Positions 1-64,000 of a stretch of DNA of 64,000 nucleotides are shown piece after piece; the first letter of the stretch is position 1, and every line of letters begins with the position of its first letter. The position numbers and the translations under genes are program-made. Under the pieces are notes generated by a model. It worked only from the letters and a program-made list of their open reading frames with translations, was not told the DNA's origin and searched no databases. This DNA comes from Marinomonas sargassi (lineage in GTDB: Bacteria; Pseudomonadota; Gammaproteobacteria; Pseudomonadales; Marinomonadaceae), in contig NZ_JAOVZB010000005.1 of the NCBI RefSeq assembly GCF_025716875.1, forward strand, positions 124,001 through 188,000, given 5' to 3'.

Positions 1-723
1 ATCAATAAGCAAGGTTACCTCAGAGCTTTAACCGCTACTAATATTTCCATATACCCTGACACCATTAACGCCCCTTCTTCTACAAACCATGACGGCTCAC
101 TTACCAACGTTACTAGAATAAGCGAGCAGCTAGGAGTGCAATATATTGTTAGCGGTGTCATTAGAGATATTGGTGAAACCTACTTCCGAGACCCTAACAA
201 TAGAAGCGACAAAGATCTTATTGAGCTCGGTATTGATAAAGAAAGACGGTTTGTTGTCGATATTTATCTCTATGACGGCTTCAGTGGTGCCTTATTGTTT
301 GAGAATAGATATGATGAAACTGGCAACTGGGACATTTCAGACTTCTCTCGGGTGGGTTTTGGCAGCGCCAAATTTTGGAGTATCCATTATGGCAAAGTGG
401 TTCAACAAGCTCTAAAAGAAAGTGCACTCGACACCAGTGAAAAACTAAGATGCCAACCTTTTATTGCCAATATTTTTCGCACAGAGAGTAACAGAATACA
501 TATCGCTGCAGGCTCAATAGCCGGAATCAAACAAGGCGACAAATTCAGTGTATATAGACGATATGAAGTTTACAATCAGCTACAATCCACCCAGACTCAG
601 CTGAACAACGCCAACATAGGTGTTACAATAACCCAAGTTCAACCTAACTTCTCGGTTGGTGAACTGGTTATAGACTCTAATATTCTGAATGTTCAGCAGC
701 AAGATGTCGTCATAGCATGGTAG
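1..723 (+). CDS. flgT: FlgT-like flagellar assembly protein, 3' part
   Basis: The reading frame is open from the first base of the window to a TAG stop at 721-723, so the 5' end lies outside. The visible 240 residues resemble the middle and C-terminal domains of FlgT, the periplasmic protein of the H ring around the polar sodium-driven flagellar motor of Vibrio-type bacteria. Supporting stretches are the segment around QYIVSGVIRDIGETYF and a C-terminal beta-rich part with a GSIAGIKQGDKFSVYRRYEV pattern typical of the FlgT C-terminal fold. A GTG at 136 lies inside the frame and is not the start. The next gene begins 40 bases on, so cotranscription is possible. The family call is by recognition of sequence pattern; N-terminal signal and domain 1 cannot be checked here. 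Confidence 0.7.
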   Translation: MNKQGYLRALTATNISIYPDTINAPSSTNHDGSLTNVTRISEQLGVQYIVSGVIRDIGETYFRDPNNRSDKDLIELGIDKERRFVVDIYLYDGFSGALLFENRYDETGNWDISDFSRVGFGSAKFWSIHYGKVVQQALKESALDTSEKLRCQPFIANIFRTESNRIHIAAGSIAGIKQGDKFSVYRRYEVYNQLQSTQTQLNNANIGVTITQVQPNFSVGELVIDSNILNVQQQDVVIAW

Positions 724-763
724 CTAAAAGCACAGAAACAATTTTTAATTTTAGGATTAACTA

Positions 764-991
764 ATGAACAACGAACTACTACACCACTTAGAACAACGCA
801 TAAACGAAGCTGTAGACGAAATCAATTCCCTACGCGGCCGTGTATCAGAACTAGAAATGCAAAACTATGAATTGAGTGAAGAGAAAAACGAATTACAGAA
901 CACAATTAACCAGACTAAAGAACAGCAATCCAACTGGGAATCCTCTTTATCTCAAATGCTTAACCGTCTAAACCAAATGGATAATAACTAA
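764..991 (+). CDS. zapB: ZapB-like cell division coiled-coil protein
   Basis: A 75-residue protein that is almost entirely a heptad coiled coil, with no predicted membrane part. Length (E. coli ZapB has 81) and local pattern match ZapB: an N-terminal LEQRINEAVDEI segment, then a C-terminal KEQQSNW followed by a leucine-rich MLNRL stretch, as in KEQQNGW...LLGRM of the E. coli protein. ZapB is a non-essential cytoplasmic factor that stimulates Z-ring assembly and links it to MatP and the terminus. The stop codon overlaps the next start (TAATG at 989-993), so it is translationally coupled to the following envelope gene. That setting, behind a flagellar gene, is not the usual one. A different short coiled-coil protein cannot be excluded. 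Confidence 0.75.
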   Translation: MNNELLHHLEQRINEAVDEINSLRGRVSELEMQNYELSEEKNELQNTINQTKEQQSNWESSLSQMLNRLNQMDNN

Positions 992-1461
992 TGAGAAAAT
1001 TACTACTTGCAACTTTGTTTCTAGTGAGTGCAAGCGCCTCAGCTGAAGGCCAAATTGCAAGTCTAGTAACATTTGAATCCACCGCCCTACGCCCAGACAG
1101 TAACGAATCAGAAAATGTAACGTCAACTCTGAACACATCCATGGAATTCACCTTACCGTCTAATGTATCCCTATATGGAGGCTTTACTTTTGTACTAGGG
1201 GAGAACTTCGAAAGCGCCATTAGCTTTGGTTCTCGATATTATAGCTCAACGCCTGCTTTTCAATTATTCGCTAGTGTTCCTATGTGGTCTTATTTAGGTG
1301 CAGGCGTTTCATTTTTAGATGAAACCGTATACTACCCTGAAGCAGGCTTTCGTCTTGCCACCTCAAATACATCTCGCATCGATGTATATATGAAAATTTT
1401 TAATAGTAGCCACGATCGATATGATAAACACATTCTCGTTGGCGCAGGATTAACGTTTTAA
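991..1461 (+). CDS. exported small beta-rich protein, unknown function
   Basis: A 156-residue protein with a clear Sec signal peptide (MRKLL, hydrophobic core, cleavage likely after the ASASA motif near residue 18). The mature part has alternating polar and hydrophobic residues and aromatic-ended strands such as the terminal ILVGAGLTF, ending in phenylalanine. That is the pattern of a small outer-membrane beta barrel with 6 to 8 strands. Start ATG overlaps the zapB stop by one base. No family is recognised with certainty; outer-membrane location is inferred only from the signal peptide, strand pattern and C-terminal Phe. Confidence 0.65.
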   Translation: MRKLLLATLFLVSASASAEGQIASLVTFESTALRPDSNESENVTSTLNTSMEFTLPSNVSLYGGFTFVLGENFESAISFGSRYYSSTPAFQLFASVPMWSYLGAGVSFLDETVYYPEAGFRLATSNTSRIDVYMKIFNSSHDRYDKHILVGAGLTF

Positions 1462-1464
1462 AAA

Positions 1465-1632
1465 ATGACCAAAACATTACTTATAGCAAGCTTGTTTATA
1501 TTTACAACTTACCTATGGTGGCCACAAGATACTAAAGATATATCTATTGTCATGCCTAGCGAAGAACAGAAAAGAGAAATGGTTGGCATAAGCAACACAC
1601 CTAACATCCCACTAACACCTATACAGAGCTGA
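1465..1632 (+). CDS. small membrane or exported protein, 55 residues
   Basis: A short frame from ATG 1465 to TGA 1630-1632, starting 3 bases after the previous stop. It begins MTKTLLIASLFIF and continues TTYLWWP, one hydrophobic segment of about 16 residues, followed by a polar tail rich in Pro, Glu and Thr. This fits a single-pass inner-membrane peptide or a small secreted product. No Shine-Dalgarno is visible in the three-base gap, but translation could be coupled to the upstream stop. The ProQ-domain gene begins 6 to 12 bases later, so it sits snugly inside a run of tightly packed genes, which is the best argument that it is real. No homologue is recognised. Confidence 0.5.
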   Translation: MTKTLLIASLFIFTTYLWWPQDTKDISIVMPSEEQKREMVGISNTPNIPLTPIQS

Positions 1633-1643
1633 GCCTTGTGTTT

Positions 1644-2591
1644 ATGGAACAACTTATTGCCGAACTAGAAGCCAAAACAATCTTGTTAAGCCAGCAGCTA
1701 AAAGCGGCTCAAAATGAGATTGCACAGCTTAAACAAGAGGCAAACCAGCAAACAACAAACAGTGCCTCTATGGATCTCCTGAGTAATATGAATAGCCATT
1801 CAACTGAAGATCAGTTGCAACTATACATATCTGATTCCTTAGACCTTCTAAGCAACACAAAAAAAAGCACCACAACAAACAAAACCAAGCCCGCTGAACA
1901 GCAACTCAACTTTGATTTATTTCATGAGCAAACAGAGATCAGCAACACACCAACCCCAACAGATCAGATTAACAAAATGACCTCAAAACAAAATGAACAA
2001 ATCAATGAGCCAGTAGAAGAGAAAGCCGCAACTGACACTAACTCAGTTACTACAACAGAAAGTAACGACTCTGATAACACTAAAAAACTTACACCAGAAC
2101 AGAAGGCGCGCCAGAAAAACCAGAAAAACAATCGTCGCCTTATTAAAATGCTAGAAGATCGCTACCCAAAAGCTTTTGACTGGAACAAACCTAAGCCACT
2201 TAAAGTCGGCATAGACAAAGATATGACGTTAGATGATGAATTTAACGCCAGCAAACAAAAACGCGCCCTAGCTGCTTACACTCGCTCAGACCGCTATAAA
2301 AAGTGCCTACTATCAGGACAACCTCGTATCGATCTAGAAGGTGTTGCAGTGAGCGACGAACCAGCCCTTCCTGAATCTATGATGCCAGCGAAGAAAGCAC
2401 GTCCCGCCCACCGCCCTACTCAGAAAACAGCAGATCAACAAAGAACAGAAAAAGCCAAGAAAAAGCCACTCAATAAAAACAAACAGCAGAGCAAGAACAA
2501 AAAGCCACCCACTCAAGATGATGCTTACGCAAATCTATCTGCCGAAGAGCGCATGAAAGCAAAACTTGAAAAACTCTTCAATAAATCTTAA
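1644..2591 (+). CDS. ProQ/FinO-domain RNA-binding protein
   Basis: A 315-residue protein in three parts: an N-terminal coiled coil (about residues 1-35), a long low-complexity linker rich in Thr, Asn, Gln and Lys, and a ProQ/FinO domain at about 150-245. Diagnostic elements are a RRLIKMLEDRYPKAF helix, the PLKVGIDKD loop, an AAYTRSDRYKKCL helix and the GQPRIDLEG turn, all matching ProQ and FinO. A basic tail of Lys/Gln repeats follows. Proteins of this family bind structured RNA ends and act as small-RNA chaperones or matchmakers. Compared with E. coli ProQ (232 residues) the domain is moved toward the C-terminus behind an acidic-neutral extension. ATG 1644 is chosen; an in-frame GTG at 1638 is an alternative and neither has a strong ribosome site. 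Confidence 0.75.
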   Translation: MEQLIAELEAKTILLSQQLKAAQNEIAQLKQEANQQTTNSASMDLLSNMNSHSTEDQLQLYISDSLDLLSNTKKSTTTNKTKPAEQQLNFDLFHEQTEISNTPTPTDQINKMTSKQNEQINEPVEEKAATDTNSVTTTESNDSDNTKKLTPEQKARQKNQKNNRRLIKMLEDRYPKAFDWNKPKPLKVGIDKDMTLDDEFNASKQKRALAAYTRSDRYKKCLLSGQPRIDLEGVAVSDEPALPESMMPAKKARPAHRPTQKTADQQRTEKAKKKPLNKNKQQSKNKKPPTQDDAYANLSAEERMKAKLEKLFNKS

Positions 2592-2642
2592 ATAATTGTT
2601 TACATCATGAAGCGCGGCATATAATATATGCCGCGCTGCTGT

Positions 2643-2726
<84 letters not shown>

Positions 2727-3193
2727 TTAATTCTTTTCTATGTATTTCAACATGATACATTCAATTTCAAAAAGCGCCACTTAATTCTCAAAAGCTTTCT
2801 TACGCTTCACACCCCTATCCAGAAAAATTTATTCTACTCACTAAACATACAACACCTTAGCTACAGAATTATCATTACTCCAATACACCCCATACGAAGC
2901 TTTATGTCATATCACAACATTCGTCGATGGAAGAAACAAAAACCAAAGAGCCTACCTTTTATAAACCTAAAGAAGACAGCAGCTTAAACCCAATAGCTTC
3001 AGAATAAGGCACCCCTATATACAAACTACCATCACTAATAGCCACACCAATAAAGAAGAAACCAATCCCACCCTTAAGAGCCCAAGAAACGATAGACGAT
3101 AGACGATAGACGATAGACGATAGACGATAGACGATAGACGATAGACGATAGATATCTTACAGAGAAGAAATTGGAAAGAAAGGATATTAGAGA
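2727..3193. other. intergenic stretch with heptamer repeat, no confident gene
   Basis: About 470 bases between tRNA-Tyr and the minus-strand tRNA operon. The first part is AT-rich and shows nothing. On the minus strand a frame from 3156 down to a TAA at 2959 stays open through the heptamer repeat and ends in a hydrophobic, gene-like stretch (with IGFFFIGVAISDGSLYIGV). It has no start codon or ribosome site of its own and may be the remnant of a gene's 3' end. Confidence 0.5.
3091..3153. repeat. 7-bp tandem repeat (GATAGAC), about 9 copies
   Basis: Eight exact consecutive copies of GATAGAC from 3091 to 3146 and a ninth copy with one change (GATAGAT) at 3147-3153. The unit length is not a multiple of three, so slippage would shift any reading frame crossing it. 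It lies just downstream of the last tRNA of the minus-strand operon. Confidence 0.97.
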
Positions 3194-3269
3194 TGGTGGG
3201 TCGTACTGGATTCGAACCAGTGACCAATTGATTAAAAGTCAACTGCTCTACCAACTGAGCTAACGACCC
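3194..3269 (-). tRNA. tRNA-Lys (TTT), copy 2
   Basis: 76-nt cloverleaf read on the minus strand, acceptor GGGTCGT, anticodon loop CTTTTAA with TTT, T loop TTCGAAT and encoded CCA. Last gene of the seven-tRNA operon and identical in sequence to the copy at 3458-3533. Confidence 0.97.
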
Positions 3270-3346
3270 GCTCTAAAGATTTGACACACCACTAAGTAAA
3301 TCAAATGATAAACCCAAGGCGAAAACCCGATTTAAGAAAGCTTAAA

Positions 3347-3422
3347 TGGCTCCTCGAACTGGACTCGAACCAGTGACCCAATGATTAACAGTCATTTGCT
3401 CTACCAACTGAGCTATCGAGGA
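3347..3422 (-). tRNA. tRNA-Asn (GTT), copy 2
   Basis: 76-nt cloverleaf, acceptor TCCTCGA, anticodon loop CTGTTAA with GTT, T loop TTCGAGT, encoded CCA. Identical to the copy at 3724-3799, which suggests duplication inside the operon. Confidence 0.97.
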
Positions 3423-3457
3423 ATTAATCACTTAATACAAAGATTAGTGTCTGATAG

Positions 3458-3533
3458 TGGTGGGTCGTACTGGATTCGAACCAGTGACCAATTGATTAAA
3501 AGTCAACTGCTCTACCAACTGAGCTAACGACCC
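3458..3533 (-). tRNA. tRNA-Lys (TTT), copy 1
   Basis: 76-nt cloverleaf with anticodon TTT and encoded CCA, identical to the copy at 3194-3269. Fifth gene of the operon in transcription order. Confidence 0.97.
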
Positions 3534-3547
3534 AACTATCAATGCAA

Positions 3548-3624
3548 TGGGGTGGACGATGGGGCTTGAACCCACGACCGCCGGAATCACAATCCGGAGC
3601 TCTACCAACTGAGCTACGCCCACC
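3548..3624 (-). tRNA. tRNA-His (GTG)
   Basis: Acceptor GTGGGCG preceded by the extra G (position -1) that marks histidine tRNAs and faces the discriminator C. Anticodon loop TTGTGAT with GTG, and CCA encoded. 77 nt including G-1. Confidence 0.97.
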
Positions 3625-3644
3625 ATAACAAGGTGATGATAAAA

Positions 3645-3721
3645 TGGTCGGAGTAGAGGGATTCGAACCCCCGACATCCTGCTCCCAAAGCAGGCGCGCT
3701 ACCAGACTGCGCTATACTCCG
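3645..3721 (-). tRNA. tRNA-Pro (TGG)
   Basis: 77-nt cloverleaf, acceptor CGGAGTA, anticodon loop TTTGGGA with TGG, T loop TTCGAAT, encoded CCA. The TGG anticodon reads most or all proline codons. Confidence 0.97.
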
Positions 3722-3723
3722 AA

Positions 3724-3799
3724 TGGCTCCTCGAACTGGACTCGAACCAGTGACCCAATGATTAACAGTCATTTGCTCTACCAACTGAGCTATCGAGGA
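3724..3799 (-). tRNA. tRNA-Asn (GTT), copy 1
   Basis: 76-nt cloverleaf with anticodon GTT and encoded CCA, identical to the copy at 3347-3422. Only two bases separate it from tRNA-Pro. Confidence 0.97.
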
Positions 3800-3835
3800 A
3801 CTAATTTTATCTACCGCAACTCATCTTATAAAAGA

Positions 3836-3926
3836 TGGCGGAGGAGGAGAGATTCGAACTCTCGGTAGGCTATTAACCTACGCCAGTTTTCAAGACTGGT
3901 GCATTAAACCGCTCTGCCACCCCTCC
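3836..3926 (-). tRNA. tRNA-Ser (TGA)
   Basis: 91-nt class II tRNA with a long variable arm. Acceptor GGAGGGG pairs with CTCCTCC (one G-U); anticodon loop CTTGAAA with TGA; CCA encoded. First gene of the operon, directly behind the promoter. Confidence 0.97.
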
Positions 3927-3942
3927 GTTGCGAGCGAGGTGT

Positions 3943-3970
3943 ATATTACTGATTTGAAATTTCAGTGCAA
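3943..3970 (-). promoter_or_regulatory. sigma-70 promoter of the tRNA operon
   Basis: On the minus strand TTGCAC (3970-3965), a 16-base spacer and TAATAT (3948-3943), placed 17 bases before the 5' end of tRNA-Ser. The match to the -35 and -10 consensus and the position directly before the first tRNA support it. It implies one transcript Ser-Asn-Pro-His-Lys-Asn-Lys. Confidence 0.75.
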
Positions 3971-3982
3971 CATTTTTTTTAA

Positions 3983-5053
3983 TTAATTTTCACTTTTTTC
4001 AAGAATATAGCCTTGATCGACTCCAGGACGTATCCAGACATGAGAATACCAGTGATATTGACGCCCTGTATTGTCCGGCATAGTGCAGTTAATTCGCCCT
4101 CTCCCTACTCTAAAGGCCTTACTTGCCGTAGCAATCACCTCTGTATCAGAAACCCAGTCTAATGAAGCTTTCCCCTGCCCTGACACATAGCAAACAAAGT
4201 CTTTTAAGCGATATTTCCCTTCTTTAAATTTTAAAGTTAAAGAAACTGGTAAATCACCAGCATAGAAGCTACTCGACTCTTGGGAAACTAATGGCATCGG
4301 CTTTGAGTTCAGTTTGGTTTTCAGTGTCGCTAACTTAGCGTAAGCACCGGATGCAGGAAACCGAGGTAAGTTTAAATAATCCGATTCTGCACTCACCACG
4401 CCAGACTGCTGACCGAAAGCAATAATACCTTGCTCTTTAAGCATCTCATGTATCTGACTATTAGACTCGCCATAAGGATAGGCCAGCATCTTTGGAGAGG
4501 ATCCCAAATTATCTTCTAAAAGAATCTCTACTGTATCTACTTCATTGCGCATTCGCGCCAGCCACTCAACATCAGATTCAGCTTCATTTTTACGCAGCAT
4601 ATAAGGATGGCTGATAGTGTGATTTGCAAACACACCGCCAAAACCTTGCATTTCCTTCATCTGCTCCCAAGTCAAAAAGCTACGACTTTTTCTTTGTACA
4701 GGTTCTGTATTAATAAAAACGGTAAATGGAAAGTCTCGTTCCTTTAAGATTGGAAAACCGAACTGGTAAATATTTCGATAAGCATCATCAAAAGTAATTG
4801 CCACAGCTTTTTCAGGTAAAGGCTTACCCGCTTTCAAGTCATCTAATGCCATACGCAAATCAATCACTTGAAAGTTAGCGCTCTTTAAGTAGTCCATATG
4901 CTCAGTGAACTGCTCTGGTGTCACCGAAGTCGACTTAGGTGATGTTTCGCTCACATGGTGGTATTGCAAAACAGGTATATAGTCTTGAGCTTGAGCGGTC
5001 GCACCCAATGCCAGACCTATTAACACGCTTCCAAAATAAGCTTTAAGCTTCAT
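3983..5053 (-). CDS. polysaccharide deacetylase family protein (NodB domain)
   Basis: About 356 residues with a signal peptide (hydrophobic core GSVLIGLALG, cleavage near the AQA motif). The NodB-type deacetylase domain covers about residues 25-240: motif 1 AITFDDAYRN supplies the catalytic and metal-binding aspartates, motif 2 NHTISH supplies two metal-binding histidines, and motif 3 is the AYPYGE segment. It resembles the N-terminal domain of PgaB-type de-N-acetylases acting on periplasmic or secreted polysaccharide. The last ~100 residues are a beta-rich tail of unknown role. The start at 5053 has AAAGG nine bases upstream; an ATG at 5062 overlaps that site and is less likely. It stands alone, with no pga synthase genes near, so the substrate is unknown. 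Confidence 0.8.
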   Translation of the reverse strand: MKLKAYFGSVLIGLALGATAQAQDYIPVLQYHHVSETSPKSTSVTPEQFTEHMDYLKSANFQVIDLRMALDDLKAGKPLPEKAVAITFDDAYRNIYQFGFPILKERDFPFTVFINTEPVQRKSRSFLTWEQMKEMQGFGGVFANHTISHPYMLRKNEAESDVEWLARMRNEVDTVEILLEDNLGSSPKMLAYPYGESNSQIHEMLKEQGIIAFGQQSGVVSAESDYLNLPRFPASGAYAKLATLKTKLNSKPMPLVSQESSSFYAGDLPVSLTLKFKEGKYRLKDFVCYVSGQGKASLDWVSDTEVIATASKAFRVGRGRINCTMPDNTGRQYHWYSHVWIRPGVDQGYILEKSEN

Positions 5054-5245
5054 TCTTTTCATCCTTTCTATTCATTTTTTATCATTTTACGTGACAGACA
5101 ATAAAAATAGCTAGGGAAGGCTCTAATAACATAATGCCTAGATATTTAAAGAAACGTCTGAATCCTTAGTAATTTAGCCGTTAAGGTTGCACGCTATTGG
5201 AGTTCGGGGTAGCGTATTCATTTACCCTGCACACAGAGCTTTATC

Positions 5246-6058
5246 ATGCTAACCATTGGCACCCATGCACACCCAAGCCCCCATAAAGATGCCCTGTATA
5301 TTTTATTACATCGTAATCAAGTATTGGTTGAGAAGCACCAGAACTTCCTAATCCCTTTTACTCACTTTCAGCCTAACGCCAATATGAGTGCCGTATATTG
5401 TGGGCAATGGCACAACCAAGACATCTTTGTATGCCGCTTTGAGTCCATTCCCAAGGGCTTCGAAGAAATGGGCTTACGTGATTTGTTGTTTTTACAAGAT
5501 AATGACCACTATCTTCTACTAAGCCGAGCACACCAACTTTCCACATGGGATAGAGACCATCAGTTCTGTGGCCGCTGTGGCACCAGCATGGATAAAAAGC
5601 ATCCTGTCGAGCACACAAAAATATGCCCTAAGTGCAACCTTCGCCACTACCCAAGAATTTCTCCATGCGTCATTATTTCCATCAGAAAAGAAAACAGCAT
5701 TTTGCTCGCTCGAGGGCACCAAGCACCAAAAGGAAAATACAGCAACATTGCCGGCTTTGTTGAAGCAGGTGAAACGTTAGAGCAAGCGGTTTCACGAGAG
5801 ATCTCCGAAGAGATAGGTATAAAGGTAAATAACATTCGCTATGTGGACAGCCAACCTTGGTCTTTTCCACATCAACTCATGGTTGGCTTCTTTGCAGACT
5901 ATAAAAGCGGAGAAATCACTCCAGCCCCTGGCGAAATAGACGAAGCCAATTGGTACGACATCAACGATTTACCGAACATACCCAACCCAACAACTATCTC
6001 CGGCCAACTTATTCTTAAGCACATTGAGCAAATGAAGCAAAATACTGAAGGCAAGTAG
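5246..6058 (+). CDS. nudC: NADH pyrophosphatase / RNA de-NADding Nudix hydrolase NudC
   Basis: 270 residues, the usual length. A four-cysteine zinc site (C108, C111, C127, C130) precedes the Nudix box at residues 170-192, which fits G-x5-E-x7-RE-x2-EE-x-G exactly. The SQPWSFP motif behind it is the NudC signature that distinguishes it from other Nudix enzymes. The enzyme hydrolyses NAD(H) to NMN(H) and AMP and removes NAD caps from RNA 5' ends in the cytoplasm. It is transcribed alone or with the lipoprotein gene 79 bases downstream. The ATG at 5246 has a weak AGAG site upstream. Confidence 0.93.
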   Translation: MLTIGTHAHPSPHKDALYILLHRNQVLVEKHQNFLIPFTHFQPNANMSAVYCGQWHNQDIFVCRFESIPKGFEEMGLRDLLFLQDNDHYLLLSRAHQLSTWDRDHQFCGRCGTSMDKKHPVEHTKICPKCNLRHYPRISPCVIISIRKENSILLARGHQAPKGKYSNIAGFVEAGETLEQAVSREISEEIGIKVNNIRYVDSQPWSFPHQLMVGFFADYKSGEITPAPGEIDEANWYDINDLPNIPNPTTISGQLILKHIEQMKQNTEGK

Positions 6059-6137
6059 CGAACATAAAACTGACACGATAACGTAATAATACATCCTTAG
6101 GATAATCGCACCTCAACCACACCCTATAGGATAAAAA

Positions 6138-7814
6138 ATGCGTTTACTTCCGTTACTGCCACTTTGCATTGGTGCCGCTGTAATCAGCGGCTGCTCTACT
6201 CAATCCCATCAAGAATCGGTCACTTCATCTATTAAGCTGAGCTTTTTAGGCCGTTATGAGTCTGGCATCTTTGATGGCAGCGCAGCAGAGATCGTAGACT
6301 ACTCTCCATCTGCAGAAGCCGCGTTTGTCGTAAACGCAAAATCTGGAAAAATCGACGTTATTTCTATTAGCAAGCCTTCTAACCCAACAAAAGTATCTTC
6401 CATCGATGTTGGTGAAGACATTACCACTGCCACAGGAATTCCAATGGGCGCCGCTAACAGCGTCAGTATTCATAAAAACATTATGGCCGTCGCGGTTGAA
6501 GCGAAAAACAAACAATCGAATGGCTACATCGCTTTTTATAACGTAGCGAACCACTCGTTCATTACCGCTTTAGAGGCAGGTGCTTTACCTGACATGGTCA
6601 CCTTCTCACCTAATGGCGAATATGCTCTTGTAGCCAATGAGGGCGAGCCAAACGATGCTTACACAATAGATCCTGAAGGCAGTATCAGCATCATTTCTAT
6701 CCCGAATAATATTGCAGATCTAACCCAATCAGACGTTACTCAGGTCAACTTCCAAGCTTTCGACAAAAGTGGCAGCAGAGCCCATGAGCTTCCTTCTGAT
6801 CTACGCATTTTTGGTTTAAATGCCAGCGTAGCGCAAGATTTAGAGCCTGAATACATTAGCGTTTCAGAAGACAGCCGTTACGCTTATGTCTCTCTACAAG
6901 AAAATAATGGCATTGCAAAAGTGGATATCAGCAAAAAATCTATTTCTGCTATCTGGTCTCTAGGAGAGAAGGATTACAACCAAGTTGGTAATGAGCTAGA
7001 CATAAGTGATAAAGATAAAACACTCCAACTTAATAATTGGCCTGTTATTGGACTCTATCAACCAGATAGCATTGCTTCATACACAGTTTCTGGCACTACT
7101 TATATAGTAACCGCCAACGAAGGTGACTCACGGGATTACGACGGCTATAGTGAGGAATTCAGGGTCAAAGACATAAGCAGTGAGTTGAACAGCACTATTG
7201 CTCTCACAAGCCCTATCAAGCACAAAATAGAAGGCTCTTTAGAAGACAGTAAAAACCTTGGCAGAATGAAATTCACCAGTACGCTGGGAGCTGAGAACTG
7301 CGACTTAATCAAAGGCAAGCCCAACAATTGCACCTACACAAAACTATATGGCTTTGGTGCACGTTCGTTCTCAATCTGGAATGGTGAAGACGGCACACAG
7401 GTTTTCGATAGTGGCAGTGACTTCGAACGCATCACCATGGAAGCGTTAGGGGAACAGGGCTTTAATGCTTCAAATGACGCTAATAAAACGGACAACCGCA
7501 GCGACGACAAGGGACCTGAGCCAGAAGCACTTACCCTAGGCAAGATTGATGGCCGAACTTATGCTTTCATTGGCCTAGAGCGTGTCGGTGGCATCATGGT
7601 GTACGACATTACCAACCCAACTCAGGGTAAATTTGTACAATACATCACTAGTCGTAATTTTGATGCTGATGCAGAAACCTCTGCAGCGGGTGATTTAGGC
7701 CCTGAAGGCATGGCCTTTGTTACAGCAGATCAAAGTCCAACAGGACAAGCCCTATTGATTGTGGGAAATGAAGTAAGTGGTACAACATCTGTTTACCAAG
7801 TCACTACCCACTAA
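6138..7814 (+). CDS. choice-of-anchor I family beta-propeller lipoprotein
   Basis: 558 residues starting with a lipoprotein signal: MRLLPLLPLCIGAAVISGC, with the lipobox cysteine at residue 19. The rest is repeated beta-propeller-like sequence with the family's characteristic stretches VANEGEPNDA, TANEGDSRDY, LGRMKFT and PEALTLGKIDGRTYAFIGLER. These are found in bacterial and animal proteins annotated as choice-of-anchor I or mesenchyme-specific cell surface glycoproteins. Some relatives lie next to alkaline phosphatases, but no enzyme activity is visible here. Likely anchored in the outer membrane or periplasmic side of the envelope. GGATAA sits 8 bases before the ATG. A strong terminator follows. 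Confidence 0.8.
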   Translation: MRLLPLLPLCIGAAVISGCSTQSHQESVTSSIKLSFLGRYESGIFDGSAAEIVDYSPSAEAAFVVNAKSGKIDVISISKPSNPTKVSSIDVGEDITTATGIPMGAANSVSIHKNIMAVAVEAKNKQSNGYIAFYNVANHSFITALEAGALPDMVTFSPNGEYALVANEGEPNDAYTIDPEGSISIISIPNNIADLTQSDVTQVNFQAFDKSGSRAHELPSDLRIFGLNASVAQDLEPEYISVSEDSRYAYVSLQENNGIAKVDISKKSISAIWSLGEKDYNQVGNELDISDKDKTLQLNNWPVIGLYQPDSIASYTVSGTTYIVTANEGDSRDYDGYSEEFRVKDISSELNSTIALTSPIKHKIEGSLEDSKNLGRMKFTSTLGAENCDLIKGKPNNCTYTKLYGFGARSFSIWNGEDGTQVFDSGSDFERITMEALGEQGFNASNDANKTDNRSDDKGPEPEALTLGKIDGRTYAFIGLERVGGIMVYDITNPTQGKFVQYITSRNFDADAETSAAGDLGPEGMAFVTADQSPTGQALLIVGNEVSGTTSVYQVTTH

Positions 7815-7855
7815 AATATCAAACTATGGCCTTTTGATTTTCACCTAAGGTCTTC

Positions 7856-7903
7856 CCCCTTTGCCATTACAGAGCTCAATGGCAAAGGGGATTTTGTTTT
7901 TTT
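7856..7903 (+). terminator. rho-independent terminator after the lipoprotein gene
   Basis: Perfect 13-bp stem CCCCTTTGCCATT / AATGGCAAAGGGG (7856-7868 and 7878-7890), 9-base loop, then a T-rich run to 7903. Confidence 0.92.
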
Positions 7904-8007
7904 ACACCTCCCTCCCAATTCGATCTAAAACCATATCAAAATAACTTGGGCAGCAAGTTTTCTTTATCTATACTAGCGGCTTCGTGAATACTGTCATCGA
8001 GACCACC

Positions 8008-8916
8008 ATGGACGACTTATTAAAATCTATTGAATGCCAAGCCCGCAAATTAATTGGGCAAGGTAAAGTCGCGGATTACATTCCCGCTTTAGCAAAGGTT
8101 GATCCGAACCAGTTTGGCATTGCCATATACAGCAATGACGGGCAGCTTTATCATGCTGGCCAAGCTAGAACTAATTTCTCTATACAGAGTATTTCTAAGG
8201 TTTTTAGCCTTACCTTAGCCATCAAGCATTATGGCGATGGAATGTGGCAACGAGTAGGTCGTGAGCCTTCAGGAAATCCATTTAATTCCTTAGCTCAATT
8301 GGAATATGAAGCAGGCATCCCCCGCAACCCTTTCATCAACGCAGGGGCGTTAGTAATTAGCGACATGAACCAATCTCGGTTCGCATCTCCTCATTATGCT
8401 ATGAGAGAATTCATTCGTCGTTTAGCTGGCAACGCCAACCTTTTATCCGATCAAAACGTTTCCAACTCTGAGTATGAGTTTCGCTCCCGAAACGCTTCGA
8501 TGGCCTATTTGATGAAAGCCTTCGGGAATTTCGATAATGATGTCGAAGCCGTTCTGCGTAACTATTTCTATTATTGCGCTATGCGTATGAACTGTGTGGA
8601 TTTAGCCAAGGCATTTAGCTTTCTTGCCAACAAAGGCGTATCCCATACTGGCGAACAAATACTCACTGCAAGGGAAACCGCCCAAGTAAATGGTTTGTTA
8701 GCGACAAGTGGTCTATACGATGAAGCAGGCAACTTCGCCTACCGAGTTGGGCTACCGGGAAAAAGCGGCGTTGGCGGTGGCATTATCGCCATTGTACCTA
8801 ATCGCTTTTCGGTATGTGTTTGGTCTCCAGAGCTCAACAAGTCCGGCAATTCACTAGCGGGCATGGCTGCTTTAGAAGCCTTATCAGAAAGTATTGGCTG
8901 GTCTGTTTTTGGATAA
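8008..8916 (+). CDS. glsB: glutaminase
   Basis: 302 residues from ATG 8008; an upstream in-frame GTG at 7984 lacks a good ribosome site. It is a serine-dependent beta-lactamase-fold glutaminase, converting L-glutamine to glutamate and ammonia in the cytoplasm. Visible signatures are SIQSISKV with the catalytic Ser61-x-x-Lys64 pair, NPFINAGAL, and GKSGVGGGI near the C-terminus; [11 protein letters not shown] near the N-terminus matches E. coli GlsB. It is monocistronic between two terminators. Ammonia release fits the nitrogen-scavenging theme of the window, though its regulation cannot be seen. Confidence 0.94.
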
Positions 8917-8917
8917 A

Positions 8918-8942
8918 AAAAGGCTTCATCATGAAGCCTTTT
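8918..8942. terminator. bidirectional terminator between glsB and ppnN
   Basis: Compact hairpin AAAAGGCTTC / GAAGCCTTTT around a five-base loop, A-rich on the left and T-rich on the right. It can therefore stop transcription from both converging genes. Confidence 0.85.
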
Positions 8943-8962
8943 AAAAACGGATAATATAAAAG

Positions 8963-10336
8963 TTACTCTGTAATCACCTTATAACAAGGTACATACGCCG
9001 TTCCTGGTAGTTTCATTCTCTGCTGAGCAACAAAGGCTTCTAATAAAGCATCTAATTTAGCCAACAAAGATTTATCTCCATCTATCTCAAACGGGCCAAA
9101 CTCTTTAATACAAGCAACCCCTTGCGCTTTCACATTACCAGCAACAATGGAAGAGAATGCCCTTCTCAAATCCGCCGCCAGCAAATGAACCTCTTGATCG
9201 AAATGGAGGTTAAGCTGACGAACACGTTCATGGGTGGGCTCAAATGGGCGCTGGAACTCTTCAGGAATATGAAGTTTCCAATTATAGTAGAAAGCATCTT
9301 TATGCTCTTTACGGTACTGACGAACCGCTTCCATACCTTGTTTCATCACGCGAGCGACTTCCACTTCATCGTCGACGATAATGCGATATTTGCTCTGTGC
9401 CTCTTCACCCAGCACATCACCAATGAAAGCATGAATCTGTTCAAAATAATCAGCACTTTCTTTTGGACCGCTAAATACTAACGGGAAAGGAATATCCGCA
9501 TTTTTAGGGTGTAATAGAATTCCTAAAATATAGAGAATCTCCTCTGCCGTTCCTGCACCGCCGGGGAAAACAATAATCCCATGACCTGCGCGAACAAAAG
9601 CTTCAAGACGTTTTTCTATATCCGGCAATATGACAAGCTGATTAACAATAGGGTTCGGGGATTCCGCTGCAATAATGCCCGGCTCGGTCAGACCTAGATA
9701 AACGCCATTTTTAATATGCTGTTTTGCATGGGCAATTGCTGCTCCCTTCATCGGGCCTTTCATCGCCCCAGGGCCACAACCGGTACAAATATTCAGCTCT
9801 CTTAAACCCAGCTCATGTCCGACGCGTTTAGTGTAATCATATTCATGACGCTTAATAGAATGCCCTCCCCAACAAACAACCATATCTGGCGTTTGCATAC
9901 GACGGAATACATTAGCATTACGAAGCAACTCAAATACAACATTCGTCAGTTTGTCGGAGCTAGCATGTTCTAAGCCACGATCAAGAATGTATTCATGCTG
10001 AGAAAAAATAATGTCTCGCAGCACACTAAATAACATCTCACGAACACTATTAATCATTTTACCATCAACAAAAGCACTAGCAGGTGCATTTCTCAGCTGC
10101 AGCTTTACTCCTCGCTCTTGTTGAATGATCGAAATCTCGAAGTCATCGAATTCATCCATCATGGCTTCTGGGTCATCAGAATCACTACCACAGTTTAAAA
10201 TCGCTAAAGCACAACGATGAAATAAATCATGAAGCGAATCAGACTTCTCTGACAGGCGATAAATCTCATCCTGAGACAACATTTCCAAAGAACCTTTCGG
10301 TGCGACCAAAGCATCTACACGATTTTGATTACTCAT
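8963..10336 (-). CDS. ppnN: pyrimidine/purine nucleotide 5'-monophosphate nucleosidase
   Basis: 457 residues, collinear with E. coli PpnN (YgdH, 454). The enzyme splits nucleoside monophosphates into base and ribose 5-phosphate and is activated by (p)ppGpp in E. coli. Recognisable parts are the CWGGHSI and CTGCGPGAM segments of the Rossmann-like LOG domain, the phosphate-binding PGGAGTAEE motif near residue 260, and the C-terminal AADLRRAFSSIVAGNVK and MKLPG stretches. ATG 10336 has AAGGA eight bases upstream; an in-frame ATG at 10345 is immediately behind that site and less likely. Monocistronic. Confidence 0.94.
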   Translation of the reverse strand: MSNQNRVDALVAPKGSLEMLSQDEIYRLSEKSDSLHDLFHRCALAILNCGSDSDDPEAMMDEFDDFEISIIQQERGVKLQLRNAPASAFVDGKMINSVREMLFSVLRDIIFSQHEYILDRGLEHASSDKLTNVVFELLRNANVFRRMQTPDMVVCWGGHSIKRHEYDYTKRVGHELGLRELNICTGCGPGAMKGPMKGAAIAHAKQHIKNGVYLGLTEPGIIAAESPNPIVNQLVILPDIEKRLEAFVRAGHGIIVFPGGAGTAEEILYILGILLHPKNADIPFPLVFSGPKESADYFEQIHAFIGDVLGEEAQSKYRIIVDDEVEVARVMKQGMEAVRQYRKEHKDAFYYNWKLHIPEEFQRPFEPTHERVRQLNLHFDQEVHLLAADLRRAFSSIVAGNVKAQGVACIKEFGPFEIDGDKSLLAKLDALLEAFVAQQRMKLPGTAYVPCYKVITE

Positions 10337-10504
10337 AAACACCATCCTTATATTTACTGCTTTTTATGTATCCATATTGACTGTGTATCTAATCTTTATC
10401 AAGTAAACTTATAAATATATTTTAAAATCAAACACTTAAACCTGATCTAAGTGTCTTACATCATCAAAAGCAGCAAACATTATAGAAAAGGGTCGTGTTA
10501 CCAA

Positions 10505-10524
10505 ATGTTGTCATATAACAACAT
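10505..10524. promoter_or_regulatory. 7-bp inverted repeat, possible operator
   Basis: ATGTTGT, a six-base spacer CATATA, and ACAACAT form a perfect dyad in the ppnN upstream region. It has the spacing of a dimeric helix-turn-helix site. The regulator is unknown. Confidence 0.35.
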
Positions 10525-10754
10525 ATAGACTTAAAAATTACACTTCCAATACCCAAAGGTTACTTTGTTACAACAAAAGCTGTGATTAAATCTCATTCGC
10601 ACATTAATTTGTGCACAAGGATGACGGACAAAAAATCAGGGAAGATAGTTATTTATTCTATGCAACTACATCTATTGAAAAATAATGCGTCGCACAGAAA
10701 ACCTCAGCTGCTTCCAATGGTTCCCTAGCCTCTTTTTTTCCCCATCAAAACAAC

Positions 10755-10792
10755 AGGTTCTAAATGAAGTGGTACCACTTCATTTAGAACCT
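10755..10792. promoter_or_regulatory. 38-bp perfect palindrome upstream of the SBP-NCS1 pair
   Basis: The half AGGTTCTAAATGAAGTGGT (10755-10773) is followed directly by its exact reverse complement (10774-10792), with no spacer. No T-run follows, so it is not a normal terminator. The centre, GTGGTACCAC, resembles FadR/GntR-type operators. It ends 34 bases before the ATG of the solute-binding protein, so it could be an operator overlapping the promoter or a 5'-UTR hairpin. Confidence 0.7.
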
Positions 10793-10826
10793 TCGTTAAC
10801 AATAAAAAGAATATATCGAGGTAATA

Positions 10827-12146
10827 ATGAAAGTAAGTAATAGAGTTGGTCTCTTCTCGATGTGCTTTGCAATGTCTTTCCCCGTAGTAGCGGAAGAAAC
10901 ATTAAGGATTGCGACAGTCAGCAACCCTGACATGGAAAGGATGCAAAAACTCTCCCCCCACTTCACTAAAGCTAACCCAGATATCAAACTCGATTGGGTT
11001 GTCTTAGATGAAAACTCACTTAGACAAAAAGTAACGACTGATATTGCCACGAAAAGCGGCCAATTCGATATCGTAACAATCGGTGCCTACGAAACCCCTC
11101 TTTGGGCCAAACAAGGTTGGTTGGTTGATCTAAAAGGTATGCCTGCTGAATATGATGCGCAAGACATATTCCCTGCCGTGCGAGAAAGCCTTTCTTATGA
11201 AGGTGGCCTTTATGCTGCACCTTTCTATGCTGAGTCCTCTTTCACCATGTACCGATCTGATCTGTTCGATAGCGTAGAACTTGTTATGCCAGAGCAGCCA
11301 AGCTGGGACTTCATCGAAAGCGCCGCAGCCAAAATCAGCGCCAAACATACAGATGTCAATGGCATTTGCTTAAGAGGTAAAGTCGGCTGGGGTGAAAACA
11401 TGGCTCTCATCATGTCCATGGCGAATTCATACGGAGCTCGCTTATTCGATATGGAATGGCAGCCTGAACTCACCGGCGACGCATGGGGTAAGACAATAAA
11501 TGACTACACTCGTTTGTTGCAAAAATACGGCCCTGAACAACCTGAGCAACAAGGCTTTAAGGAGCTACTAAACCTCTTTAAAGATGGAAAATGTGCTATC
11601 TGGATTGACGCCACAGTGGCTGCATCAGCCATTACCGACCCAGCTACTTCGTCTGTAGCAGATAAGGTGGCCTTTGCTTCCGCTCCAGATGCAGGGTTAG
11701 GCAAAAAAAGTAATTGGTTATGGTCATGGGCTCTGGGCGTATCCAATGCTTCAGAGAAACAAGAAGCAGCTAAACGCTTTGTTCAATGGGCGACATCTAA
11801 GGAATACATTGAACTAGTCGCCACTTCTGAAGGCTGGTCGAATGTACCACCGGGTACACGTCAGTCCTTGTATCAAAACCAAGACTACCTAGCAGCAGCC
11901 CCTTTTGCTGAACTCACTCTATCCGCCATTTTAAGTGCGGAGCCTAACTCTCCAGCCGTTCAGGAAGTACCTTACAAAGGTATTCAATTTGCTGACATTC
12001 CTGAATTTACAGGCATCGGTACGGCTATTGGGTCTCAGGTGGCAAGAGCATTAAAAGGTGATATCAGTGTCAGCGAAGCCCAAGAGAATGCCCAATGGGT
12101 TACTTCTGAAGTTATGTCGCATGCTCACTTTATTGGCAATAAATAA
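10827..12146 (+). CDS. extracellular solute-binding protein, family 1 (sugar/polyol type), orphan
   Basis: 439 residues with a Sec signal peptide (core VGLFSMCFAMSF, cleavage near VVA-EE). The mature protein is a cluster-B type binding protein like those of polyol and oligosaccharide ABC transporters (SmoE/MtlE style). Typical segments are TIGAYETPLWAKQGWLVDL near the N-terminus, YAAPFYAESSFTMYRSDLF, and the hinge region FKDGKCAIWIDATVAAS. No ABC permease or ATPase gene is adjacent. The next gene, 77 bases downstream on the same strand, encodes an NCS1-type secondary transporter, which suggests a functional pair. GAGG lies 10 bases before the ATG. Ligand unknown; the family resemblance points to a polar organic solute. 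Confidence 0.85.
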   Translation: MKVSNRVGLFSMCFAMSFPVVAEETLRIATVSNPDMERMQKLSPHFTKANPDIKLDWVVLDENSLRQKVTTDIATKSGQFDIVTIGAYETPLWAKQGWLVDLKGMPAEYDAQDIFPAVRESLSYEGGLYAAPFYAESSFTMYRSDLFDSVELVMPEQPSWDFIESAAAKISAKHTDVNGICLRGKVGWGENMALIMSMANSYGARLFDMEWQPELTGDAWGKTINDYTRLLQKYGPEQPEQQGFKELLNLFKDGKCAIWIDATVAASAITDPATSSVADKVAFASAPDAGLGKKSNWLWSWALGVSNASEKQEAAKRFVQWATSKEYIELVATSEGWSNVPPGTRQSLYQNQDYLAAAPFAELTLSAILSAEPNSPAVQEVPYKGIQFADIPEFTGIGTAIGSQVARALKGDISVSEAQENAQWVTSEVMSHAHFIGNK

Positions 12147-12223
12147 CCTTTATCAAAATAGCAGGCTTAATTAGCTTGCCAAAAAGTAATATTCAAAAAA
12201 TATAATAAAACGGAATAATTATT

Positions 12224-13939
12224 ATGAACAATCAAAATCAATCCGTTGCAGAAATGGATGATGAGCAACTCCCCGTTGCCCCCCATAGACTGCATGGAGC
12301 ACGTCACTTCCTAGGGCTCTACGCTGCTGAGCACGTCGCCGCCACAGAGTTTGTAATTGGTGCTGCATTCGTTGCATTAGGTGCAACAATTTACGACATT
12401 CTAATCGGCTTAATGATAGGTAATACCTTAGCCGTCATGAGTTTCTGGTTGATCACTTCGCCTATTGCGGTGAAAACACGACTCAGCCTTTATACCTATA
12501 TAGACAAACATATGGGGGAGAAATTCTCACGGTTTTACAATGGCGCCAACGTCGCCATATTTACCGCCATATCGGCCGCGATGATAACGGTATCGGCGAC
12601 CGCAGTGAGGGCATTATTCGATATTCCACCACAAACCTACCCATACCCTACTAGCTTGTACTTTGCCATTGTGGCTTTTGCAGTTGGTACTATCGTAGTT
12701 GTCGTGGCATATAAAGGCTTTAATGTCGTATCAGACTTCGCCAGTATTTGTGCGCCTTGGTTGATGCTTATGTTCACCGCAGGTGGCATGGTATTGATTC
12801 CAGCATTAAACGAATCACTAACAGGCTATACGTCACTGAACAGCTTTTCTGACTTCATCAGCTTAGCTGGCGCCACGGTATTCACAGGTGTCAATGCGGA
12901 AGGGCAGCCCGGCATAGGTATCTGGGAAGTTATTGGCTTTGCTTGGGCGGCTAACACTTTTGCACACTTTGGCTTAGTGGACATGGCATTACTACGCTAC
13001 GCGAAGAAAACTCGTTATGGTCTAGCAACAGCAACTGGCATGATGTTTGGTCACTATGTAGCTTGGATTTCAGCGGCACTAATGGGTGCAGCAACAGCGG
13101 CACTAATGAAAACCAGCATTGCGATTGTTGAACCGGGTGATGTGGCTTGGTACGCCTTAGGGGCAACTGGCTTTGTTATCGTAATTGTTGCCGGTTGGAC
13201 AACCGCCAACTCTAACCTTTACCGTGCAGGCCTTGCAGCACAAGCTGTTTTCCCTGAGGTATCACGTACACAGGTGACTTTATTGGTCGGTATTGCCGTG
13301 GTAGCAGGTAGCTGCTTCCCTTATGTATACCGAAACATTCTGCCGCTATTAACTTATGCTGGCCTAATACTGGTTCCCATTGGTGGTATTGTATTCGCGG
13401 AGCAACAGATATTCCCTAGAATTGGCTACAAAGCAAACTGGTTCCAGCTAAAGGGCATTAAGGACAATACTCCAGCACTAGTTACTTGGGCGATTTCACT
13501 GGTATTCGGTTTTACCCTAAATGCCATCAACATCATCCCATTCTTCTACTTGTTCCTACCAACTTGGTTCGTATCCATTGCGGTTTACACCATATTGGCG
13601 AAGAAACATGGTGCAGCCGATAGCTATCCAGAAGCAGAAAAACGCTTAGCGGAACACGAAAAAGAAGTGGAATCCTACCACGCTCAATTGGCTAAAGAAG
13701 AAGCGGTTGTTGTGAAAGAAAAAGACACCAGCTTACTAACTAAAGCCATTCGTGCCACTTGGATTGTCATCGGTATCGTAATACCTGCAATTCTAGCTTG
13801 GCGTGTGCTGTTTAATAGCCCAGACCTATTCACTTACTATGAAAATAGAGAGATGTTTTACGACCTAGCAATTTGGTGTACTGTCATCTACTTTGTCTTC
13901 GCTTGGTGGGATCTACAAAGGTCTAAAAAGCTAGGCTAA
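12224..13939 (+). CDS. NCS1-type (purine/cytosine permease family) transporter with extended C-terminus
   Basis: 571 residues. Residues ~25-440 carry about 12 hydrophobic segments of the nucleobase:cation symporter-1 fold: HFLGLYAAEHVAATEFVIGA in the TM1 region and WTTANSNLYRAGLAAQAVF in the TM8 region, both characteristic. The protein then departs from the family norm (~420-480 residues). A charged, helical, Glu/Lys-rich cytoplasmic stretch (about 460-505) is followed by two more membrane helices (about 510-530 and 550-565). NCS1 proteins import nucleobases, hydantoins, allantoin or thiamine with Na+ or H+. Preceded by an orphan periplasmic binding protein and followed by a terminator, so the two form a two-gene operon. 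Substrate cannot be told from sequence. Confidence 0.8.
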   Translation: MNNQNQSVAEMDDEQLPVAPHRLHGARHFLGLYAAEHVAATEFVIGAAFVALGATIYDILIGLMIGNTLAVMSFWLITSPIAVKTRLSLYTYIDKHMGEKFSRFYNGANVAIFTAISAAMITVSATAVRALFDIPPQTYPYPTSLYFAIVAFAVGTIVVVVAYKGFNVVSDFASICAPWLMLMFTAGGMVLIPALNESLTGYTSLNSFSDFISLAGATVFTGVNAEGQPGIGIWEVIGFAWAANTFAHFGLVDMALLRYAKKTRYGLATATGMMFGHYVAWISAALMGAATAALMKTSIAIVEPGDVAWYALGATGFVIVIVAGWTTANSNLYRAGLAAQAVFPEVSRTQVTLLVGIAVVAGSCFPYVYRNILPLLTYAGLILVPIGGIVFAEQQIFPRIGYKANWFQLKGIKDNTPALVTWAISLVFGFTLNAINIIPFFYLFLPTWFVSIAVYTILAKKHGAADSYPEAEKRLAEHEKEVESYHAQLAKEEAVVVKEKDTSLLTKAIRATWIVIGIVIPAILAWRVLFNSPDLFTYYENREMFYDLAIWCTVIYFVFAWWDLQRSKKLG

Positions 13940-13964
13940 TTACAAAGCAAGTTAGCTAAATAAC

Positions 13965-14006
13965 AAAAAGCCAGAACCCTCATTATATTGAGTGTTCTGG
14001 CTTTTT
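13965..14006. terminator. bidirectional terminator between NCS1 gene and fmdB
   Basis: 13-bp stem AAAAAGCCAGAAC / GTTCTGGCTTTTT (13965-13977, 13994-14006) with an inner four-pair extension. The flanks allow termination in both directions between the converging genes. Confidence 0.9.
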
Positions 14007-14036
14007 CACTTCTAAACTACTTAGATCGAACTTACC

Positions 14037-14426
14037 CTAATGGCTAATCATCCAAGGCCGCTGTGATGGAAATACCTTACTACCATCTGGCAATAGCACC
14101 ACCTGCTGCTTTAAAGCACTTTGCTCTGGCCTATATTCAGAGCAACCACAACCTCGATGTCCCTTGCTCATAGCAAACTTTTGCTTTTCATCCGCTTCAG
14201 CCCTTGAATCTAGCGTAGAAATAATCGGACTATGACGAGCTTCTTCATTGGTCTCTATGGCTTTCTTAGAGTCAGGAGACATAGCCAGTACAGATGGAGC
14301 CACCAAGATAACAGGCTTACACTGTATTCCACACTCAGGGCATGGAACCGCTTCTCCCGCTTTATCTATGGCCACCAGCTCGTGAAACAAGCCATGTTCA
14401 GCACATTTAAAATCATAGATAGGCAT
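14037..14426 (-). CDS. fmdB: FmdB-type zinc-ribbon protein
   Basis: 129 residues. The N-terminus has the FmdB-family layout MPIYDFKCAEHG followed by a second pair PCPECG, a small zinc ribbon, although the first knuckle here is C-x2-H rather than C-x2-C. FmdB was described in Methylophilus methylotrophus as a putative regulator of formamidase and amide transport genes. The C-terminal half (with HRGCGCS, another Cys/His group) is unlike the usual low-complexity tail. It lies 16 bases behind fmdA and is the last gene of the amide operon. Whether it regulates or has another role is not settled by the sequence. Confidence 0.8.
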   Translation of the reverse strand: MPIYDFKCAEHGLFHELVAIDKAGEAVPCPECGIQCKPVILVAPSVLAMSPDSKKAIETNEEARHSPIISTLDSRAEADEKQKFAMSKGHRGCGCSEYRPEQSALKQQVVLLPDGSKVFPSQRPWMISH

Positions 14427-14442
14427 ATCAACTTACCTCCAA

Positions 14443-15672
14443 CTATTTATCTGCTGAACGAGGGATATCAATACTGCCATCTAAATGAATGTCCGGTCCC
14501 TCTGCATTAGGTTGCACATCAAAGTTAAAGATATCTGTTGGCAGCCATAATGTGGCACAAGCATTCGGAATATCTACTACACCACTTATATGGCCTTGCA
14601 CCGGAGCACAGCCAAGAATCGCATAAGCTTGTGCTTTACTGTAACCAAACTTGGTTAAGTAGTTAATGGCATTCAAACACGCCTGACGGTAAGCAACATG
14701 AACATCTAGATAATGCTGTGTTCCACCCTCATCAACGGATATACCTTCAAAGATCAAGTAATCATCGTATTTAGGTGTGATTGGACTTGGTTTAAAGATA
14801 GGGTTCTTAATAGCATATTTTTCCATTCCGCCCTTAATCAGGTTCACACGCATGTGAATCCAACCAGCCATTTCAATCGCACCACAGAACGTAATCTCGC
14901 CATCACCTTGGCTGAAGTGTAAGTCACCGACACTCAAACCAGCATCTTTTACATAAACAGGGAAATAGACTTTCGAGCCACGAGATAAATCCTTAATGTC
15001 ACAGTTACCACCATGCTCACGGGGCGGTACAGTTCTCGCACCTTCTGCTGCTGCATTATCCCTTTCCTCTCCTTTCATACGTCCCATATGTGCCGTATCT
15101 GCATAGGGTAAGGTTGCCAGCGCTGGCGTACGATCTGGCTCAGTATCATATAAAGCTTTTTCGCGAGTATTCCATTCTTCCAGCATGTCTTTAGAAGGCA
15201 AACAACCAATCAGGCCTGGGTGAATTAGACCTGCAAACTCAACACCCGGAATATGACGAGAGCTGGTAAACATACCCTTAAAATCCCAAATGGATTTTTG
15301 TGCTTCAGGAAAATGCTCCGTTAAAAAGCCACCACCATTTTGCTTAGAAAAGAAGCCATTAAAGCCCCACTGGCTGTCGTCGAAGGTACCAATATCAAGA
15401 ATATCAACGACCAATAAATCTCCCGGCTCAGCACCTTCAACACCGACAGGGCCAGATAAGAAATGCACCTGAGATAAATCAACATCACGGACATCATCGG
15501 CAGAATCATTGTCTTTAATTTGTCCACCAGTCCAATCGACACACTCAACAATAAAGTCATCTCCCGGCTTCACCATAGATACCATTGGGATATCAGGGTG
15601 CCAGCGATTATGGATCTTATCGTTGTCATAAGGGGATTCTTTCAAATTAACTTTAATAATTGTTTCAGCCAT
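14443..15672 (-). CDS. fmdA: formamidase (acetamidase/formamidase family)
   Basis: 409 residues, as in Methylophilus FmdA (~407). It hydrolyses formamide and some short amides to the acid and ammonia in the cytoplasm. Family segments are NRWHPDIP near the N-terminus, VEFAGLIHPGLIGCLPS, REHGGNCDIKDLSRGS, the SQGDGEITFCGAIEM stretch, and a C-terminal GVVDIPNACATLWLPT. ATG 15672 has GGAGA five bases upstream; an ATG at 15684 overlaps this site and is rejected. It sits with an unrelated amidase (AmiE) in the same operon, giving two hydrolases of different fold for small amides. Confidence 0.92.
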   Translation of the reverse strand: MAETIIKVNLKESPYDNDKIHNRWHPDIPMVSMVKPGDDFIVECVDWTGGQIKDNDSADDVRDVDLSQVHFLSGPVGVEGAEPGDLLVVDILDIGTFDDSQWGFNGFFSKQNGGGFLTEHFPEAQKSIWDFKGMFTSSRHIPGVEFAGLIHPGLIGCLPSKDMLEEWNTREKALYDTEPDRTPALATLPYADTAHMGRMKGEERDNAAAEGARTVPPREHGGNCDIKDLSRGSKVYFPVYVKDAGLSVGDLHFSQGDGEITFCGAIEMAGWIHMRVNLIKGGMEKYAIKNPIFKPSPITPKYDDYLIFEGISVDEGGTQHYLDVHVAYRQACLNAINYLTKFGYSKAQAYAILGCAPVQGHISGVVDIPNACATLWLPTDIFNFDVQPNAEGPDIHLDGSIDIPRSADK

Positions 15673-15780
15673 TGTTCTCTCCATTCGTCTTCAAAAATAA
15701 GATTGCTTATCGAGCTTTTGTCGCCAACCAGTTAATACAAAACGCCATATCGTTCGGATAAACTCACGATAGACTTCGCC

Positions 15781-16854
15781 TTAGTGTTTATCTTTTATTT
15801 CACTGCCACTGTGCAGCCCTCCTTCTAAAATCACGTAAACCGCCCTGTTCTGAACAACCACTCTGAGCTCCTTCGCCAACGGATGGTTATTCATCACTCG
15901 TGCGACCCTAGGTTCTAAATACGTTCGAATACGTCTTACAAAGTCACGAGCACCGTATTCAGGGTTATATTTGGATAGCAAAAGCTGCTTTGCCTCATGC
16001 TCAATGGTTAAGGCGACTGACTTCTTACTCAGCCTCACCTTTAGATCTTCAATTGAAATAGCTAATAAGCTGGGCAATGCATCAGAAGTAATGGCATTGA
16101 AGGAAAACAAATAATCAATCCGGTTAATAAACTCCGGATCAAATGCCGACTTAAAATTTTGGTTGAATAGTTCCACTTCTTTTTTCCGAGATGGTTTTAA
16201 GCCCAAAGCCTTACGCCAGCCACCATCGAACCTATTTTGATAACTCTGAATTTCTTTTGCGCCCACATTGCTAGTAAAAAGAATTAAGCTATTTCTAAAA
16301 TCAATGGATTGATTACCAGCGGTAAGTTGTAGGTAACCTGAATCCATAATATTGAGTAAGGCACGCTTAACAGCGCTATTGGCTTTCTCAACTTCGTCAA
16401 AAAGCACTACCCCCGGTTTGCTATAAGAACCAGCGATCTTCTCCTTGTCGAAAAGCGTGTCGCCGTCTTTACTGCCCACATAACCCGGAGGAGCACCAGT
16501 AATAGAGGCGGCATAGTGCTCTTGAGCGAGTGTGTTCATATCTATCCGACAAAGCCCATCCGCTTTGCCAGTAAGTGCCGCCGCCAAAAGCTTGGCCAAT
16601 TGAGTCTTTCCGACCCCCGTTTTTCCTGAAAAAAAGCAAACTGCTAATGGCCGCGTAGGCTCGCCAATATCTGCCTTAATGAAATGCAACAAGTCACCAA
16701 CAGATTCCAAAACCTCATCTTGCCCAACTATAGATTGACGTAGCATGCCCATAACGCTATCTGGGTCGAAGGTGAATCGAGACAATCTCTGAGGTGAATT
16801 TGTAACTTCAATCGACTCTTTATTCGCAGCAACTTGGTCATTGATAAAAGGCAT
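15781..16854 (-). CDS. amiB: AmiB-like Clp/AAA+ ATPase of the amide operon
   Basis: 357 residues with one AAA+ module of the Clp D2 type: Walker A GKTGVGKT at 77-84, pore loop GAPPGYVG at 120-127, Walker B VVLFDEVEKA around 149-158, sensor FTSNVG, and a C-terminal small domain with YGARDFVRRI. There is no N-domain, no first AAA module and no ClpP-binding IGF-type loop that I can see. It matches the description of AmiB, the ClpA/B-like ATPase next to amiE in the Pseudomonas aeruginosa ami operon. Its biochemical role is unknown; assembly or stability of amidase or transporter has been suggested only by location. Here it is between amiE (21-base gap) and fmdA. Confidence 0.8.
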   Translation of the reverse strand: MPFINDQVAANKESIEVTNSPQRLSRFTFDPDSVMGMLRQSIVGQDEVLESVGDLLHFIKADIGEPTRPLAVCFFSGKTGVGKTQLAKLLAAALTGKADGLCRIDMNTLAQEHYAASITGAPPGYVGSKDGDTLFDKEKIAGSYSKPGVVLFDEVEKANSAVKRALLNIMDSGYLQLTAGNQSIDFRNSLILFTSNVGAKEIQSYQNRFDGGWRKALGLKPSRKKEVELFNQNFKSAFDPEFINRIDYLFSFNAITSDALPSLLAISIEDLKVRLSKKSVALTIEHEAKQLLLSKYNPEYGARDFVRRIRTYLEPRVARVMNNHPLAKELRVVVQNRAVYVILEGGLHSGSEIKDKH

Positions 16855-16875
16855 AGGGGCATTCTCGTCGTCAGA

Positions 16876-17919
16876 CTATTGCTGTTGCTTTTCAATATCA
16901 GGGACAGGAAGGTTCCCCACAGGGCAATCCGCTACGCCAACCGTTTTACGGGTCAGTTTTTCAACCTCCTCTTGGGTTTTCTCTGCGTCTAAAACCCAGC
17001 TTCGGTAGAAGTCAAACGGGCAAGCTGCAACGCCTTTATCCCCATCGCCAGAGTTGTACACGCCTGTGTAACCACGATGTAAAAGCTTGAATAAGTGATT
17101 TTGAGATTGGTCGTTGGCGCGGGCATCACGAATCTGACTAACGGATAACTGAGCGTATTGAACGCCCATATCTTCCTCGCCACATTCTCCTAAAGTGCGG
17201 CCATCAAAGCCGATAATGGCCGAATGACCAAAGTAGGAATACACACCATCGAAGCCAGTAGCATTGGCCACCGCCACATAAGAGTTGTTCGCCCATGCCA
17301 TAGTTTTAGCCATCATGATTTGCTGTTCTTTGGCGGGGTACATATAGCCTTGGCAGCGAATAATAAGTTCAGCCCCTTTCATCGCACAGTCACGCCATAT
17401 TTCTGGGTAGTTACCGTCGTCACAAATGATGAGACTGATTTTTAAACCTTTGGGACCTTCAGTCACGTAGGTGGTATCACCGGGATACCAGCCTTCTATC
17501 GGGCACCAAGGAATACACTTACGATATTTTTGTACAATTTCACCATCGCTATTGATGAGCACTAGGGTGTTGTATGGTGCTTTGTTCGGGTGTTCTTCAT
17601 GGCGCTCACCTGTTAATGAAAATACCCCCCAAACATTGGCCGCCTTACAAGCTTCGGCAAAAACATTGGTCTCATCACCAGGAATGGTCGCGGCGGTTTC
17701 CATCATTTCATCACCGTCATACATGATCCCCATGGTGCTGTATTCAGGGAACACCACTAAATCCATACCCGGCAAGCCAATCTTCATCCCTTGGATCATG
17801 TCTGCAATTTTATTCGCGTTTTCGAGTACTTCTGCGCGGCTATGGAGTCGCGGCATTTTATAGTTCACTACCGCTACACCAACGGTATCTGGACTGCTTG
17901 AAATATCACCGTGTCGCAT
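16876..17919 (-). CDS. amiE: aliphatic amidase
   Basis: 347 residues, nearly collinear with Pseudomonas aeruginosa AmiE (346), starting with the same MRHGDISSS. The nitrilase-fold catalytic triad is at identical numbers: Glu59 in VVFPEYS, Lys134 in VQKYRKC and Cys166 in [11 protein letters not shown]. The enzyme converts acetamide, propionamide and similar short amides to carboxylate and ammonia in the cytoplasm. It follows the ABC transporter genes (19 bases after urtE-like), so uptake and hydrolysis are encoded together. The Pseudomonas regulators AmiC and AmiR and channel AmiS are absent; an ABC importer takes the transport role. Confidence 0.97.
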
Positions 17920-17938
17920 AAGTCACCTCTATAAATGG

Positions 17939-18628
17939 TTATACCGATAAATAGCCTTTGATTTTGTCTGTATCCACGTCATCCCTTAGGTCTTCATGAA
18001 TGAAGTTACCTTTATCAATGACGATAATCCGATCTGCTACTGCCATGGTGAAACTCAAAACCTGCTCCGAAACTATGATGGTAATGTCTCGCATCTTTTT
18101 GATTTCATTAAGAACATTAGCAATATCTTTAATAATGGAAGGCTGTATACCTTCTGTTGGTTCATCTAAAAGCAGGACTTTTGGATTGGTGACCAATGCC
18201 CGAGCGATAGCAAGTTGTTGTTGCTGACCACCCGACAAGTTGCCACCTTTTCTGTGGCGCATCTCATGCAAAACAGGAAATAAGGCATAGATGTCATCCG
18301 GTATGGCTTTCAACTTAGATACCCCCATACCTGTTTCGATATTTTCTTGTACGGTCAAATTTGGGAAAATCATTCGCCCTTGAGGGACATACGCCACGCC
18401 ATTTTCAACACGCTGATAGCTTTCGCATTTAGAAATATCTGTTCCATCGATATGAATGCTGCCGCCACTCAATGGCAATACCCCAATAAGGGACTTGAAC
18501 AAGGTGGTTTTACCCATGCCATTACGCCCCATGACGGCTAAGGTTTCATTTTTCTTCGCGGTGAAGTTCAAGCCATGGATTACTTCACTCTGCCCATAGC
18601 TAACTTTCAAATTCGCAACGTCCAACAT
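17939..18628 (-). CDS. urtE: urea/short-chain amide ABC transporter ATP-binding protein, UrtE type
   Basis: 229 residues from ATG 18628, which has GGAGG eight bases upstream; an in-frame ATG at 18643 overlaps the ribosome site. Walker A GRNGMGKTT, signature LSGGQQQQLAIARAL and Walker B VLLLDEPTEGIQP are all intact. The GIQPSI stretch is the usual mark of the UrtE/LivF group within HAAT-family importers. It works with the UrtD-type ATPase upstream. An 80-base spacer with degenerate direct repeats separates the two ATPase genes. The adjacent amidases indicate short amides as well as or instead of urea. Confidence 0.85.
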   Translation of the reverse strand: MLDVANLKVSYGQSEVIHGLNFTAKKNETLAVMGRNGMGKTTLFKSLIGVLPLSGGSIHIDGTDISKCESYQRVENGVAYVPQGRMIFPNLTVQENIETGMGVSKLKAIPDDIYALFPVLHEMRHRKGGNLSGGQQQQLAIARALVTNPKVLLLDEPTEGIQPSIIKDIANVLNEIKKMRDITIIVSEQVLSFTMAVADRIIVIDKGNFIHEDLRDDVDTDKIKGYLSV

Positions 18629-18693
18629 ACATTCACCCTCCAATAGGCTGCCATGCTCACTTGGCGAGTCATGACCTCAAAATTAATGGTCTG

Positions 18694-18735
18694 TTCTAAT
18701 GACCTGCTCTTAATGCCCTACTCTTAATGACCTAA
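18694..18735. repeat. degenerate 14-bp direct repeats in the urtD-urtE spacer
   Basis: Three consecutive 14-mers of the form TCTTAATGMCCTAC (18694-18707, 18708-18721, 18722-18735), each with one to three changes. Weaker copies follow toward 18670. The array includes the urtD-type stop codon. Confidence 0.6.
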
Positions 18736-19476
18736 GTAGACTTCAATGACTTTTGGATCTTTTTGTACTTCATCCATTTTGCCGGCAGCGAGAATTTTGC
18801 CTTGGTGCAATACCGTGACCTTATGGGCAATTCGCTCAACGAATTCCATGTCGTGCTCAATCACCAATACAGAGCGACCTTTACTGATGCTGTTTAGCAG
18901 CTCAGCAGTTTGCTCTCGTTCTTTCACACTCATACCTGCTACAGGCTCATCCAGCATAAGCAGCTGCGGGTCTTGAATTAGCAACATGCCGATCTCTAAC
19001 CACTGCTTTTGGCCATGGCTTAATAAAGCCGCTTCTGTCTCCATTTCACCGTCCAACATAATCAATTTGGCAATTTCATTAATTTTGCTAATCACCTTTT
19101 CGCTACGTTTGAAGAACAAGGAACCGAACACGCCACGGCCTTCTGGGTAAGACACTTCGAGGTTTTCAAATACAGACAAGTTTTCATAAATCGACGGAGT
19201 CTGAAATTTACGCCCCACGCCTCTACGAACAATTTCATGTTCAGATAAGGTCGTAAGCTCCTGATTCAAAAACTTAATACTCCCCGACGTTGATTTGGTT
19301 TTACCGCAAATCAAATCGAGCACTGTCGTTTTACCTGCCCCATTTGGACCGATAACCACGTGTAGTTCATTTTTATCGATATATAGGTTCAAGTTGTCGA
19401 CCGCCTTGAAGCCATCAAACGAGACGGTTAAATCCTCAATGCTGAGCGAGAAATCTGTATTAGTCATAGACGGCAT
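18724..19476 (-). CDS. urtD: urea/short-chain amide ABC transporter ATP-binding protein, UrtD type
   Basis: 250 residues with Walker A GPNGAGKTT and Walker B LLMLDEPVAGM. The ABC signature is the atypical LSHGQKQWLEIG seen in UrtD proteins instead of LSGGQ. The C-terminal helix KVIEVYLGH is also typical. ATG 19476 follows a strong GGAGGTG site. It pairs with the UrtE-type ATPase to energise the two permeases UrtB and UrtC. Compared with the second UrtD in this window (56668-57531) it lacks the ~30-residue N-terminal extension. Confidence 0.88.
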   Translation of the reverse strand: MPSMTNTDFSLSIEDLTVSFDGFKAVDNLNLYIDKNELHVVIGPNGAGKTTVLDLICGKTKSTSGSIKFLNQELTTLSEHEIVRRGVGRKFQTPSIYENLSVFENLEVSYPEGRGVFGSLFFKRSEKVISKINEIAKLIMLDGEMETEAALLSHGQKQWLEIGMLLIQDPQLLMLDEPVAGMSVKEREQTAELLNSISKGRSVLVIEHDMEFVERIAHKVTVLHQGKILAAGKMDEVQKDPKVIEVYLGH

Positions 19477-19531
19477 AGGTCACCTCCAAAATCATTCACA
19501 GCAAGAAAAACTACCCTAGGATTCAATAGAC

Positions 19532-20683
19532 TCATGAGTTCGTCTCCTTTAAACCAGGGGATGACAGTGGCAACTCAGGGTTCGCCATACCAAATGTTGA
19601 ACGTATTTTTTTGATGATGTCTGGGCTGTATTGGCTCCATAAACCCGCTAGTCCATTCGGGAAGAACATGACCACCGCAATAAAGGTTCCGCCCATCAAG
19701 AAGAGCCATAACTCAGGGAAGGATTCAGAAAAGGTCGTTTTACCGAAGTTAATCAATAAAGTGCCGTAAACCACACCAATTAGGGACATACGACCGCCCA
19801 CCGCAGCAAAAATGACCATTTCAATGGAAGGTACAATGCCCACAAAAGACGGAGACATGAAGCCCACTTGCAAGGTGAACATAGCGCCACCTAAAGCCGA
19901 CACGAAAGCTGCAAAGCAGAAGATGAAGATCTTAAAATTGGCCACGTCGTAGCCAGAGAAACGAACCCTATCTTCCTTGTCACGAATCGCTAACAGCAGG
20001 CGCCCGAATTTACTCGTTAATATGAAGCGAGACAGCAAAATTACGCCGATCAGCAAACCACAGTTAATGTAATAAAACAGATACTTGGCGCTGTCTGAAG
20101 TGATGTCCCAACCGTTCAATGTTCGTAAGTCTGTAATACCATTGATGCCGCCGGTATAACCTTGCTGACCAACAATCAGCACGGTCAAAATTACCGCTAT
20201 TACCTGAGTGATAATGGCGAAATACACACCGCCAACTCGACGCTTAAACATGGCAACACCAATGAAATAAGCAAATAGTGCAGGCAAGACTAGAATGGCA
20301 AGCAAGGTAAAACCAAAACTGCTGAAGGGTTCCCAAAACCATGGCAACGCCGTTATTTGGTTCCAATCCATAAAGTCTGGAATACCCGGTGTAGACTGAA
20401 TGGCAGTATTCTCTGGAGAAGAGGCTTCAAGCTTCAGGAACATGGCCATGCCATAACCACCAAGACCAAAGAAAATACCTTGTCCTAAGCTCAAGGTACC
20501 GCCATAACCCCACAACAGCACTAAACTAATGGCCGCAAAGGCGTAGGTTAAATACTTACCCACTAGATTCAGTCGGAAACCATCCAACAACATAGGAAAA
20601 ACAATCAGGATTATTACGGACAGCACCAGCAAGCCAATGGCTCCTGATTTACCCCCTAATAATTTGTCATATACAAAGCTCAT
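19532..20683 (-). CDS. urtC: urea/short-chain amide ABC transporter permease, UrtC type
   Basis: 383 residues with about 10 hydrophobic segments of the LivM/UrtC permease family. Recognisable parts are the LWGYGGTLSLGQGIFFGLGGYGMAM stretch (split across TM2-3; family motif SLGQG), the cytoplasmic RDKEDRVRFSGYDVANFK coupling loop, and a UrtC-like insertion with PDFMDWNQITALPWFW. ATG 20683 has GGAG six bases upstream; the TTG at 20695 is inside that site. It is followed after about 55 bases by the UrtD-type ATPase gene. Paralogous to 57528-58670. Confidence 0.88.
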   Translation of the reverse strand: MSFVYDKLLGGKSGAIGLLVLSVIILIVFPMLLDGFRLNLVGKYLTYAFAAISLVLLWGYGGTLSLGQGIFFGLGGYGMAMFLKLEASSPENTAIQSTPGIPDFMDWNQITALPWFWEPFSSFGFTLLAILVLPALFAYFIGVAMFKRRVGGVYFAIITQVIAVILTVLIVGQQGYTGGINGITDLRTLNGWDITSDSAKYLFYYINCGLLIGVILLSRFILTSKFGRLLLAIRDKEDRVRFSGYDVANFKIFIFCFAAFVSALGGAMFTLQVGFMSPSFVGIVPSIEMVIFAAVGGRMSLIGVVYGTLLINFGKTTFSESFPELWLFLMGGTFIAVVMFFPNGLAGLWSQYSPDIIKKIRSTFGMANPELPLSSPGLKETNS

Positions 20684-20767
20684 ATTCGTCTCCAAGGTGT
20701 ATTAATTCATCACTTTCAACATTGACGTTTCCCTAACGACCTTTAAAAGCCGTTAGGGAATAACAGA

Positions 20768-21691
20768 TCAACGGCGAACCTTACTGGCAAACAGGCCTTC
20801 TGGTTTAAACATTAAAATCAGTACTAGAACGAGCAAGGTGAAGACTTTGGCCATCGAGCCACTGATAAAGAATTCAAGAATGGATTGTGCTTGGGCGATA
20901 GAAAACGCTGAGGCAATGGTGCCAAATAAGCTGGCTGCGCCACCGAAAACAACCACCATAAAGGTATCTACTATGTACAGGGTTCCCGTTGTAGGGCCTG
21001 TAGAAGCAATGGTGGTAAACGCCGCACCGGCGATACCTGCGATACCGCAACCTAGAGCGAAGGTAAAACGGTCAATCTTTTTGGTATTGATACCAACCGC
21101 ACCACTCATAACGCGGTTTTGCGTAGTGGCTCTAACACGAAGCCCCCAGCTGGATTTGAACATCAAATAAAACACACCTAAGGTCACCACTATGGTGAGA
21201 CCTAAAACAAAAAGACCATTGATTGGAATATCTATCATGTCTGTTGCAGGGTAAGCGCCCAGCAACCACTCAGGTAATGTTGGGCTCACTTCACGAGCAC
21301 CAAAAATCGAGCGGAAAGATTGCTGCATAATCAGGCTCAAGCCCCATGTCGCAAGCAAGGTATCAAGCGGTCTTGAATAGAGGTGCCGTATCAAAACATA
21401 TTCGGCGAGATAGCCCATGGCCCCGGCAACAATAAACGCCAAAGCAATCGATAAGATGAAGTAATAGGGTAAAAATGCAGGAAAGAAACTTTCCGTCAAA
21501 GAAGACATTAGGTAAGTCGTATAAGCACCTACTGCCATAAACTCACCATGGGCCATGTTAATCACACCCATTTGTCCAAATATAATGGCAAGACCTAACG
21601 CCATTAAAAGAAGAACACTAAATAAACTAATGCCAGAGAAACCTTGCATGGCAAAGATGGCACCCAGTTCGCCGTAGCTGTATCCGCCCAT
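20768..21691 (-). CDS. urtB: urea/short-chain amide ABC transporter permease, UrtB type (short form)
   Basis: 307 residues, about eight membrane helices, LivH/UrtB family. The GQMGVINMAHGEFMAVGAYT segment and the loop with RVRATTQNRVMSGAVGINT are diagnostic. Unlike the second UrtB of this window (540 residues), it has no exported N-terminal helical-repeat domain and starts directly at the membrane part, as described for the amide transporter permeases FmdE/FmdF. That difference, with the amidase neighbours, points to short amides as substrate. Preceded by a 162-base spacer with a hairpin. Confidence 0.88.
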   Translation of the reverse strand: MGGYSYGELGAIFAMQGFSGISLFSVLLLMALGLAIIFGQMGVINMAHGEFMAVGAYTTYLMSSLTESFFPAFLPYYFILSIALAFIVAGAMGYLAEYVLIRHLYSRPLDTLLATWGLSLIMQQSFRSIFGAREVSPTLPEWLLGAYPATDMIDIPINGLFVLGLTIVVTLGVFYLMFKSSWGLRVRATTQNRVMSGAVGINTKKIDRFTFALGCGIAGIAGAAFTTIASTGPTTGTLYIVDTFMVVVFGGAASLFGTIASAFSIAQAQSILEFFISGSMAKVFTLLVLVLILMFKPEGLFASKVRR

Positions 21692-21768
21692 AATTAAGCC
21701 CCTAATGCGTAATTGATTGAGGTAAAATCTGGCTATTAACGCCCTATTTCATGTGCTTTTTTTCTGAA

Positions 21769-21803
21769 TAACCCATTGAGAAAACTCCCCTCCCAATGGG
21801 TTA
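21769..21803 (-). promoter_or_regulatory. intercistronic hairpin between urtA and urtB of the amide operon
   Basis: 10-bp perfect stem TAACCCATTG / CAATGGGTTA (21769-21778, 21794-21803) with a 15-base loop. On the minus strand it is not followed by a T-run, so it is more likely an mRNA-stabilising or partial-termination hairpin that raises expression of the binding protein over the permeases. Confidence 0.6.
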
Positions 21804-21853
21804 CTAGAAAAATTAACCGTATTTAATCAATATCTTAAAAACTCAATAACTCG

Positions 21854-23143
21854 CTATTGGTAACCTGCTGGGAATGGATCAGGCTCGATTAGCTCAGAGG
21901 TATAAACAACGGTTGCTTGTCCGTCTTTATTCCATTGACCTACACGTGCTTTACTCCATAAGTGATGGTTTTCATGCAGTTTCACGTAGCCTTCAGGTGC
22001 TGTAGTCAATTCAATGTCGCCTTTTTCAGATTCAGCAACCACCTTGTCTACATCAAAGCTACCGGCACGCTCAACAGCGGCTTTCCATAACCAAGGACCA
22101 AGGTAGGCCGCTTGCGTCACGTCACCAATTACACTGTCTTCACCCCACATTTCTTTAAAGGCTTTTACGAATGCTTTGTTGTTGGCGTTGTCCTGACTTT
22201 GGAAGTACTTCATGATGGAATAGAAACCTTCAAGGTTTTCACCGCCGATACCAAGCACCTCATCTTCCGTAACGGAGATAGTTAGAAGTGTTTGTTTCTT
22301 AGAGTTAATACCTGCCGCTTTTAGCTGTTTAAACCAAGCTACGTTACTGCCACCTACAACGGCTGCATAAATAACATCTGGTTTGCGTAAACGGATTTTG
22401 TTGATTACAGAACCGAACTGAGTGTCACCCAGTGGCTTGTACTCTTCCCCTACGACTTTGCCACCAAGTACATTTTCAATGTGCTTACGAGCAATTTTCA
22501 TAGAGGTTCTTGGCCAGATGTAATCTGAACCTATGAGGTAGAATGTTTTCGCTTTTTTCTCTTTCGCAACCCAGTTCAATCCATCTAGAATCTGCTGTGT
22601 CGCTTCTTGACCTGTGTAGATAACGTTTTTAGATTGCTCTAAACCCTCATAGAAGGTTGGGTAGTAAAGTAGCCCATTTTCTTTTTCAAACACTGGCAAA
22701 ATGGCTTTACGAGAAGCGGAAGTCCAAGCACCGAATACCGCTGCTACTTTATCTTGCACTAACAATTTACGACTTTTTTCAGCGAAGGTTGGCCAGTCAC
22801 TGGCGCCATCTTCCTGAATGACCTTAATTTGTCTACCTAAGATGCCACCCATATCGTTAATTTGTTTGATGGCTAATTTCTCAGCCTGTTGAGCACCTGT
22901 TTCACTGATCGCCATGGTGCCAGTCAAGGAATGCAAAATACCGACTGTGACTGTATCGTCTGTAACCGCCAAGCCTGTCGTATTAACATCCGCGGCCGTC
23001 GCAAAGCCCATATGAGCGGCTAATACTAAGCTAACTGGAATAGTGCAAAGTGATTTCAAAAAAGAACGCGATTTACCTGTCACTTGAGTGACCGCCCTCT
23101 TATTGGTAGAGCTTTTAGCTGGTACTAATGAATAGATACTCAT
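21854..23143 (-). CDS. urtA: urea/short-chain amide ABC transporter substrate-binding protein, UrtA/FmdD type
   Basis: 429 residues with an unusually long N-terminal leader: the hydrophobic signal core (about residues 32-48) is preceded by some 30 polar and basic residues and is cleaved near the ATA-AD motif. The mature part follows the UrtA pattern: VGILHSLTGTMAISETG at the start, DWPTFAEKSRKLL, GAWTSASRKAILPV and a C-terminal VVYTSELIEPDPFP. It lacks the extra UrtA tail with cysteines seen in the second paralogue (60434-61717), consistent with an amide-binding FmdD-type protein. GAGGAG lies 7 bases before the ATG. First gene of the nine-gene minus-strand operon. Confidence 0.88.
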   Translation of the reverse strand: MSIYSLVPAKSSTNKRAVTQVTGKSRSFLKSLCTIPVSLVLAAHMGFATAADVNTTGLAVTDDTVTVGILHSLTGTMAISETGAQQAEKLAIKQINDMGGILGRQIKVIQEDGASDWPTFAEKSRKLLVQDKVAAVFGAWTSASRKAILPVFEKENGLLYYPTFYEGLEQSKNVIYTGQEATQQILDGLNWVAKEKKAKTFYLIGSDYIWPRTSMKIARKHIENVLGGKVVGEEYKPLGDTQFGSVINKIRLRKPDVIYAAVVGGSNVAWFKQLKAAGINSKKQTLLTISVTEDEVLGIGGENLEGFYSIMKYFQSQDNANNKAFVKAFKEMWGEDSVIGDVTQAAYLGPWLWKAAVERAGSFDVDKVVAESEKGDIELTTAPEGYVKLHENHHLWSKARVGQWNKDGQATVVYTSELIEPDPFPAGYQ

Positions 23144-23584
23144 TTCTTAACTCCTCGGTTGATTGACTGAATCCATTCTGCTCCGAACAACTCAAGCCAA
23201 CCATTAGAGGAATACTCAGGCCATCTAGTTAATTCACGCTATACGCTCAATTTTGAAAGTCTGATATACAAGGTATCTGTTTGTTTTACATAAGTTCTAT
23301 TCAGTCACATGAATTCCTAAGTACAGTAAAAAAGTACTGTGGAAGGGCCATTAGGAAAAAAAGGCATAAGATTTGCGTCTCCCCTTGTCTGTTTATGAAG
23401 AACCTCTTTATTAGCTAACGGTCATCAGACCTATTAAGAGAGATAGTCACCATAAACAAAAGAACAAACACTATGACTGAGGACGAGCAACAAAACTCAA
23501 GACAAGTCGGGAACGGATAACCTTTTGTTTTTCTGGAATGCCCTGTTTAAAGACAGGCTGTAAAAATAGAAAAAGGTTTGCTAA
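23144..23584. other. divergent regulatory region between amide operon and transporter-kinase gene
   Basis: About 440 bases with no gene. It must carry the promoter of the amide operon (minus) and of the kinase/regulator pair (plus). A sigma-54-like element (23362-23377) and a small dyad ACAGTA-n6-TACTGT (23323-23340) are the only structured elements I can point to. No sigma-54 element with correct GG/GC spacing was found on the minus strand. Confidence 0.6.
23362..23377 (+). promoter_or_regulatory. possible sigma-54 promoter of the transporter-kinase gene
   Basis: AGGCATAAGATTTGCG keeps GG and GC at the invariant -24/-12 spacing and the TTGC box but departs from TGGCAC at two bases. It lies about 210 bases before the start codon, a long leader, so it is only a candidate. 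Confidence 0.35.
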
Positions 23585-26500
23585 ATGAGTAAAGCGCCGC
23601 AAGACGTATTTCGAGTAAGAAGGCATTATAATCAATGGGTTGCTAACCAAACCCTAGAAGATTATGCGCTCAGATTCACCGCGAAATCTGCTCGTCGTTG
23701 GTCTATTTTTAAGGTCGCAATGACCGCCTTGGGTGCTATTTCTTTCTTGGCACTAGAAGCCATAGGAGGGGCAATTACCCTAAGCCACGGTTTCAGTAAC
23801 GCCATGGCCGCTATTATCGTTGTTAGCCTGATTATATTTCTCACTGGCATTCCCATCGCTTACTACTCAGCTAAACATGGCATTGATATAGACTTGCTAA
23901 CCCGTGGTGCGGGGTTTGGCTATATCGGCTCTACTGTTACTTCTTTAATCTACGCCTCCTTCACCTTTATCTTCTTTGCCTTAGAAGCCAGTATATTGGC
24001 GCTTGCGCTAGAGCTAACGCTCAACATCAACGTATCTATTGGTTACATCATCAGCAGTGTTATCGTCATTCCGATTGTGACCCACGGCATCACCTTGATT
24101 AACCGCTTCCAAGTGTGGAGCCAACCACTGTGGCTGGTACTTCAAATTCTTCCACTACTTTGTATAGCCTTTCAGTATGAGGAGGCGATAGCCCTGTGGG
24201 TGAACTATGAACCGGATCAAAACCCACTTTCGACAGAGCTAGAAACAGACCTAAGTATTTCTCAATCCAGCTTTTCTTTGCTCGCATTTGGTGCAGCTTC
24301 GGCGGTTTTGTTCTCTCTTATTGCGCAAATAGGAGAACAAGTCGATTTTTTACGATTCCTGCCAGAACAAGATAAAAACAACAAAAAGGCTTGGTGGGCG
24401 GCCGTCATCAGTGCAGGACCGGGATGGGTATCATTCGGGTTTATTAAGCTTTTGATTGGCTCATTTTTGGCCGTACTCTGTATTCAATATGGTCTATCTA
24501 GCGTACAAGCCGAAGACCCTAATCAGATGTATATGCTGGCATTTAGCTACGTCACTCAGTCAGAACAATTAAGCCTGCTATTACTGGGTGTGTTTGTCAT
24601 TCTTTCGCAGATAAAAATCAATGTCACCAATGCTTATGCAGGTTCAATTGCATGGTCAAACTTCTTTTCCCGCCTGACTTACAACCACCCAGGGCGAGTG
24701 GTTTGGTTGGTCTTTAATGTCATTATTGCCATTCTTTTAATGGAACTTGGCATTTATCGTGTTTTAGAAAGCATCTTAGGTGGCTATGCCATCGTCGCGC
24801 TAGCTTGGATTGGTTCACTGGTTGCGGATCTGGTCATCAACAAGCCCCTTGGCCTACGCCCCCAAAAGATGGAGTTCAAACGAGCTCATTTGTACGACAT
24901 CAACCCTGTTGGCATGGGTTCTATGATTGGCGCTTCTATTATTGGCTTTATCTGTCATTCAGGACTCTTGGGAGTCGAGTTACAGGCGCTATCTTCTTAC
25001 GTCGCTTTGTCGCTCACTTTTATACTCTCACCCTTGCTAGCTTGGCTAACCAAGGGAAAATATTACCTCGCCCGACCTGAAGTGATTTTCAACTCAGTAG
25101 AGGAGATACGTTGCAGCATTTGTCACTACCACTTTGAGCAAGAAGACATGACCATTTGCCCTGCTTACTCTGGCAATATTTGCTCATTATGCTGCTCTTT
25201 GGATGTGCGCTGTGGCGACATGTGTAAAACACGGTCGCGCCTCTCTGAACAATTTGTTGATGCTTTTGGTCGTCTGCTACCAACGTCATGGCTGCAAAAG
25301 GTCAACACACGAATGGGGCATTTCCTTTGGCTCTTCTTGCTCAACAGCATGGTCATTGCGGGTGTGCTCTTTCTGGTTTATGGGCAAATATTATTAGAAG
25401 AAAAACACATTAATAACGCGATTTTTGACGCTTCCATTTCCTCTGCTCTTATTAATGTATTTTTAATTTTGCTGATTGTTTTTGGGGTTGTGGCTTGGAT
25501 GTTTTCTTTAGCTAGAGAATCGAGACAAATTGCCCATAAAGAAACCGAAAAGCAAACCATGCGTTTGCAGGAAGAAGTAAAAGCCCACCATAAAACCGAC
25601 CTAGAGCTACAAAAAGCCAAAGAGTTAGCAGAAGCGGCCAACCTTGCGAAAAGCCGCTATCTTACGGGTATTAGCCATGAGCTTCGCTCCCCTTTGAATG
25701 CCATTATGGGTTATGCGCAACTGCTTGAAAATGCTCAGGATATTCCTTTTCATCGCCAAGGTGCCCTATCCACTATCAAGCACAGCAGTGAGCATTTAAC
25801 CGATATTATTGAAGGCTTATTAGATATCTCCAGTATTGAAGCTGGCACACTTCATATAGAAAGAAATGACGTTCAATTAAATGAGCTACTTGATCAGCTT
25901 GTAAGCATGTTTAGTATGCAGGCAAAAGGTAAAAATATTGCTTTCCACTATGAAAAGCTCACCCCTATTCCAAACACAGTTCATGCCGATCAAAAGCGCT
26001 TGCGCCAAGTTTTAATAAACCTTTTATCGAATGCCGTTAAATACACCCATACAGGCAGTGTTACTTTTACTGTCAGCTATCGAAATCAGGTGATGAAATT
26101 CAAAGTGATCGATACTGGTGAAGGTATTGAAAAAGACGCTTTAGAAAAAATATTTCTTCCTTTTAAGCGAATCATCAAACCCGGCCAGCCTTTTATCGCA
26201 GGAACAGGTTTAGGGTTAACCATTACACGCTTATTAATTGACATTATGGGGGGCGACTTAAAAGTCACTAGTCGCCCTAATCTAGGCAGTGAATTTAGTG
26301 TGTCATTCATGCTTTCTAGTATTGACCTCAGCTACCAAGAAAACCGTGAGTTAAAAGCCCAAACAGAGAAAAACATTCTTGGATACTATGGCAAAAAACA
26401 ATATATATTCACCGTGGATGACGACCCAACACAGCGCAGCTTACTATCAGAATTATTAGTACCCATCGGCTTTGATGTCTTCATCGCCAATAGCGGCATC

Positions 26501-27004
26501 GAATGCCTGAATATGCTGCCACACTGCCCATTCGATCCAGATATTTTCCTTTTAGACGTTACCATGCCGGGAATGAATGGCTGGGAGCTTGCAGAGCAGC
26601 TGAGAAAGCTTTACCCCAAGTCCAGCATTATCATGATATCCGCGAATGCCAACACTGTATCCCCATTGGATAAAAACCCCAGTAATGGCTATCTAATCAA
26701 ACCTCTAAAGCACAATGATTTGTTCAATAAGATTCAACAATGTACAGGCATTCGCTGGTGCTTTTCAGATGATCAACATGGCGAGCTATCAACCACACAG
26801 AAAAAAGAACACGACAACAACCTAGAGCTGCCTAGAACAGAAGACATAAACGAACTCATTGGTCTGGCGAAAATAGGTCACCTAAATGCCATTAGGAAAA
26901 AGATCGAATCAATGAAACCTTTTCCTCAATCTAAGGAAATACAGTCACTGTCAAGCCAATTCCAATTTCAGCAAGTAGTAGAAAAACTGGAGGAAATGCT
27001 ATGA
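23585..27004 (+). CDS. NCS1 transporter-hybrid histidine kinase fusion
   Basis: 1139 residues in one uninterrupted frame. Residues ~35-490 are a transporter-like region of the NCS1 (purine/cytosine permease) fold with 11-12 hydrophobic segments. Residues 510-547 hold a Cys-rich motif (CSIC, then ICP, CSLCC, CGDMC) that could bind metal. Two more membrane helices follow (about 575-595 and 620-642), then a coiled coil. The histidine kinase has its H-box at GISHELRSPLNAI (His698) and N, G1 and G2 boxes in NLLSNAVKY, DTGEGI and GTGLGLTI. A receiver carries Asp991 in LLDVTMPGMNG. The layout recalls CbrA, where an SLC5 transporter is fused to a kinase, but with a different transporter family. Likely senses or transports a nitrogenous ring compound or amide and signals to the regulator encoded next (ATGA overlap). 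Confidence 0.9.
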   Translation: MSKAPQDVFRVRRHYNQWVANQTLEDYALRFTAKSARRWSIFKVAMTALGAISFLALEAIGGAITLSHGFSNAMAAIIVVSLIIFLTGIPIAYYSAKHGIDIDLLTRGAGFGYIGSTVTSLIYASFTFIFFALEASILALALELTLNINVSIGYIISSVIVIPIVTHGITLINRFQVWSQPLWLVLQILPLLCIAFQYEEAIALWVNYEPDQNPLSTELETDLSISQSSFSLLAFGAASAVLFSLIAQIGEQVDFLRFLPEQDKNNKKAWWAAVISAGPGWVSFGFIKLLIGSFLAVLCIQYGLSSVQAEDPNQMYMLAFSYVTQSEQLSLLLLGVFVILSQIKINVTNAYAGSIAWSNFFSRLTYNHPGRVVWLVFNVIIAILLMELGIYRVLESILGGYAIVALAWIGSLVADLVINKPLGLRPQKMEFKRAHLYDINPVGMGSMIGASIIGFICHSGLLGVELQALSSYVALSLTFILSPLLAWLTKGKYYLARPEVIFNSVEEIRCSICHYHFEQEDMTICPAYSGNICSLCCSLDVRCGDMCKTRSRLSEQFVDAFGRLLPTSWLQKVNTRMGHFLWLFLLNSMVIAGVLFLVYGQILLEEKHINNAIFDASISSALINVFLILLIVFGVVAWMFSLARESRQIAHKETEKQTMRLQEEVKAHHKTDLELQKAKELAEAANLAKSRYLTGISHELRSPLNAIMGYAQLLENAQDIPFHRQGALSTIKHSSEHLTDIIEGLLDISSIEAGTLHIERNDVQLNELLDQLVSMFSMQAKGKNIAFHYEKLTPIPNTVHADQKRLRQVLINLLSNAVKYTHTGSVTFTVSYRNQVMKFKVIDTGEGIEKDALEKIFLPFKRIIKPGQPFIAGTGLGLTITRLLIDIMGGDLKVTSRPNLGSEFSVSFMLSSIDLSYQENRELKAQTEKNILGYYGKKQYIFTVDDDPTQRSLLSELLVPIGFDVFIANSGIECLNMLPHCPFDPDIFLLDVTMPGMNGWELAEQLRKLYPKSSIIMISANANTVSPLDKNPSNGYLIKPLKHNDLFNKIQQCTGIRWCFSDDQHGELSTTQKKEHDNNLELPRTEDINELIGLAKIGHLNAIRKKIESMKPFPQSKEIQSLSSQFQFQQVVEKLEEML

Positions 27005-27930
27005 CCTCTGCTCAACAGAAAAAAGACCTCGTTCTTGTAGTCGATGACTCTCCTGATTCTTTAGGCATGATAAACGACACACTAGATGAAGCAGGTCTTA
27101 CTGTGTTAGTCGCATTAGAGGGTAACCAAGCATTGAATATTACCCGCAGTATTACACCCGACATCATACTAATGGATGCTTTAATGCCGGGAATGGATGG
27201 TTTTGAGACCTGCCGTCAACTTAAAGCTCAGGCAAATCTCGAACATATCCCCATCATTTTCATGACTGGGTTGAGCGATACGGATAGCATTTTAAATGGC
27301 TTTGCAGCAGGCGGTGTCGACTACATACAAAAGCCAGTCAACAGCTCCGAGTTGCTGGTGAGGATTCAAGCACACCTCAGGAATGCCCGTCTTACTCAAA
27401 GTGCGCGACTGGCACTAGACGCATCAGGACAATTTCTCATCACTAGCAGTGAACAAGGTGAATTCAAATGGGCCACCCCTCAAGCCTACCAACTTCTTAG
27501 CGATGCAGGGGTAAGTGAGGATTGGTTAAAAGCCAATCTAAAAACGGAATTGGCTCCTTTCTTTTCAAGAAATTTTAATAGAAATAAAAACCTGAAATTA
27601 CAACAAGGTGATAAGACCATTGAATTGCACTTTATCAGCCAAGACAGCAAGGATGATTACTTATTCAAAATTGTCGATTTAGCATCACCCCAAGAAGAGC
27701 CAATTCTGAAAGACGCTTTTCACCTCACCACTCGAGAGGCTGAAGTACTCACTTGGATCGCTAGAGGTAAAAGTAATGCCGAAATTGCCATAATACTGAG
27801 CATCAGCCCGCACACTATTAATGCGCACCTTGCGCAAATATTTAAAAAACTCAATGTAGAAAATCGCACCAGTGCCGCGATTACCGCACTGGATAAAATA
27901 CGCAGTATTTCTGCAGCTCATCAGGTTTAA
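27001..27930 (+). CDS. response regulator, receiver plus LuxR-type DNA-binding domain
   Basis: 309 residues. The receiver spans about 10-125, with acidic pocket VVDDS and phosphoacceptor Asp59 in LMDALMPGMDG. A middle region of about 100 residues, beta-rich and unrecognised, links it to a C-terminal LuxR/FixJ helix-turn-helix (about 238-298; LTTREAEVLTWIARGKSN, then INAHLAQIFKKLNV). It overlaps the kinase gene by four bases (ATGA), so the two are translationally coupled and almost certainly partners. Its targets are probably the divergent amide operon and/or the downstream ABC operon, by position only. The middle region makes it longer than typical NarL-type regulators (~210). Confidence 0.9.
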   Translation: MTSAQQKKDLVLVVDDSPDSLGMINDTLDEAGLTVLVALEGNQALNITRSITPDIILMDALMPGMDGFETCRQLKAQANLEHIPIIFMTGLSDTDSILNGFAAGGVDYIQKPVNSSELLVRIQAHLRNARLTQSARLALDASGQFLITSSEQGEFKWATPQAYQLLSDAGVSEDWLKANLKTELAPFFSRNFNRNKNLKLQQGDKTIELHFISQDSKDDYLFKIVDLASPQEEPILKDAFHLTTREAEVLTWIARGKSNAEIAIILSISPHTINAHLAQIFKKLNVENRTSAAITALDKIRSISAAHQV

Positions 27931-28011
27931 ATCGAGGTGCTCTCTATGTATCTATTCATAACGGTGAGAGCTCTCTGTTTCAACTATGAAATATCTAATT
28001 AATTTTCTATC

Positions 28012-28027
28012 TGGCACATCAATTGCT
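28012..28027 (+). promoter_or_regulatory. sigma-54 (RpoN) promoter of the peptide-type ABC operon
   Basis: TGGCACATCAATTGCT is an exact match to TGGCAC-N5-TTGCW, with the -24 GG and -12 GC correctly spaced. It lies about 200 bases before the ATG of the solute-binding gene in a 300-base gene-free stretch. RpoN-dependent transcription, often under nitrogen control through an NtrC-type activator, is implied. No clear NtrC dyad was seen upstream. Confidence 0.75.
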
Positions 28028-28237
28028 CTAGATAAACAGGTGGAGTAGACACTTTTTCTGACACTCTCCCCACACCTATTAATTAGCGCTATGAAGATAT
28101 CCCGAAAACTAGGACATGCTACTCCTTTGAGTTACGGCTAAACGAAGAAGTAGCGATCAATACAAGGCTTGGAAGCTTACCCTGCAAGCACAGTGTTTTA
28201 ACGCAACTTGAATTTTTATCCTGAAGGAGAACGTTTC

Positions 28238-29866
28238 ATGCTCAGCTCATTAAAGAAAAAAGTTCCGCACAAAATAAAACTCTACGGTCTTATCACCTTA
28301 TCTATAGCCAGCTTACTCGCCCCCCAAGTTAAGGCCGATACAAGACAAGAAACACTCATTGTTCTGTCTGGGGCTAGCATTAACAGCCTAGATATACATA
28401 GAACAGGCACCAACCGCCCTAGCTATCAAGTGGCCGTCAACATGTACGACCGACTTGTCTCGTTTGGCATAAAAGAAAGTGCTAACGGCAGCTTAAAATA
28501 TGACTCAAGCACCATCAAGCCAGAATTGGCAGAGAGCTGGGAATTAGTAGATGATGGTATGAGCTACCTCTTCCACATTCGTAAAGATGCCACCTTTTGG
28601 GATGGCTCACCTGTTACAGCAGACGATGTTAAATGGTCTTTTGATCGTGCTATCAGCTTAGGAGGCTTCCCAACCGTACAAATGAAAGCTGGCGGCTTAA
28701 CATCCCCAGAGCAATTTGTTGTCGTCGATAAACACACTTTTAAAGTCAAAATGTTTAAACCAAGCAAACTGACGCTTCCAGATTTGGCCGTTCCCATCCC
28801 TATGGTGATCAACTCAACGCTGGCTAAAAAGCACGCCACTAAAGACGACCCTTGGGCAACAGAATACCTGCATAAAACACCGGCAGGTGGTGGCGCATAC
28901 ATGTTAGAACGCTGGGTTCCAGGCCAGCAATTGGTTTATAAGCGCTTTGACGATTGGAAAAGTGGTGACCTACCTAAAATGAAGCGTGTCATTGTCCGCG
29001 AAGTACCAAGCTCTGCAACACGAAGAGCTTTGATTGAAAGAGGCGATGCGGATGTCGCATTAGGTCTTCCTTCTAAAGACGTTAAAGAATTAATGAGCTA
29101 TCCGTCATTAAAAGTGTCAAGTTCGACCATAGACAACACCATTCATGCTCTTGGTTTAAATATGAATTTTGAACCCTTTAGCAAAACCAAAGTTCGCCAA
29201 GCTATTGCTTATGCCATCCCTTATCAAGAAATCTTTGATGTAGCAGCGTATGGAATGGGTAAGCCAATGTGGGGGCGCGACACTGAAAAAGCGACATCCA
29301 TTCTTTGGCCTCAACCTTTCCCTTACAACACTAATCTAGAAAAAGCGAAAAGCTTACTCGCTGAAGCAGGCTACCCTAATGGTTTTGAAGTGCCTATTTC
29401 GATCAACTTAGGTTTTTCTCAATGGACAGAACCTACTGCACTCTTAATCCAAGAAAACTTGAAAGCCATTGGTATCTCCGCACCTGTTAATAAAATTCCG
29501 GGCGCTAGTTGGAGAACCAAAGCATTGGTGGAAAAAGGTTTAGAGCTGCATCTTAAAAACTTTGGTGGCTGGTTAAATTACCCAGATTATTACTTCTTCT
29601 GGGCTTATATCAAAGGGCATTTGTTTAACTCAATGAACTACGATAACCCTGAGATCAAATCCTTGGTAGATAGCTCGTTACACATGGAGGTTACCGACTC
29701 TCAATACGACACTAACGTAAAACGTCTTATTGATATTGCTACAGATGAAGTACCTATGATCCCTCTGTGGCAACCTTCTCTTGATGTTGTTATGAAGAGC
29801 AATGTCTCTGGCTATGTAAACTGGTTCCATCGCCAACTTGATATCCGAGCTTTCTCTAAGGAGTAG
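28238..29866 (+). CDS. ABC transporter solute-binding protein, family 5 (peptide/nickel type)
   Basis: 542 residues from ATG 28238, which has GGAG nine bases upstream; an in-frame TTG at 28208 lacks a site. A signal peptide (core LYGLITLSIASLLA, cleavage near VKA-DT) precedes a family 5 binding protein: LAESWELVDDGMSYLFHIRK, FWDGSPVTADDVKWSFDRA and FSKTKVRQAIAYAI are the standard conserved stretches. These proteins bind di- and oligopeptides, nickel complexes, or other small organic molecules. First gene of a four-gene ABC operon behind a sigma-54 promoter. Ligand not predictable; a nitrogen source is likely from the promoter type. Confidence 0.9.
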   Translation: MLSSLKKKVPHKIKLYGLITLSIASLLAPQVKADTRQETLIVLSGASINSLDIHRTGTNRPSYQVAVNMYDRLVSFGIKESANGSLKYDSSTIKPELAESWELVDDGMSYLFHIRKDATFWDGSPVTADDVKWSFDRAISLGGFPTVQMKAGGLTSPEQFVVVDKHTFKVKMFKPSKLTLPDLAVPIPMVINSTLAKKHATKDDPWATEYLHKTPAGGGAYMLERWVPGQQLVYKRFDDWKSGDLPKMKRVIVREVPSSATRRALIERGDADVALGLPSKDVKELMSYPSLKVSSSTIDNTIHALGLNMNFEPFSKTKVRQAIAYAIPYQEIFDVAAYGMGKPMWGRDTEKATSILWPQPFPYNTNLEKAKSLLAEAGYPNGFEVPISINLGFSQWTEPTALLIQENLKAIGISAPVNKIPGASWRTKALVEKGLELHLKNFGGWLNYPDYYFFWAYIKGHLFNSMNYDNPEIKSLVDSSLHMEVTDSQYDTNVKRLIDIATDEVPMIPLWQPSLDVVMKSNVSGYVNWFHRQLDIRAFSKE

Positions 29867-29871
29867 TAAAC

Positions 29872-30897
29872 ATGCTCTACGATAAAGGTCTATTGATACT
29901 GAAGCGTGTAATGCTTGCCATTCCAACCTTCTTTGGTGTCATGGTCATATCGTTTTGCCTAACAAGAACACTGCCGGGTGATCCGGCAGTGTATTTTGCT
30001 GGCGTATTAGCAGACGAGGCTTCCATTCAACAAGTGCGAGAACAACTAGGTTTGGATCGCTCTCTACCCTATCAATTTCTGGCCTATTGCCAAAACATAT
30101 TACAAGGGGATTTCGGTCGTAGTTTAAGTACAGGACAAGATGTCTTGGATGAAATAAGAACCCGTCTCCCTGCCTCCTTAGAATTAACTTTACTAGGGTT
30201 ATTTTTCGCATTGATCACGGCGATTCCGTTGGGGATTATTGCCGCTCTAAAGCCCAATTCGTGGGTAGATCATGTATGCCGCATTCTTGTTACCTGTGGA
30301 GCCTCAACGCCCATATTTTTTAGTGGGCTATTTTTAATGTTCGTCTTTTATTATCTATTGGGCTGGGCACCCTCCCCCATTGGGCGACTCGATTTTATTT
30401 ACCTAGAGCCTTTACATATCACAGGTTTTTATACGATAGACGCTTTGTTAGTGGGTGACTTGGAAACCTTTAAAGCTGCTTTTTCACAGCTTATTTTACC
30501 CTCTACAACACTCGCACTATGTGCTTTAGCACCAATTGCCAGAATGACACGTTCGTCTATGCTGACATCACTGGAGAGTGAATATGTAAAAGCCGCTAAA
30601 GCCAACGGCATTCCCGCCAAAAAAAGAGTTTATCTTTACGCTTTACAGAACGCCTCTCTCCCTCTATTAACAGTAATTGGGTTAGTGTTTGGTTTTTTAC
30701 TCGGTGGCAATGTCTTGGTAGAAAAAGTCTATTCATGGCCCGGTGTCGGAAGCTTTGCGATTGAAGCGCTTATTGCCTCAGATTATGCCGCTGTTCAAGG
30801 CTTTGTTCTGATTATGGCAATCCTATTTGTGTCTCTTAACCTCTTGATTGACATCTTCTACACCCTACTTGACCCGAGGATGGGACGTAATGAATAA
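29872..30897 (+). CDS. ABC transporter permease, DppB type
   Basis: 341 residues, about six membrane helices. The N-terminal region with RTLPGDPAVYFAG and LGLDRSLPYQFLAY and the coupling loop ARMTRSSMLTSLESEYVKAAKANG identify the DppB/OppB permease family. The C-terminal LDPRMG ending is also typical. Begins 5 bases after the binding protein and overlaps the next permease by 8 bases, so expression is tightly coupled. Inner-membrane subunit pairing with the DppC-type permease. Confidence 0.92.
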   Translation: MLYDKGLLILKRVMLAIPTFFGVMVISFCLTRTLPGDPAVYFAGVLADEASIQQVREQLGLDRSLPYQFLAYCQNILQGDFGRSLSTGQDVLDEIRTRLPASLELTLLGLFFALITAIPLGIIAALKPNSWVDHVCRILVTCGASTPIFFSGLFLMFVFYYLLGWAPSPIGRLDFIYLEPLHITGFYTIDALLVGDLETFKAAFSQLILPSTTLALCALAPIARMTRSSMLTSLESEYVKAAKANGIPAKKRVYLYALQNASLPLLTVIGLVFGFLLGGNVLVEKVYSWPGVGSFAIEALIASDYAAVQGFVLIMAILFVSLNLLIDIFYTLLDPRMGRNE

Positions 30898-31756
30898 CAC
30901 TTTTGAAACCCAAGAAAGTTTTGCTCAAAGATTATGGTTTACTGCCAATCAAAACATATTATCCCTAGTTTCATTAGCCTTATTTGGTCTCTATATTTTG
31001 ATAGGCTTAACTAGTCCCTATTGGATTCCATTTGATCCCCTAGAAACCAATACTTCAATTGCCCTACAAGGCCCTAATAGCCAACACTGGTTTGGAACCG
31101 ACCACCTAGGCAGAGATGTCTTCTCTCGGGTAATGATAGCGACACGCTTAGATTTAGGAATTGCGGTTAGCGCTGTCGCCATCAGTTTTATTATAGGAAC
31201 AGCACTGGGCAGTATCGCTGCCTACTATGGTGGTTGGTATGAACGACTCATTGGACGATTAGCAGACATAGTGTTGGCCTTTCCACTATTCGTGCTGGCT
31301 ATGGGAATTGTCGCCGTATTAGGGAATTCATTGATTAATGTTATTTATGCCACCGCTATCATCAACATACCTTTTTATATCCGCATAGCACGGGCTGAAG
31401 TCAGCTTACAAAGAGATCGCCAATATGTTCAGGCGGCACTTTTATCTGGTAATAGCCACTTGAGAACGCTATTTTTTCATATTTTACCCAACTGTCTACC
31501 CAACCTAGTGGTTCAAATCTCCATCAATATGGGGTGGGCTATTCTAAATGCTGCAGGACTGTCTTTTATTGGCCTAGGGGTGAGACCACCCGCTGCCGAA
31601 TGGGGAATATTAGTCGCCGAAGGCGCCGACTATATTATTTCTGGTCAATGGTGGTTAGTTCTTTTTCCCGGCTTCTTCCTCATGCTCGCTGTCTTCACCT
31701 TTAACTTAGTGGGCGATACGTTACGCGACCTTGTTGACCCACAAAAAAGGAAGTAA
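30890..31756 (+). CDS. ABC transporter permease, DppC type
   Basis: 288 residues from ATG 30890; an in-frame TTG at 30848 lies deep inside the upstream gene. About six membrane helices with the family segments HWFGTDHLGRDVFSRVM and the coupling loop with RIARAEVSLQRDRQYVQAAL. The C-terminal GDTLRDLVDPQKRK is standard. The ATGAATAA overlap with the preceding stop indicates translational coupling. Forms the channel with the DppB-type subunit. Confidence 0.92.
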   Translation: MNNTFETQESFAQRLWFTANQNILSLVSLALFGLYILIGLTSPYWIPFDPLETNTSIALQGPNSQHWFGTDHLGRDVFSRVMIATRLDLGIAVSAVAISFIIGTALGSIAAYYGGWYERLIGRLADIVLAFPLFVLAMGIVAVLGNSLINVIYATAIINIPFYIRIARAEVSLQRDRQYVQAALLSGNSHLRTLFFHILPNCLPNLVVQISINMGWAILNAAGLSFIGLGVRPPAAEWGILVAEGADYIISGQWWLVLFPGFFLMLAVFTFNLVGDTLRDLVDPQKRK

Positions 31757-31758
31757 GT

Positions 31759-33444
31759 ATGGATAAGCAACCTTTGCTCAGTATTAAAAACTTGGCGATT
31801 GATTTTGAAACTCGACGGGGCACAGTACGAGCCGTTCGAGATGTTAGCTTCCATTTAAACAGGGGAGAAGTTTTAGCCTTGGTAGGCGAAAGTGGCAGTG
31901 GTAAATCAGTTACTGCTTATAGCATTCTTAACTTACTCGACAAAAATGGCCGACTCGCTGAAGGTGAAATTTTTTATAATGGCATGTCACTGCATAATGC
32001 CAATAAAAAGCAGTTAGAAGAAGTTCGGGGCAGAGAGATTGCGATGATTTTTCAAAATCCCATGTCGACCCTGAATCCCATCCGTAAAGTGGGTCAGCAC
32101 TTACGAGATATGCTAAAAACCCATGGTTACGCAAACTGGTCAAATTTAGAAGCAGAAATCGAGAAGCTATTGCATCAGGTGGAAATTTTCGATGTGGACA
32201 GAGTAAAAAACGCTTATCCCTTTGAACTCAGTGGCGGTATGTGTCAAAGAGTCATGATAGCCCTAGCGTTAGCTTGCAGATCACAATTGCTCATTGCTGA
32301 CGAACCTACCACAGGGCTAGATGTTACGACACAAAAATCCATTATGGATTTAGTCCACAACCTCGCCAAAGAAGGAGACTTGGCAGTCATACTCATTACT
32401 CATGACCTAGGTTTAGCCGCCAAATATTGTGATAAATTCGTAGTAATGGAAAAAGGCCTAGTAGTCGAGCAAAATCCAAGAAGCCACTTCTTCGCTGATG
32501 CAGCGCACCCTTATACTCAAAAACTACTCCTAGCAACACCTTCAAAAGATGCATCATTGAGCGAATTAACCTCCCACTCCCCTGACTATTTGCATTTACC
32601 TGAACCCAGTAAAGCCACAACCCCGCTATTGCAAGTAAAAGGCTTACGTAAGACTTACGGCAAACAAACGAACTTTCTATTTTCTTCGGCGACAGAAGAG
32701 TTTGTTGCTGTTGAAGATAGCCACTTCGAAATTTATTCTGGCGAATGTGTTGGACTCGTTGGGGGCTCAGGAAGCGGTAAATCGACCACATCACGAATGC
32801 TCAGCAGATTAGAGGATCCAACCTCTGGTCGTATCTTATTTGAAGGAACAGACATTACTGCCATCAGCAGCAAAGACTTTATTCGTCATCCTTTACGTAA
32901 GGACATACAAATGGTCTTTCAAGACCCGACAGGCTCGTTAAATCCAAGGCATTCAGTATTTGATCTAATCTCCGAACCTTTATTAAGACTCGGCGCCTAT
33001 AGAAGTAAGGAGGATTTAAACTCCAAAGTCGAAGAGTTAACACGACAAGTTGGTTTACCGTCTGAGTTTATTTACCGATTACCACACCAACTAAGTGGTG
33101 GACAGAAAGCGAGAGTAGGAATCGCTAGAGCCATTGCATTACAGCCCAAATTATTGATTCTTGATGAGCCTACATCGGCTTTAGATGTATCGGTGCAAGC
33201 CACCGTTTTACAGCTCTTAGAGACATTACGCAGGGAATTAGGGCTAAGTTATTTATTTATCAGCCATGATTTATATGTGGTTAAGATGCTAAGCCATCGA
33301 CTGCTGGTGATGCAAGAAGGGAAAATAGTAGAACAAGGAATGACAAAAGAAGTGATGAGTAACCCGCAGCACCCGTATACACAAGGTTTAATGGCGGCCA
33401 TTCCCGTTATAGAGAAAAAATCGCCAGCTCTTGCAGAGTTGTAA
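31759..33444 (+). CDS. ABC transporter ATP-binding protein, fused double ATPase (DppD-DppF)
   Basis: 561 residues made of two complete oligopeptide-type ATPase domains. Domain 1: Walker A GESGSGKS near residues 43-50, signature LSGGMCQRVMIALAL, Walker B LLIADEPTTGLD. Domain 2: Walker A GGSGSGKS near 335-342, signature LSGGQKARVGIARAI, Walker B LLILDEPTSALD. In the dpp system these are separate proteins; fused forms (GsiA/YejF type) are common in binding-protein family 5 systems. Starts 3 bases after the DppC stop. The last codons overlap a hairpin that also serves as a terminator for the converging chrR gene. Confidence 0.93.
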   Translation: MDKQPLLSIKNLAIDFETRRGTVRAVRDVSFHLNRGEVLALVGESGSGKSVTAYSILNLLDKNGRLAEGEIFYNGMSLHNANKKQLEEVRGREIAMIFQNPMSTLNPIRKVGQHLRDMLKTHGYANWSNLEAEIEKLLHQVEIFDVDRVKNAYPFELSGGMCQRVMIALALACRSQLLIADEPTTGLDVTTQKSIMDLVHNLAKEGDLAVILITHDLGLAAKYCDKFVVMEKGLVVEQNPRSHFFADAAHPYTQKLLLATPSKDASLSELTSHSPDYLHLPEPSKATTPLLQVKGLRKTYGKQTNFLFSSATEEFVAVEDSHFEIYSGECVGLVGGSGSGKSTTSRMLSRLEDPTSGRILFEGTDITAISSKDFIRHPLRKDIQMVFQDPTGSLNPRHSVFDLISEPLLRLGAYRSKEDLNSKVEELTRQVGLPSEFIYRLPHQLSGGQKARVGIARAIALQPKLLILDEPTSALDVSVQATVLQLLETLRRELGLSYLFISHDLYVVKMLSHRLLVMQEGKIVEQGMTKEVMSNPQHPYTQGLMAAIPVIEKKSPALAEL

Positions 33445-33463
33445 CCGCTGCAAGAGCTGGCGA
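33415..33463 (-). terminator. terminator of the sigma/chrR operon, inside the 3' end of the ABC ATPase gene
   Basis: 16-bp perfect stem, TCGCCAGCTCTTGCAG (33421-33436) and its complement (33448-33463), loop 11. Read on the minus strand the stem is followed by TTTTTT (33420-33415), so it terminates transcription coming from chrR. On the plus strand there is no T-run. The stop codon of the ABC gene lies in the loop. Confidence 0.8.
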
Positions 33464-33489
33464 GGTCAAACTTTAATGATAAAAGTTAA

Positions 33490-34197
33490 CTAACCTTCCG
33501 CGCGAGTGAAAGGGTGGTGACGTCGAATCAGCGGGTTCAGTAGACGTGTAAACCAGCCTGTAAACTCTATTGGAGCATCCAGTACCGTTAGACAGATGCA
33601 TTCCGCGTCTTTGGTCACAATCGGTTTATGTTTGTGGTTTGCGCCACGCTGTATAAAGTCCCCTTTTCGGTAAATGCCCGCTTCATCAGAGAAGGCACCT
33701 TCCAGCACTAGGGTAATTTCATCACCTGTGTGCGTATGGCTTGGCATGTGGGCACCTGCTTTTACTCTTGTTAAAGCAACTTGAGCACCGCCCTCTTCGT
33801 TATACAATGTGGCGATTTTGAACGAAGGCGACAAACGCGTCCAGCTCAACTGATCGTACGATTTCTTCACAAACTGACGTAAGCTTTTTGGTACGGAATA
33901 GTCTTCCAAGAAAGCATCCAGTTTAGATTCTGTCGACTCTTTAGGATGACTGTTATCAGACACGCGATCACTTTTTCTCAGCTTAGATAATAGGTTTTGT
34001 TTAAGGTCATCTAAGCGGCGAGGCTCCGTCGGCACATCATCAAATAAGTGAGATCCTAAGATTTCTAGCTTTCTTAATTGCTGCTGACATTCATGGCAGT
34101 GTTCAATATGAGTTGATACGCACAAGGCATGAGTTAAGGGTAAAGACCCTGCCGCGTAGTCAGTCAACATTTCAACAGATGGATGGTAGTGAGTCAT
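33490..34197 (-). CDS. chrR: ChrR-type cupin anti-sigma factor
   Basis: 235 residues. The N-terminal anti-sigma domain has the zinc ligands His5, His30, Cys34 and Cys37, with exactly the spacing known from Rhodobacter sphaeroides ChrR. The C-terminal cupin has His154, His156 and Glu160 in the SHTHTGDE motif and a later His in the HKHKP region. ChrR binds its ECF sigma factor and releases it upon singlet oxygen, in which the cupin takes part. It starts 5 bases after the sigma gene ends, on the same strand, and its transcription ends in a hairpin within the converging gene. Identification is strong. Confidence 0.93.
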   Translation of the reverse strand: MTHYHPSVEMLTDYAAGSLPLTHALCVSTHIEHCHECQQQLRKLEILGSHLFDDVPTEPRRLDDLKQNLLSKLRKSDRVSDNSHPKESTESKLDAFLEDYSVPKSLRQFVKKSYDQLSWTRLSPSFKIATLYNEEGGAQVALTRVKAGAHMPSHTHTGDEITLVLEGAFSDEAGIYRKGDFIQRGANHKHKPIVTKDAECICLTVLDAPIEFTGWFTRLLNPLIRRHHPFTRAEG

Positions 34198-34202
34198 AGG
34201 TA

Positions 34203-34778
34203 CTACCTCTTTATGTAAATAGTAAGTTTATGCAAGGCCAGACGAATACGGGATTTAATCGTACCCAATGGAAGCGATAACTCTTCGGACGCTTCTTGGT
34301 GTGTCTTACCTTCTAAATAGACTTTCGATAACACTTGCTTTTGTTCTTGCGGCAATTTATCTAAGCCCTCTTTTATGCGTTTCTGATCCCTGTGGTGCTG
34401 CATATCCTTGAAAGGGTCAGCATTTTCATCAACAACGTCTTGCCAAAGATTTTCTGGATCTATGTCAGACTGATGGCGACTGTTCTTTCGTAAATAATCA
34501 ATTCTTGCATTCCTAGCGACGGTAAAAATCCAAGTATTTAATGACGCCGATTCCTTTTGATAGGTGTGTGCTTTATTCCAGACTCGAATCATCACTTCCT
34601 GAGCAATATCGTCGGCCATTAAGTTCGCCCCCGGCTGCTTGGCGAGACAAAATGCCCGTATTTTCGGAACATAATAGTCAAACAGGCGCACCAGAGCTTC
34701 TTGGTCTCTATGCTGAGCAATAGCAATTATGTCTAATACTCTTTGTTCATCAGCTTGCTGTTGTAATGCAGGTTCCAT
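34203..34778 (-). CDS. ECF sigma factor of the RpoE-ChrR (ECF11-like) group
   Basis: 191 residues with region 2 (AEDI-like MADDIAQEVMIRVWNKA, then SLNTWIFTVARNARIDYLRK) and region 4 (LDKLPQEQKQVLSKVYLEG, then LPLGTIKSRIRLAL). Partnership with the ChrR-type cupin anti-sigma factor downstream places it in the singlet-oxygen responsive group studied in Rhodobacter, Vibrio and relatives. Candidate self-regulated promoter elements (TGATCC) lie in the divergent region upstream, so autoregulation together with the divergent lipid operon is likely. Confidence 0.92.
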   Translation of the reverse strand: MEPALQQQADEQRVLDIIAIAQHRDQEALVRLFDYYVPKIRAFCLAKQPGANLMADDIAQEVMIRVWNKAHTYQKESASLNTWIFTVARNARIDYLRKNSRHQSDIDPENLWQDVVDENADPFKDMQHHRDQKRIKEGLDKLPQEQKQVLSKVYLEGKTHQEASEELSLPLGTIKSRIRLALHKLTIYIKR

Positions 34779-34826
34779 GGATCATCCACTCGCTAAAGGC
34801 TATCAGGGAATAGTACACAGCTATTC

Positions 34827-34863
34827 TACTAATCAATACGTTATTAGGTCCGAATTTGGATCA
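34827..34863 (-). promoter_or_regulatory. candidate ECF11-type promoter of the sigma/chrR operon
   Basis: TGATCC (minus strand, 34863-34858) equals the -35 element known for the Rhodobacter RpoE-ChrR sigma factor. About 18-19 bases further is an AT-rich GTATTG that could be the -10 element. It lies about 80 bases before the sigma gene start. Confidence 0.55.
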
Positions 34864-34888
34864 CATTTATAACACTACTAAGAAAAAG

Positions 34889-34945
34889 TGATCTAAAAGC
34901 TAATTTACAGCGTTTAATGATCATATAAAAACACACCTCATAATA
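34889..34945 (+). promoter_or_regulatory. candidate ECF11-type promoter(s) of the lipid operon
   Basis: Two TGATC boxes on the plus strand: TGATCT at 34889-34894 followed after 18 bases by TTTAA, and TGATCA at 34918-34923 followed after 17 bases by TAATA. The second leaves a short leader with the strong GAGGAGGAAGG ribosome site before ATG 34985. The shared -35 type in both directions supports one regulon. Confidence 0.5.
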
Positions 34946-34984
34946 CCTGTGAGAGATAGAGAAGATGAGGAGGAAGGCGAGATT

Positions 34985-35428
34985 ATGCACGAACAAAAAA
35001 TAGCTTCGACACATAAACTGATTGAAGGATTCAAAGCCTTTTATCAGGATGTAAAAAATCCCCAATTACAGAACATCAACGAGATCTACAGCGAGAACGT
35101 TTGGTTTAAAGACCCTGTTCATGAATTGTATGGTTCGGAAGCTCTACATGCGTATTTATCTGAGATGTGCTTGAACGTTCAAAGCGGCCGTTTTGAGTAT
35201 CTCGATCAAATACTCTCCGAAGACACCGCCTATATCAAATGGAACATGCACTTTAAACACCCAAAACTGGGTAAAAATACCGTAACAGTGCGTGGCGTCA
35301 GCCAGATTCAATTTAATGATCGAATCTATTTCCATGAAGACATTTACGACATGGGTGAGTTGATTTATGAACACGTACCAGTGTTAGGCTCAGTTGTGAA
35401 AAAACTAAAGAAACGTCTTGCAGCCTGA
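34985..35428 (+). CDS. NTF2-like / SnoaL-fold protein
   Basis: 147 residues from ATG 34985, which follows GAGGAGGAAGG; a GTG at 34949 precedes that site and is rejected. Pattern FYQDVKNPQLQNINEIYSEN, VWFKDPVHE and HEDIYDMGELIYE is that of small alpha-beta cone (nuclear transport factor 2-like) proteins regularly found first in ChrR-regulated operons. The buried Asp/His residues suggest a ligand pocket, but no reaction is known. First gene of the plus-strand operon divergent from the sigma factor. Confidence 0.78.
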   Translation: MHEQKIASTHKLIEGFKAFYQDVKNPQLQNINEIYSENVWFKDPVHELYGSEALHAYLSEMCLNVQSGRFEYLDQILSEDTAYIKWNMHFKHPKLGKNTVTVRGVSQIQFNDRIYFHEDIYDMGELIYEHVPVLGSVVKKLKKRLAA

Positions 35429-35458
35429 TACTTAGGGCTTAAAGCTTAGGAAGACTTT

Positions 35459-36220
35459 ATGAGTCACACAAAGAGTAAACAAGTTGTTTGGATAACTGGG
35501 GCAAGCTCAGGTATTGGCCTAGCCTTAACAAAACGTTATTTAGATAATGGCTGGAAGGTGTTAGCCAGTGCACGGAGTGAAGGCGAACTATCCCCCCTCT
35601 TAAGCCTATATGACGACTTAACTTTTATTGCTTTTGATGTGACAAACGAAAGCCAGATTAGCCTAGTTCGTGAACAACTATCAGAGCATACGGAACACCT
35701 AGACTGCGCTATTTTAAATGCAGGCAGTTGCGAGTATTTAGACCTATCTGTCGAACAACCAGACTGGGATATGTCTAAACGAGTCATGATGGTGAATTTC
35801 TTTGGCATGATTCATTCTATCGATACCTGCTTACCTCTATTAAAAAAAGCCTCACGCCCTCACCTAGTTGGCGTTGGTTCACAGGCTGTTAATGCGGCTT
35901 TCCCAAAAGCTGAAGCCTATGGCGCCAGTAAAGCAGCCGTTCGCTATTTTTTAGCTTCATTAAGAATGGATTTAGTACCTTTTGGCATTGATGTATCCTG
36001 TTTACTTCCCGGCTTTGTCGACACTCCACTAACCAAGAAAAATGACTTCTCTATGCCGTTTATTATGTCGTCGGAAGACGCCGCCCAGTGTATGTTTAAA
36101 GCGATACAAAGACGCCCATATGAGTATGCCTTCCCTAAACCTTTATCAACTATGCTCTGGTTTGGCAGACACTTCCCAAAAGTGTGGCAGTCTCTCCTTG
36201 CCCCTAAAAAAGAGATCTAA
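35459..36220 (+). CDS. short-chain dehydrogenase/reductase
   Basis: 253 residues of the classical SDR fold. Cofactor motif TGASSGIG near residues 14-21, NAG at the fourth strand (ILNAGS), catalytic serine in VGVGSQAV, and the YGASK Tyr-x-x-x-Lys pair near residue 158. Substrate unknown; in ECF11 regulons this gene accompanies the fatty-acid modifying genes that follow. It starts 30 bases after the NTF2-like gene, with AGGAAG before the ATG. Confidence 0.9.
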   Translation: MSHTKSKQVVWITGASSGIGLALTKRYLDNGWKVLASARSEGELSPLLSLYDDLTFIAFDVTNESQISLVREQLSEHTEHLDCAILNAGSCEYLDLSVEQPDWDMSKRVMMVNFFGMIHSIDTCLPLLKKASRPHLVGVGSQAVNAAFPKAEAYGASKAAVRYFLASLRMDLVPFGIDVSCLLPGFVDTPLTKKNDFSMPFIMSSEDAAQCMFKAIQRRPYEYAFPKPLSTMLWFGRHFPKVWQSLLAPKKEI

Positions 36221-36294
36221 AGAAAGTAGCGCTGAGAAGACTAGTCCCTAACAATAACTATTAACCACTTTTCCCATTCAAAGGAGAAAAATTA

Positions 36295-37545
36295 GTGAAC
36301 ATCGCCATTATCGGTTCAGGTATATCAGGTTTAACCTCTGCCTATCTTTTGAATAAAAAACACAACATCACCTTGTTCGAGTCCGCCGATAGAATAGGCG
36401 GCCACACAGCAACTATTGATATCGATGAAAATGGTAAAAAGCGTGCCGTAGACACGGGCTTCATTGTCTTTAATGATTGGACTTATCCAAACTTCATTCG
36501 CTTAATGAACGAAATTGGCGTGACTTCCAAGGCAACAGAAATGAGTTTCAGCGTTAGTTGCCAAAACACAGGACTAGAATACGGTGGCAATAATTTAAAC
36601 ACCCTGTTTGCTCAACGCCGTAACTTATTCAACATCCCCTACCTAGGAATGCTAAAAGACATTCTTCGATTCAATAAAGAAGCCATCCAAGACCTAGAAA
36701 GCGGTCAATTAGCAGAAGACCTGACATTGGCTCAGTACCTCGCCGAAAAAGGCTATGGCAAGCGCTTCGCAAGCCACTACCTAATACCCATGGGCAGTGC
36801 TATTTGGTCGTCTACCTTAGATGAAATGATGAAATTCCCCTTAGTCTTTTTTGTTCGTTTCTTTAAAAATCACGGATTATTGAGCGTAAACGATCGACCA
36901 CAATGGCGAGTCATCGAAGGCGGCTCTTCAGCCTATTTAAAGCCTCTAACGGCTTCGTTCATGGACAAGATACGTCTATCCACAAAAATAAAGCAGGTAA
37001 GCCGCTCTGCATCTGGGGCAAGTATTGAATTAGAAAACGGCGACATGGAGCACTTTGACCAAGTAATCTTCGCTTGCCATAGTGATCAGGCATTAGCCTT
37101 ACTCGCTGATCCAAGCCAAGCTGAAACAGACATACTGTCTTCCATCCCTTACCGCGACAATGAAGTGGTGCTACACACAGATACCAAACTGCTGCCAAAA
37201 GCAAAACTGGCTTGGTCCAGTTGGAACTATCACTTAGGGGAAGATCAAACTAAGCCAGCTACCCTAAGCTACAACATGAACATTTTGCAGCACTTTGAAT
37301 GTGACACCACCTATGTGGTTACCTTAAATGAATCAGAAAAAATTGATCCAAATAAGGTGCTGCGCAAATTCAATTACTCTCACCCAGTATTCACTCTGAA
37401 GGGCATGCAAGCGCAACAGAACTGGCAAGAGATCAATGGCGTCAACAGCACATGGTTCTGTGGCGCCTATTGGCGTAATGGTTTCCATGAAGATGGCTGT
37501 TGGAGCGGTATACGTGTTGCCAAAAGTCTGGGGGCGCAATGGTAA
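36295..37545 (+). CDS. FAD-dependent oxidoreductase (amine oxidase/desaturase type)
   Basis: 416 residues. The N-terminal FAD-binding motif [15 protein letters not shown] and GRIGGHTAT-like [10 protein letters not shown] place it in the NAD(P)-binding amine-oxidase family used as annotation for the gene that always precedes DUF1365 and CFA synthase. GTG 36295 is the start, with AAAGGAGA eight bases upstream. It overlaps the DUF1365 gene by seven bases. In Rhodobacter-type systems the set FAD protein/DUF1365/CFA-like methyltransferase is linked to furan fatty acid or cyclopropane fatty acid metabolism; the exact step of this enzyme is inference. Confidence 0.88.
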
Positions 37546-38327
37546 GCCAACAAGGAACGACGGGCATTAAGCACTCAGCTATATTTCAGGGAACCGTTCG
37601 TCATAGGCGCTTTTCGCCTAAAAGCCATGCTTTTCAATATCGTGTTTTCATGATGTATTTTGACCTAGACGAACTCGATAGTGCGCTTTCTCTAAGCTCT
37701 TGGTGGTCAACAAAACGCTTTTCTCTTGCTCGTTTCAATCGCCAAGATTATTTTGGTGACGATCAAAAAAGCATTAAAGAGGCCGTACTAGAAAGAGTGA
37801 ATACTCAGCTCGGTTTGTCACTTTCAGGGCCTGTTAGAATGCTGACCAACTGCCGTTACTTTGGTTTTATCATCAATCCTATCAGTATTTATTATTGCTT
37901 CGATGAAGAAGAAAATCTGCAAGCTATGTTGCTGGAAGTCACCAATACCCCGTGGAAAGAAAAAGTCGCCTACGTATTAAAATGTGATCCACAAAAGCAA
38001 AAACAGCGTATTGAATTTAACAAGACAATGCATGTGTCGCCGTTTCATCCGATGGAACATTTTTATGATTGGCGCAGTAATAAGCCAAATAAAAACTTGG
38101 TTGTACATATGCAAAACAAAGAGTTAGATAGCAAAGAGTGTGTTTTTGATGCCACTCTGTCATTATCAAAGGTACCCCTCACTTCAGCCAGTATGGCAAA
38201 GGTGCTGTTTAGTTACCCTGTAATGACCATGAAAGTTGCTTATGGCATTTATTGGCAAGCAATGAAGCTATTACTAAAAAAGGTGCCTTTTTACTCGCAC
38301 CCTGATTCGTCTTCCACTGTTAAATAA
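37539..38327 (+). CDS. DUF1365 family protein
   Basis: 262 residues from ATG 37539 (an upstream ATG at 37500 lies inside the FAD gene). Family stretches: FRHRRFSP-like [19 protein letters not shown] at the start, [19 protein letters not shown] in the middle, and [14 protein letters not shown]. No catalytic motif is recognised; the gene is nearly always found between the FAD oxidoreductase and the CFA synthase-like methyltransferase, and a part in the same lipid pathway is inferred. Twenty-five bases separate it from cfa. Confidence 0.88.
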
Positions 38328-38352
38328 TGCCCCAGTAAGGAGCCTAACAAAA

Positions 38353-39612
38353 ATGAACTCCGTTAGTATCGATAGTCAAAAAGTAAAAGCCAACAATGTC
38401 ACTTGGTTTGATGGTATCGCACGAAAAATGGTATTCACCATGCTAAAGAAGTTAGAAGTTGGCCACCTTATTTTGGAAGAAAATGGTCAAACTTATTCCT
38501 TTGGTGAAGACAAAGACAGCGCCCAACACATTGCGCATATTCATGTTCACAATCATCAAGCTTTTCGCGATGTGTTTTTGCACAGCAGTATAGGAGCAGG
38601 TGAAGCCTTCATGAAGGGGCACTGGACATCGCCAGATCTCGTCGCCGTTATTCGTCTTATGGTAGCGAACCTTAACCTGATTAATAAAATCGATGCTAAG
38701 CGACCTATTTGGAGCCGCATTGGAGCAAAGATAGCACATCGATTGAACGCCAATACCAAGCAAGGCTCAAAAGAAAACATTTCAGCCCATTATGACCTTG
38801 GTAATGACTTCTTCTCACTCTTTCTCGATCCAACCATGATGTATTCTTCTGCTATCTACCCACAGGAAAATGCATCATTAGAAGATGCGTCTGTACACAA
38901 GCTCGATACTATTTGCCAAAAGCTACAGCTATCGCCTGAAGATCATCTACTAGAAATTGGCACAGGTTGGGGAGGCATGGCCATCCATGCTGCGAAACAC
39001 TATGGCTGTAAAGTCACTACGACAACGATTTCAAAAGAGCAATTTGAGTTCGCTCAAGCACGAGTGATCGCGGAAGGCTTACAAGACAAAATCACCTTAT
39101 TGCTAGAAGACTACCGAGACCTAACAGGTCAGTACGATAAACTCGTTTCTATTGAAATGATTGAAGCGGTTGGTCATGAATACTATGACAGCTACTTCTC
39201 CAAATGCAGTTCTTTACTAAAGCCTCACGGTGTCATGGTGATTCAAGCTATTACTATTGCCGACCAGAGATACGACTACGCTCGTCGCTCAGTAGATTTC
39301 ATCCAAAAATACATTTTCCCTGGTGGTTGCTTACCGTCAAACAAAGTTATCGCTGATAAAATCGCCTCAAAAACCGATATGCAAATCATTGGTCTGGAAG
39401 ACATTACTGAACACTATGCGAAAACCTTGGCAGACTGGCGAACTCGCTTCCATAACGTAAAACACACTGTTTCAGACATGGGTTTTGATGACGTGTTCTG
39501 TCGTATGTGGGACTTTTACTTAGCTTATTGTGAAGGCGGATTTAAGGAACGTGCCATTAGTACCGGCCAATTTATCTTCGCTAAGCCAGAGCATAGATTA
39601 TCCATTAAGTAG
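38353..39612 (+). CDS. cfa: cyclopropane-fatty-acyl-phospholipid synthase family methyltransferase
   Basis: 419 residues. SAM-binding motif LEIGTGWGGMAIHAAKHYG, the AHYDLGNDFFSLFLDPTMMYS segment with the substrate-side residues, and ITDQRYD-like ITIADQRYDYARRSVDFIQKY follow the CFA synthase family. Such enzymes add a methylene or methyl group from SAM to unsaturated acyl chains of membrane phospholipids. In ChrR regulons it helps protect lipids against singlet oxygen. Two other methyltransferase outcomes (cyclopropane versus 11-methyl/furan fatty acid) cannot be separated here. Confidence 0.9.
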   Translation: MNSVSIDSQKVKANNVTWFDGIARKMVFTMLKKLEVGHLILEENGQTYSFGEDKDSAQHIAHIHVHNHQAFRDVFLHSSIGAGEAFMKGHWTSPDLVAVIRLMVANLNLINKIDAKRPIWSRIGAKIAHRLNANTKQGSKENISAHYDLGNDFFSLFLDPTMMYSSAIYPQENASLEDASVHKLDTICQKLQLSPEDHLLEIGTGWGGMAIHAAKHYGCKVTTTTISKEQFEFAQARVIAEGLQDKITLLLEDYRDLTGQYDKLVSIEMIEAVGHEYYDSYFSKCSSLLKPHGVMVIQAITIADQRYDYARRSVDFIQKYIFPGGCLPSNKVIADKIASKTDMQIIGLEDITEHYAKTLADWRTRFHNVKHTVSDMGFDDVFCRMWDFYLAYCEGGFKERAISTGQFIFAKPEHRLSIK

Positions 39613-39633
39613 CCAGCATTTGGAGGATATGTA

Positions 39634-40173
39634 ATGAAAGCTATCACCAACACAGCATTATTCCAGCTAGTTTGGCTAATTTGTGTGGTAGGTGGAAGCC
39701 CTGTGGCGCTTATTGCAACTTTAGTCTATCTGTCTATCCACCAGCACTATTTGATGAATAACAAAGCCGAATGGAGGCTCATTGTTCTCTTCGGTGTGTT
39801 AGGTTGTTTGATTGATGGTGGCCTTTTCAAAATGGGCATTTTACTACCAGACTCTGGCGAGCCACTCGATGGAATCATGCCAATTTGGTTACTTTGCCTG
39901 TGGTTTTGTGTAGGTACGCTTTTTGCTCACGGTTTGCGTTTTCTACAGTCCCGTTATTTCGCAGCGGCGCTAGCTGGCTTTATCGGACCAGCCTTTAGTT
40001 ACTTTGCGGGAGCCAAGCTAACCGATATCAATTTAGCCCAGCCAACCTTTGAGTCATTACTACTGATTTCCATAATATGGGCCATTCTGGTGCCAATGGG
40101 CGTATGGCTAAGTGAAAAGTGGCAACTTTATCCAAGCCTGCCAGAACAAAATGAACATGAGGAGCTGACATGA
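39634..40173 (+). CDS. DUF2878 membrane protein
   Basis: 179 residues with five to six hydrophobic segments; GGSPVALIATLVYLSIHQ and FGVLGCLIDGGLFKMGIL are characteristic of DUF2878. It is an inner-membrane protein of unknown role that recurs downstream of cfa in this type of operon. GGAGG lies before the ATG at 39634. The stop overlaps the next start (ATGA at 40170). Confidence 0.82.
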   Translation: MKAITNTALFQLVWLICVVGGSPVALIATLVYLSIHQHYLMNNKAEWRLIVLFGVLGCLIDGGLFKMGILLPDSGEPLDGIMPIWLLCLWFCVGTLFAHGLRFLQSRYFAAALAGFIGPAFSYFAGAKLTDINLAQPTFESLLLISIIWAILVPMGVWLSEKWQLYPSLPEQNEHEELT

Positions 40174-40892
40174 ATCCACTCTTCACGTTAGCTAGTGCCT
40201 ACCTTGTGCTTTCAAGCGCTATGAGCTTTGCCGAGCAGAATGATTCATCAATTCACTCGACACCGTATGCTGTTATAGGCAAAGCCTACAGTTTAAAAAG
40301 TGGTGAGCTTCTCTACCAAGAAATTCACCGTACCAAAGAAAGCATGCGCACCGTCACCTACATGGAAGCAGACGGCACCGTGTTTGCCAACAAATCCATT
40401 AACTATGCCTTATCAAGCCACCAGCCTAGCTTTGAGCAAACTAACGACAGAAATGGCGAGTTCATTAAAGTCATTCAGCAGGGCAAGGATATTCTGATTA
40501 CCTACAAAGCAAGCCGTGATGAAGCAGACAGTACCAAGCAATTAACACTGACTCCAAACATGATCATTGATGCAGGCTTTGATCCCTTTATAAAAGAACA
40601 TTGGCAGCCCCTTCTGGAAGGCGAAAAATTCGATCTGGACTATGTGGTACCTAGTAAAAAGACGACCTTTGGCTTTCGTTTTGGACTGGACAAGTGCTTA
40701 GAAAACACAAAAGATGGCAGTGTTTGTTTTTCTTTATCTCCAACGTCTTGGCTCGTTAAAATGGCGGTAGACCCTATCGTGGTTGCCTACGAAGAGAACA
40801 CAAAAAGGCTAGTTCGATTTACTGGCCGAGCCAATATTAGTAACGCAAAAGGCAAGTATGAAAACGTCGATATACGCTACCAATACCCCTAA
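40170..40892 (+). CDS. exported protein of unknown function in the ECF operon
   Basis: 240 residues with a short signal peptide (LFTLASAYLVLSSAMS, cleavage near FA-EQ). The mature part is soluble and beta-rich with two cysteines (in LDKCLENTKDGSVCFSL) that could form a disulfide. I do not recognise the family. It overlaps DUF2878 by four bases, so it belongs to the operon, and a periplasmic role in envelope or lipid maintenance under oxidative stress is inferred from context only. Confidence 0.75.
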   Translation: MNPLFTLASAYLVLSSAMSFAEQNDSSIHSTPYAVIGKAYSLKSGELLYQEIHRTKESMRTVTYMEADGTVFANKSINYALSSHQPSFEQTNDRNGEFIKVIQQGKDILITYKASRDEADSTKQLTLTPNMIIDAGFDPFIKEHWQPLLEGEKFDLDYVVPSKKTTFGFRFGLDKCLENTKDGSVCFSLSPTSWLVKMAVDPIVVAYEENTKRLVRFTGRANISNAKGKYENVDIRYQYP

Positions 40893-40960
40893 TACCTTAT
40901 TCTTAAAATTAGCTAATAGATCAAAACCATTTCAAACTTTTAACGCCATATGGAGTCATA

Positions 40961-41512
40961 ATGAAAGCATTACAACACCACATTAAAACCAAAAGTATGG
41001 CGTTATTCTGCTTATTATTTCTTAGCGCCTGCTCAGCTCCTTCGGTAAGCCTCTACGAAAAAAACCAACCAACCTTTGATCTACAGGGCTTTTTCTCTGA
41101 TTCACTTACCGCCCATGGCATTCTTAAGAATCGCAGTGGTGAAGTCATCCGCTACTTTAACGCCACCCTCGAAGGCTCATGGGAAAATGGTGTAGGCACC
41201 TTGGCTGAAGTGTTTGAATTTGATGATGGCGAGATTCAAAATCGCACATGGATTATGACTCCAGATGAAAACGGTCAGTACAGCGCCACGGCAAACGATG
41301 TTATTGGCACAGGTGATATTCGCATGGCTGGCAATGCCCTTTTCATGAAGTACACTCTTCAGGTCCCTTACAACGACAAACTGATTGAAGTAAACGTCGA
41401 TGACCGCATGTACATGGTCAAAGAAGGTGTCGTAATGAACGAATCCATCATGACCAAATTTGGGTTCGAGGTGGGATACTTGTCTATTGTGATTCAAAAA
41501 GTAAAAAATTAA
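40961..41512 (+). CDS. DUF3833 lipoprotein
   Basis: 183 residues with a lipoprotein signal (LFCLLFLSAC, lipobox Cys near residue 24). The mature sequence (FDLQGFFSDSLTAHGILKNR and the later WRITPDENGQYSA-like WIMTPDENGQYSA) is the DUF3833 pattern. Commonly the last member of ChrR/CFA operons. Probably attached to the outer membrane; function unknown. Start ATG with TGGAG ahead of it. Confidence 0.85.
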   Translation: MKALQHHIKTKSMALFCLLFLSACSAPSVSLYEKNQPTFDLQGFFSDSLTAHGILKNRSGEVIRYFNATLEGSWENGVGTLAEVFEFDDGEIQNRTWIMTPDENGQYSATANDVIGTGDIRMAGNALFMKYTLQVPYNDKLIEVNVDDRMYMVKEGVVMNESIMTKFGFEVGYLSIVIQKVKN

Positions 41513-41631
41513 CGATTTAGAAGATTAACAAAAATTGAGAAAACAAAAGCCGCTAAACAGATATCCAACATTTAACGGGTTTTGATTTCTCTCGCTTCAT
41601 TTTAAATTCACTGTAATCCTAAATTGTATTT

Positions 41632-42405
41632 TCAAACAGCTAGTCCGACTCTTTTCCGCCCTTCTGCAGTCTTAATAGAAAAATCCATACCGGCAAACTC
41701 CGCTCCCTCTGACCCACAAAGAAAAGCTACCCCCTCAGCTGCTGATTCAGGGGATATATGTACAGACCAATCAAGATCACTCACAACATTAATTTTTGCC
41801 TCCCGAATATCTTCCATCATCCCTGTCGCTACAGTACCCGGTGATAAACCTACAACACGTATGTTTCTTTCGTGCAACTCATTATGAGCGACTTCCGTTA
41901 GTTTTTTAGCCGCCGATTTGGAAGAGCAATAATGACTCCAACCATGCAACGCACTGTTAGCCGCTCCAGAACTCATATTGACAATAATACCGCCCCCAGC
42001 GTTCAGCATATGAGGTAGTACCGCACGCATACAGAAATAGACGCCTTTATAATTAATATCAGCCGCTAAAGCCCATTGCTCAGGATCACTATCTATAAGG
42101 TGTGCTAATGGCTCAATAACTCCTGCGACATTAATCAAAAAATCAATTTTTCCTGTTTGTTGTAGGCACTTATCGACACAATGTTGAATGGAACCATAAT
42201 CACTCACATCACAGGGTATGGCATAGGCATGACCACCCTGCTCATTAATTTTTCTAGCCCCTTCTTCTATCACTTTCGAAGAGCGAGCTGCGAGGACAAC
42301 CGTCGCGCCATACTGAGATAATATCTGCGCTGTTGCTAATCCTATGCCACGGCTTGCCCCCATAATAAGGGCTGTTTTACCTCTAAAGTCCAACTTTTGT
42401 AACAT
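41632..42405 (-). CDS. short-chain dehydrogenase/reductase
   Basis: 257 residues, classical SDR: cofactor motif MGASRGIG near residue 15, NVAG at the fourth strand, catalytic serine in VNMSSG and YCSSK as the Tyr-x-x-x-Lys pair. It is the second gene behind azoR (4-base gap) and so under the same divergent LysR control. Substrate unknown. A GGGGGT ribosome site lies 6 bases before ATG 42405. Confidence 0.9.
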   Translation of the reverse strand: MLQKLDFRGKTALIMGASRGIGLATAQILSQYGATVVLAARSSKVIEEGARKINEQGGHAYAIPCDVSDYGSIQHCVDKCLQQTGKIDFLINVAGVIEPLAHLIDSDPEQWALAADINYKGVYFCMRAVLPHMLNAGGGIIVNMSSGAANSALHGWSHYCSSKSAAKKLTEVAHNELHERNIRVVGLSPGTVATGMMEDIREAKINVVSDLDWSVHISPESAAEGVAFLCGSEGAEFAGMDFSIKTAEGRKRVGLAV

Positions 42406-42409
42406 GATA

Positions 42410-43033
42410 TTACCCCCTGACTAGCGTCTTAATTTCCATGGCTAACTGCTCTTTCTTCAAGGCAAGTTGTTCTGGCGTAGCTGTTGAAGTTCCTTCAAGA
42501 CGAATCACATGAATTTCTTTAATCCCCAAAAATGACAACAAAGAAGTTAAGAATGGTTCAAAGAAGTTCATTGCGGAAAGTTCACCACCTTCTGCATACC
42601 CTTCTGCACCATAAGCTAAAGTCAGTATTGCTCTCTTCGTTGGAAGAAGGCCACTAAAAGAGACTCCATCGTAAGCAAAGGTTTCATTGATTCTAGAAAC
42701 CTGATCTATCCAAGCCTTAAGGGAAGCTGGCACTCCAAAATTGTACATAGGAGCACTAATCAATAAAGTATGTGTACTTTTTAGCTCAGCGATTAATTCA
42801 TCAGATAGCGCAGTATCATGCTTTTGTTCCAACGTCTGTTCTTCAGATGGAGTAAAAAAACCGTTAATTGTTACATCAGATAACGAAGGTATTTGAGTGT
42901 CAGCAAGGTCACGTCGCTGAATAGTTAAATTAGGCGTAATAGATTGCAAATGCTGTTCAACCAAGTCAGCAATTTCACGAGAATGGGAGCTCTCTTTACG
43001 AGGGCTAGAGTCTAAACGGAATAAAGTAGTCAT
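42410..43033 (-). CDS. azoR: FMN-dependent NADH:quinone/azo reductase
   Basis: 207 residues from ATG 43033, with AGGAG upstream; the frame extends a further 18 codons that lack a site. A flavodoxin-like AzoR: LDSSPRKESSHSREIADL binds the FMN phosphate, and PMYNFGVPASLKAWIDQV is the family signature. It reduces quinones and azo compounds by two electrons with NADH in the cytoplasm. Next to an SDR gene and divergent from a LysR regulator, suggesting induction by an electrophile or aromatic compound. Confidence 0.92.
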   Translation of the reverse strand: MTTLFRLDSSPRKESSHSREIADLVEQHLQSITPNLTIQRRDLADTQIPSLSDVTINGFFTPSEEQTLEQKHDTALSDELIAELKSTHTLLISAPMYNFGVPASLKAWIDQVSRINETFAYDGVSFSGLLPTKRAILTLAYGAEGYAEGGELSAMNFFEPFLTSLLSFLGIKEIHVIRLEGTSTATPEQLALKKEQLAMEIKTLVRG

Positions 43034-43086
43034 AAGTATTCTCCTATCTGTATTAACAATGAGATAAAAAGAATAGGGCGAACCCA

Positions 43087-43128
43087 ATTTGCAATAAATA
43101 ACTTGAACTGCAAATCATTAATGCAAAT
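43087..43128. promoter_or_regulatory. LysR-type operator between azoR and its regulator
   Basis: ATTTGCA (43087-43093) and TGCAAAT (43109-43115) form a dyad with a 15-base spacer. A second TGCAAAT follows at 43122-43128, just before the LysR start codon. This is the usual pattern for LysR autoregulation and divergent control. Confidence 0.6.
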
Positions 43129-43137
43129 AATGCACTA

Positions 43138-44028
43138 ATGAACTTAGACCATATAAAAATATTCCTTGCGGTTTATCGCGCTAAAAGCTTTACCCTAGTG
43201 GCTAAAGATCTTGATGTTGCGGCGTCGTCTATTTCACGCGCGATAGCCACGCTTGAAGGTCAGCTTAAAATCAGGCTTTTCCAAAGGACAACACGTAATC
43301 TTGCTCCTACACAGGCAGGCATAGACTATTTTCATCGGATTCAACCACTGTTTGATGAACTCGAATGCGTAAATCAAGAAATTACCGATAATTCATCTGA
43401 ACCTTCAGGCTCACTGCGCATCACCGCTTCTATATCATTTGGACAGATAGTCTTAACGCCTTTATTGAAAGAGTTTCTCCAGAAATACCCAAAAGTGACC
43501 CCTGAAATTACCCTATCTGATTCACGGGATAATATTATTACTGAACAGTTTGATATAGCGATTCGACAGGGGAAGTTATCCGACAGTAGCTTAGTCGCAA
43601 GAAAGTTGATCGATGTTAAGTACCTCTTAGTTGCAAGCCCTACTTATTTAGAACAGGCTGCACCTATCCAATGCCCAGAAGAAATTATGCAGCATCCGCT
43701 AATCACATTTAGTTATTCAGGGTTTAATAAGGAATGGTATTTCAAGCAAGATGATCAAATCGATACTATCGCTATTCGCCCCATACTAACCTTAACAACT
43801 GCTTCCGCTATTAAGACCTGCGTCACCAAGGGAATGGGGTTAACGATATTACCCGAGTGGTCAATACAAGATGAAATTCTTTCGAGGGAGCTCGTTGAAG
43901 TTTTACCTGATTGGGCTTTCTCTGGCCTACCAGTCGAAACTGGTGTCTGGCTGATGTACCCTTCCCGTGCTTTTATACCAGCGAAAACCGCAGCATTTAT
44001 GAACTTTTTATTAGACAAGGTAGGTTAA
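43138..44028 (+). CDS. LysR family transcriptional regulator
   Basis: 296 residues. N-terminal winged helix-turn-helix (MNLDHIKIFLAVYRAKSF, then AASSISRAIATLEGQL and RLFQRTTR), followed by the periplasmic-binding-like effector domain. It is divergent from azoR-SDR with a dyad operator between, so it is the likely regulator of those genes. The effector is not predictable. Confidence 0.92.
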   Translation: MNLDHIKIFLAVYRAKSFTLVAKDLDVAASSISRAIATLEGQLKIRLFQRTTRNLAPTQAGIDYFHRIQPLFDELECVNQEITDNSSEPSGSLRITASISFGQIVLTPLLKEFLQKYPKVTPEITLSDSRDNIITEQFDIAIRQGKLSDSSLVARKLIDVKYLLVASPTYLEQAAPIQCPEEIMQHPLITFSYSGFNKEWYFKQDDQIDTIAIRPILTLTTASAIKTCVTKGMGLTILPEWSIQDEILSRELVEVLPDWAFSGLPVETGVWLMYPSRAFIPAKTAAFMNFLLDKVG

Positions 44029-44121
44029 TATAGAAATGCGATAGCTACCAATAAAGTCCATTTATAAAACTCTTTAAAAGAGCCTGCTATACAACTTAAT
44101 AAGATTTATGGGCGCCCTTCC

Positions 44122-45651
44122 CTAGTCTTCCCAGCTAGGCAAAGTAACAACCAGTTTAGTAGTGCTTTCTCCACACTCTAGTTTGATATCGCCACGCTGG
44201 GCACGTGCCATTAAGCGAGCAGAATGGGTACCAATTCCTGAACCGTCTTCTTTTTCAGCCGTGGAAAATTTATCGAAAAAGTTACCTCTAATTGACTCGG
44301 GAACCGTTCCAGTGTTTTCAATTTCCAGCACTACCATAGAGTCGACTTTACTAAACTGTATTTTAATTTCAGAATTGTCATCACTTGCTTCAATGGCATT
44401 TTTAAGTAGATTTTCTGCCAGAATATAGCAAAGCAACTCTTCCCCTACGATATACCAAGGGTCCTCTGAATGAGCAGCAAAACTTACTGATTTTTCATTC
44501 ATAATACCTTGTAAATCTTGCTCAATACGCAAGACTATCTTATCTAAATCGACTTTTTCCTGTTTCGATTTATAGGTTCCTTGTTCTATTTTGATCAATT
44601 TCTGTGAGCTATTTATCATGGCCAACATTCGATAGGAAGCCGACTCCATGGATAGGATATGATTCGTCGCGTCTTTAGGTATATCTGGATTGTCTATAAG
44701 CTCTGTCAGGTGGTAGATCATGCCAATAAGAGGGGTTTTCAGATCATGTCGAATAATCAGCTGCATCTCTTCCCTTAGCCTGCTATTTTCCAGCATCAAA
44801 TCCAGCTCTTGCGCCATAGAGTCTCTTCCACTTTTTAGGCGTAAATGATTTTTCACCCTAGCTTTTACGATAGCTGGCTCCGAAGGTTTGATCACATAAT
44901 CAACTCCGCCTATTTCGAAGCCTTTCGTCATATCAACAGAGCTGTCTCTAGAAGTAAGAAAAATAACAGGGATACCCTGCGTGTCTGGGTTTTTTTGTAA
45001 CTCTTCACATGCTTCAAAGCCACTCATACCTGGCGGCATACTGACATCCATTAATATGAGGTCAGGCGGCGATGCAAAGCAGATTTTTAACGCTTGCTCC
45101 CCTGAAGAAGCCACTTTTACTCGATACTCTTTCTGAAACAAATTAACCAAAACATCCACATTGCTAGCCACATCATCTACCACTAAAAGAGTAGATTTCT
45201 CTTCTACTTTAGCAGCAGGAGGACGCAAGTTACTTTGTAAATACTGCGCCATCCCCTCTGGGCTACCTACAAGGAAGCACCTTTCAATTTTCTCTTTCAA
45301 TGCTTTCACATTAAAAGGCTTTACTAGAAAGTCAGTAACGCCAGAAGAAATCACCTCCATAACACGCCGTTTGTCTGTTTCAGCCGTGATCATTAAAAAA
45401 GGGATTTTTTTATAGGAAGGAAGGCGGCGGACTTCTTTTAAAAGATCGACACCATTCATTTTAGGCATGTTCCAATCGCAAATAATAAAATCGCATTGCT
45501 GAGACTCAACGATTTTCATTGCGGTTGTACCACTCGCGGCTTGAATAACATTCCCCGCACCTAACTGACTTAAAGACCGAGAGACTAATTGTCGTACTGC
45601 TTCTTGATCATCAACAATAAGAAAACTCTTGCCTTTAATCATCTCTTCCAT
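44122..45651 (-). CDS. two-receiver histidine kinase (REC-REC-HK), soluble
   Basis: 509 residues with no membrane segment. Receiver 1 (about 8-125) has Asp59 in FIICDWNMPKMNG. Receiver 2 (about 152-270) has Asp202 in LILMDVSMPPGMSG. A short coiled coil leads to the kinase with H-box RHDLKTPLIGM (His302), N-box ENLLKNAIEAS and a G-box region GSGIGTHSARLMA. The H-box is HDLKTP rather than HELRTP. Cytoplasmic kinases with two N-terminal receivers integrate input from other kinases. The divergent REC-HPt gene (45961) offers a relay partner. ATG 45651 has AAGG seven bases upstream. Confidence 0.88.
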   Translation of the reverse strand: MEEMIKGKSFLIVDDQEAVRQLVSRSLSQLGAGNVIQAASGTTAMKIVESQQCDFIICDWNMPKMNGVDLLKEVRRLPSYKKIPFLMITAETDKRRVMEVISSGVTDFLVKPFNVKALKEKIERCFLVGSPEGMAQYLQSNLRPPAAKVEEKSTLLVVDDVASNVDVLVNLFQKEYRVKVASSGEQALKICFASPPDLILMDVSMPPGMSGFEACEELQKNPDTQGIPVIFLTSRDSSVDMTKGFEIGGVDYVIKPSEPAIVKARVKNHLRLKSGRDSMAQELDLMLENSRLREEMQLIIRHDLKTPLIGMIYHLTELIDNPDIPKDATNHILSMESASYRMLAMINSSQKLIKIEQGTYKSKQEKVDLDKIVLRIEQDLQGIMNEKSVSFAAHSEDPWYIVGEELLCYILAENLLKNAIEASDDNSEIKIQFSKVDSMVVLEIENTGTVPESIRGNFFDKFSTAEKEDGSGIGTHSARLMARAQRGDIKLECGESTTKLVVTLPSWED

Positions 45652-45960
45652 GAATTAGCCTTCTGTCATCAAAATAGTAAATAGGTATGGTATCTACATG
45701 TTTAGCTCAAGGTATTTTGCGATAGCGTACTTAAATTAAAAGCTAGCTAATAATTACGCAAAGCTTCAAGTTAAGCACATTAGAAAAACATAAGATAAAT
45801 TAATACTAAGAACAAATGCAAAATCTTACATTTTGAAATGTTTTACATACACAGTATTGCATAAGACGGTATTATTGCTAATCTATTAGCTAGATATAGA
45901 ATAATTATCTTGCTTTATAAGTGACCTTTATGAAATCACTTAGTCAACATGGAGTTGGAA
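45652..45960. other. divergent promoter region, nothing specific seen
   Basis: About 300 very AT-rich bases between the two signalling genes. It must contain their promoters; no inverted repeat or remnant of a kinase domain was recognised. Confidence 0.5.
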
Positions 45961-47079
45961 ATGCAGCAGCATCAGGGAAAGACGATTGCCGCCTATCAGA
46001 TACCACAAGATAACGAAATATTATCTGTTTCTTATAAAGGCGCACACTTATTACTGGCAGAAGACAACGAGATCAACCAACAAGTTGCTGTCGGTATGCT
46101 CAATTATCTCGGTATTACCTTAGATCTCGTCAAAACAGGCAAAGATGCCATTGATGCTATGAAGAACACCACATCCTATGACGGCATCTTGATGGACTTA
46201 CACATGCCGGAAATGGATGGCCTTGAAGCGACCCGTATCATACGTCAAAACCCAAAATGGCAAAACATTCCTATTATTGCTATGACAGCAAGCTCCACTT
46301 CATCTGATAAAGAACAATGCAACAAAGCGGGAATGAATGACCATATAGCTAAACCCATTATGCCCGCAGACTTATTATCAAAAGTAGCAAGATGGATTAA
46401 AACCGAGCCGTCTCCAGAGAAACCTTCCCTTACTCCACAGCCCAAAACAGCGCCATTACCAGAACGACGCACTCTTAAAAAAGCAACCTATTGGAAAGAA
46501 GTGGATGCCATCACAGGATTAAAGCGTCTAGAACTAAATCAGGAGCTGTATTATAAGCTCCTGTTGAAATTTGCTACAGATTATGAAAATACACCACACA
46601 CATTAAACAGCTTGCTCAAACAACCAGAGGATAAAGTCTCTTCCTTTGTAAAAGCCTCTCAACTTATGCACAGCATTAAAGGAGTTGCAGGCAATTTAGG
46701 CATTGTAAAAATACACCACCTTGCTGCCGAACTAGAAATGGCCTACAAGGCAGGCATTATGGTCGACCTATCCGAATTAGAGACAAAAATGGAAATGGTT
46801 TGCAGCGAGATACACCACAACCTAGATGAACTGCAAGAAGAAAAAACGGCTGAAAAAGAAGAGTTGTCAGTATCAACAGAACTACTTACAGACTTAACAG
46901 AACTCAAAACTCTACTCGAAGAATATGACTCGGAAGCTAAACAAGTTCTAAATAGGATGCTGCAAACATACGGAGAAAATACGCCATTAAAATCCGTTTC
47001 AAATGCACTAGAAGAGTACCAATTTGATCAGGCTCATCAGCTAGTTGAAGATTTAGAAGGGGTACTTAAGAACCTGTAA
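45961..47079 (+). CDS. REC-HPt phosphorelay protein
   Basis: 372 residues from ATG 45961 (GGAG six bases upstream; ATG 45949 is inside that site). A receiver (about 30-145) has the acidic pocket LAEDNE and phosphoacceptor Asp79 in LMDLHMPEMDG. A Pro-rich linker leads to an HPt domain with His237 in LMHSIKGVAGNLG, and a helical C-terminal third. The receiver looks like the C-terminal one of BarA-type hybrid kinases (AEDNEINQQVA), but no kinase core is present, so it probably acts as a phosphotransfer shuttle. The divergent REC-REC-kinase is the natural partner. No output domain is visible. Confidence 0.85.
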   Translation: MQQHQGKTIAAYQIPQDNEILSVSYKGAHLLLAEDNEINQQVAVGMLNYLGITLDLVKTGKDAIDAMKNTTSYDGILMDLHMPEMDGLEATRIIRQNPKWQNIPIIAMTASSTSSDKEQCNKAGMNDHIAKPIMPADLLSKVARWIKTEPSPEKPSLTPQPKTAPLPERRTLKKATYWKEVDAITGLKRLELNQELYYKLLLKFATDYENTPHTLNSLLKQPEDKVSSFVKASQLMHSIKGVAGNLGIVKIHHLAAELEMAYKAGIMVDLSELETKMEMVCSEIHHNLDELQEEKTAEKEELSVSTELLTDLTELKTLLEEYDSEAKQVLNRMLQTYGENTPLKSVSNALEEYQFDQAHQLVEDLEGVLKNL

Positions 47080-47151
47080 CAAGATAAAACAATACCGCCA
47101 AATAGAAAATCCAACAAAGCAGGTAAGCGCTTCACATACGCAAGTCAGCTC

Positions 47152-47469
47152 CTAAGGAACTCCTAGTAAACGAAGACCTGCTGTTACAAAAGTCCCTACA
47201 AATAAAACACCTAATATATTCACTCGATAATATGCCAAGCCCCCAGCTGTTACGACACCAATACAACGAGCCCACCCTGCAAACGCACCCGCTTCGTATA
47301 TCATAACGACAGCAGCAACAGAAATAAGCAATACCATCCCCATATTATTTAATAGCTCTTCATAGCGCTGAAAGTCTGGTACATATTGCTCCATTACCGA
47401 ACCAAAATAACGAAAAGCAAAGGTACCAAGTGCTAAAATAGCCATACTAAAAATCAATAATAAAGTCAT
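47152..47469 (-). CDS. azlD: branched-chain amino acid exporter small subunit, AzlD type
   Basis: 105 residues with three to four membrane helices, matching AzlD/YgaH. It overlaps azlC by four bases (ATGA). Together AzlCD export branched-chain amino acids or analogues. It ends about 70 bases from the converging REC-HPt gene. Confidence 0.82.
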   Translation of the reverse strand: MTLLLIFSMAILALGTFAFRYFGSVMEQYVPDFQRYEELLNNMGMVLLISVAAVVMIYEAGAFAGWARCIGVVTAGGLAYYRVNILGVLFVGTFVTAGLRLLGVP

Positions 47470-48149
47470 GCTCTTTCGCTCTTTTTAGTATCTGCTTTAA
47501 CCCTTTTTGTTGTAAAAAAAAGTGCTAAAGAAGATAACAGTACAGGCAAACCAACCGGTAGAAAGGGGGTTGTTAATAAAGCTATTAACGCACCGAACAA
47601 TGCTGTTACCTTTTTATTTATTGTGCTCAAGTTAGGAAGCACCAAAGCTAGTATTAGAGAAGGGAACAAGGCATCTAAACCAAAGCTTTCGGGGTGAGTT
47701 ATTAAATCTCCAAATAGCCCTCCTACTAATATTCCCAGTGGCCAGCAGACAATAATACCAAGACCGCATAACCAATAAGCCCGCCTCCTTTCTTTTCTAC
47801 TACTTTGAGCCAGAGCAAAAGCCACACTTTCATCATTCATTAGATGACATCCCAATAGCCTTTGTTTTCCTGCACCAACTTCATTTTTTACAGAAACCCC
47901 AAAAGGCAAATGCCGCGCATTAACTAACAAGCCAGCCAGCGCCGCCGTAAACGGGCTACCTCCAGCCGCAAGCACAGAAACAAATAAAAACTCAGAGGCA
48001 CCTGCCAATACGACGATAGACAAGACAAATGGAATCCAAAGCTCCACTCCAAGATTCACAGCAGAGGCACCAAAAGACACACCAACAATGCCATCGATCA
48101 AGCAGACGAGAAGGATACTACGAGTCACTTTATCTATTTTAAAAACCAT
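47466..48149 (-). CDS. azlC: branched-chain amino acid exporter large subunit, AzlC type
   Basis: 227 residues with about six to seven membrane helices. The stretch NARHLPFGVSV and the following HLMNDESVAFAL are the AzlC/YgaZ signatures. Inner-membrane efflux of valine/leucine-type amino acids. Transcribed with azlD from a 99-base region shared with the divergent XRE-cupin regulator, which is likely its controller. Confidence 0.88.
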   Translation of the reverse strand: MVFKIDKVTRSILLVCLIDGIVGVSFGASAVNLGVELWIPFVLSIVVLAGASEFLFVSVLAAGGSPFTAALAGLLVNARHLPFGVSVKNEVGAGKQRLLGCHLMNDESVAFALAQSSRKERRRAYWLCGLGIIVCWPLGILVGGLFGDLITHPESFGLDALFPSLILALVLPNLSTINKKVTALFGALIALLTTPFLPVGLPVLLSSLALFFTTKRVKADTKKSERA

Positions 48150-48248
48150 ACATTAGTCTTTTATAGCGAACAATTGAACTATATAATGAACAAACAACAA
48201 CTGTTCGTCAAATAAAACATTCGTTTTTTATAAAAAACAGGACACCAC

Positions 48249-48806
48249 ATGACACAATCAACTGCCGACCCCAAAAAAATCATATCGGCCTCTTTGCAAA
48301 GAGAACGACTCAAAAAAGGTTATTCACTCGGGAAGCTTGCAAAAGTTGCGGGAGTGTCTAAATCGACGTTATCTCAACTAGAGGCAGGAGTAGGAAATCC
48401 AAGCATTGAAACTCTATGGTCACTAAGTACCGCGTTAGAAATTCCTTTTTCTGTTTTACTGGAACAGCAAAAACCAATAGTTCAAGTATTACGCAAAGGT
48501 GAAGGAACCGCAGTGAATTCGGGGCAAGCAGATTACAAAGCTATCCTATTAGCAAACTGTCCTGCTTCTGCTCGGCGCGACCTTTATCTGACCTTAGTTC
48601 AACCTGACGAGATACATCACTCGCAACCTCACTCAAAAGGTACTATTGAACACGTTATAATTGCTCAAGGTCGAGCATTAGTTGGATTAGAAGAAGAGCC
48701 CATAGAGCTCAATCCAGGAGATTACATTTGCTACCCAGGTGATCAGGCTCATGTATTCAGAGCCCTAGAAAAAAACACTATGGCTGTATTTGTAACAGAA
48801 CATTAA
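48249..48806 (+). CDS. XRE-family regulator with C-terminal cupin
   Basis: 185 residues. A helix-turn-helix at about 15-70 (RERLKKGYSLGKLAKVAGVSKSTL, shown in part; LEAGVGNPSIETLWSLS) is followed by a small beta-barrel cupin (about 105-180; GTIEHVIIAQG, ELNPGDYICYPGDQAHVF). This type senses a small ligand and often controls an adjacent exporter. Divergent from azlCD. AGGA lies six bases ahead of the ATG. A 14-bp hairpin follows the gene. Confidence 0.9.
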   Translation: MTQSTADPKKIISASLQRERLKKGYSLGKLAKVAGVSKSTLSQLEAGVGNPSIETLWSLSTALEIPFSVLLEQQKPIVQVLRKGEGTAVNSGQADYKAILLANCPASARRDLYLTLVQPDEIHHSQPHSKGTIEHVIIAQGRALVGLEEEPIELNPGDYICYPGDQAHVFRALEKNTMAVFVTEH

Positions 48807-48822
48807 AAAATCATTTTTAGAC

Positions 48823-48854
48823 AGAATAGTTCATTTTATGAAATGAACTATTCT
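48823..48854. repeat. 14-bp inverted repeat after the XRE-cupin gene
   Basis: AGAATAGTTCATTT, four bases, then AAATGAACTATTCT, a perfect stem of 14 pairs. No T-run follows, so it may be a weak terminator or an operator-like site; the AATGAAC word also occurs in the azlC promoter region near 48186. Confidence 0.7.
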
Positions 48855-48978
48855 AGGAGATATCTCAATTTTGTCCCATAAAGAAAAAATGTGTTTTACA
48901 GACAAAAATTAAAAATAATTATTTTCCTTATAAAGCCAGTAAAAACGAGGATTAAAGAGTTATTTTCCATTATAAAAA

Positions 48979-49055
48979 TGGCGCGCCCGAGAGGATTCGA
49001 ACCTCCGGCCTTCGCCTCCGGAGGGCGACGCTCTATCCAGCTGAGCTACGGGCGC
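48979..49055 (-). tRNA. tRNA-Arg (CCG)
   Basis: 77-nt cloverleaf on the minus strand, acceptor GCGCCCG, anticodon loop CTCCGGA with CCG, T loop TTCGAAT, encoded CCA. Confidence 0.96.
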
Positions 49056-49500
49056 ATGTCTTGGCTAGAAGAGTGTTAAGCCAATTAGGATGGTGCTGTA
49101 TTCTAATCGAATTCCTTTAGGATTCCAGTACTTAATATAAGTTCTATCAACTTTCATTGCTTTAGGTGCCCCGTTTTTTTAAAGCAAAGCCAGAAGTGCC
49201 TTCTATTTATTACCCCTTCCAGCCATTAAGGTGGCCAAGCAATCATTGTACTGCTAGCCATTACATTCAAGGCTCCAATTATTCACGATACCTCTAACCC
49301 AAAACTCAGCTCATTTGTAAGTTACTTATTTGAAGTTAACTTGGGTTTGACCACTACAAAACGAAACATTAGGATAACAATTAGAAAAACATGGATACAT
49401 AAAAGAAAACCTAAGACAGGCGTGCTTATATTTCTGAAACATCACTCAGAATCAAGGTTAAGCCGTTAAAGTACCTACAGACTTAGTAAAGGGATGTCAT
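49056..49500. other. gene-free stretch, nothing recognised
   Basis: About 445 AT-rich bases between tRNA-Arg and the dehydrogenase gene. It should hold the tRNA-Arg promoter (minus) and that of the downstream gene (plus). A small dyad GGAATCC-like hairpin near 49110-49125 is the only structure noticed. No frame looks coding. Confidence 0.5.
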
Positions 49501-50457
49501 ATGTGTACTAGGGTTCTTGTTATTGGATCATGTGGTCAAATTGGCACTGAGTTAACTCAACAGCTTCGCTTACTTTATGGTGATAGTAATGTCATCGCAT
49601 CGGATATTAAGTTCCCTACCCCTCACAACCCGCATGAAATATTTGAGCATCTAGATGTGCTTGATAACGAGAAGCTATCCTTTGTTATCGAAAAACATAA
49701 GATTACGGACGTCTATTTGATGGCCGCTATGCTATCTGCCACAGCAGAAAAGTCCCCTGAAGCAGCTTGGTCATTGAACATGCAGTCTCTGCTACATGTC
49801 TTAGAGTTAGCTAGAAATAAGAAAATCAAAAAAGTCTTTTGGCCCTCTAGCATTGCTGTTTTTGGCCCGACAACACCGAAAGAGAACACACCTCAGTTTA
49901 CTATTACCGAGCCGACGACAGTTTATGGCATCAGCAAACTTTCTGGCGAAAGGTGGTGTGAGTATTATCACCAAAATTACGATGTGGATGTGCGCAGCAT
50001 ACGCTACCCGGGAATCATCAGCTGGTTAACCCCAGCAGGTGGCGGCACTACAGATTACGCTGTCGATATTTATCATGAAGCATTTAAGTCCTCAGAATAT
50101 AACTGTTTTCTCTCAGCCAATACCAAGCTACCCATGATGTATATGGAAGATGCTATCAAAGCAGCCATCGTAATCATGCAAGCACCAAAAGAAAATATTC
50201 GAGTAAGGTCTTCTTATAACCTATCAGCAATGAGCTTCACACCAACGGATATTGCCAATGAAATTAGCAAGTACTTCCCTAACTTCAAAGTGACCTACTC
50301 ACCTGACTTTCGTCAGAGAATCGCCGACAGTTGGCCTTCAAGCATTGATGATAGTCACGCCAGAGATGACTGGGGATGGCGCCATTCTTTCGACATTTTG
50401 TCTATGAGCAATGACATCATTACAAATTTAAAAACACAGAGTTCAAAAGCTTCTTAA
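49501..50457 (+). CDS. SDR-type L-threonine 3-dehydrogenase-like protein
   Basis: 318 residues, extended SDR/epimerase fold. NAD motif VIGSCGQIGTEL near the N-terminus, YGISKLSGERWCEYY with the catalytic Tyr-x-x-x-Lys, and SIRYPGIISWLTPAGGGTTDYAVDI, a stretch characteristic of short-chain threonine dehydrogenases (those of Cytophaga/Flavobacterium and trypanosomes). These oxidise threonine to 2-amino-3-ketobutyrate with NAD. The usual partner kbl is not adjacent, so the pathway assignment is less certain than the fold. Monocistronic. Confidence 0.8.
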   Translation: MCTRVLVIGSCGQIGTELTQQLRLLYGDSNVIASDIKFPTPHNPHEIFEHLDVLDNEKLSFVIEKHKITDVYLMAAMLSATAEKSPEAAWSLNMQSLLHVLELARNKKIKKVFWPSSIAVFGPTTPKENTPQFTITEPTTVYGISKLSGERWCEYYHQNYDVDVRSIRYPGIISWLTPAGGGTTDYAVDIYHEAFKSSEYNCFLSANTKLPMMYMEDAIKAAIVIMQAPKENIRVRSSYNLSAMSFTPTDIANEISKYFPNFKVTYSPDFRQRIADSWPSSIDDSHARDDWGWRHSFDILSMSNDIITNLKTQSSKAS

Positions 50458-50591
50458 AAGGTATTGTTAACAGATAACTTCCAAGCAGATAAAAGTACAG
50501 CAAAAGTGAAAATCGCCAGCTCATCACTTTTTAGTGCTTTTAAGCTGTTACAATTCTTATTCAAATACTGTTTCGATAAAGGTCTTTCTCT

Positions 50592-50933
50592 GTGCAGACT
50601 ATCTCTCAAGCAATTACTAAAGCCATTGGTAAAATAGTGCTTATCGCTAGTATCACCAGCGTTGGCGTTATCAATACCACTCAAGCGGCACGTTCAGGGG
50701 AGCAGGTGTTTAACACCACTTGTATAGCTTGCCATATCAGCGGTGCCGCAGGGGCGCCAAGGCTTGGAGAGAAAGCAGATTGGCAGCCTAGAATCGAAAA
50801 AGGTTTAGAGAGTTTATTGGCTACCAGTATAAAAGGCATCGGCGCTATGCCGCCTAAAGGTATGTGCGGAAATTGTAGCGATGAAGAGCTGTTAAACAGC
50901 ATTCAGTTCATGATAGATAACAGCCAAAACTAA
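50592..50933 (+). CDS. cytochrome c5-like periplasmic c-type cytochrome
   Basis: 113 residues starting at GTG 50592. The signal peptide (core IVLIASITSVGVI) is cleaved near TTQA-A. The haem motif is C44-I-A-C-H48, with Met86 in GAMPP as the second axial ligand. The CGNC pair at 92-95 is the extra disulfide typical of cytochrome c5. A small soluble electron carrier in the periplasm; its partners are not shown by context. Converges with rep, only 19 bases apart. Confidence 0.9.
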   Translation: MQTISQAITKAIGKIVLIASITSVGVINTTQAARSGEQVFNTTCIACHISGAAGAPRLGEKADWQPRIEKGLESLLATSIKGIGAMPPKGMCGNCSDEELLNSIQFMIDNSQN

Positions 50934-50952
50934 TAACGGAGTATGCTAGTTG

Positions 50953-53001
50953 TTAGTCCCCTAGCATGGCTTTTAATGCCGAAAGTGACGCCTGACCACG
51001 CTCTTTTTTAACCGTTTCAGATTCATCCCCTCGGCCTTCCCAAACCAAATCTTCTTCCGGTAGTTCATCGAGGAAACGACTTGGTAAACAATCTATTTCT
51101 TCACCGTACTGGCGGCGTTTAGAAGCCAAAGTAATGCACAGGGTTCGTTTAGCACGGGTAATGCCCACATAAGCTAAACGACGCTCCTCTTCAATGTCAT
51201 CACTTTCAATACTGTTGCGGTGCGGTAGCAATTCCTCTTCACAGCCCATAAGAAATACATGGGGGTATTCAAGGCCTTTCGACGCATGCAGAGTCAGCAA
51301 TTGAACCTTGTCTTCGTCTTCCTCTTCTTCTTGTCGCTCTAGCATATCAATCAGCAGCAATTTACTAATGGCCTGATCTAAGCCTGCGGTTTCGTCTTCT
51401 TCCCAAGCCGATTCCATCATGCGCTGGATAGACTCCAACAAGAAACGAACGTTCTCAATACGTCGCTCTGCCGCTTTTGCGGAGGAGCTTTGCTCCTGAA
51501 TCCAGCCATAATAGTCCATGTCATGAATCATCTGTTCGATCACAGGGACGGGAGACGCCCCTTCTAAGCGACGACGTAAGATAGACATCCAAAACTCGAA
51601 CTCTTGCAGGCTTTTTAATGATCGCCCTGTCACGGTTTCTTCTAGGGCTTTATCTCCCGATGCTTCAAACAAGCTAACGCCCAATTGAGTCGCTAGGTTG
51701 CCCACTTTTTCAAGAGTTGCTGGGCCAATTTCTCGGCGTGGAAGGTTCACAACTCGCAAGAAAGCATTGTCATCCGCAGGGTTCACCAAGAGGCGCAAAT
51801 ACCCCATTAGATCTTTAATCTCTGCACGGGAGAAAAAGGAAGTACCGCCGTTCATCTTGTAGGGGATACGATAAGCCTGAAGCTTAATTTCCAACAATCT
51901 TGCCTGATGATTACCACGGTACAGCACAGCAAAATCACGGTAAGGAATATCATGACGCAAATGTTTGGATTGGATTTCGGCCGCGACACGCTCAGATTCA
52001 GAATCTTCATTACGGGTCACCATGACGCGTATCGGGTCGCCTTCCCCAAGGTCACTCCATAGGGCTTTGTCATACACGTGGGGGTTATTGGCAATGAGTG
52101 TATTGGCGGCTTTCAATATGGTTTTTGTCGAACGGTAATTTTGCTCTAGCTTCACCAACTTGAGGTTTGGGTAATCCACCGATAGGCGCTCAAGGTTTTC
52201 TGGTCGAGCACCACGCCACGCATAAATGGATTGGTCATCGTCCCCTACTAAGGTAAAACAACGACGATAGCCAGCCAGTAATCGAATCAATTCATACTGG
52301 CTACCATTGGTGTCTTGGCACTCATCCACCAGCAGATAACGCACTTTTTTCTGCCAACGATCACGCAGTTCATCGCTTGCCATCAAAAGGCTTACAGGCA
52401 GTAAAATCAAGTCATCAAAATCCACTGCGTTATAGGCGCGTAGATAGCGCTGATACAAAGCATACACCTGTGCTGCTAACAGAAACTCTTCCGTATCCGC
52501 ATTGGTCATAGCTTCTTGTGGTGTAGTGAGGTCGTTTTTCCAATTAGAAATGGTGTTCTGACAAAAGGCGGTGGAATCCGTTTGACCATTAAACTCTTTA
52601 TCTAGCACCTCTTTGATTAAGTCAAAAGAGTCTTGCGAATCAAACAGAGTAAAGCCTTCTTTCAGCCCTGCTTGGCGGTATTCACGGCGTAAAATACGTA
52701 AGCCTAAATTGTGAAAGGTCGAGATACTCAGGCCACGACTCTCAGGTTTCGACAGCATGCTGACTACCCGCTCTTTCATCTCACGGGCAGCCTTGTTGGT
52801 AAAGGTCACAGCGATAATGCTACTGGCCTTAAATCCGCACGTTTGAATCAAATAGGCGATTTTCGTCGTAATTACACTGGTTTTCCCCGAACCTGCTCCT
52901 GCTAATACCAAAAGGGGACCATCAATCTGCTTGACCGCATCCAATTGGCGATCGTTTAGATTTTTCAGGCGATGGGAGATAGATGGCAGGGCTTCGCTCA
53001 T
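50953..53001 (-). CDS. rep: ATP-dependent DNA helicase Rep
   Basis: 682 residues, close to E. coli Rep (673). A superfamily 1A helicase: NDRQLDAV at the Q-motif, Walker A GAGSGKT at 35-41, VDECQDTN for Walker B, GDDDQSIYAWRGA for motif III, LTLHASKGLEYPHV, and GITRAKRTL for motif VI. Cytoplasmic 3'-5' helicase that removes proteins ahead of replication forks. Rep rather than UvrD is chosen for its length and the C-terminal RFLDELPEEDLVWEG segment. Confidence 0.95.
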   Translation of the reverse strand: MSEALPSISHRLKNLNDRQLDAVKQIDGPLLVLAGAGSGKTSVITTKIAYLIQTCGFKASSIIAVTFTNKAAREMKERVVSMLSKPESRGLSISTFHNLGLRILRREYRQAGLKEGFTLFDSQDSFDLIKEVLDKEFNGQTDSTAFCQNTISNWKNDLTTPQEAMTNADTEEFLLAAQVYALYQRYLRAYNAVDFDDLILLPVSLLMASDELRDRWQKKVRYLLVDECQDTNGSQYELIRLLAGYRRCFTLVGDDDQSIYAWRGARPENLERLSVDYPNLKLVKLEQNYRSTKTILKAANTLIANNPHVYDKALWSDLGEGDPIRVMVTRNEDSESERVAAEIQSKHLRHDIPYRDFAVLYRGNHQARLLEIKLQAYRIPYKMNGGTSFFSRAEIKDLMGYLRLLVNPADDNAFLRVVNLPRREIGPATLEKVGNLATQLGVSLFEASGDKALEETVTGRSLKSLQEFEFWMSILRRRLEGASPVPVIEQMIHDMDYYGWIQEQSSSAKAAERRIENVRFLLESIQRMMESAWEEDETAGLDQAISKLLLIDMLERQEEEEDEDKVQLLTLHASKGLEYPHVFLMGCEEELLPHRNSIESDDIEEERRLAYVGITRAKRTLCITLASKRRQYGEEIDCLPSRFLDELPEEDLVWEGRGDESETVKKERGQASLSALKAMLGD

Positions 53002-53087
53002 AATAGGGCTGGACTCAAATTAAAGGCTAAAACAAATTTCCCCTAGTGTACCCGAGATTGCACGTTAGGTATAAAAAAGCGCGACGA

Positions 53088-53552
53088 TTAACAGTAAATG
53101 GGCAAGGGTTTGTTACTGGCAATTTTTCTCACTGACAAATGGGTATGAATGTCTTTGACACTGGTGATCTTATGCAGCTTTCTGGTGAAGGCTTCATAAG
53201 CCGTTAAATCAGCGGCCGCCACTTCTAGTAAATAATCATAACCACCCGACACAATATGTCCGTTAATCACTTCTTCCATATCATTTAGGGAGCGTTCAAA
53301 ACTTTGAATCGATTCTTCTTGATGGTTACTCAAGCTCACTTCTACAAAAAAGGTCATCGAAATGCCTATTTTGGCCTTATTCAAATTGGCCTGATAGTCC
53401 GAGATATAACCTTCATCTTCGAGTCGCTTTAAACGACGAGCACAAGGGGACGGCGATAAACCCACCCTGTCAGACAATTCCGCTGTCGATAAACGACCCT
53501 CTTTTTGCAGAACTTCCAATATATGACGATCAATTCTATCCAAGGCACTCAT
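53088..53552 (-). CDS. Lrp/AsnC family transcriptional regulator
   Basis: 154 residues. The N-terminal helix-turn-helix (DRIDRHILEVLQKEGRLS, then VGLSPSPCARRLKRLEDEG) is followed by a RAM/ligand-binding domain (GYDYLLEVAAADLTAYEAF). The long N-terminal similarity to BkdR/Lrp suggests amino-acid sensing. Divergent from the EamA exporter and aminotransferase genes, which it probably controls. Confidence 0.93.
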   Translation of the reverse strand: MSALDRIDRHILEVLQKEGRLSTAELSDRVGLSPSPCARRLKRLEDEGYISDYQANLNKAKIGISMTFFVEVSLSNHQEESIQSFERSLNDMEEVINGHIVSGGYDYLLEVAAADLTAYEAFTRKLHKITSVKDIHTHLSVRKIASNKPLPIYC

Positions 53553-53690
53553 TAGTAATTTCCATCAATATTTGATTAATAGTTAGCGATATCAACCAAC
53601 AATACCCTATGACAAACCAAAAATCGCCGAATAAATGCGAATAACTTAATTGATAATATCCATACAACATTGAGGAAGGATACTATCAAA

Positions 53691-54635
53691 ATGGAAAAGA
53701 CGATTTCCCGCACTATTCCACAGCCAACTCTAGGAACAACAACTCAGGGCACAACAACCCTAAGCCCTACGCCGACTTTATTAAAAGGCTATATGGCGAT
53801 GGGGATAGTATTATTAATTTGGTCAGGGTTCTCACTGACAGCACGAGCGGTTGGCTCATCTCCACTTAGCATTGCTGATATGGCGTTAATTCGTTTTGCC
53901 GTTCCCTTGATATTATTAGCCCCTATGGTGATGCCTCACTTAAAAGAGATACGAACAGCACGCTTCTCTGACATTTTGTTCGTTCTTCTAGGAGGGATTC
54001 CTTTCTTATTTTTCGCATCTTGGGGGGCGCAAACCACCCCAACCGCCTATGTTGGGACTATTTTAGTCGGAACTCCGCCCTTCTTTATTGCCATTTTGGC
54101 TTGCCTTATTTACCGTCAACCCATCCCATTAACCAAGGCGATGCCCTTAGCATTCATTTTTGCAGGCATTGTTGTGATGCTAATGTCTAACAAAAACAAT
54201 TTCCCTGCGGGAGTCTCTGAAGGTATCTTGTATTTACTAGCCGCTTCTCTATCTTGGGCAGGTTATTCAATAGGCCTAAAACGTGCAGGACTAAAGCCCA
54301 TGACTGTGGCTATTATTCTGTCTTATGTGTCATTTTTTATTCTGTTAGGCATCGTATTTTTGGGTTTTACCCCAAGTAACTTGGGTTCATTCTCAATGGA
54401 AGAAGCACTACCCTTTATCTTGGTTCAGGGAGTCGGTGTTGGGGTGTTAGCAACCATTTTATTTTCATATGCTATTAGCCAACTAGGTTCATCTCAACCC
54501 GCTATCATTGGTGCACTATCTTCAGGGTTAACAGCATTATTAGCGGTTTTTATATTTAATGAGCCCCTAACCATTGCCATTGTTACTGGCATCGCATTAA
54601 CCGTTACTGGTGTTATTTTGTCTCATCGTTCTTAA
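53691..54635 (+). CDS. EamA/DMT family transporter
   Basis: 314 residues from ATG 53691 (AAGGA ten bases upstream; the upstream TTG 53670 is inside the site). Ten predicted helices in two EamA repeats; the first starts near GYMAMGIVLLIWSGFSL and the second near GILYLLAASLSWAGYSIGL. The family exports amino acids and other metabolites. An aminotransferase gene follows 48 bases downstream and an Lrp regulator is divergent, suggesting amino-acid efflux coupled to aromatic amino acid metabolism. Confidence 0.9.
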   Translation: MEKTISRTIPQPTLGTTTQGTTTLSPTPTLLKGYMAMGIVLLIWSGFSLTARAVGSSPLSIADMALIRFAVPLILLAPMVMPHLKEIRTARFSDILFVLLGGIPFLFFASWGAQTTPTAYVGTILVGTPPFFIAILACLIYRQPIPLTKAMPLAFIFAGIVVMLMSNKNNFPAGVSEGILYLLAASLSWAGYSIGLKRAGLKPMTVAIILSYVSFFILLGIVFLGFTPSNLGSFSMEEALPFILVQGVGVGVLATILFSYAISQLGSSQPAIIGALSSGLTALLAVFIFNEPLTIAIVTGIALTVTGVILSHRS

Positions 54636-54683
54636 CCGAGTTATAGAACCAGATTACAGAGTTAGATTAAAAGGAAAAGCACT

Positions 54684-55862
54684 ATGTTAGAAAATTTACC
54701 TCAAGTTGGAGCAGATCCTTTATGGGAGCTTTTAGCCGAATTTCAGGCTGATAAACGAAAAGATAAAATTGACCTTTTAGTGGGTGTTTATCGCGACGAA
54801 ACAGGCGTAACCCCTGTCATGGAAAATGTGAAGTCGGCCGAAAATCAATTAGCTAATCAAGCTGCCTCTAAAGCCTACGGCATGCTGTCTGGCAATGGGA
54901 CATTCAACCGAAACATCGCAAAATTTATCTTAGGTGCAGACAACCCAAGACTGCATAATCAGCGCACAATCCAGACCGTAGGCGCTTCTGGTGCATTACG
55001 CGTACTTGCTGATTTCATTAAGCGCTTGTCGCCCAATGTAGTAATTTGGAATACCAACCCGGGTTACATCAACCACCAACCTATTATGGAAGGGGCTGGT
55101 CTACAGGTGTCGTCTTTCCGTTGGCAAGATAAGGGCGGGGAATTAGACATTAACGCCTGCTTTGCTGACTTAGAAGATGCGGTAAAAGGGGATGTCATTC
55201 TTCTGCACGCCAGCTGTCACAACCCAACAGGTATCGATCCATCACTGGAGCAATGGCAGCAATTTGTGGATTTCTGCAAACGCAAAAAGATCACACCTTT
55301 TATTGATATTGCCTACCAAGGGTTTGGGGAAACGCCAGAGCAAGACGCTGCGGGCTTACGCTTATTCGTTGAGCAAATTGACGAAGTCTTAATTACCGCA
55401 AGCTGCTCTAAAAATATGGGGCTTTATTGTGAGCGAACGGGAGCTGCCATCGTCATGACCAATGATGAAGAAAAGCTAGCTGGCATATCCACTTTACTTG
55501 AACGCATTACCCGCTCTAACTATTCGATGCCACCAAACCACGGTGCCGCCATTGCCAATATTCTTTTTAGCAATCAAGAACCTTGGCTAGAAGAATTGGC
55601 AAGTTACCGAGACAGAGTTAATGGCATTCGACAGGGTTTAACCGATGCCTTAACAAAGCTAGGAGCGCCCTCTTCAATGCAAGTAATTGGTACACAAAAA
55701 GGTATGTTTTCCATGCTGCCATTAACCAAAGATCAAATGATTGCCCTACGTAAAGACCATGGTATTTACGGTGTGCCCAACGGCCGCATCAACCTTGCTG
55801 GATTGAAGCAGTCACAAACAGAAGTACTTGCCAAAGCCCTTATTGCAGTGCTCGATAAGTAA
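54684..55862 (+). CDS. aromatic/aspartate aminotransferase (class I, TyrB/AspC type)
   Basis: 392 residues, as expected for the Ialpha subgroup (E. coli AspC 396, TyrB 397). The PLP-binding lysine is Lys243 in TASCSKNMGLY, the HNPTG motif is at 179-183, and YQGFGE follows. These enzymes transfer the amino group of aspartate, tyrosine or phenylalanine to 2-oxoglutarate. AspC and TyrB cannot be separated by eye. Preceded by an EamA exporter and ended by a strong terminator. Confidence 0.92.
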   Translation: MLENLPQVGADPLWELLAEFQADKRKDKIDLLVGVYRDETGVTPVMENVKSAENQLANQAASKAYGMLSGNGTFNRNIAKFILGADNPRLHNQRTIQTVGASGALRVLADFIKRLSPNVVIWNTNPGYINHQPIMEGAGLQVSSFRWQDKGGELDINACFADLEDAVKGDVILLHASCHNPTGIDPSLEQWQQFVDFCKRKKITPFIDIAYQGFGETPEQDAAGLRLFVEQIDEVLITASCSKNMGLYCERTGAAIVMTNDEEKLAGISTLLERITRSNYSMPPNHGAAIANILFSNQEPWLEELASYRDRVNGIRQGLTDALTKLGAPSSMQVIGTQKGMFSMLPLTKDQMIALRKDHGIYGVPNGRINLAGLKQSQTEVLAKALIAVLDK

Positions 55863-55876
55863 CTGTATTTGAAAAT

Positions 55877-55939
55877 AAAAATGCCCTTTTGTTAATTTAA
55901 CTATTTTAGGAAATAGTCAAAAAGCAAAAGGGCATTTTT
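55877..55939. terminator. bidirectional terminator between aminotransferase and urtE
   Basis: 15-bp perfect stem AAAAATGCCCTTTTG / CAAAAGGGCATTTTT (55877-55891, 55925-55939). Its loop itself contains a six-pair hairpin (CTATTT / AAATAG). Serves both converging transcripts. Confidence 0.92.
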
Positions 55940-55963
55940 GTATAAAGGGTTTGCCTGAGTGGA

Positions 55964-56671
55964 TTAAACCGCTAAGTATTGCTTAATCAAATCGTCATCA
56001 AGGTTTTCCATTTTATCCGCCGCCACAACACGACCTTTTTCCATCAAACGGAATTCCTTACCAACACGACGGGCGAAGCCAAGTTTTTGCTCAACCAAGA
56101 TAACCGTTAGGCCTTCTTCTTCGTTGAGTTTCAAAATAACATCGCCAATCTGCTTAACGATATTAGGTTGAATACCTTCATTAGGCTCATCCAAGATCAA
56201 TACTTTTGGTTCAAGTACCAAAGCACGGCCGATCGCCAATTGCTGTTGCTGACCACCAGACAAGTCACCACCACGGCGGTGTAGCATGTCTTTCAGTACT
56301 GGGAAGAGCTCAAAGATTTTTTCTGGAATATCTTTCGGAGAATCCTGAGTACGTTTACCTCGAACAGGCAAACCAATACGTAGATTCTCTTCCACCGTTA
56401 ACATAGGGAAAATATCTCGCCCTTGGGGAACATAGCCAATACCAGAATAAGCGCGCTTCTCAGCACTTTGCTTATTTAAGATCTGACCTTCCATGGATAT
56501 TTCACCACTTTTGATCGGCAACAAGCCCATGATGGCTTTCAACAAGGTGGTTTTACCCACCCCGTTACGGCCCATAATGCAGGTAATCGAACCCGGCACT
56601 ATGTCTAAATCCAAGCCCCAAAGAATTTGCGTACCACCGTAAAGTTGATCCACGTTTTTAATAGAAATCAT
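55964..56671 (-). CDS. urtE: urea ABC transporter ATP-binding protein UrtE
   Basis: 235 residues. Walker A GRNGVGKTT, signature LSGGQQQQLAIGRAL, Walker B VLILDEPNEGIQPNI. The N-terminal MISIKNVDQLYGGTQILWGL is the usual UrtE start. It overlaps urtD by four bases. Last gene of the canonical urt operon and second ATPase of the urea importer. Paralogous to 17939-18628. Confidence 0.94.
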   Translation of the reverse strand: MISIKNVDQLYGGTQILWGLDLDIVPGSITCIMGRNGVGKTTLLKAIMGLLPIKSGEISMEGQILNKQSAEKRAYSGIGYVPQGRDIFPMLTVEENLRIGLPVRGKRTQDSPKDIPEKIFELFPVLKDMLHRRGGDLSGGQQQQLAIGRALVLEPKVLILDEPNEGIQPNIVKQIGDVILKLNEEEGLTVILVEQKLGFARRVGKEFRLMEKGRVVAADKMENLDDDLIKQYLAV

Positions 56672-57531
56672 GCATCCCCTCCTGCGCCGTTCGCTTCGGC
56701 TTGTTCCTCACCAAGGTAAACCTCGATAACGTCTTTATTACTTTGGATTTCATCCATTGTGCCTTCCGCCAACACAGAGCCTTGGTGCAATACCGTCACG
56801 GTGCGTGCAATACTACGAACAAACTCCATATCATGCTCAACCACAATAACGGTACGCTCACCCGCTAGGGAGGTCAGTAGTTCTGCGGTGCGCTCGGTTT
56901 CTTGGGCTGTCATGCCAGCCACTGGCTCATCGATCAACAATAAACGAGGGTCAGCGGCCAACAACATACCAATTTCTAACCACTGTTTTTGACCGTGAGA
57001 AAGCGCCCCCGCCAACATAAAGCGATGTTGCTCTAGGCCGATGATTTTCAACACTTCATCGATACGATCAATTTGCGTCGGTGATAAACGAGAGAACAAA
57101 GTCGGCAATACAGACTTATCTGTTTTCAGCGACAATTCCAAATTATCAAACACAGTTTGTGCTTCAAATACCGTTGGTTTTTGGAATTTTCGGCCTATGC
57201 CCAATTGGGCGATAGCCGCTTCGTCTTTATTCAATAAATTATGGTTTTGACCAAAGAAAACAGAACCAGAATCACACTGGGTTTTACCTGTAATCACGTC
57301 CATTAGGGTGGTTTTACCCGCCCCATTGGCACCAATCAAACAACGTAATTCGCCGTCATTCACATACAGGTTCAAATCGTTTAAGGCTTTAAAACCATCA
57401 AAACTCAGATTCAATCCTTCTACATAAAGGATGACATCTTTATCTACATTCACATTCGCCTGAGACGATTGCAACATTGGCCAAGTTTGATCTCGGCGAA
57501 AGGTTTCTCTTAAGCTTTCAATTGCACTCAT
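56668..57531 (-). CDS. urtD: urea ABC transporter ATP-binding protein UrtD
   Basis: 287 residues with an N-terminal extension of about 35 residues before the ATPase fold, then Walker A GANGAGKTT, atypical signature LSHGQKQWLEIG and Walker B LLLIDEPVAGM. The Asn/Asp content of the extension is not conserved in the amide-operon paralogue. Four-base overlaps with urtC and urtE show translational coupling. Confidence 0.94.
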   Translation of the reverse strand: MSAIESLRETFRRDQTWPMLQSSQANVNVDKDVILYVEGLNLSFDGFKALNDLNLYVNDGELRCLIGANGAGKTTLMDVITGKTQCDSGSVFFGQNHNLLNKDEAAIAQLGIGRKFQKPTVFEAQTVFDNLELSLKTDKSVLPTLFSRLSPTQIDRIDEVLKIIGLEQHRFMLAGALSHGQKQWLEIGMLLAADPRLLLIDEPVAGMTAQETERTAELLTSLAGERTVIVVEHDMEFVRSIARTVTVLHQGSVLAEGTMDEIQSNKDVIEVYLGEEQAEANGAGGDA

Positions 57532-58670
57532 GCTTGAGACTCCTCTGATTTTTGTGGCTTGGCTGTTTTACGTTTTGCCATAAGCTGTGCATAAATTCCC
57601 ATTAAGCCTTTTGGTAAGTACAGGGTAACGAAAACAAACATAGCACCCAGTGCGAACAACCAAGCATCTGGCAGAATCGCGGTAAAACGTGTCTTCGCAT
57701 AGTTCACTAAGATGGCACCAATCACAGCACCAATTAATGTGCCACGACCACCAACAGCCACCCAGATAACCATCTCAATCGAGTTGATTGGCGAGAACTC
57801 ACCCGGATTAATGATACCCACTTGAGGTACGTATAAAGCACCTGCAATACCTGCGATAACAGCAGAGTAAACAAACAACCAAACTTTATAACGATCAGTA
57901 CGGTAGCCAATAAAGCGTGAGCGAGACTCCGCATCACGAATGGCCAATACCACTTTACCGAATCGAGAAGACAGGATGCGCTGGCTGATCACAAACACAA
58001 TAGCCAACAAGAAAGCAGTAATCATAAACAAGCTAACCCGTGTGGAATCGGCCTGCAAATCAAAGCCCACGATCTCCTTAAAGTCGGTTAGACCATTGTT
58101 ACCACCAAAGCCCATTTCGTTACGGAAGAAGGCCAATAGCAAGGCGTAGGTCAAGGCTTGAGTCATGATAGACAAGTACACACCCGTCACTCGTGAACGG
58201 AATGCCAACCAACCAAATACAAAGGCTAATAATCCTGGTACCAGTACCGCCATAATCATGGCGAACCAAAACTGATCCATGCCGAGCCAGAACCAAGGCA
58301 GCTCTTGCCAATCAAGAAAGACCATAAAGTCTGGTAATGTTGGGTGTCCGTAAACGCCTCGATCACCGATCTGACGCATCAAGTACATACCCATGGCATA
58401 ACCGCCTAAGGCGAAAAAGGCACCGTGACCTAGGCTCAAAATACCGCAATAACCCCAGATAATATCGACCGCTAATGCCAGCATGGCATAACATAAATAC
58501 TTACCTAACAAGGTTATGGTGTAAGTACTCACATACAGCGCAGAGTCTTCTGGCAAATACAGATTGGCAGCGGATGCCAAGAAAGTGATGGCCAACAGGA
58601 TCACCACAAAAGGCATGGTGTGTTTCCCCGTTGAACGACCAGAGGAAAACCATTCTTTTAGACGTGTCAT
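57528..58670 (-). CDS. urtC: urea ABC transporter permease UrtC
   Basis: 380 residues with about 10 membrane helices. The segment YCGILSLGHGAFFALGGYAMG, shared with LivM-type permeases, the coupling loop RDAESRSRFIGYRTDRYK, and the long UrtC-specific extracellular insert (DRGVYGHPTLPDFMVFLDW) are visible. Overlaps urtB and urtD by four bases. Confidence 0.95.
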   Translation of the reverse strand: MTRLKEWFSSGRSTGKHTMPFVVILLAITFLASAANLYLPEDSALYVSTYTITLLGKYLCYAMLALAVDIIWGYCGILSLGHGAFFALGGYAMGMYLMRQIGDRGVYGHPTLPDFMVFLDWQELPWFWLGMDQFWFAMIMAVLVPGLLAFVFGWLAFRSRVTGVYLSIMTQALTYALLLAFFRNEMGFGGNNGLTDFKEIVGFDLQADSTRVSLFMITAFLLAIVFVISQRILSSRFGKVVLAIRDAESRSRFIGYRTDRYKVWLFVYSAVIAGIAGALYVPQVGIINPGEFSPINSIEMVIWVAVGGRGTLIGAVIGAILVNYAKTRFTAILPDAWLFALGAMFVFVTLYLPKGLMGIYAQLMAKRKTAKPQKSEESQA

Positions 58671-60289
58671 TCTGCCGCCCTCCCTTTTTGTGGAAAGAGT
58701 CCTTTAGGACGTTTTTGAATAAAGAGGATAATAAACACCAAGACAATAATCGCGGCTAATACGGCACCCGTTGTTGGTTCTAGGAACTTAGTAGCAATAC
58801 CTAACGAGAAGGCCGCAACCAATGTACCTAATAGGTTACCCACGCCACCAAACACCACCACCATGAAAGAATCTATGATGTAAGCTTGACCAAGGTTTGG
58901 ACCAACGTTGGTTAACTGGCTCAATGCTACACCTGCTACACCAGCAATACCCGAGCCTAAACCAAAGGTCATAGCGTCAACTCTGTGGGTTTTTACACCC
59001 ATGGCTTTGGCCATATTACGGTTTTGCGATACGGCACGAACGTTCAAACCAAGGGAAGTTTTGCGCAAAATAGCGACCAAAATAATGAAAACCAACAGGG
59101 CAAAAGCAAGGATGTATAAGCGGTTCAAAGTCAGTGACAAAACTGGGTTAATTTCCCATGAGCCACTCATCCAGCTTGGTGTCGATACTTGACGGTTTAG
59201 TGGAGAGAAAATGGTTCTTACTAACTGTTGTAAGATCAAGCTAATACCAAAAGTAGCCAATAAGGTTTCTAGAGGTCGACCATGTAAACGACTAATGACC
59301 AATCGCTCGATCAAGACACCCATTAAACCAGACACCATGAAGGCAGCAGGAATTGCCACCCAAATAGAATAATCAATATGGTTTGGCATCAGCAGCTGTA
59401 CCACATAAGTGGTATAAGCGCCTAGCATGATCATCTCACCATGGGCCATATTAATAACGCCCATTACACCAAAGGTAATGGCTAGACCGATGGACGCTAA
59501 CAACAACACAGAGCCTAAGCTCAAACCAAAGAACAGCTGATCAATAAATGCGAAACGGTTAGCGCGCTGAGCAATTTTTTCTAATGCGCCATTGGCTGCT
59601 TTGACAACAGAGGCGTTATCGTCGTTCGTTAATTTGGTTAAATGATTTCGAACACTATTCTCTAAGCTACCAGATAAGGTCTCTATGGCTTTTAAACGAC
59701 TCGAAACAGTCGCCGCTTTATCATTGGCAACATTAAGTGCCAAAGCTAAACCCATAGCCTCTTTTACTTTCTTATTGGCTTCTTTAGGGTAGAGCTCTTC
59801 AATAATCTCAACGGTATTTTTATCTAGCTTCGCCAATAGAGCGTGTACCGCGTCTTCTCGTACCGCAGGCGATTTAGAGGTCAATTGAATGCCAGCAATA
59901 GCCTTACGTAAATAAACACGTAACTTGTTGTTCACGCGTATTTTTTTCACTTCTTTACTACCAAAGCTTGGCTTATCAAGGCCATTAACATCTTGGCTTG
60001 TGAAAACATCTTGATAACGTTTATCGCCATCTAAGGTGTATTGGCCGACCACATCTTTGGTCGCCCGAACATAATAAAGTTTACCTGCTAATAAGGTGTT
60101 AAAAAGTGGCAAAGCGTCTTCACCAGAAGTCGCTTCTATTTTTGCGACAACGGGCTGTAACTTGCTTAGTTTTGTATCCACCAGCTCCGTCAAAAGCTCT
60201 TTCGAAATTGGCGATTCAGCACTAAAGGCAGGCAAGGATAAGAGCCCAAAAAGACAGCAGCAAAGTGCGATTAAATGTCTCAAGGTCAT
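58667..60289 (-). CDS. urtB: urea ABC transporter permease UrtB (long form)
   Basis: 540 residues. A signal peptide (LIALCCCLFGLLSLPAFS) is followed by an exported helical-repeat domain of about 210 residues, and then by about eight membrane helices starting near residue 250. GVMGVINMAHGEMIMLGAYT and LNVRAVSQNRNMAKAMGVKT are the permease signatures. The long form is the usual urea-transporter version. The 144-base spacer before it contains a terminator-like hairpin. Confidence 0.95.
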   Translation of the reverse strand: MTLRHLIALCCCLFGLLSLPAFSAESPISKELLTELVDTKLSKLQPVVAKIEATSGEDALPLFNTLLAGKLYYVRATKDVVGQYTLDGDKRYQDVFTSQDVNGLDKPSFGSKEVKKIRVNNKLRVYLRKAIAGIQLTSKSPAVREDAVHALLAKLDKNTVEIIEELYPKEANKKVKEAMGLALALNVANDKAATVSSRLKAIETLSGSLENSVRNHLTKLTNDDNASVVKAANGALEKIAQRANRFAFIDQLFFGLSLGSVLLLASIGLAITFGVMGVINMAHGEMIMLGAYTTYVVQLLMPNHIDYSIWVAIPAAFMVSGLMGVLIERLVISRLHGRPLETLLATFGISLILQQLVRTIFSPLNRQVSTPSWMSGSWEINPVLSLTLNRLYILAFALLVFIILVAILRKTSLGLNVRAVSQNRNMAKAMGVKTHRVDAMTFGLGSGIAGVAGVALSQLTNVGPNLGQAYIIDSFMVVVFGGVGNLLGTLVAAFSLGIATKFLEPTTGAVLAAIIVLVFIILFIQKRPKGLFPQKGRAAE

Positions 60290-60372
60290 ACTCCACGTAT
60301 TGAAGGGTGTATTGCAAAGAAGGCTAGAACAACAACATTCTTTTAAGGAAAAACTAGAACAGCAGATGGGTT

Positions 60373-60408
60373 AAAAAAGGCCCTCTAACTACAGAGAGAA
60401 AGAGGGCC
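60373..60408 (-). terminator. intercistronic attenuator/terminator between urtA and urtB
   Basis: On the minus strand GGCCCTCT (60408-60401), a 14-base loop, AGAGGGCC (60386-60379), then six Ts (60378-60373). Complete rho-independent layout inside the operon. It should let most transcripts end after urtA and a fraction read on, giving excess binding protein. Confidence 0.8.
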
Positions 60409-60433
60409 AACATCAGCATAGGAAGTGCTTAAC

Positions 60434-61717
60434 TTAGTAGTTCTGACCAGAACACGCTTTAGTTTTCGTGTTGTAGTTACCGCACTTAACTGGCGCAGTC
60501 CAATCAGAAATTAGGTCTTTAGAACCTGGTAGGAAATCAGACCATGCGTCACCCGCAACAACACCATCTGTTGACCAAACCACTTCGAATTGACCGTCGT
60601 CTTGAATCTCACCGATTAGAACAGGCTTGCTCAAGTGGTGGTTTTTGTTCATTACCGCAACACCACCAGTTAGGTTAGGTGTTTCTTGACCAATCATTGC
60701 TTGCTCAACCGCGTCTACGTCAGTAGTACCCGCTTCAGTAACAGCGTTAGCCCACATTTTGAAACCGATGTAAGTCGCTTCCATTGGGTCGTTAGTTACA
60801 CGGTTTGCATCTTTAGTGAAGGCTTTCCACTTAGTGATGAACTCTTCGTTTGCATCGCTTTCAACACTTTGGAAGTAGTTCCATGCTGCTAGGTGACCTA
60901 CTAGAGGGCCAGTGTCTAGACCAGAAAGTTCTTCTTCACCTACAGAGAAGGCTACAACTGGAATGTCTTCTGCAGAGATACCTTGGTTACCCAATTCTTT
61001 GTAGAAAGGTACGTTTGCGTCACCATTGATAGTAGAAACAACCGCTGTTTTCTTACCTTCGCTACCGAATTTCTTAACATCAGAAACGATTGACTGCCAA
61101 TCAGAATGACCGAAAGGTGTGTAGTTGATCATGATGTCGCTAGCCGCAACGCCTTTTGCTTTTAGGTAAGCTTCAAGGATTTTGTTCGTTGTACGTGGGT
61201 AAACGTAGTCAGTACCCGCTAGAACAAAACGCTCAACACCTAGTTCGTTGATCAAGTAATCAACTGCTGGGATAGCCTGTTGGTTCGGCGCAGCACCTGT
61301 GTAGAAAACGTTTTTAGAAGATTCTTCACCTTCGTACTGTACTGGGTAGAACATCAAACCGTTCAACTCTTCCAATACTGGTAATACAGACTTACGAGAT
61401 ACAGAAGTCCAGCTACCGAAGATAACGTCAACTTTCTCTTGCTCAAGAAGTTCACGACCTTTCTCAGCAAATAAAGGCCAGTTAGATGCAGGGTCAACAA
61501 CCACTGCTTCTAGTTTCTTGCCTAGCAAGCCACCTTTTTTGTTCTGATCTTCAACCATCATAAGAACAGTGTCTTTAAGAGTTGTTTCAGAAATCGCCAT
61601 CGTACCTGATAGAGAGTGAAGTACACCAACCTTGATTGTGTCCGCCGCCATAGATGGCAGGGCAATTAAAGTCGCACCAGAAAGAGCAATCGCAGAAGCA
61701 AGCGTTTTAAGTTTCAT
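60434..61717 (-). CDS. urtA: urea ABC transporter substrate-binding protein UrtA
   Basis: 427 residues with a signal peptide (LASAIALSGATLIALPSMA, cleavage after MAA). The mature protein shows VGVLHSLSGTMAISETTLKD, DPASNWPLFAEKGRELLEQ, IFGSWTSVSRKSVLPVLEEL and the C-terminal WTAPVKCGNYNTKTKACSG with two cysteines, all typical of UrtA. Periplasmic urea binding. Codon use looks more biased than in neighbours, as for a highly expressed gene. A LysR gene is 189 bases upstream on the same strand. Confidence 0.95.
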   Translation of the reverse strand: MKLKTLASAIALSGATLIALPSMAADTIKVGVLHSLSGTMAISETTLKDTVLMMVEDQNKKGGLLGKKLEAVVVDPASNWPLFAEKGRELLEQEKVDVIFGSWTSVSRKSVLPVLEELNGLMFYPVQYEGEESSKNVFYTGAAPNQQAIPAVDYLINELGVERFVLAGTDYVYPRTTNKILEAYLKAKGVAASDIMINYTPFGHSDWQSIVSDVKKFGSEGKKTAVVSTINGDANVPFYKELGNQGISAEDIPVVAFSVGEEELSGLDTGPLVGHLAAWNYFQSVESDANEEFITKWKAFTKDANRVTNDPMEATYIGFKMWANAVTEAGTTDVDAVEQAMIGQETPNLTGGVAVMNKNHHLSKPVLIGEIQDDGQFEVVWSTDGVVAGDAWSDFLPGSKDLISDWTAPVKCGNYNTKTKACSGQNY

Positions 61718-61906
61718 TTGTTAAACCGTCCTATTGAGATTGAGAAGTTGATTAAAAACTTGGTAATAAGAAGTCAAAGAATTTTCCCTTCCTTCGTATC
61801 AGTGACTTAAGTATTAAAAAAGCACGGCAAGAAAGGTATGCGCGAAACACCCTAGAGGAGTACGTCAAATGACGCATATGTGATAATTAATATTAGATAG
61901 GTATTA

Positions 61907-62803
61907 CTATTTGGCTTGAAGTTTCGTCTGTTTCACTAGTATTTCTCGCATATAACGAATAAAAACTTCTTTGCTTCTGCCTCTTTTACAGATTAATGAA
62001 AAAGGCGCCTGATACCCAAAAACACTCGGGAGTAATGGCCTAAGCTGTCCACTACTAACCAAATTTTGGGCATAATGCTCAGGTAAGTAGCCAACGTATT
62101 TACCTGACAAAATCAGTGTGAGTTGAGCCTCCATACTTTCTACCGTAGCCGTACTATGGCCAAACCCCTTTTGACGCAAATCAGCACTATTCCAGTAACT
62201 GCGGGTCACTAATCCACACTCTATGACCTGATCTTGTGTAATACGTTTTTGCTCAAACAATGGATTCAAATGGCTGCAATACAACCAATGTTGCTCTCGA
62301 TACAACTTTTCTTCCACTACATTATTAACACTAGAGGGGTAGTTCCCAATCGCCATATCTAATTCATTATTAAGGATCCCCTGGACTTGTTCATAGGGAC
62401 TACGCACTTGCAAGTTAAGATGCACTGCAGGAAATTTTTCATTAAATTGTCTAATAATAGCGGGCATAGAAAGCGCTTTATCCAATACGGTAGCGTCTAA
62501 CACCGCAATTCGAAAAGTACCCCCAAGGTCACCTTTGAGGGTTTGCGCGTGTCGCTCTAGATTATTTAATTCATCAAGCAGTTTTATCGTTTGATGAAAG
62601 AATTGCTGGCCTTTTTCTGTTAATCGAAAGCCCGACCGCCCTCTTTGACACAGTACAAAGCCCACATAAGCTTCTAGCTCACTCATATAATTACTGATTG
62701 CTGACGTAGAGAGATTTAGCGTCTGTTGCGCACCAGCATAGCCTTGATTTTTAACAACAGTAACAAACACCTCTAACAAACGAACATTAATATGTTTGTC
62801 CAT
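61907..62803 (-). CDS. LysR family regulator, divergent from guanidinobutyrase
   Basis: 298 residues. N-terminal helix-turn-helix (VRLLEVFVTVVKNQGYAGA, then STSAISNYMSELEAYVG) and a LysR substrate domain (FRIAVLDATVLDKALSMPAI). GGGGGA lies before ATG 62803. It is divergent from the ureohydrolase gene across a 128-base gap with a 12-bp dyad, as is gbuR with gbuA in Pseudomonas. It may also act on urtA downstream, though that is inferred from distance. Confidence 0.9.
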   Translation of the reverse strand: MDKHINVRLLEVFVTVVKNQGYAGAQQTLNLSTSAISNYMSELEAYVGFVLCQRGRSGFRLTEKGQQFFHQTIKLLDELNNLERHAQTLKGDLGGTFRIAVLDATVLDKALSMPAIIRQFNEKFPAVHLNLQVRSPYEQVQGILNNELDMAIGNYPSSVNNVVEEKLYREQHWLYCSHLNPLFEQKRITQDQVIECGLVTRSYWNSADLRQKGFGHSTATVESMEAQLTLILSGKYVGYLPEHYAQNLVSSGQLRPLLPSVFGYQAPFSLICKRGRSKEVFIRYMREILVKQTKLQAK

Positions 62804-62816
62804 GCATCCCCCTGCA

Positions 62817-62850
62817 AATAATTACTTCAGTAATTCATGAAGTAATTATT
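62817..62850. promoter_or_regulatory. 12-bp dyad operator between LysR and guanidinobutyrase genes
   Basis: AATAATTACTTC, ten bases, then GAAGTAATTATT, a perfect inverted repeat of 12 bp, with a further partial AGTAATTCAT in the spacer. It lies 13 bases upstream of the LysR start codon and 81 before the ureohydrolase start. A LysR-binding site is the natural reading. Confidence 0.7.
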
Positions 62851-62931
62851 TAGGATCTGGTATTTAACAGTCAAGACCTCTTTTCTAGTATCGGAGTTAT
62901 TCAATAAAACATACAAAGAGAAGATGAGCGT

Positions 62932-63888
62932 ATGTCAACAGAGAAAATATTCCATCAACCACAAAGCGGTAACGACATGCCTCGCTTTGGAGGTCGTGCC
63001 ACCATGATGAGACTACCTTTCGTTGAGAACTTGGACGAACTAGATGTAGCTTATATTGGTATACCATTAGACGTTGGCACATCACAAAGAGCTGGTACTC
63101 GCTATGGACCACGACAAATTCGTGCAGAGTCGGTAATGATACGCCCTTACAACATGGCCACAGGTGCGGCTCCATTTGATTCTTTATCTGTAGGTGACAT
63201 TGGTGATGTGCCAATCAATACCTATAACCTTCTCAAGTCAGTCGACATCATTGAGGAATATTACACCAAGCTGAACCCTTACCCTCTGATCCCTCTGACA
63301 CTGGGTGGCGATCACACATTAACACTACCGATTTTAAGAGCATTGAAAAAGAAGCATGGCCCTGTGGGATTGATCCATATAGATGCGCACACAGACACCA
63401 ACGACAACATGTTTGGTGAAAAAATAGCCCACGGCACCACCTTTCGTCGTGCTGTAGAAGAAGGTTTATTGGATTGTGAGCGAGTAGTACAGATTGGCCA
63501 ACGGGCACAAGGCTACTCAGCCGAAGACTTTAAATGGGGCGAAAACCAAGGTTTTCAGTTGGTTACAGCTGAACAATGCTGGCATAAGTCTCTAGAACCC
63601 TTGATGACAGAAGTACGTAAAAAAATGGGCGATAAGCCTGTTTATCTTTCTTTTGATATTGATGGCATTGATCCTGCTTGGGCTCCGGGCACAGGTACGC
63701 CAGAAGTAGGTGGTTTAACCTCAATTCAAGGCCTTGAAATTATCCGTGGATGCAAGGGTTTAAAGCTTATTGGAGGTGACCTTGTGGAAGTCTCTCCACC
63801 TTACGATGTGAGTGGTAACACCTCGCAACTTGCCGCCAATTATTTGTACGAGATGCTCTGCGTTTTGCCTAATGTAAACTACCGATAA
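62932..63888 (+). CDS. gbuA: ureohydrolase, guanidinobutyrase-like
   Basis: 318 residues of the arginase/agmatinase family. Manganese ligands are His128 in GGDHTLTLP, Asp151, His153 and Asp155 in HIDAHTDTND, and Asp242 and Asp244 in SFDIDGIDPAW. The start HQPQSGNDMPRFGGRATMM and the AESVMIRPYNMATGAAPFDS block are much closer to Pseudomonas GbuA (4-guanidinobutyrase) than to E. coli SpeB, as I recall them. Product would be urea and 4-aminobutyrate, feeding the urt genes nearby only indirectly since the urea is made inside the cell. Agmatinase activity is an alternative. A divergent LysR gene supports the Gbu reading. Confidence 0.82.
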   Translation: MSTEKIFHQPQSGNDMPRFGGRATMMRLPFVENLDELDVAYIGIPLDVGTSQRAGTRYGPRQIRAESVMIRPYNMATGAAPFDSLSVGDIGDVPINTYNLLKSVDIIEEYYTKLNPYPLIPLTLGGDHTLTLPILRALKKKHGPVGLIHIDAHTDTNDNMFGEKIAHGTTFRRAVEEGLLDCERVVQIGQRAQGYSAEDFKWGENQGFQLVTAEQCWHKSLEPLMTEVRKKMGDKPVYLSFDIDGIDPAWAPGTGTPEVGGLTSIQGLEIIRGCKGLKLIGGDLVEVSPPYDVSGNTSQLAANYLYEMLCVLPNVNYR

Positions 63889-63926
63889 TCTCACTTTTCT
63901 AGTGATAAAAGACAGGCTACAGCACG

Positions 63927-64000
63927 ATGAAACTAGAACTTTTTCGCACTCTATGGGGCGTATCAACACCATTAGATGAAATAGCCCACAAACTGAAAGA
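63927..64000 (+). CDS. start of a TIM-barrel-like protein, cut by the window end
   Basis: ATG 63927 opens a frame that runs to the last base, giving MKLELFRTLWGVSTPLDEIA and five further residues. This looks like the first strand and helix of a sugar-phosphate isomerase/epimerase TIM barrel, but 24 residues are too few to be sure. It is 38 bases behind the guanidinobutyrase gene on the same strand and probably cotranscribed. No strong ribosome site is seen: the nearest purine-rich bases are the GACAGG about 10 bases ahead. Confidence 0.5.
   Translation, partial: MKLELFRTLWGVSTPLDEIAHKLK

Follow-up and report, generated by a model that had tools for sequence, protein, structure and literature searches.

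A transporter-fused hybrid histidine kinase of Marinomonas sargassi and its family beside urea and small-amide genes

CbrA and other SLC5/STAC sensor kinases (CrbS/R, RpuS/R) join a full-length secondary transporter to a (hybrid) histidine kinase and, in the excerpts of the sources at hand, follow a transceptor logic (PMC13022988, PMC9100948, PMC5715377, PMC7096432). A Kuenenia ammonium sensor kinase likewise carries a nitrogen-source transporter fold on a kinase (excerpts of PMC5764959). Operons for a formamide/urea ABC transporter and formamidase are known from B. japonicum (blr0969-0973; PMC3098086), a cluster of this kind is found in P. veronii (PMC13209695), and the UTS of Klebsiella is a known urea system (PMC5506382, PMC13060141); the main text of all four contains no occurrence of "histidine kinase", and the excerpts at hand do not name the kinase described here.

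HK1, encoded in a window of 64,000 nucleotides of the Marinomonas sargassi genome (Table 1), resembles all of these in part. It shares the fusion of a transporter to a kinase with the CbrA type and the Kuenenia protein, and its neighboring operon is of the same kind as the formamide/urea transporter operons. As far as the excerpts describe them, the CbrA type has an SLC5 transporter and a STAC four-helix domain and the Kuenenia kinase an Amt fold for ammonium, whereas HK1 combines an NCS1-type transporter with an 8-Cys module and two additional helices. The order of parts in its single reading frame is NCS1-type fold, 8-Cys module, two helices, kinase, and receiver. HisKA (residues 688-754), HATPase_c (802-909), and receiver (941-1050) are matched in Pfam with their catalytic residues in place, making HK1 a hybrid histidine kinase, and the proposed parallel to CbrA in another transporter family holds.

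Table 1. Features of the HK1 locus and its surroundings, in window coordinates
Feature	Position	Strand	Basis
fmdB-like zinc-ribbon protein	14037..14426	-	cluster position; name from annotation of records such as L186
fmdA, formamidase	14443..15684	-	NF045496, 780.4 bits
amiE, aliphatic amidase	16876..17919	-	NF009802, 707.8 bits
urtB-urtC-urtD-urtE, amide-type ABC transporter	17939..21691	-	UrtE over TIGR03410 cut-off; ORFs
urtA1, urea/amide-type substrate-binding protein, divergent from HK1	21854..23143	-	TIGR03407, 511.9 bits (cut-off 492.75)
HK1, transporter-fused hybrid histidine kinase	23585..27004	+	1139-aa ORF
NCS1-type transporter domain, residues 24-491	23654..25057	+	hhalign against NCS1 profile; model pLDDT 87.8; fold comparison
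8-Cys module, residues 510-547	25112..25225	+	CxxC-x11-C-x7-CxxCC-x5-C-x3-C
Two long helices leading into kinase, residues 576-606 and 612-658	25310..25558	+	model secondary structure
HisKA and HATPase_c of HK1	25646..26311	+	Pfam; His698 in SHELRSP box
HK1 receiver domain	26405..26734	+	Pfam; Asp991 in LLDVTMPG
RR1, response regulator: receiver (Asp59) and LuxR-type HTH	27001..27930	+	309-aa ORF; Pfam receiver and GerE
urtA2, second (canonical-type) urt operon (55967-61717)	60437..61717	-	GTACGTCAAATGACGCAT repeat ~143 bp upstream
GTACGTCAAATGACGCAT, best 7-2-7 repeat match in window	61860..61877	+	only 0-mismatch match of the 16-base pattern in the genome

The fusion is genuine and more than a chance event, as it recurs in at least 575 confirmed stretches of named genomes (not dereplicated). 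All counts out of 80 given below refer to the best 80 family loci in named genomes, 17 of which are from Bradyrhizobium; the kinase H-box is readable in 74 of them. A3 holds 58 rows, after removal of L110 (internal stop), L100, and L131 and with some near-duplicate loci never entered. Among the matches listed from the open-licence literature, we found no description of this family.

The original prediction assigned the first ~490 residues to the nucleobase (NCS1) transporters. These residues are without any Pfam match; PF02133 gave none in HK1 at E ≤ 10 and none in its own genome at E ≤ 0.001, and neither SLC5 (SSF) nor STAC matched HK1 at E ≤ 10. Searches of PDB sequences by phmmer with the domain and with a profile of A1 returned nothing usable. 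The relationship appears instead through profile-profile comparison (hhalign against NCS1, probability 99.7 over 415 columns) and through stand-alone relatives, two of four scanned exceeding the PF02133 cut-off of 23.5 bits (L055, 31.9; L185, 37.7) and two missing it (L142 and L060). Fold comparison of the predicted model also places NCS1 proteins nearest, with CodB at Z 36.0 and Mhp1 at 27.0-30.1 (the four NCS1 scores being 36.0, 30.1, 28.0, and 27.0), followed by the next family at 24.5; SLC5-type folds such as 5nva (Z 23.2) fall below. The assignment therefore stands, although by way of relatives, profiles, and fold and not by a direct Pfam match of HK1.

The fold and topology of the domain are those of CodB and Mhp1, but, by the excerpts at hand, CodB has a Thr pair at its sodium site, a Trp in TM3, an aromatic residue in TM6, and no kinase (PMC9379551, PMC4195764). 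In the sequence alignment alone, the Na2 residues T278/T279 of CodB fall on an invariant K344/I345. Because these side-chain ligands are not kept, we class the domain as an NCS1-related branch and do not call it an NCS1 sodium symporter. Both aromatic residues that clasp the ring in CodB are replaced as well (W108 to F130 in TM3, F204 to L245 in TM6), while the Asn of TM8 is kept (N280 in CodB, N346 in HK1). The pocket residues are invariant across fused and stand-alone forms.

The NCS1 relationship, together with the annotation of the stand-alone sisters as cytosine or allantoin permeases, could be taken to mean that the domain senses another NCS1 substrate, such as cytosine, allantoin, or hydantoin. 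We regard this as improbable, given the altered aromatic pair and the fact that seven of the nine sister loci viewed are urease or formamidase clusters; one sister annotated "cytosine permease", from a urease cluster of Klebsiella pneumoniae, comes directly after ureG. At two actinomycete stand-alone loci (L187 and L189), no urea or amide genes lie nearby. On the tree, the fused forms are one clade, and amide and urea contexts change several times with no single clean split (quick method, long outgroup branches).

The Cys-rich segment was expected to hold about nine cysteines and to be the fusion's own linker. HK1 has eight (510, 513, 525, 533, 536, 537, 543, and 547), and stand-alone relatives without a kinase already carry the module with 4 or 8 Cys, so it did not arise as the fusion's linker. 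Folded alone, it reaches a pLDDT of 74.3 and gives weak RING/PHD/FYVE-like matches; with the best at E 0.42, we do not claim a zinc-finger fold. These matches and the readability of the motif in 79 of the best 80 loci would fit a module that is itself a metal or redox sensor, with urea metabolism connected to it indirectly, perhaps by way of nickel or zinc supply. The presence of the module on transporters that have no kinase speaks against such a role, as do the fmd and amiE neighbors, whose products need no nickel, and we consider it very improbable.

The predicted tie to the amide operon is confirmed across the family, most of whose members lie beside Urt-type transporter genes. Among the best 80 loci, a Urt-type urea/amide ABC transporter is present at 72, FmdA at 53, AmiE at 22, and an fmdB-like homologue at 16; UrtB-UrtE homologues adjoin the kinase in 62-68, and in 70 urtA lies upstream of the kinase, encoded on the other strand. 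Of 35 same-genus genomes, 29 have both the family and urease alpha and 6 have neither (Fisher p 6e-7, shared ancestry uncorrected); in 7 of the 29, kinase and urease are unlinked. The HK1 orthologue and FmdA likewise occur together in 3 and are both missing from 32 (p 1.5e-4, shared ancestry uncorrected).

So close an association with urtA could also arise if the transporter domain were a membrane anchor or relay and the true signal were the docking of loaded UrtA or of the working Urt ABC transporter, as in co-sensing transporters. We judge this unlikely. Loci L188 and L177 have kinase, regulator, fmdA, and a stand-alone NCS1-type sister but lack a Urt match in the stretch covered, the paralogue of L181 stands at urease with no urt match in that stretch, and the pocket residues are invariant in fused and stand-alone forms alike.

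A regulator accompanies the kinase at 72 of the best 80 loci, and RR1, with its receiver and GerE HTH, is of the NarL/LuxR type. The HK1 and RR1 frames share four bases (ATGA), as had been noted, but this overlap is not a conserved trait, being possible in 10 of 76 loci. Of 72 family regulators, 71 have the recognition helix R-T-x-x-K-H and one (L116) has an unreadable tail; the helix of RR1 deviates (SPHTINAHL). A paralogue of HK1 in the same genome, 50% identical and directly behind ureG, has a regulator that retains the family helix. We read HK1/RR1 as the amide-cluster copy and the paralogue as the urea copy.

The divergent urtA/kinase promoters have in common an inverted repeat, ATACGTCA-NN-TGACGTAT, whose 7-2-7 layout would make it a candidate operator of a NarL-type regulator. 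The dyad search used 48 entries, duplicates having been excluded from 66 (window included). With promoters above 650 bp excluded (70 reduced to 65), the repeat is present at 12 or more of 16 positions in 59 of 65, counted on the same promoters used to discover the motif, versus 0.7 in mononucleotide shuffles and 6 of 630 random stretches. All 86 strong sites of the best 80 loci precede urt, fmdA, or the kinase, and the repeat is also present at loci that were not used for training (L141, L177, L182, L183, L188, L112, and L123). We also counted 44 further urtA genes over whole stretches (the 30 best-scoring matches and 14 hand-picked from the rest of the list), finding a site at none of the 33 in family-negative genomes and at 5 of the 11 in family-positive ones; the other six of the 11 have no site nearby, and none of the 30 has a repeat within 650 bp upstream. 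In G064 the kinase is linked and a 22.0-bit site lies beyond 650 bp upstream, while G183, G093, and G251 carry kinase and urtA on separate contigs, with the site ~1.4 kb upstream of urtA. Within the genus, 27 of the 29 family-positive genomes have a site with at most one mismatch no more than 10 kb upstream of ureC; of the other two, G013 has a weaker site and the window genome has its site before urtA2.

No repeat was found at the HK1/urtA1 promoter of the window or at its two nearest orthologous loci, and no strong site at kinase loci L184, L129, L107, and L125. The three HK1-type promoters gave no shared palindrome; a conserved block at ~23221-23247 is a candidate element only. G027, lacking both kinase and urease, has two exact sites away from urt/ure, and G016 has one; G004, without the kinase, has a 1-mismatch site.

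The suggested partnership with an RpoN-dependent ABC operon (28208-33444) was not upheld. Its binding protein is absent from all of the best 80 loci, and none of four genes tested is found at the two closest orthologous loci, whose stretches extend ~6 kb beyond the regulator. One exact -24/-12 match (28012-28027) versus 0.21 expected is weak, and, as this operon is not a conserved neighbor, we rejected the RpoN idea. Strict sigma-54 sites occur in 1 of 48 divergent promoters, and sigma-54 promoters would not be expected to respond to a regulator that lacks an AAA+ domain. A sigma-70 promoter scan gave fewer matches than in shuffles.

Since its relatives adjoin uptake and breakdown genes for urea or small amides, the family probably detects these compounds. 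We consider it likely that HK1 is a sensor kinase derived from a transporter, with urea and/or short aliphatic amides (formamide, acetamide) as its signal, and that it switches on urt/fmd/ure operons via its regulator. The nitrogen-source sensor of the original prediction is plausible, but the range of candidate ligands narrows to urea and short amides, away from nucleobases, hydantoin, and allantoin. In such a system, the NCS1-type domain would bind a small amide from outside, and a conformational change would reach the kinase by way of the Cys module, which probably holds zinc, and the two-helix stalk; the kinase may be tuned by its own receiver. The kinase would phosphorylate the LuxR-type regulator, which in turn would bind the 16-18 bp inverted repeat upstream of urtABCDE and fmdA or, in urea-type members, of the urt/ure cluster. 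For the window copy, the promoter without the repeat and the changed recognition helix of RR1 count against the sensor reading, as do, for the family, the kinase loci and further urtA genes without a site, the sites away from urt/ure, and the two actinomycete loci.

More tentatively, and at slightly under even likelihood in our estimate, the stand-alone sisters may be an unrecognised NCS1-derived, sodium-independent family of urea/short-amide transporters, with Lys at the sodium site and carboxylate/amide pocket residues. One member would have been captured once by a kinase, giving a dedicated urea/amide sensor of many proteobacteria, including Klebsiella urea-uptake plasmids. As stand-alone sisters still exist, the step from transporter to receptor is directly testable.

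Urea and small amides rank among the major nitrogen sources. The chemoreceptor TlpB of Helicobacter pylori binds urea, but we know of no described sensor kinase for urea or small amides, nor is there one among the literature matches listed, and we know of no link between the Kuenenia Amt kinase and a urea or amide operon. The HK1 family offers a concrete candidate for such a sensor, whose ligand class, operator, and regulon are predicted across many proteobacteria. Its carriers include rhizobia and Pseudomonas as well as Klebsiella plasmids; the urea system of these plasmids is discussed without a regulator in the excerpts at hand. HK1 also extends the short list of transporter folds used as kinase inputs by an NCS1-type one.

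HK1, the transporter-fused hybrid kinase of the window, carries HisKA, HATPase and receiver domains by Pfam, and RR1, its regulator, a receiver and a LuxR-type HTH. These domains and the four bases (ATGA) shared by the two reading frames bear out the original prediction of a hybrid kinase coupled to a LuxR-type regulator, and the phospho-site residues are present (His698 and Asp991 in HK1 and Asp59 in RR1). Pfam gave no match for the HK1 tail 3' of the receiver (residues 1055-1139, window 26747-27001) or for the N-terminal domain itself.

Features of the window discussed in the text, with their coordinates
Feature	Position	Strand	Remark
HK1, transporter-fused hybrid kinase	23585-27004	+	ORF, 1139 residues
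RR1, response regulator	27001-27930	+	ORF, 309 residues
ClpB-like single AAA ATPase	15781-16854	- (amide cluster strand)	ORF between amiE and fmdA
Second urt operon, canonical-type	55967-61717	-	promoter with the best repeat copy
Best repeat copy, before urtA2	61860-61877		sole 0-mismatch hit in the genome

Judged from sequence profiles and a structure model, the N-terminal domain is an NCS1-related transporter, a relation that the original prediction had set as refutable by a profile search and that was found along three lines. When four stand-alone relatives were scanned with PF02133 (cut-off 23.5 bits), matches were obtained for L055, which is 42% identical (31.9 bits), and for Klebsiella L185 (37.7 bits), and none for L142 and L060. 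A pairwise comparison of the family profile with one built from six NCS1 proteins aligned 415 columns with a probability of 99.7; its E-value is not database-calibrated. The model of the domain (pLDDT 87.8) has CodB as its closest fold (Z 36.0, 397 residues, rmsd 3.3), with Mhp1 giving Z scores of 30.1, 28.0 and 27.0 and the next family 24.5.

The predicted Cys-rich motif is present in the fused proteins with eight cysteines, not about nine, and could be read in 79 of 80 loci, the best family loci in named genomes. It had been taken for a linker of the fusion's own, a view contradicted by the same module on stand-alone relatives, with four cysteines in L142, L185 and L186 and eight in L188 and L060; the actinomycete forms L189 and L190 have lost the motif. 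A quick maximum-likelihood tree built on the transporter domain groups the fused proteins in one clade (64 rows, SH-aLRT 96) neighbouring the eight-Cys stand-alone pair (joining branch 87), with the four-Cys forms next out. From this order and the stand-alone modules, the transporter probably carried the module before it was fused. Zinc is the candidate metal and likely to be held there; a fold search with the module returned no significant match.

In a sequence alignment at below 20% identity, the CodB sodium ligands T278/T279 correspond to K344/I345 of HK1, and CodB Trp108 and Phe204 to Phe130 and Leu245; Asn280 is retained as N346 (residue roles from PMC9379551 and PMC4195764). In the proposed comparison with Mhp1, E134 follows F130 by four residues, the spacing of Trp117 and Gln121 in Mhp1. 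The 58-row family alignment and the aligned stand-alone relatives show no variation at E134, G250-E251-Q252, K344-I345-N346 and N349. We infer from these residues a pocket that would fit a small polar amide, with no sodium coupling.

The strand opposite HK1 holds an amide cluster of urtA-E, amiE, a ClpB-like ATPase, fmdA and fmdB; the ATPase, which adjoins amiE in 8 of the 80 loci too, we take to be probably the AmiB of amidase operons. The predicted association with an amide operon was recovered across the family: a Urt-type binding protein occurs in 72 of the 80 loci (62 amide-type, 10 canonical), FmdA in 53, AmiE in 22, UreC in 5 and the regulator in 72, counts in which some loci end at contig ends, and urtA lies upstream of the kinase on the opposite strand in 70. 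Downstream of RR1, an exact sigma-54-like TGGCAC-N5-TTGCT (28012-28027; chance expectation 0.21) precedes the ABC operon, which is probably an incidental neighbour, against the suggested tie to an RpoN-dependent operon.

Nine loci of stand-alone relatives were viewed. The Klebsiella pneumoniae gene (L185 6956-8563), annotated as cytosine permease, lies behind ureG in a urease cluster and probably encodes a urea/amide transporter. The relative in genome G333 also lies behind ureG, that of Acinetobacter precedes ureEFG, and those of Moraxella and Tsukamurella adjoin fmdA. Those of L188 and L177 adjoin a kinase, a regulator, fmdA and amiE, with no Urt match in the viewed stretches; no urea or amide genes adjoin those of L187 and L189. 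The HK1 paralogue in its own genome is directly behind ureG.

A dyad search of 48 dereplicated urtA-kinase intergenic regions yielded top dyads that build ATACGTCA-NN-TGACGTAT, TACGTC being found in 39 regions against 4.3 expected. The repeat is matched at 12 or more of 16 positions in 59 of 65 regions, compared with 0.7/65 in mononucleotide shuffles and 6/630 in random stretches of the same loci; since the motif was derived from these regions, the other tests weigh more. Each of the 86 sites that score at least 17 across the 80 loci is at most 650 bp upstream of a kinase, urtA, urtC or fmdA gene; fmdA accounts for 11. Strong sites were found in loci outside motif building (L141, L177, L182, L183, L188, L112 and L123), and scanning gave none in the kinase loci L184, L129, L107 and L125 or in the kinase-free stand-alone loci L142, L185, L186 and L190.

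Of the 29 family-positive genomes of the genus, 27 carry the repeat with one mismatch or none (24 exact) in the 10 kb before ureC, including genomes with an unlinked kinase; a site directly before urtA was confirmed in G001 and G007, with a weaker one there in G013. The window's genome has a weak site before its urease operon. Among 44 other urtA genes of the class, sites of at least 15 bits occur around 0 of 33 from family-negative genomes and 5 of 11 from family-positive ones, the other six having none nearby. In three of these five, from G183, G093 and G251 (L260, L285 and L286), the kinase is on a different contig and the repeat precedes a canonical urtA by ~1.4 kb, so that some gene before urtA may be the first target. 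G027, with neither kinase nor urease, has two exact repeats 234 bp apart (L246 8552 and 8786), which adjoin a transposase-like ORF. In G016 a second exact site stands apart from urt/ure. G004, which lacks the kinase, has a one-mismatch site.

The geometry of the repeat is presumably that of NarL sites, and the recognition helix reads R-T-x-x-K-H in 71 of 72 family regulators, the remaining one being unreadable. In the HK1/urtA1 promoter of the window and its two nearest orthologous loci the repeat was not found, and the RR1-type regulators there have H/N-T-I-N-A-H instead. Our reading is that the cell has two paralogous systems, which would be insulated from each other.

The family is present in 29 of 35 genus genomes and absent from G003, G004, G025, G027, G029 and G034, exactly the six that lack urease alpha (the one match in G034, at 18.9 bits, is below the cut-off; G011, with the gene in two pieces, was counted as present). 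The association gives a Fisher p of 6e-7, a statistic that ignores shared ancestry, and kinase and urease are unlinked in 7 of the 29 (G001, G005, G007, G012, G017, G022 and G028). Exactly three genomes, G000, G009 and G024, have FmdA, and the same three have the close HK1 orthologue (82-84% identity).

The search for other members found the family in 31 of 56 relatives, own genome counted; across the class it is present in 18 of 369 genomes, a count that takes in the own genome, one stand-alone-only genome and one fragment. The family is also found in named genomes, where at least 575 stretches were confirmed and 80 loci kept (17 from Bradyrhizobium), and on plasmids, with 527 of 72,556 records matching, 342 of them Klebsiella. 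The one Klebsiella plasmid viewed (L141) has amiF-urtEDCBA divergent from kinase and regulator. Two loci of genome G192 (L180 6849-10520; L179 8023-11841) carry the NCS1-Cys-two-helix input module on PAS-GGDEF-EAL and PAS-kinase-receiver, with no urea/amide marker gene in their 19-kb stretches.

In the mechanism that we propose, urea or a short amide would bind in the NCS1-type domain, and the Cys module and helix pair would relay this to the kinase and change its activity; bound to the repeat, the regulator would then activate the uptake genes (urt) and those for hydrolysis (fmd, or ure). The family very probably controls the urt and fmd/ure operons, and the NCS1 domain is fairly likely to be itself the site where the urea/amide signal binds. 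Transporter-fused kinases are a known kind, and the HK1 family shares this fusion with the SLC5/STAC and Amt kinases, but differs from both in its NCS1-type transporter, Cys module, putative operator and predicted urea/amide regulon. No NCS1-type kinase with such a module, operator and regulon was found described in the open-licence literature searched, and "histidine kinase" does not occur in the main text of PMC5506382 or PMC13060141, which concern the adjoining Klebsiella urea system.
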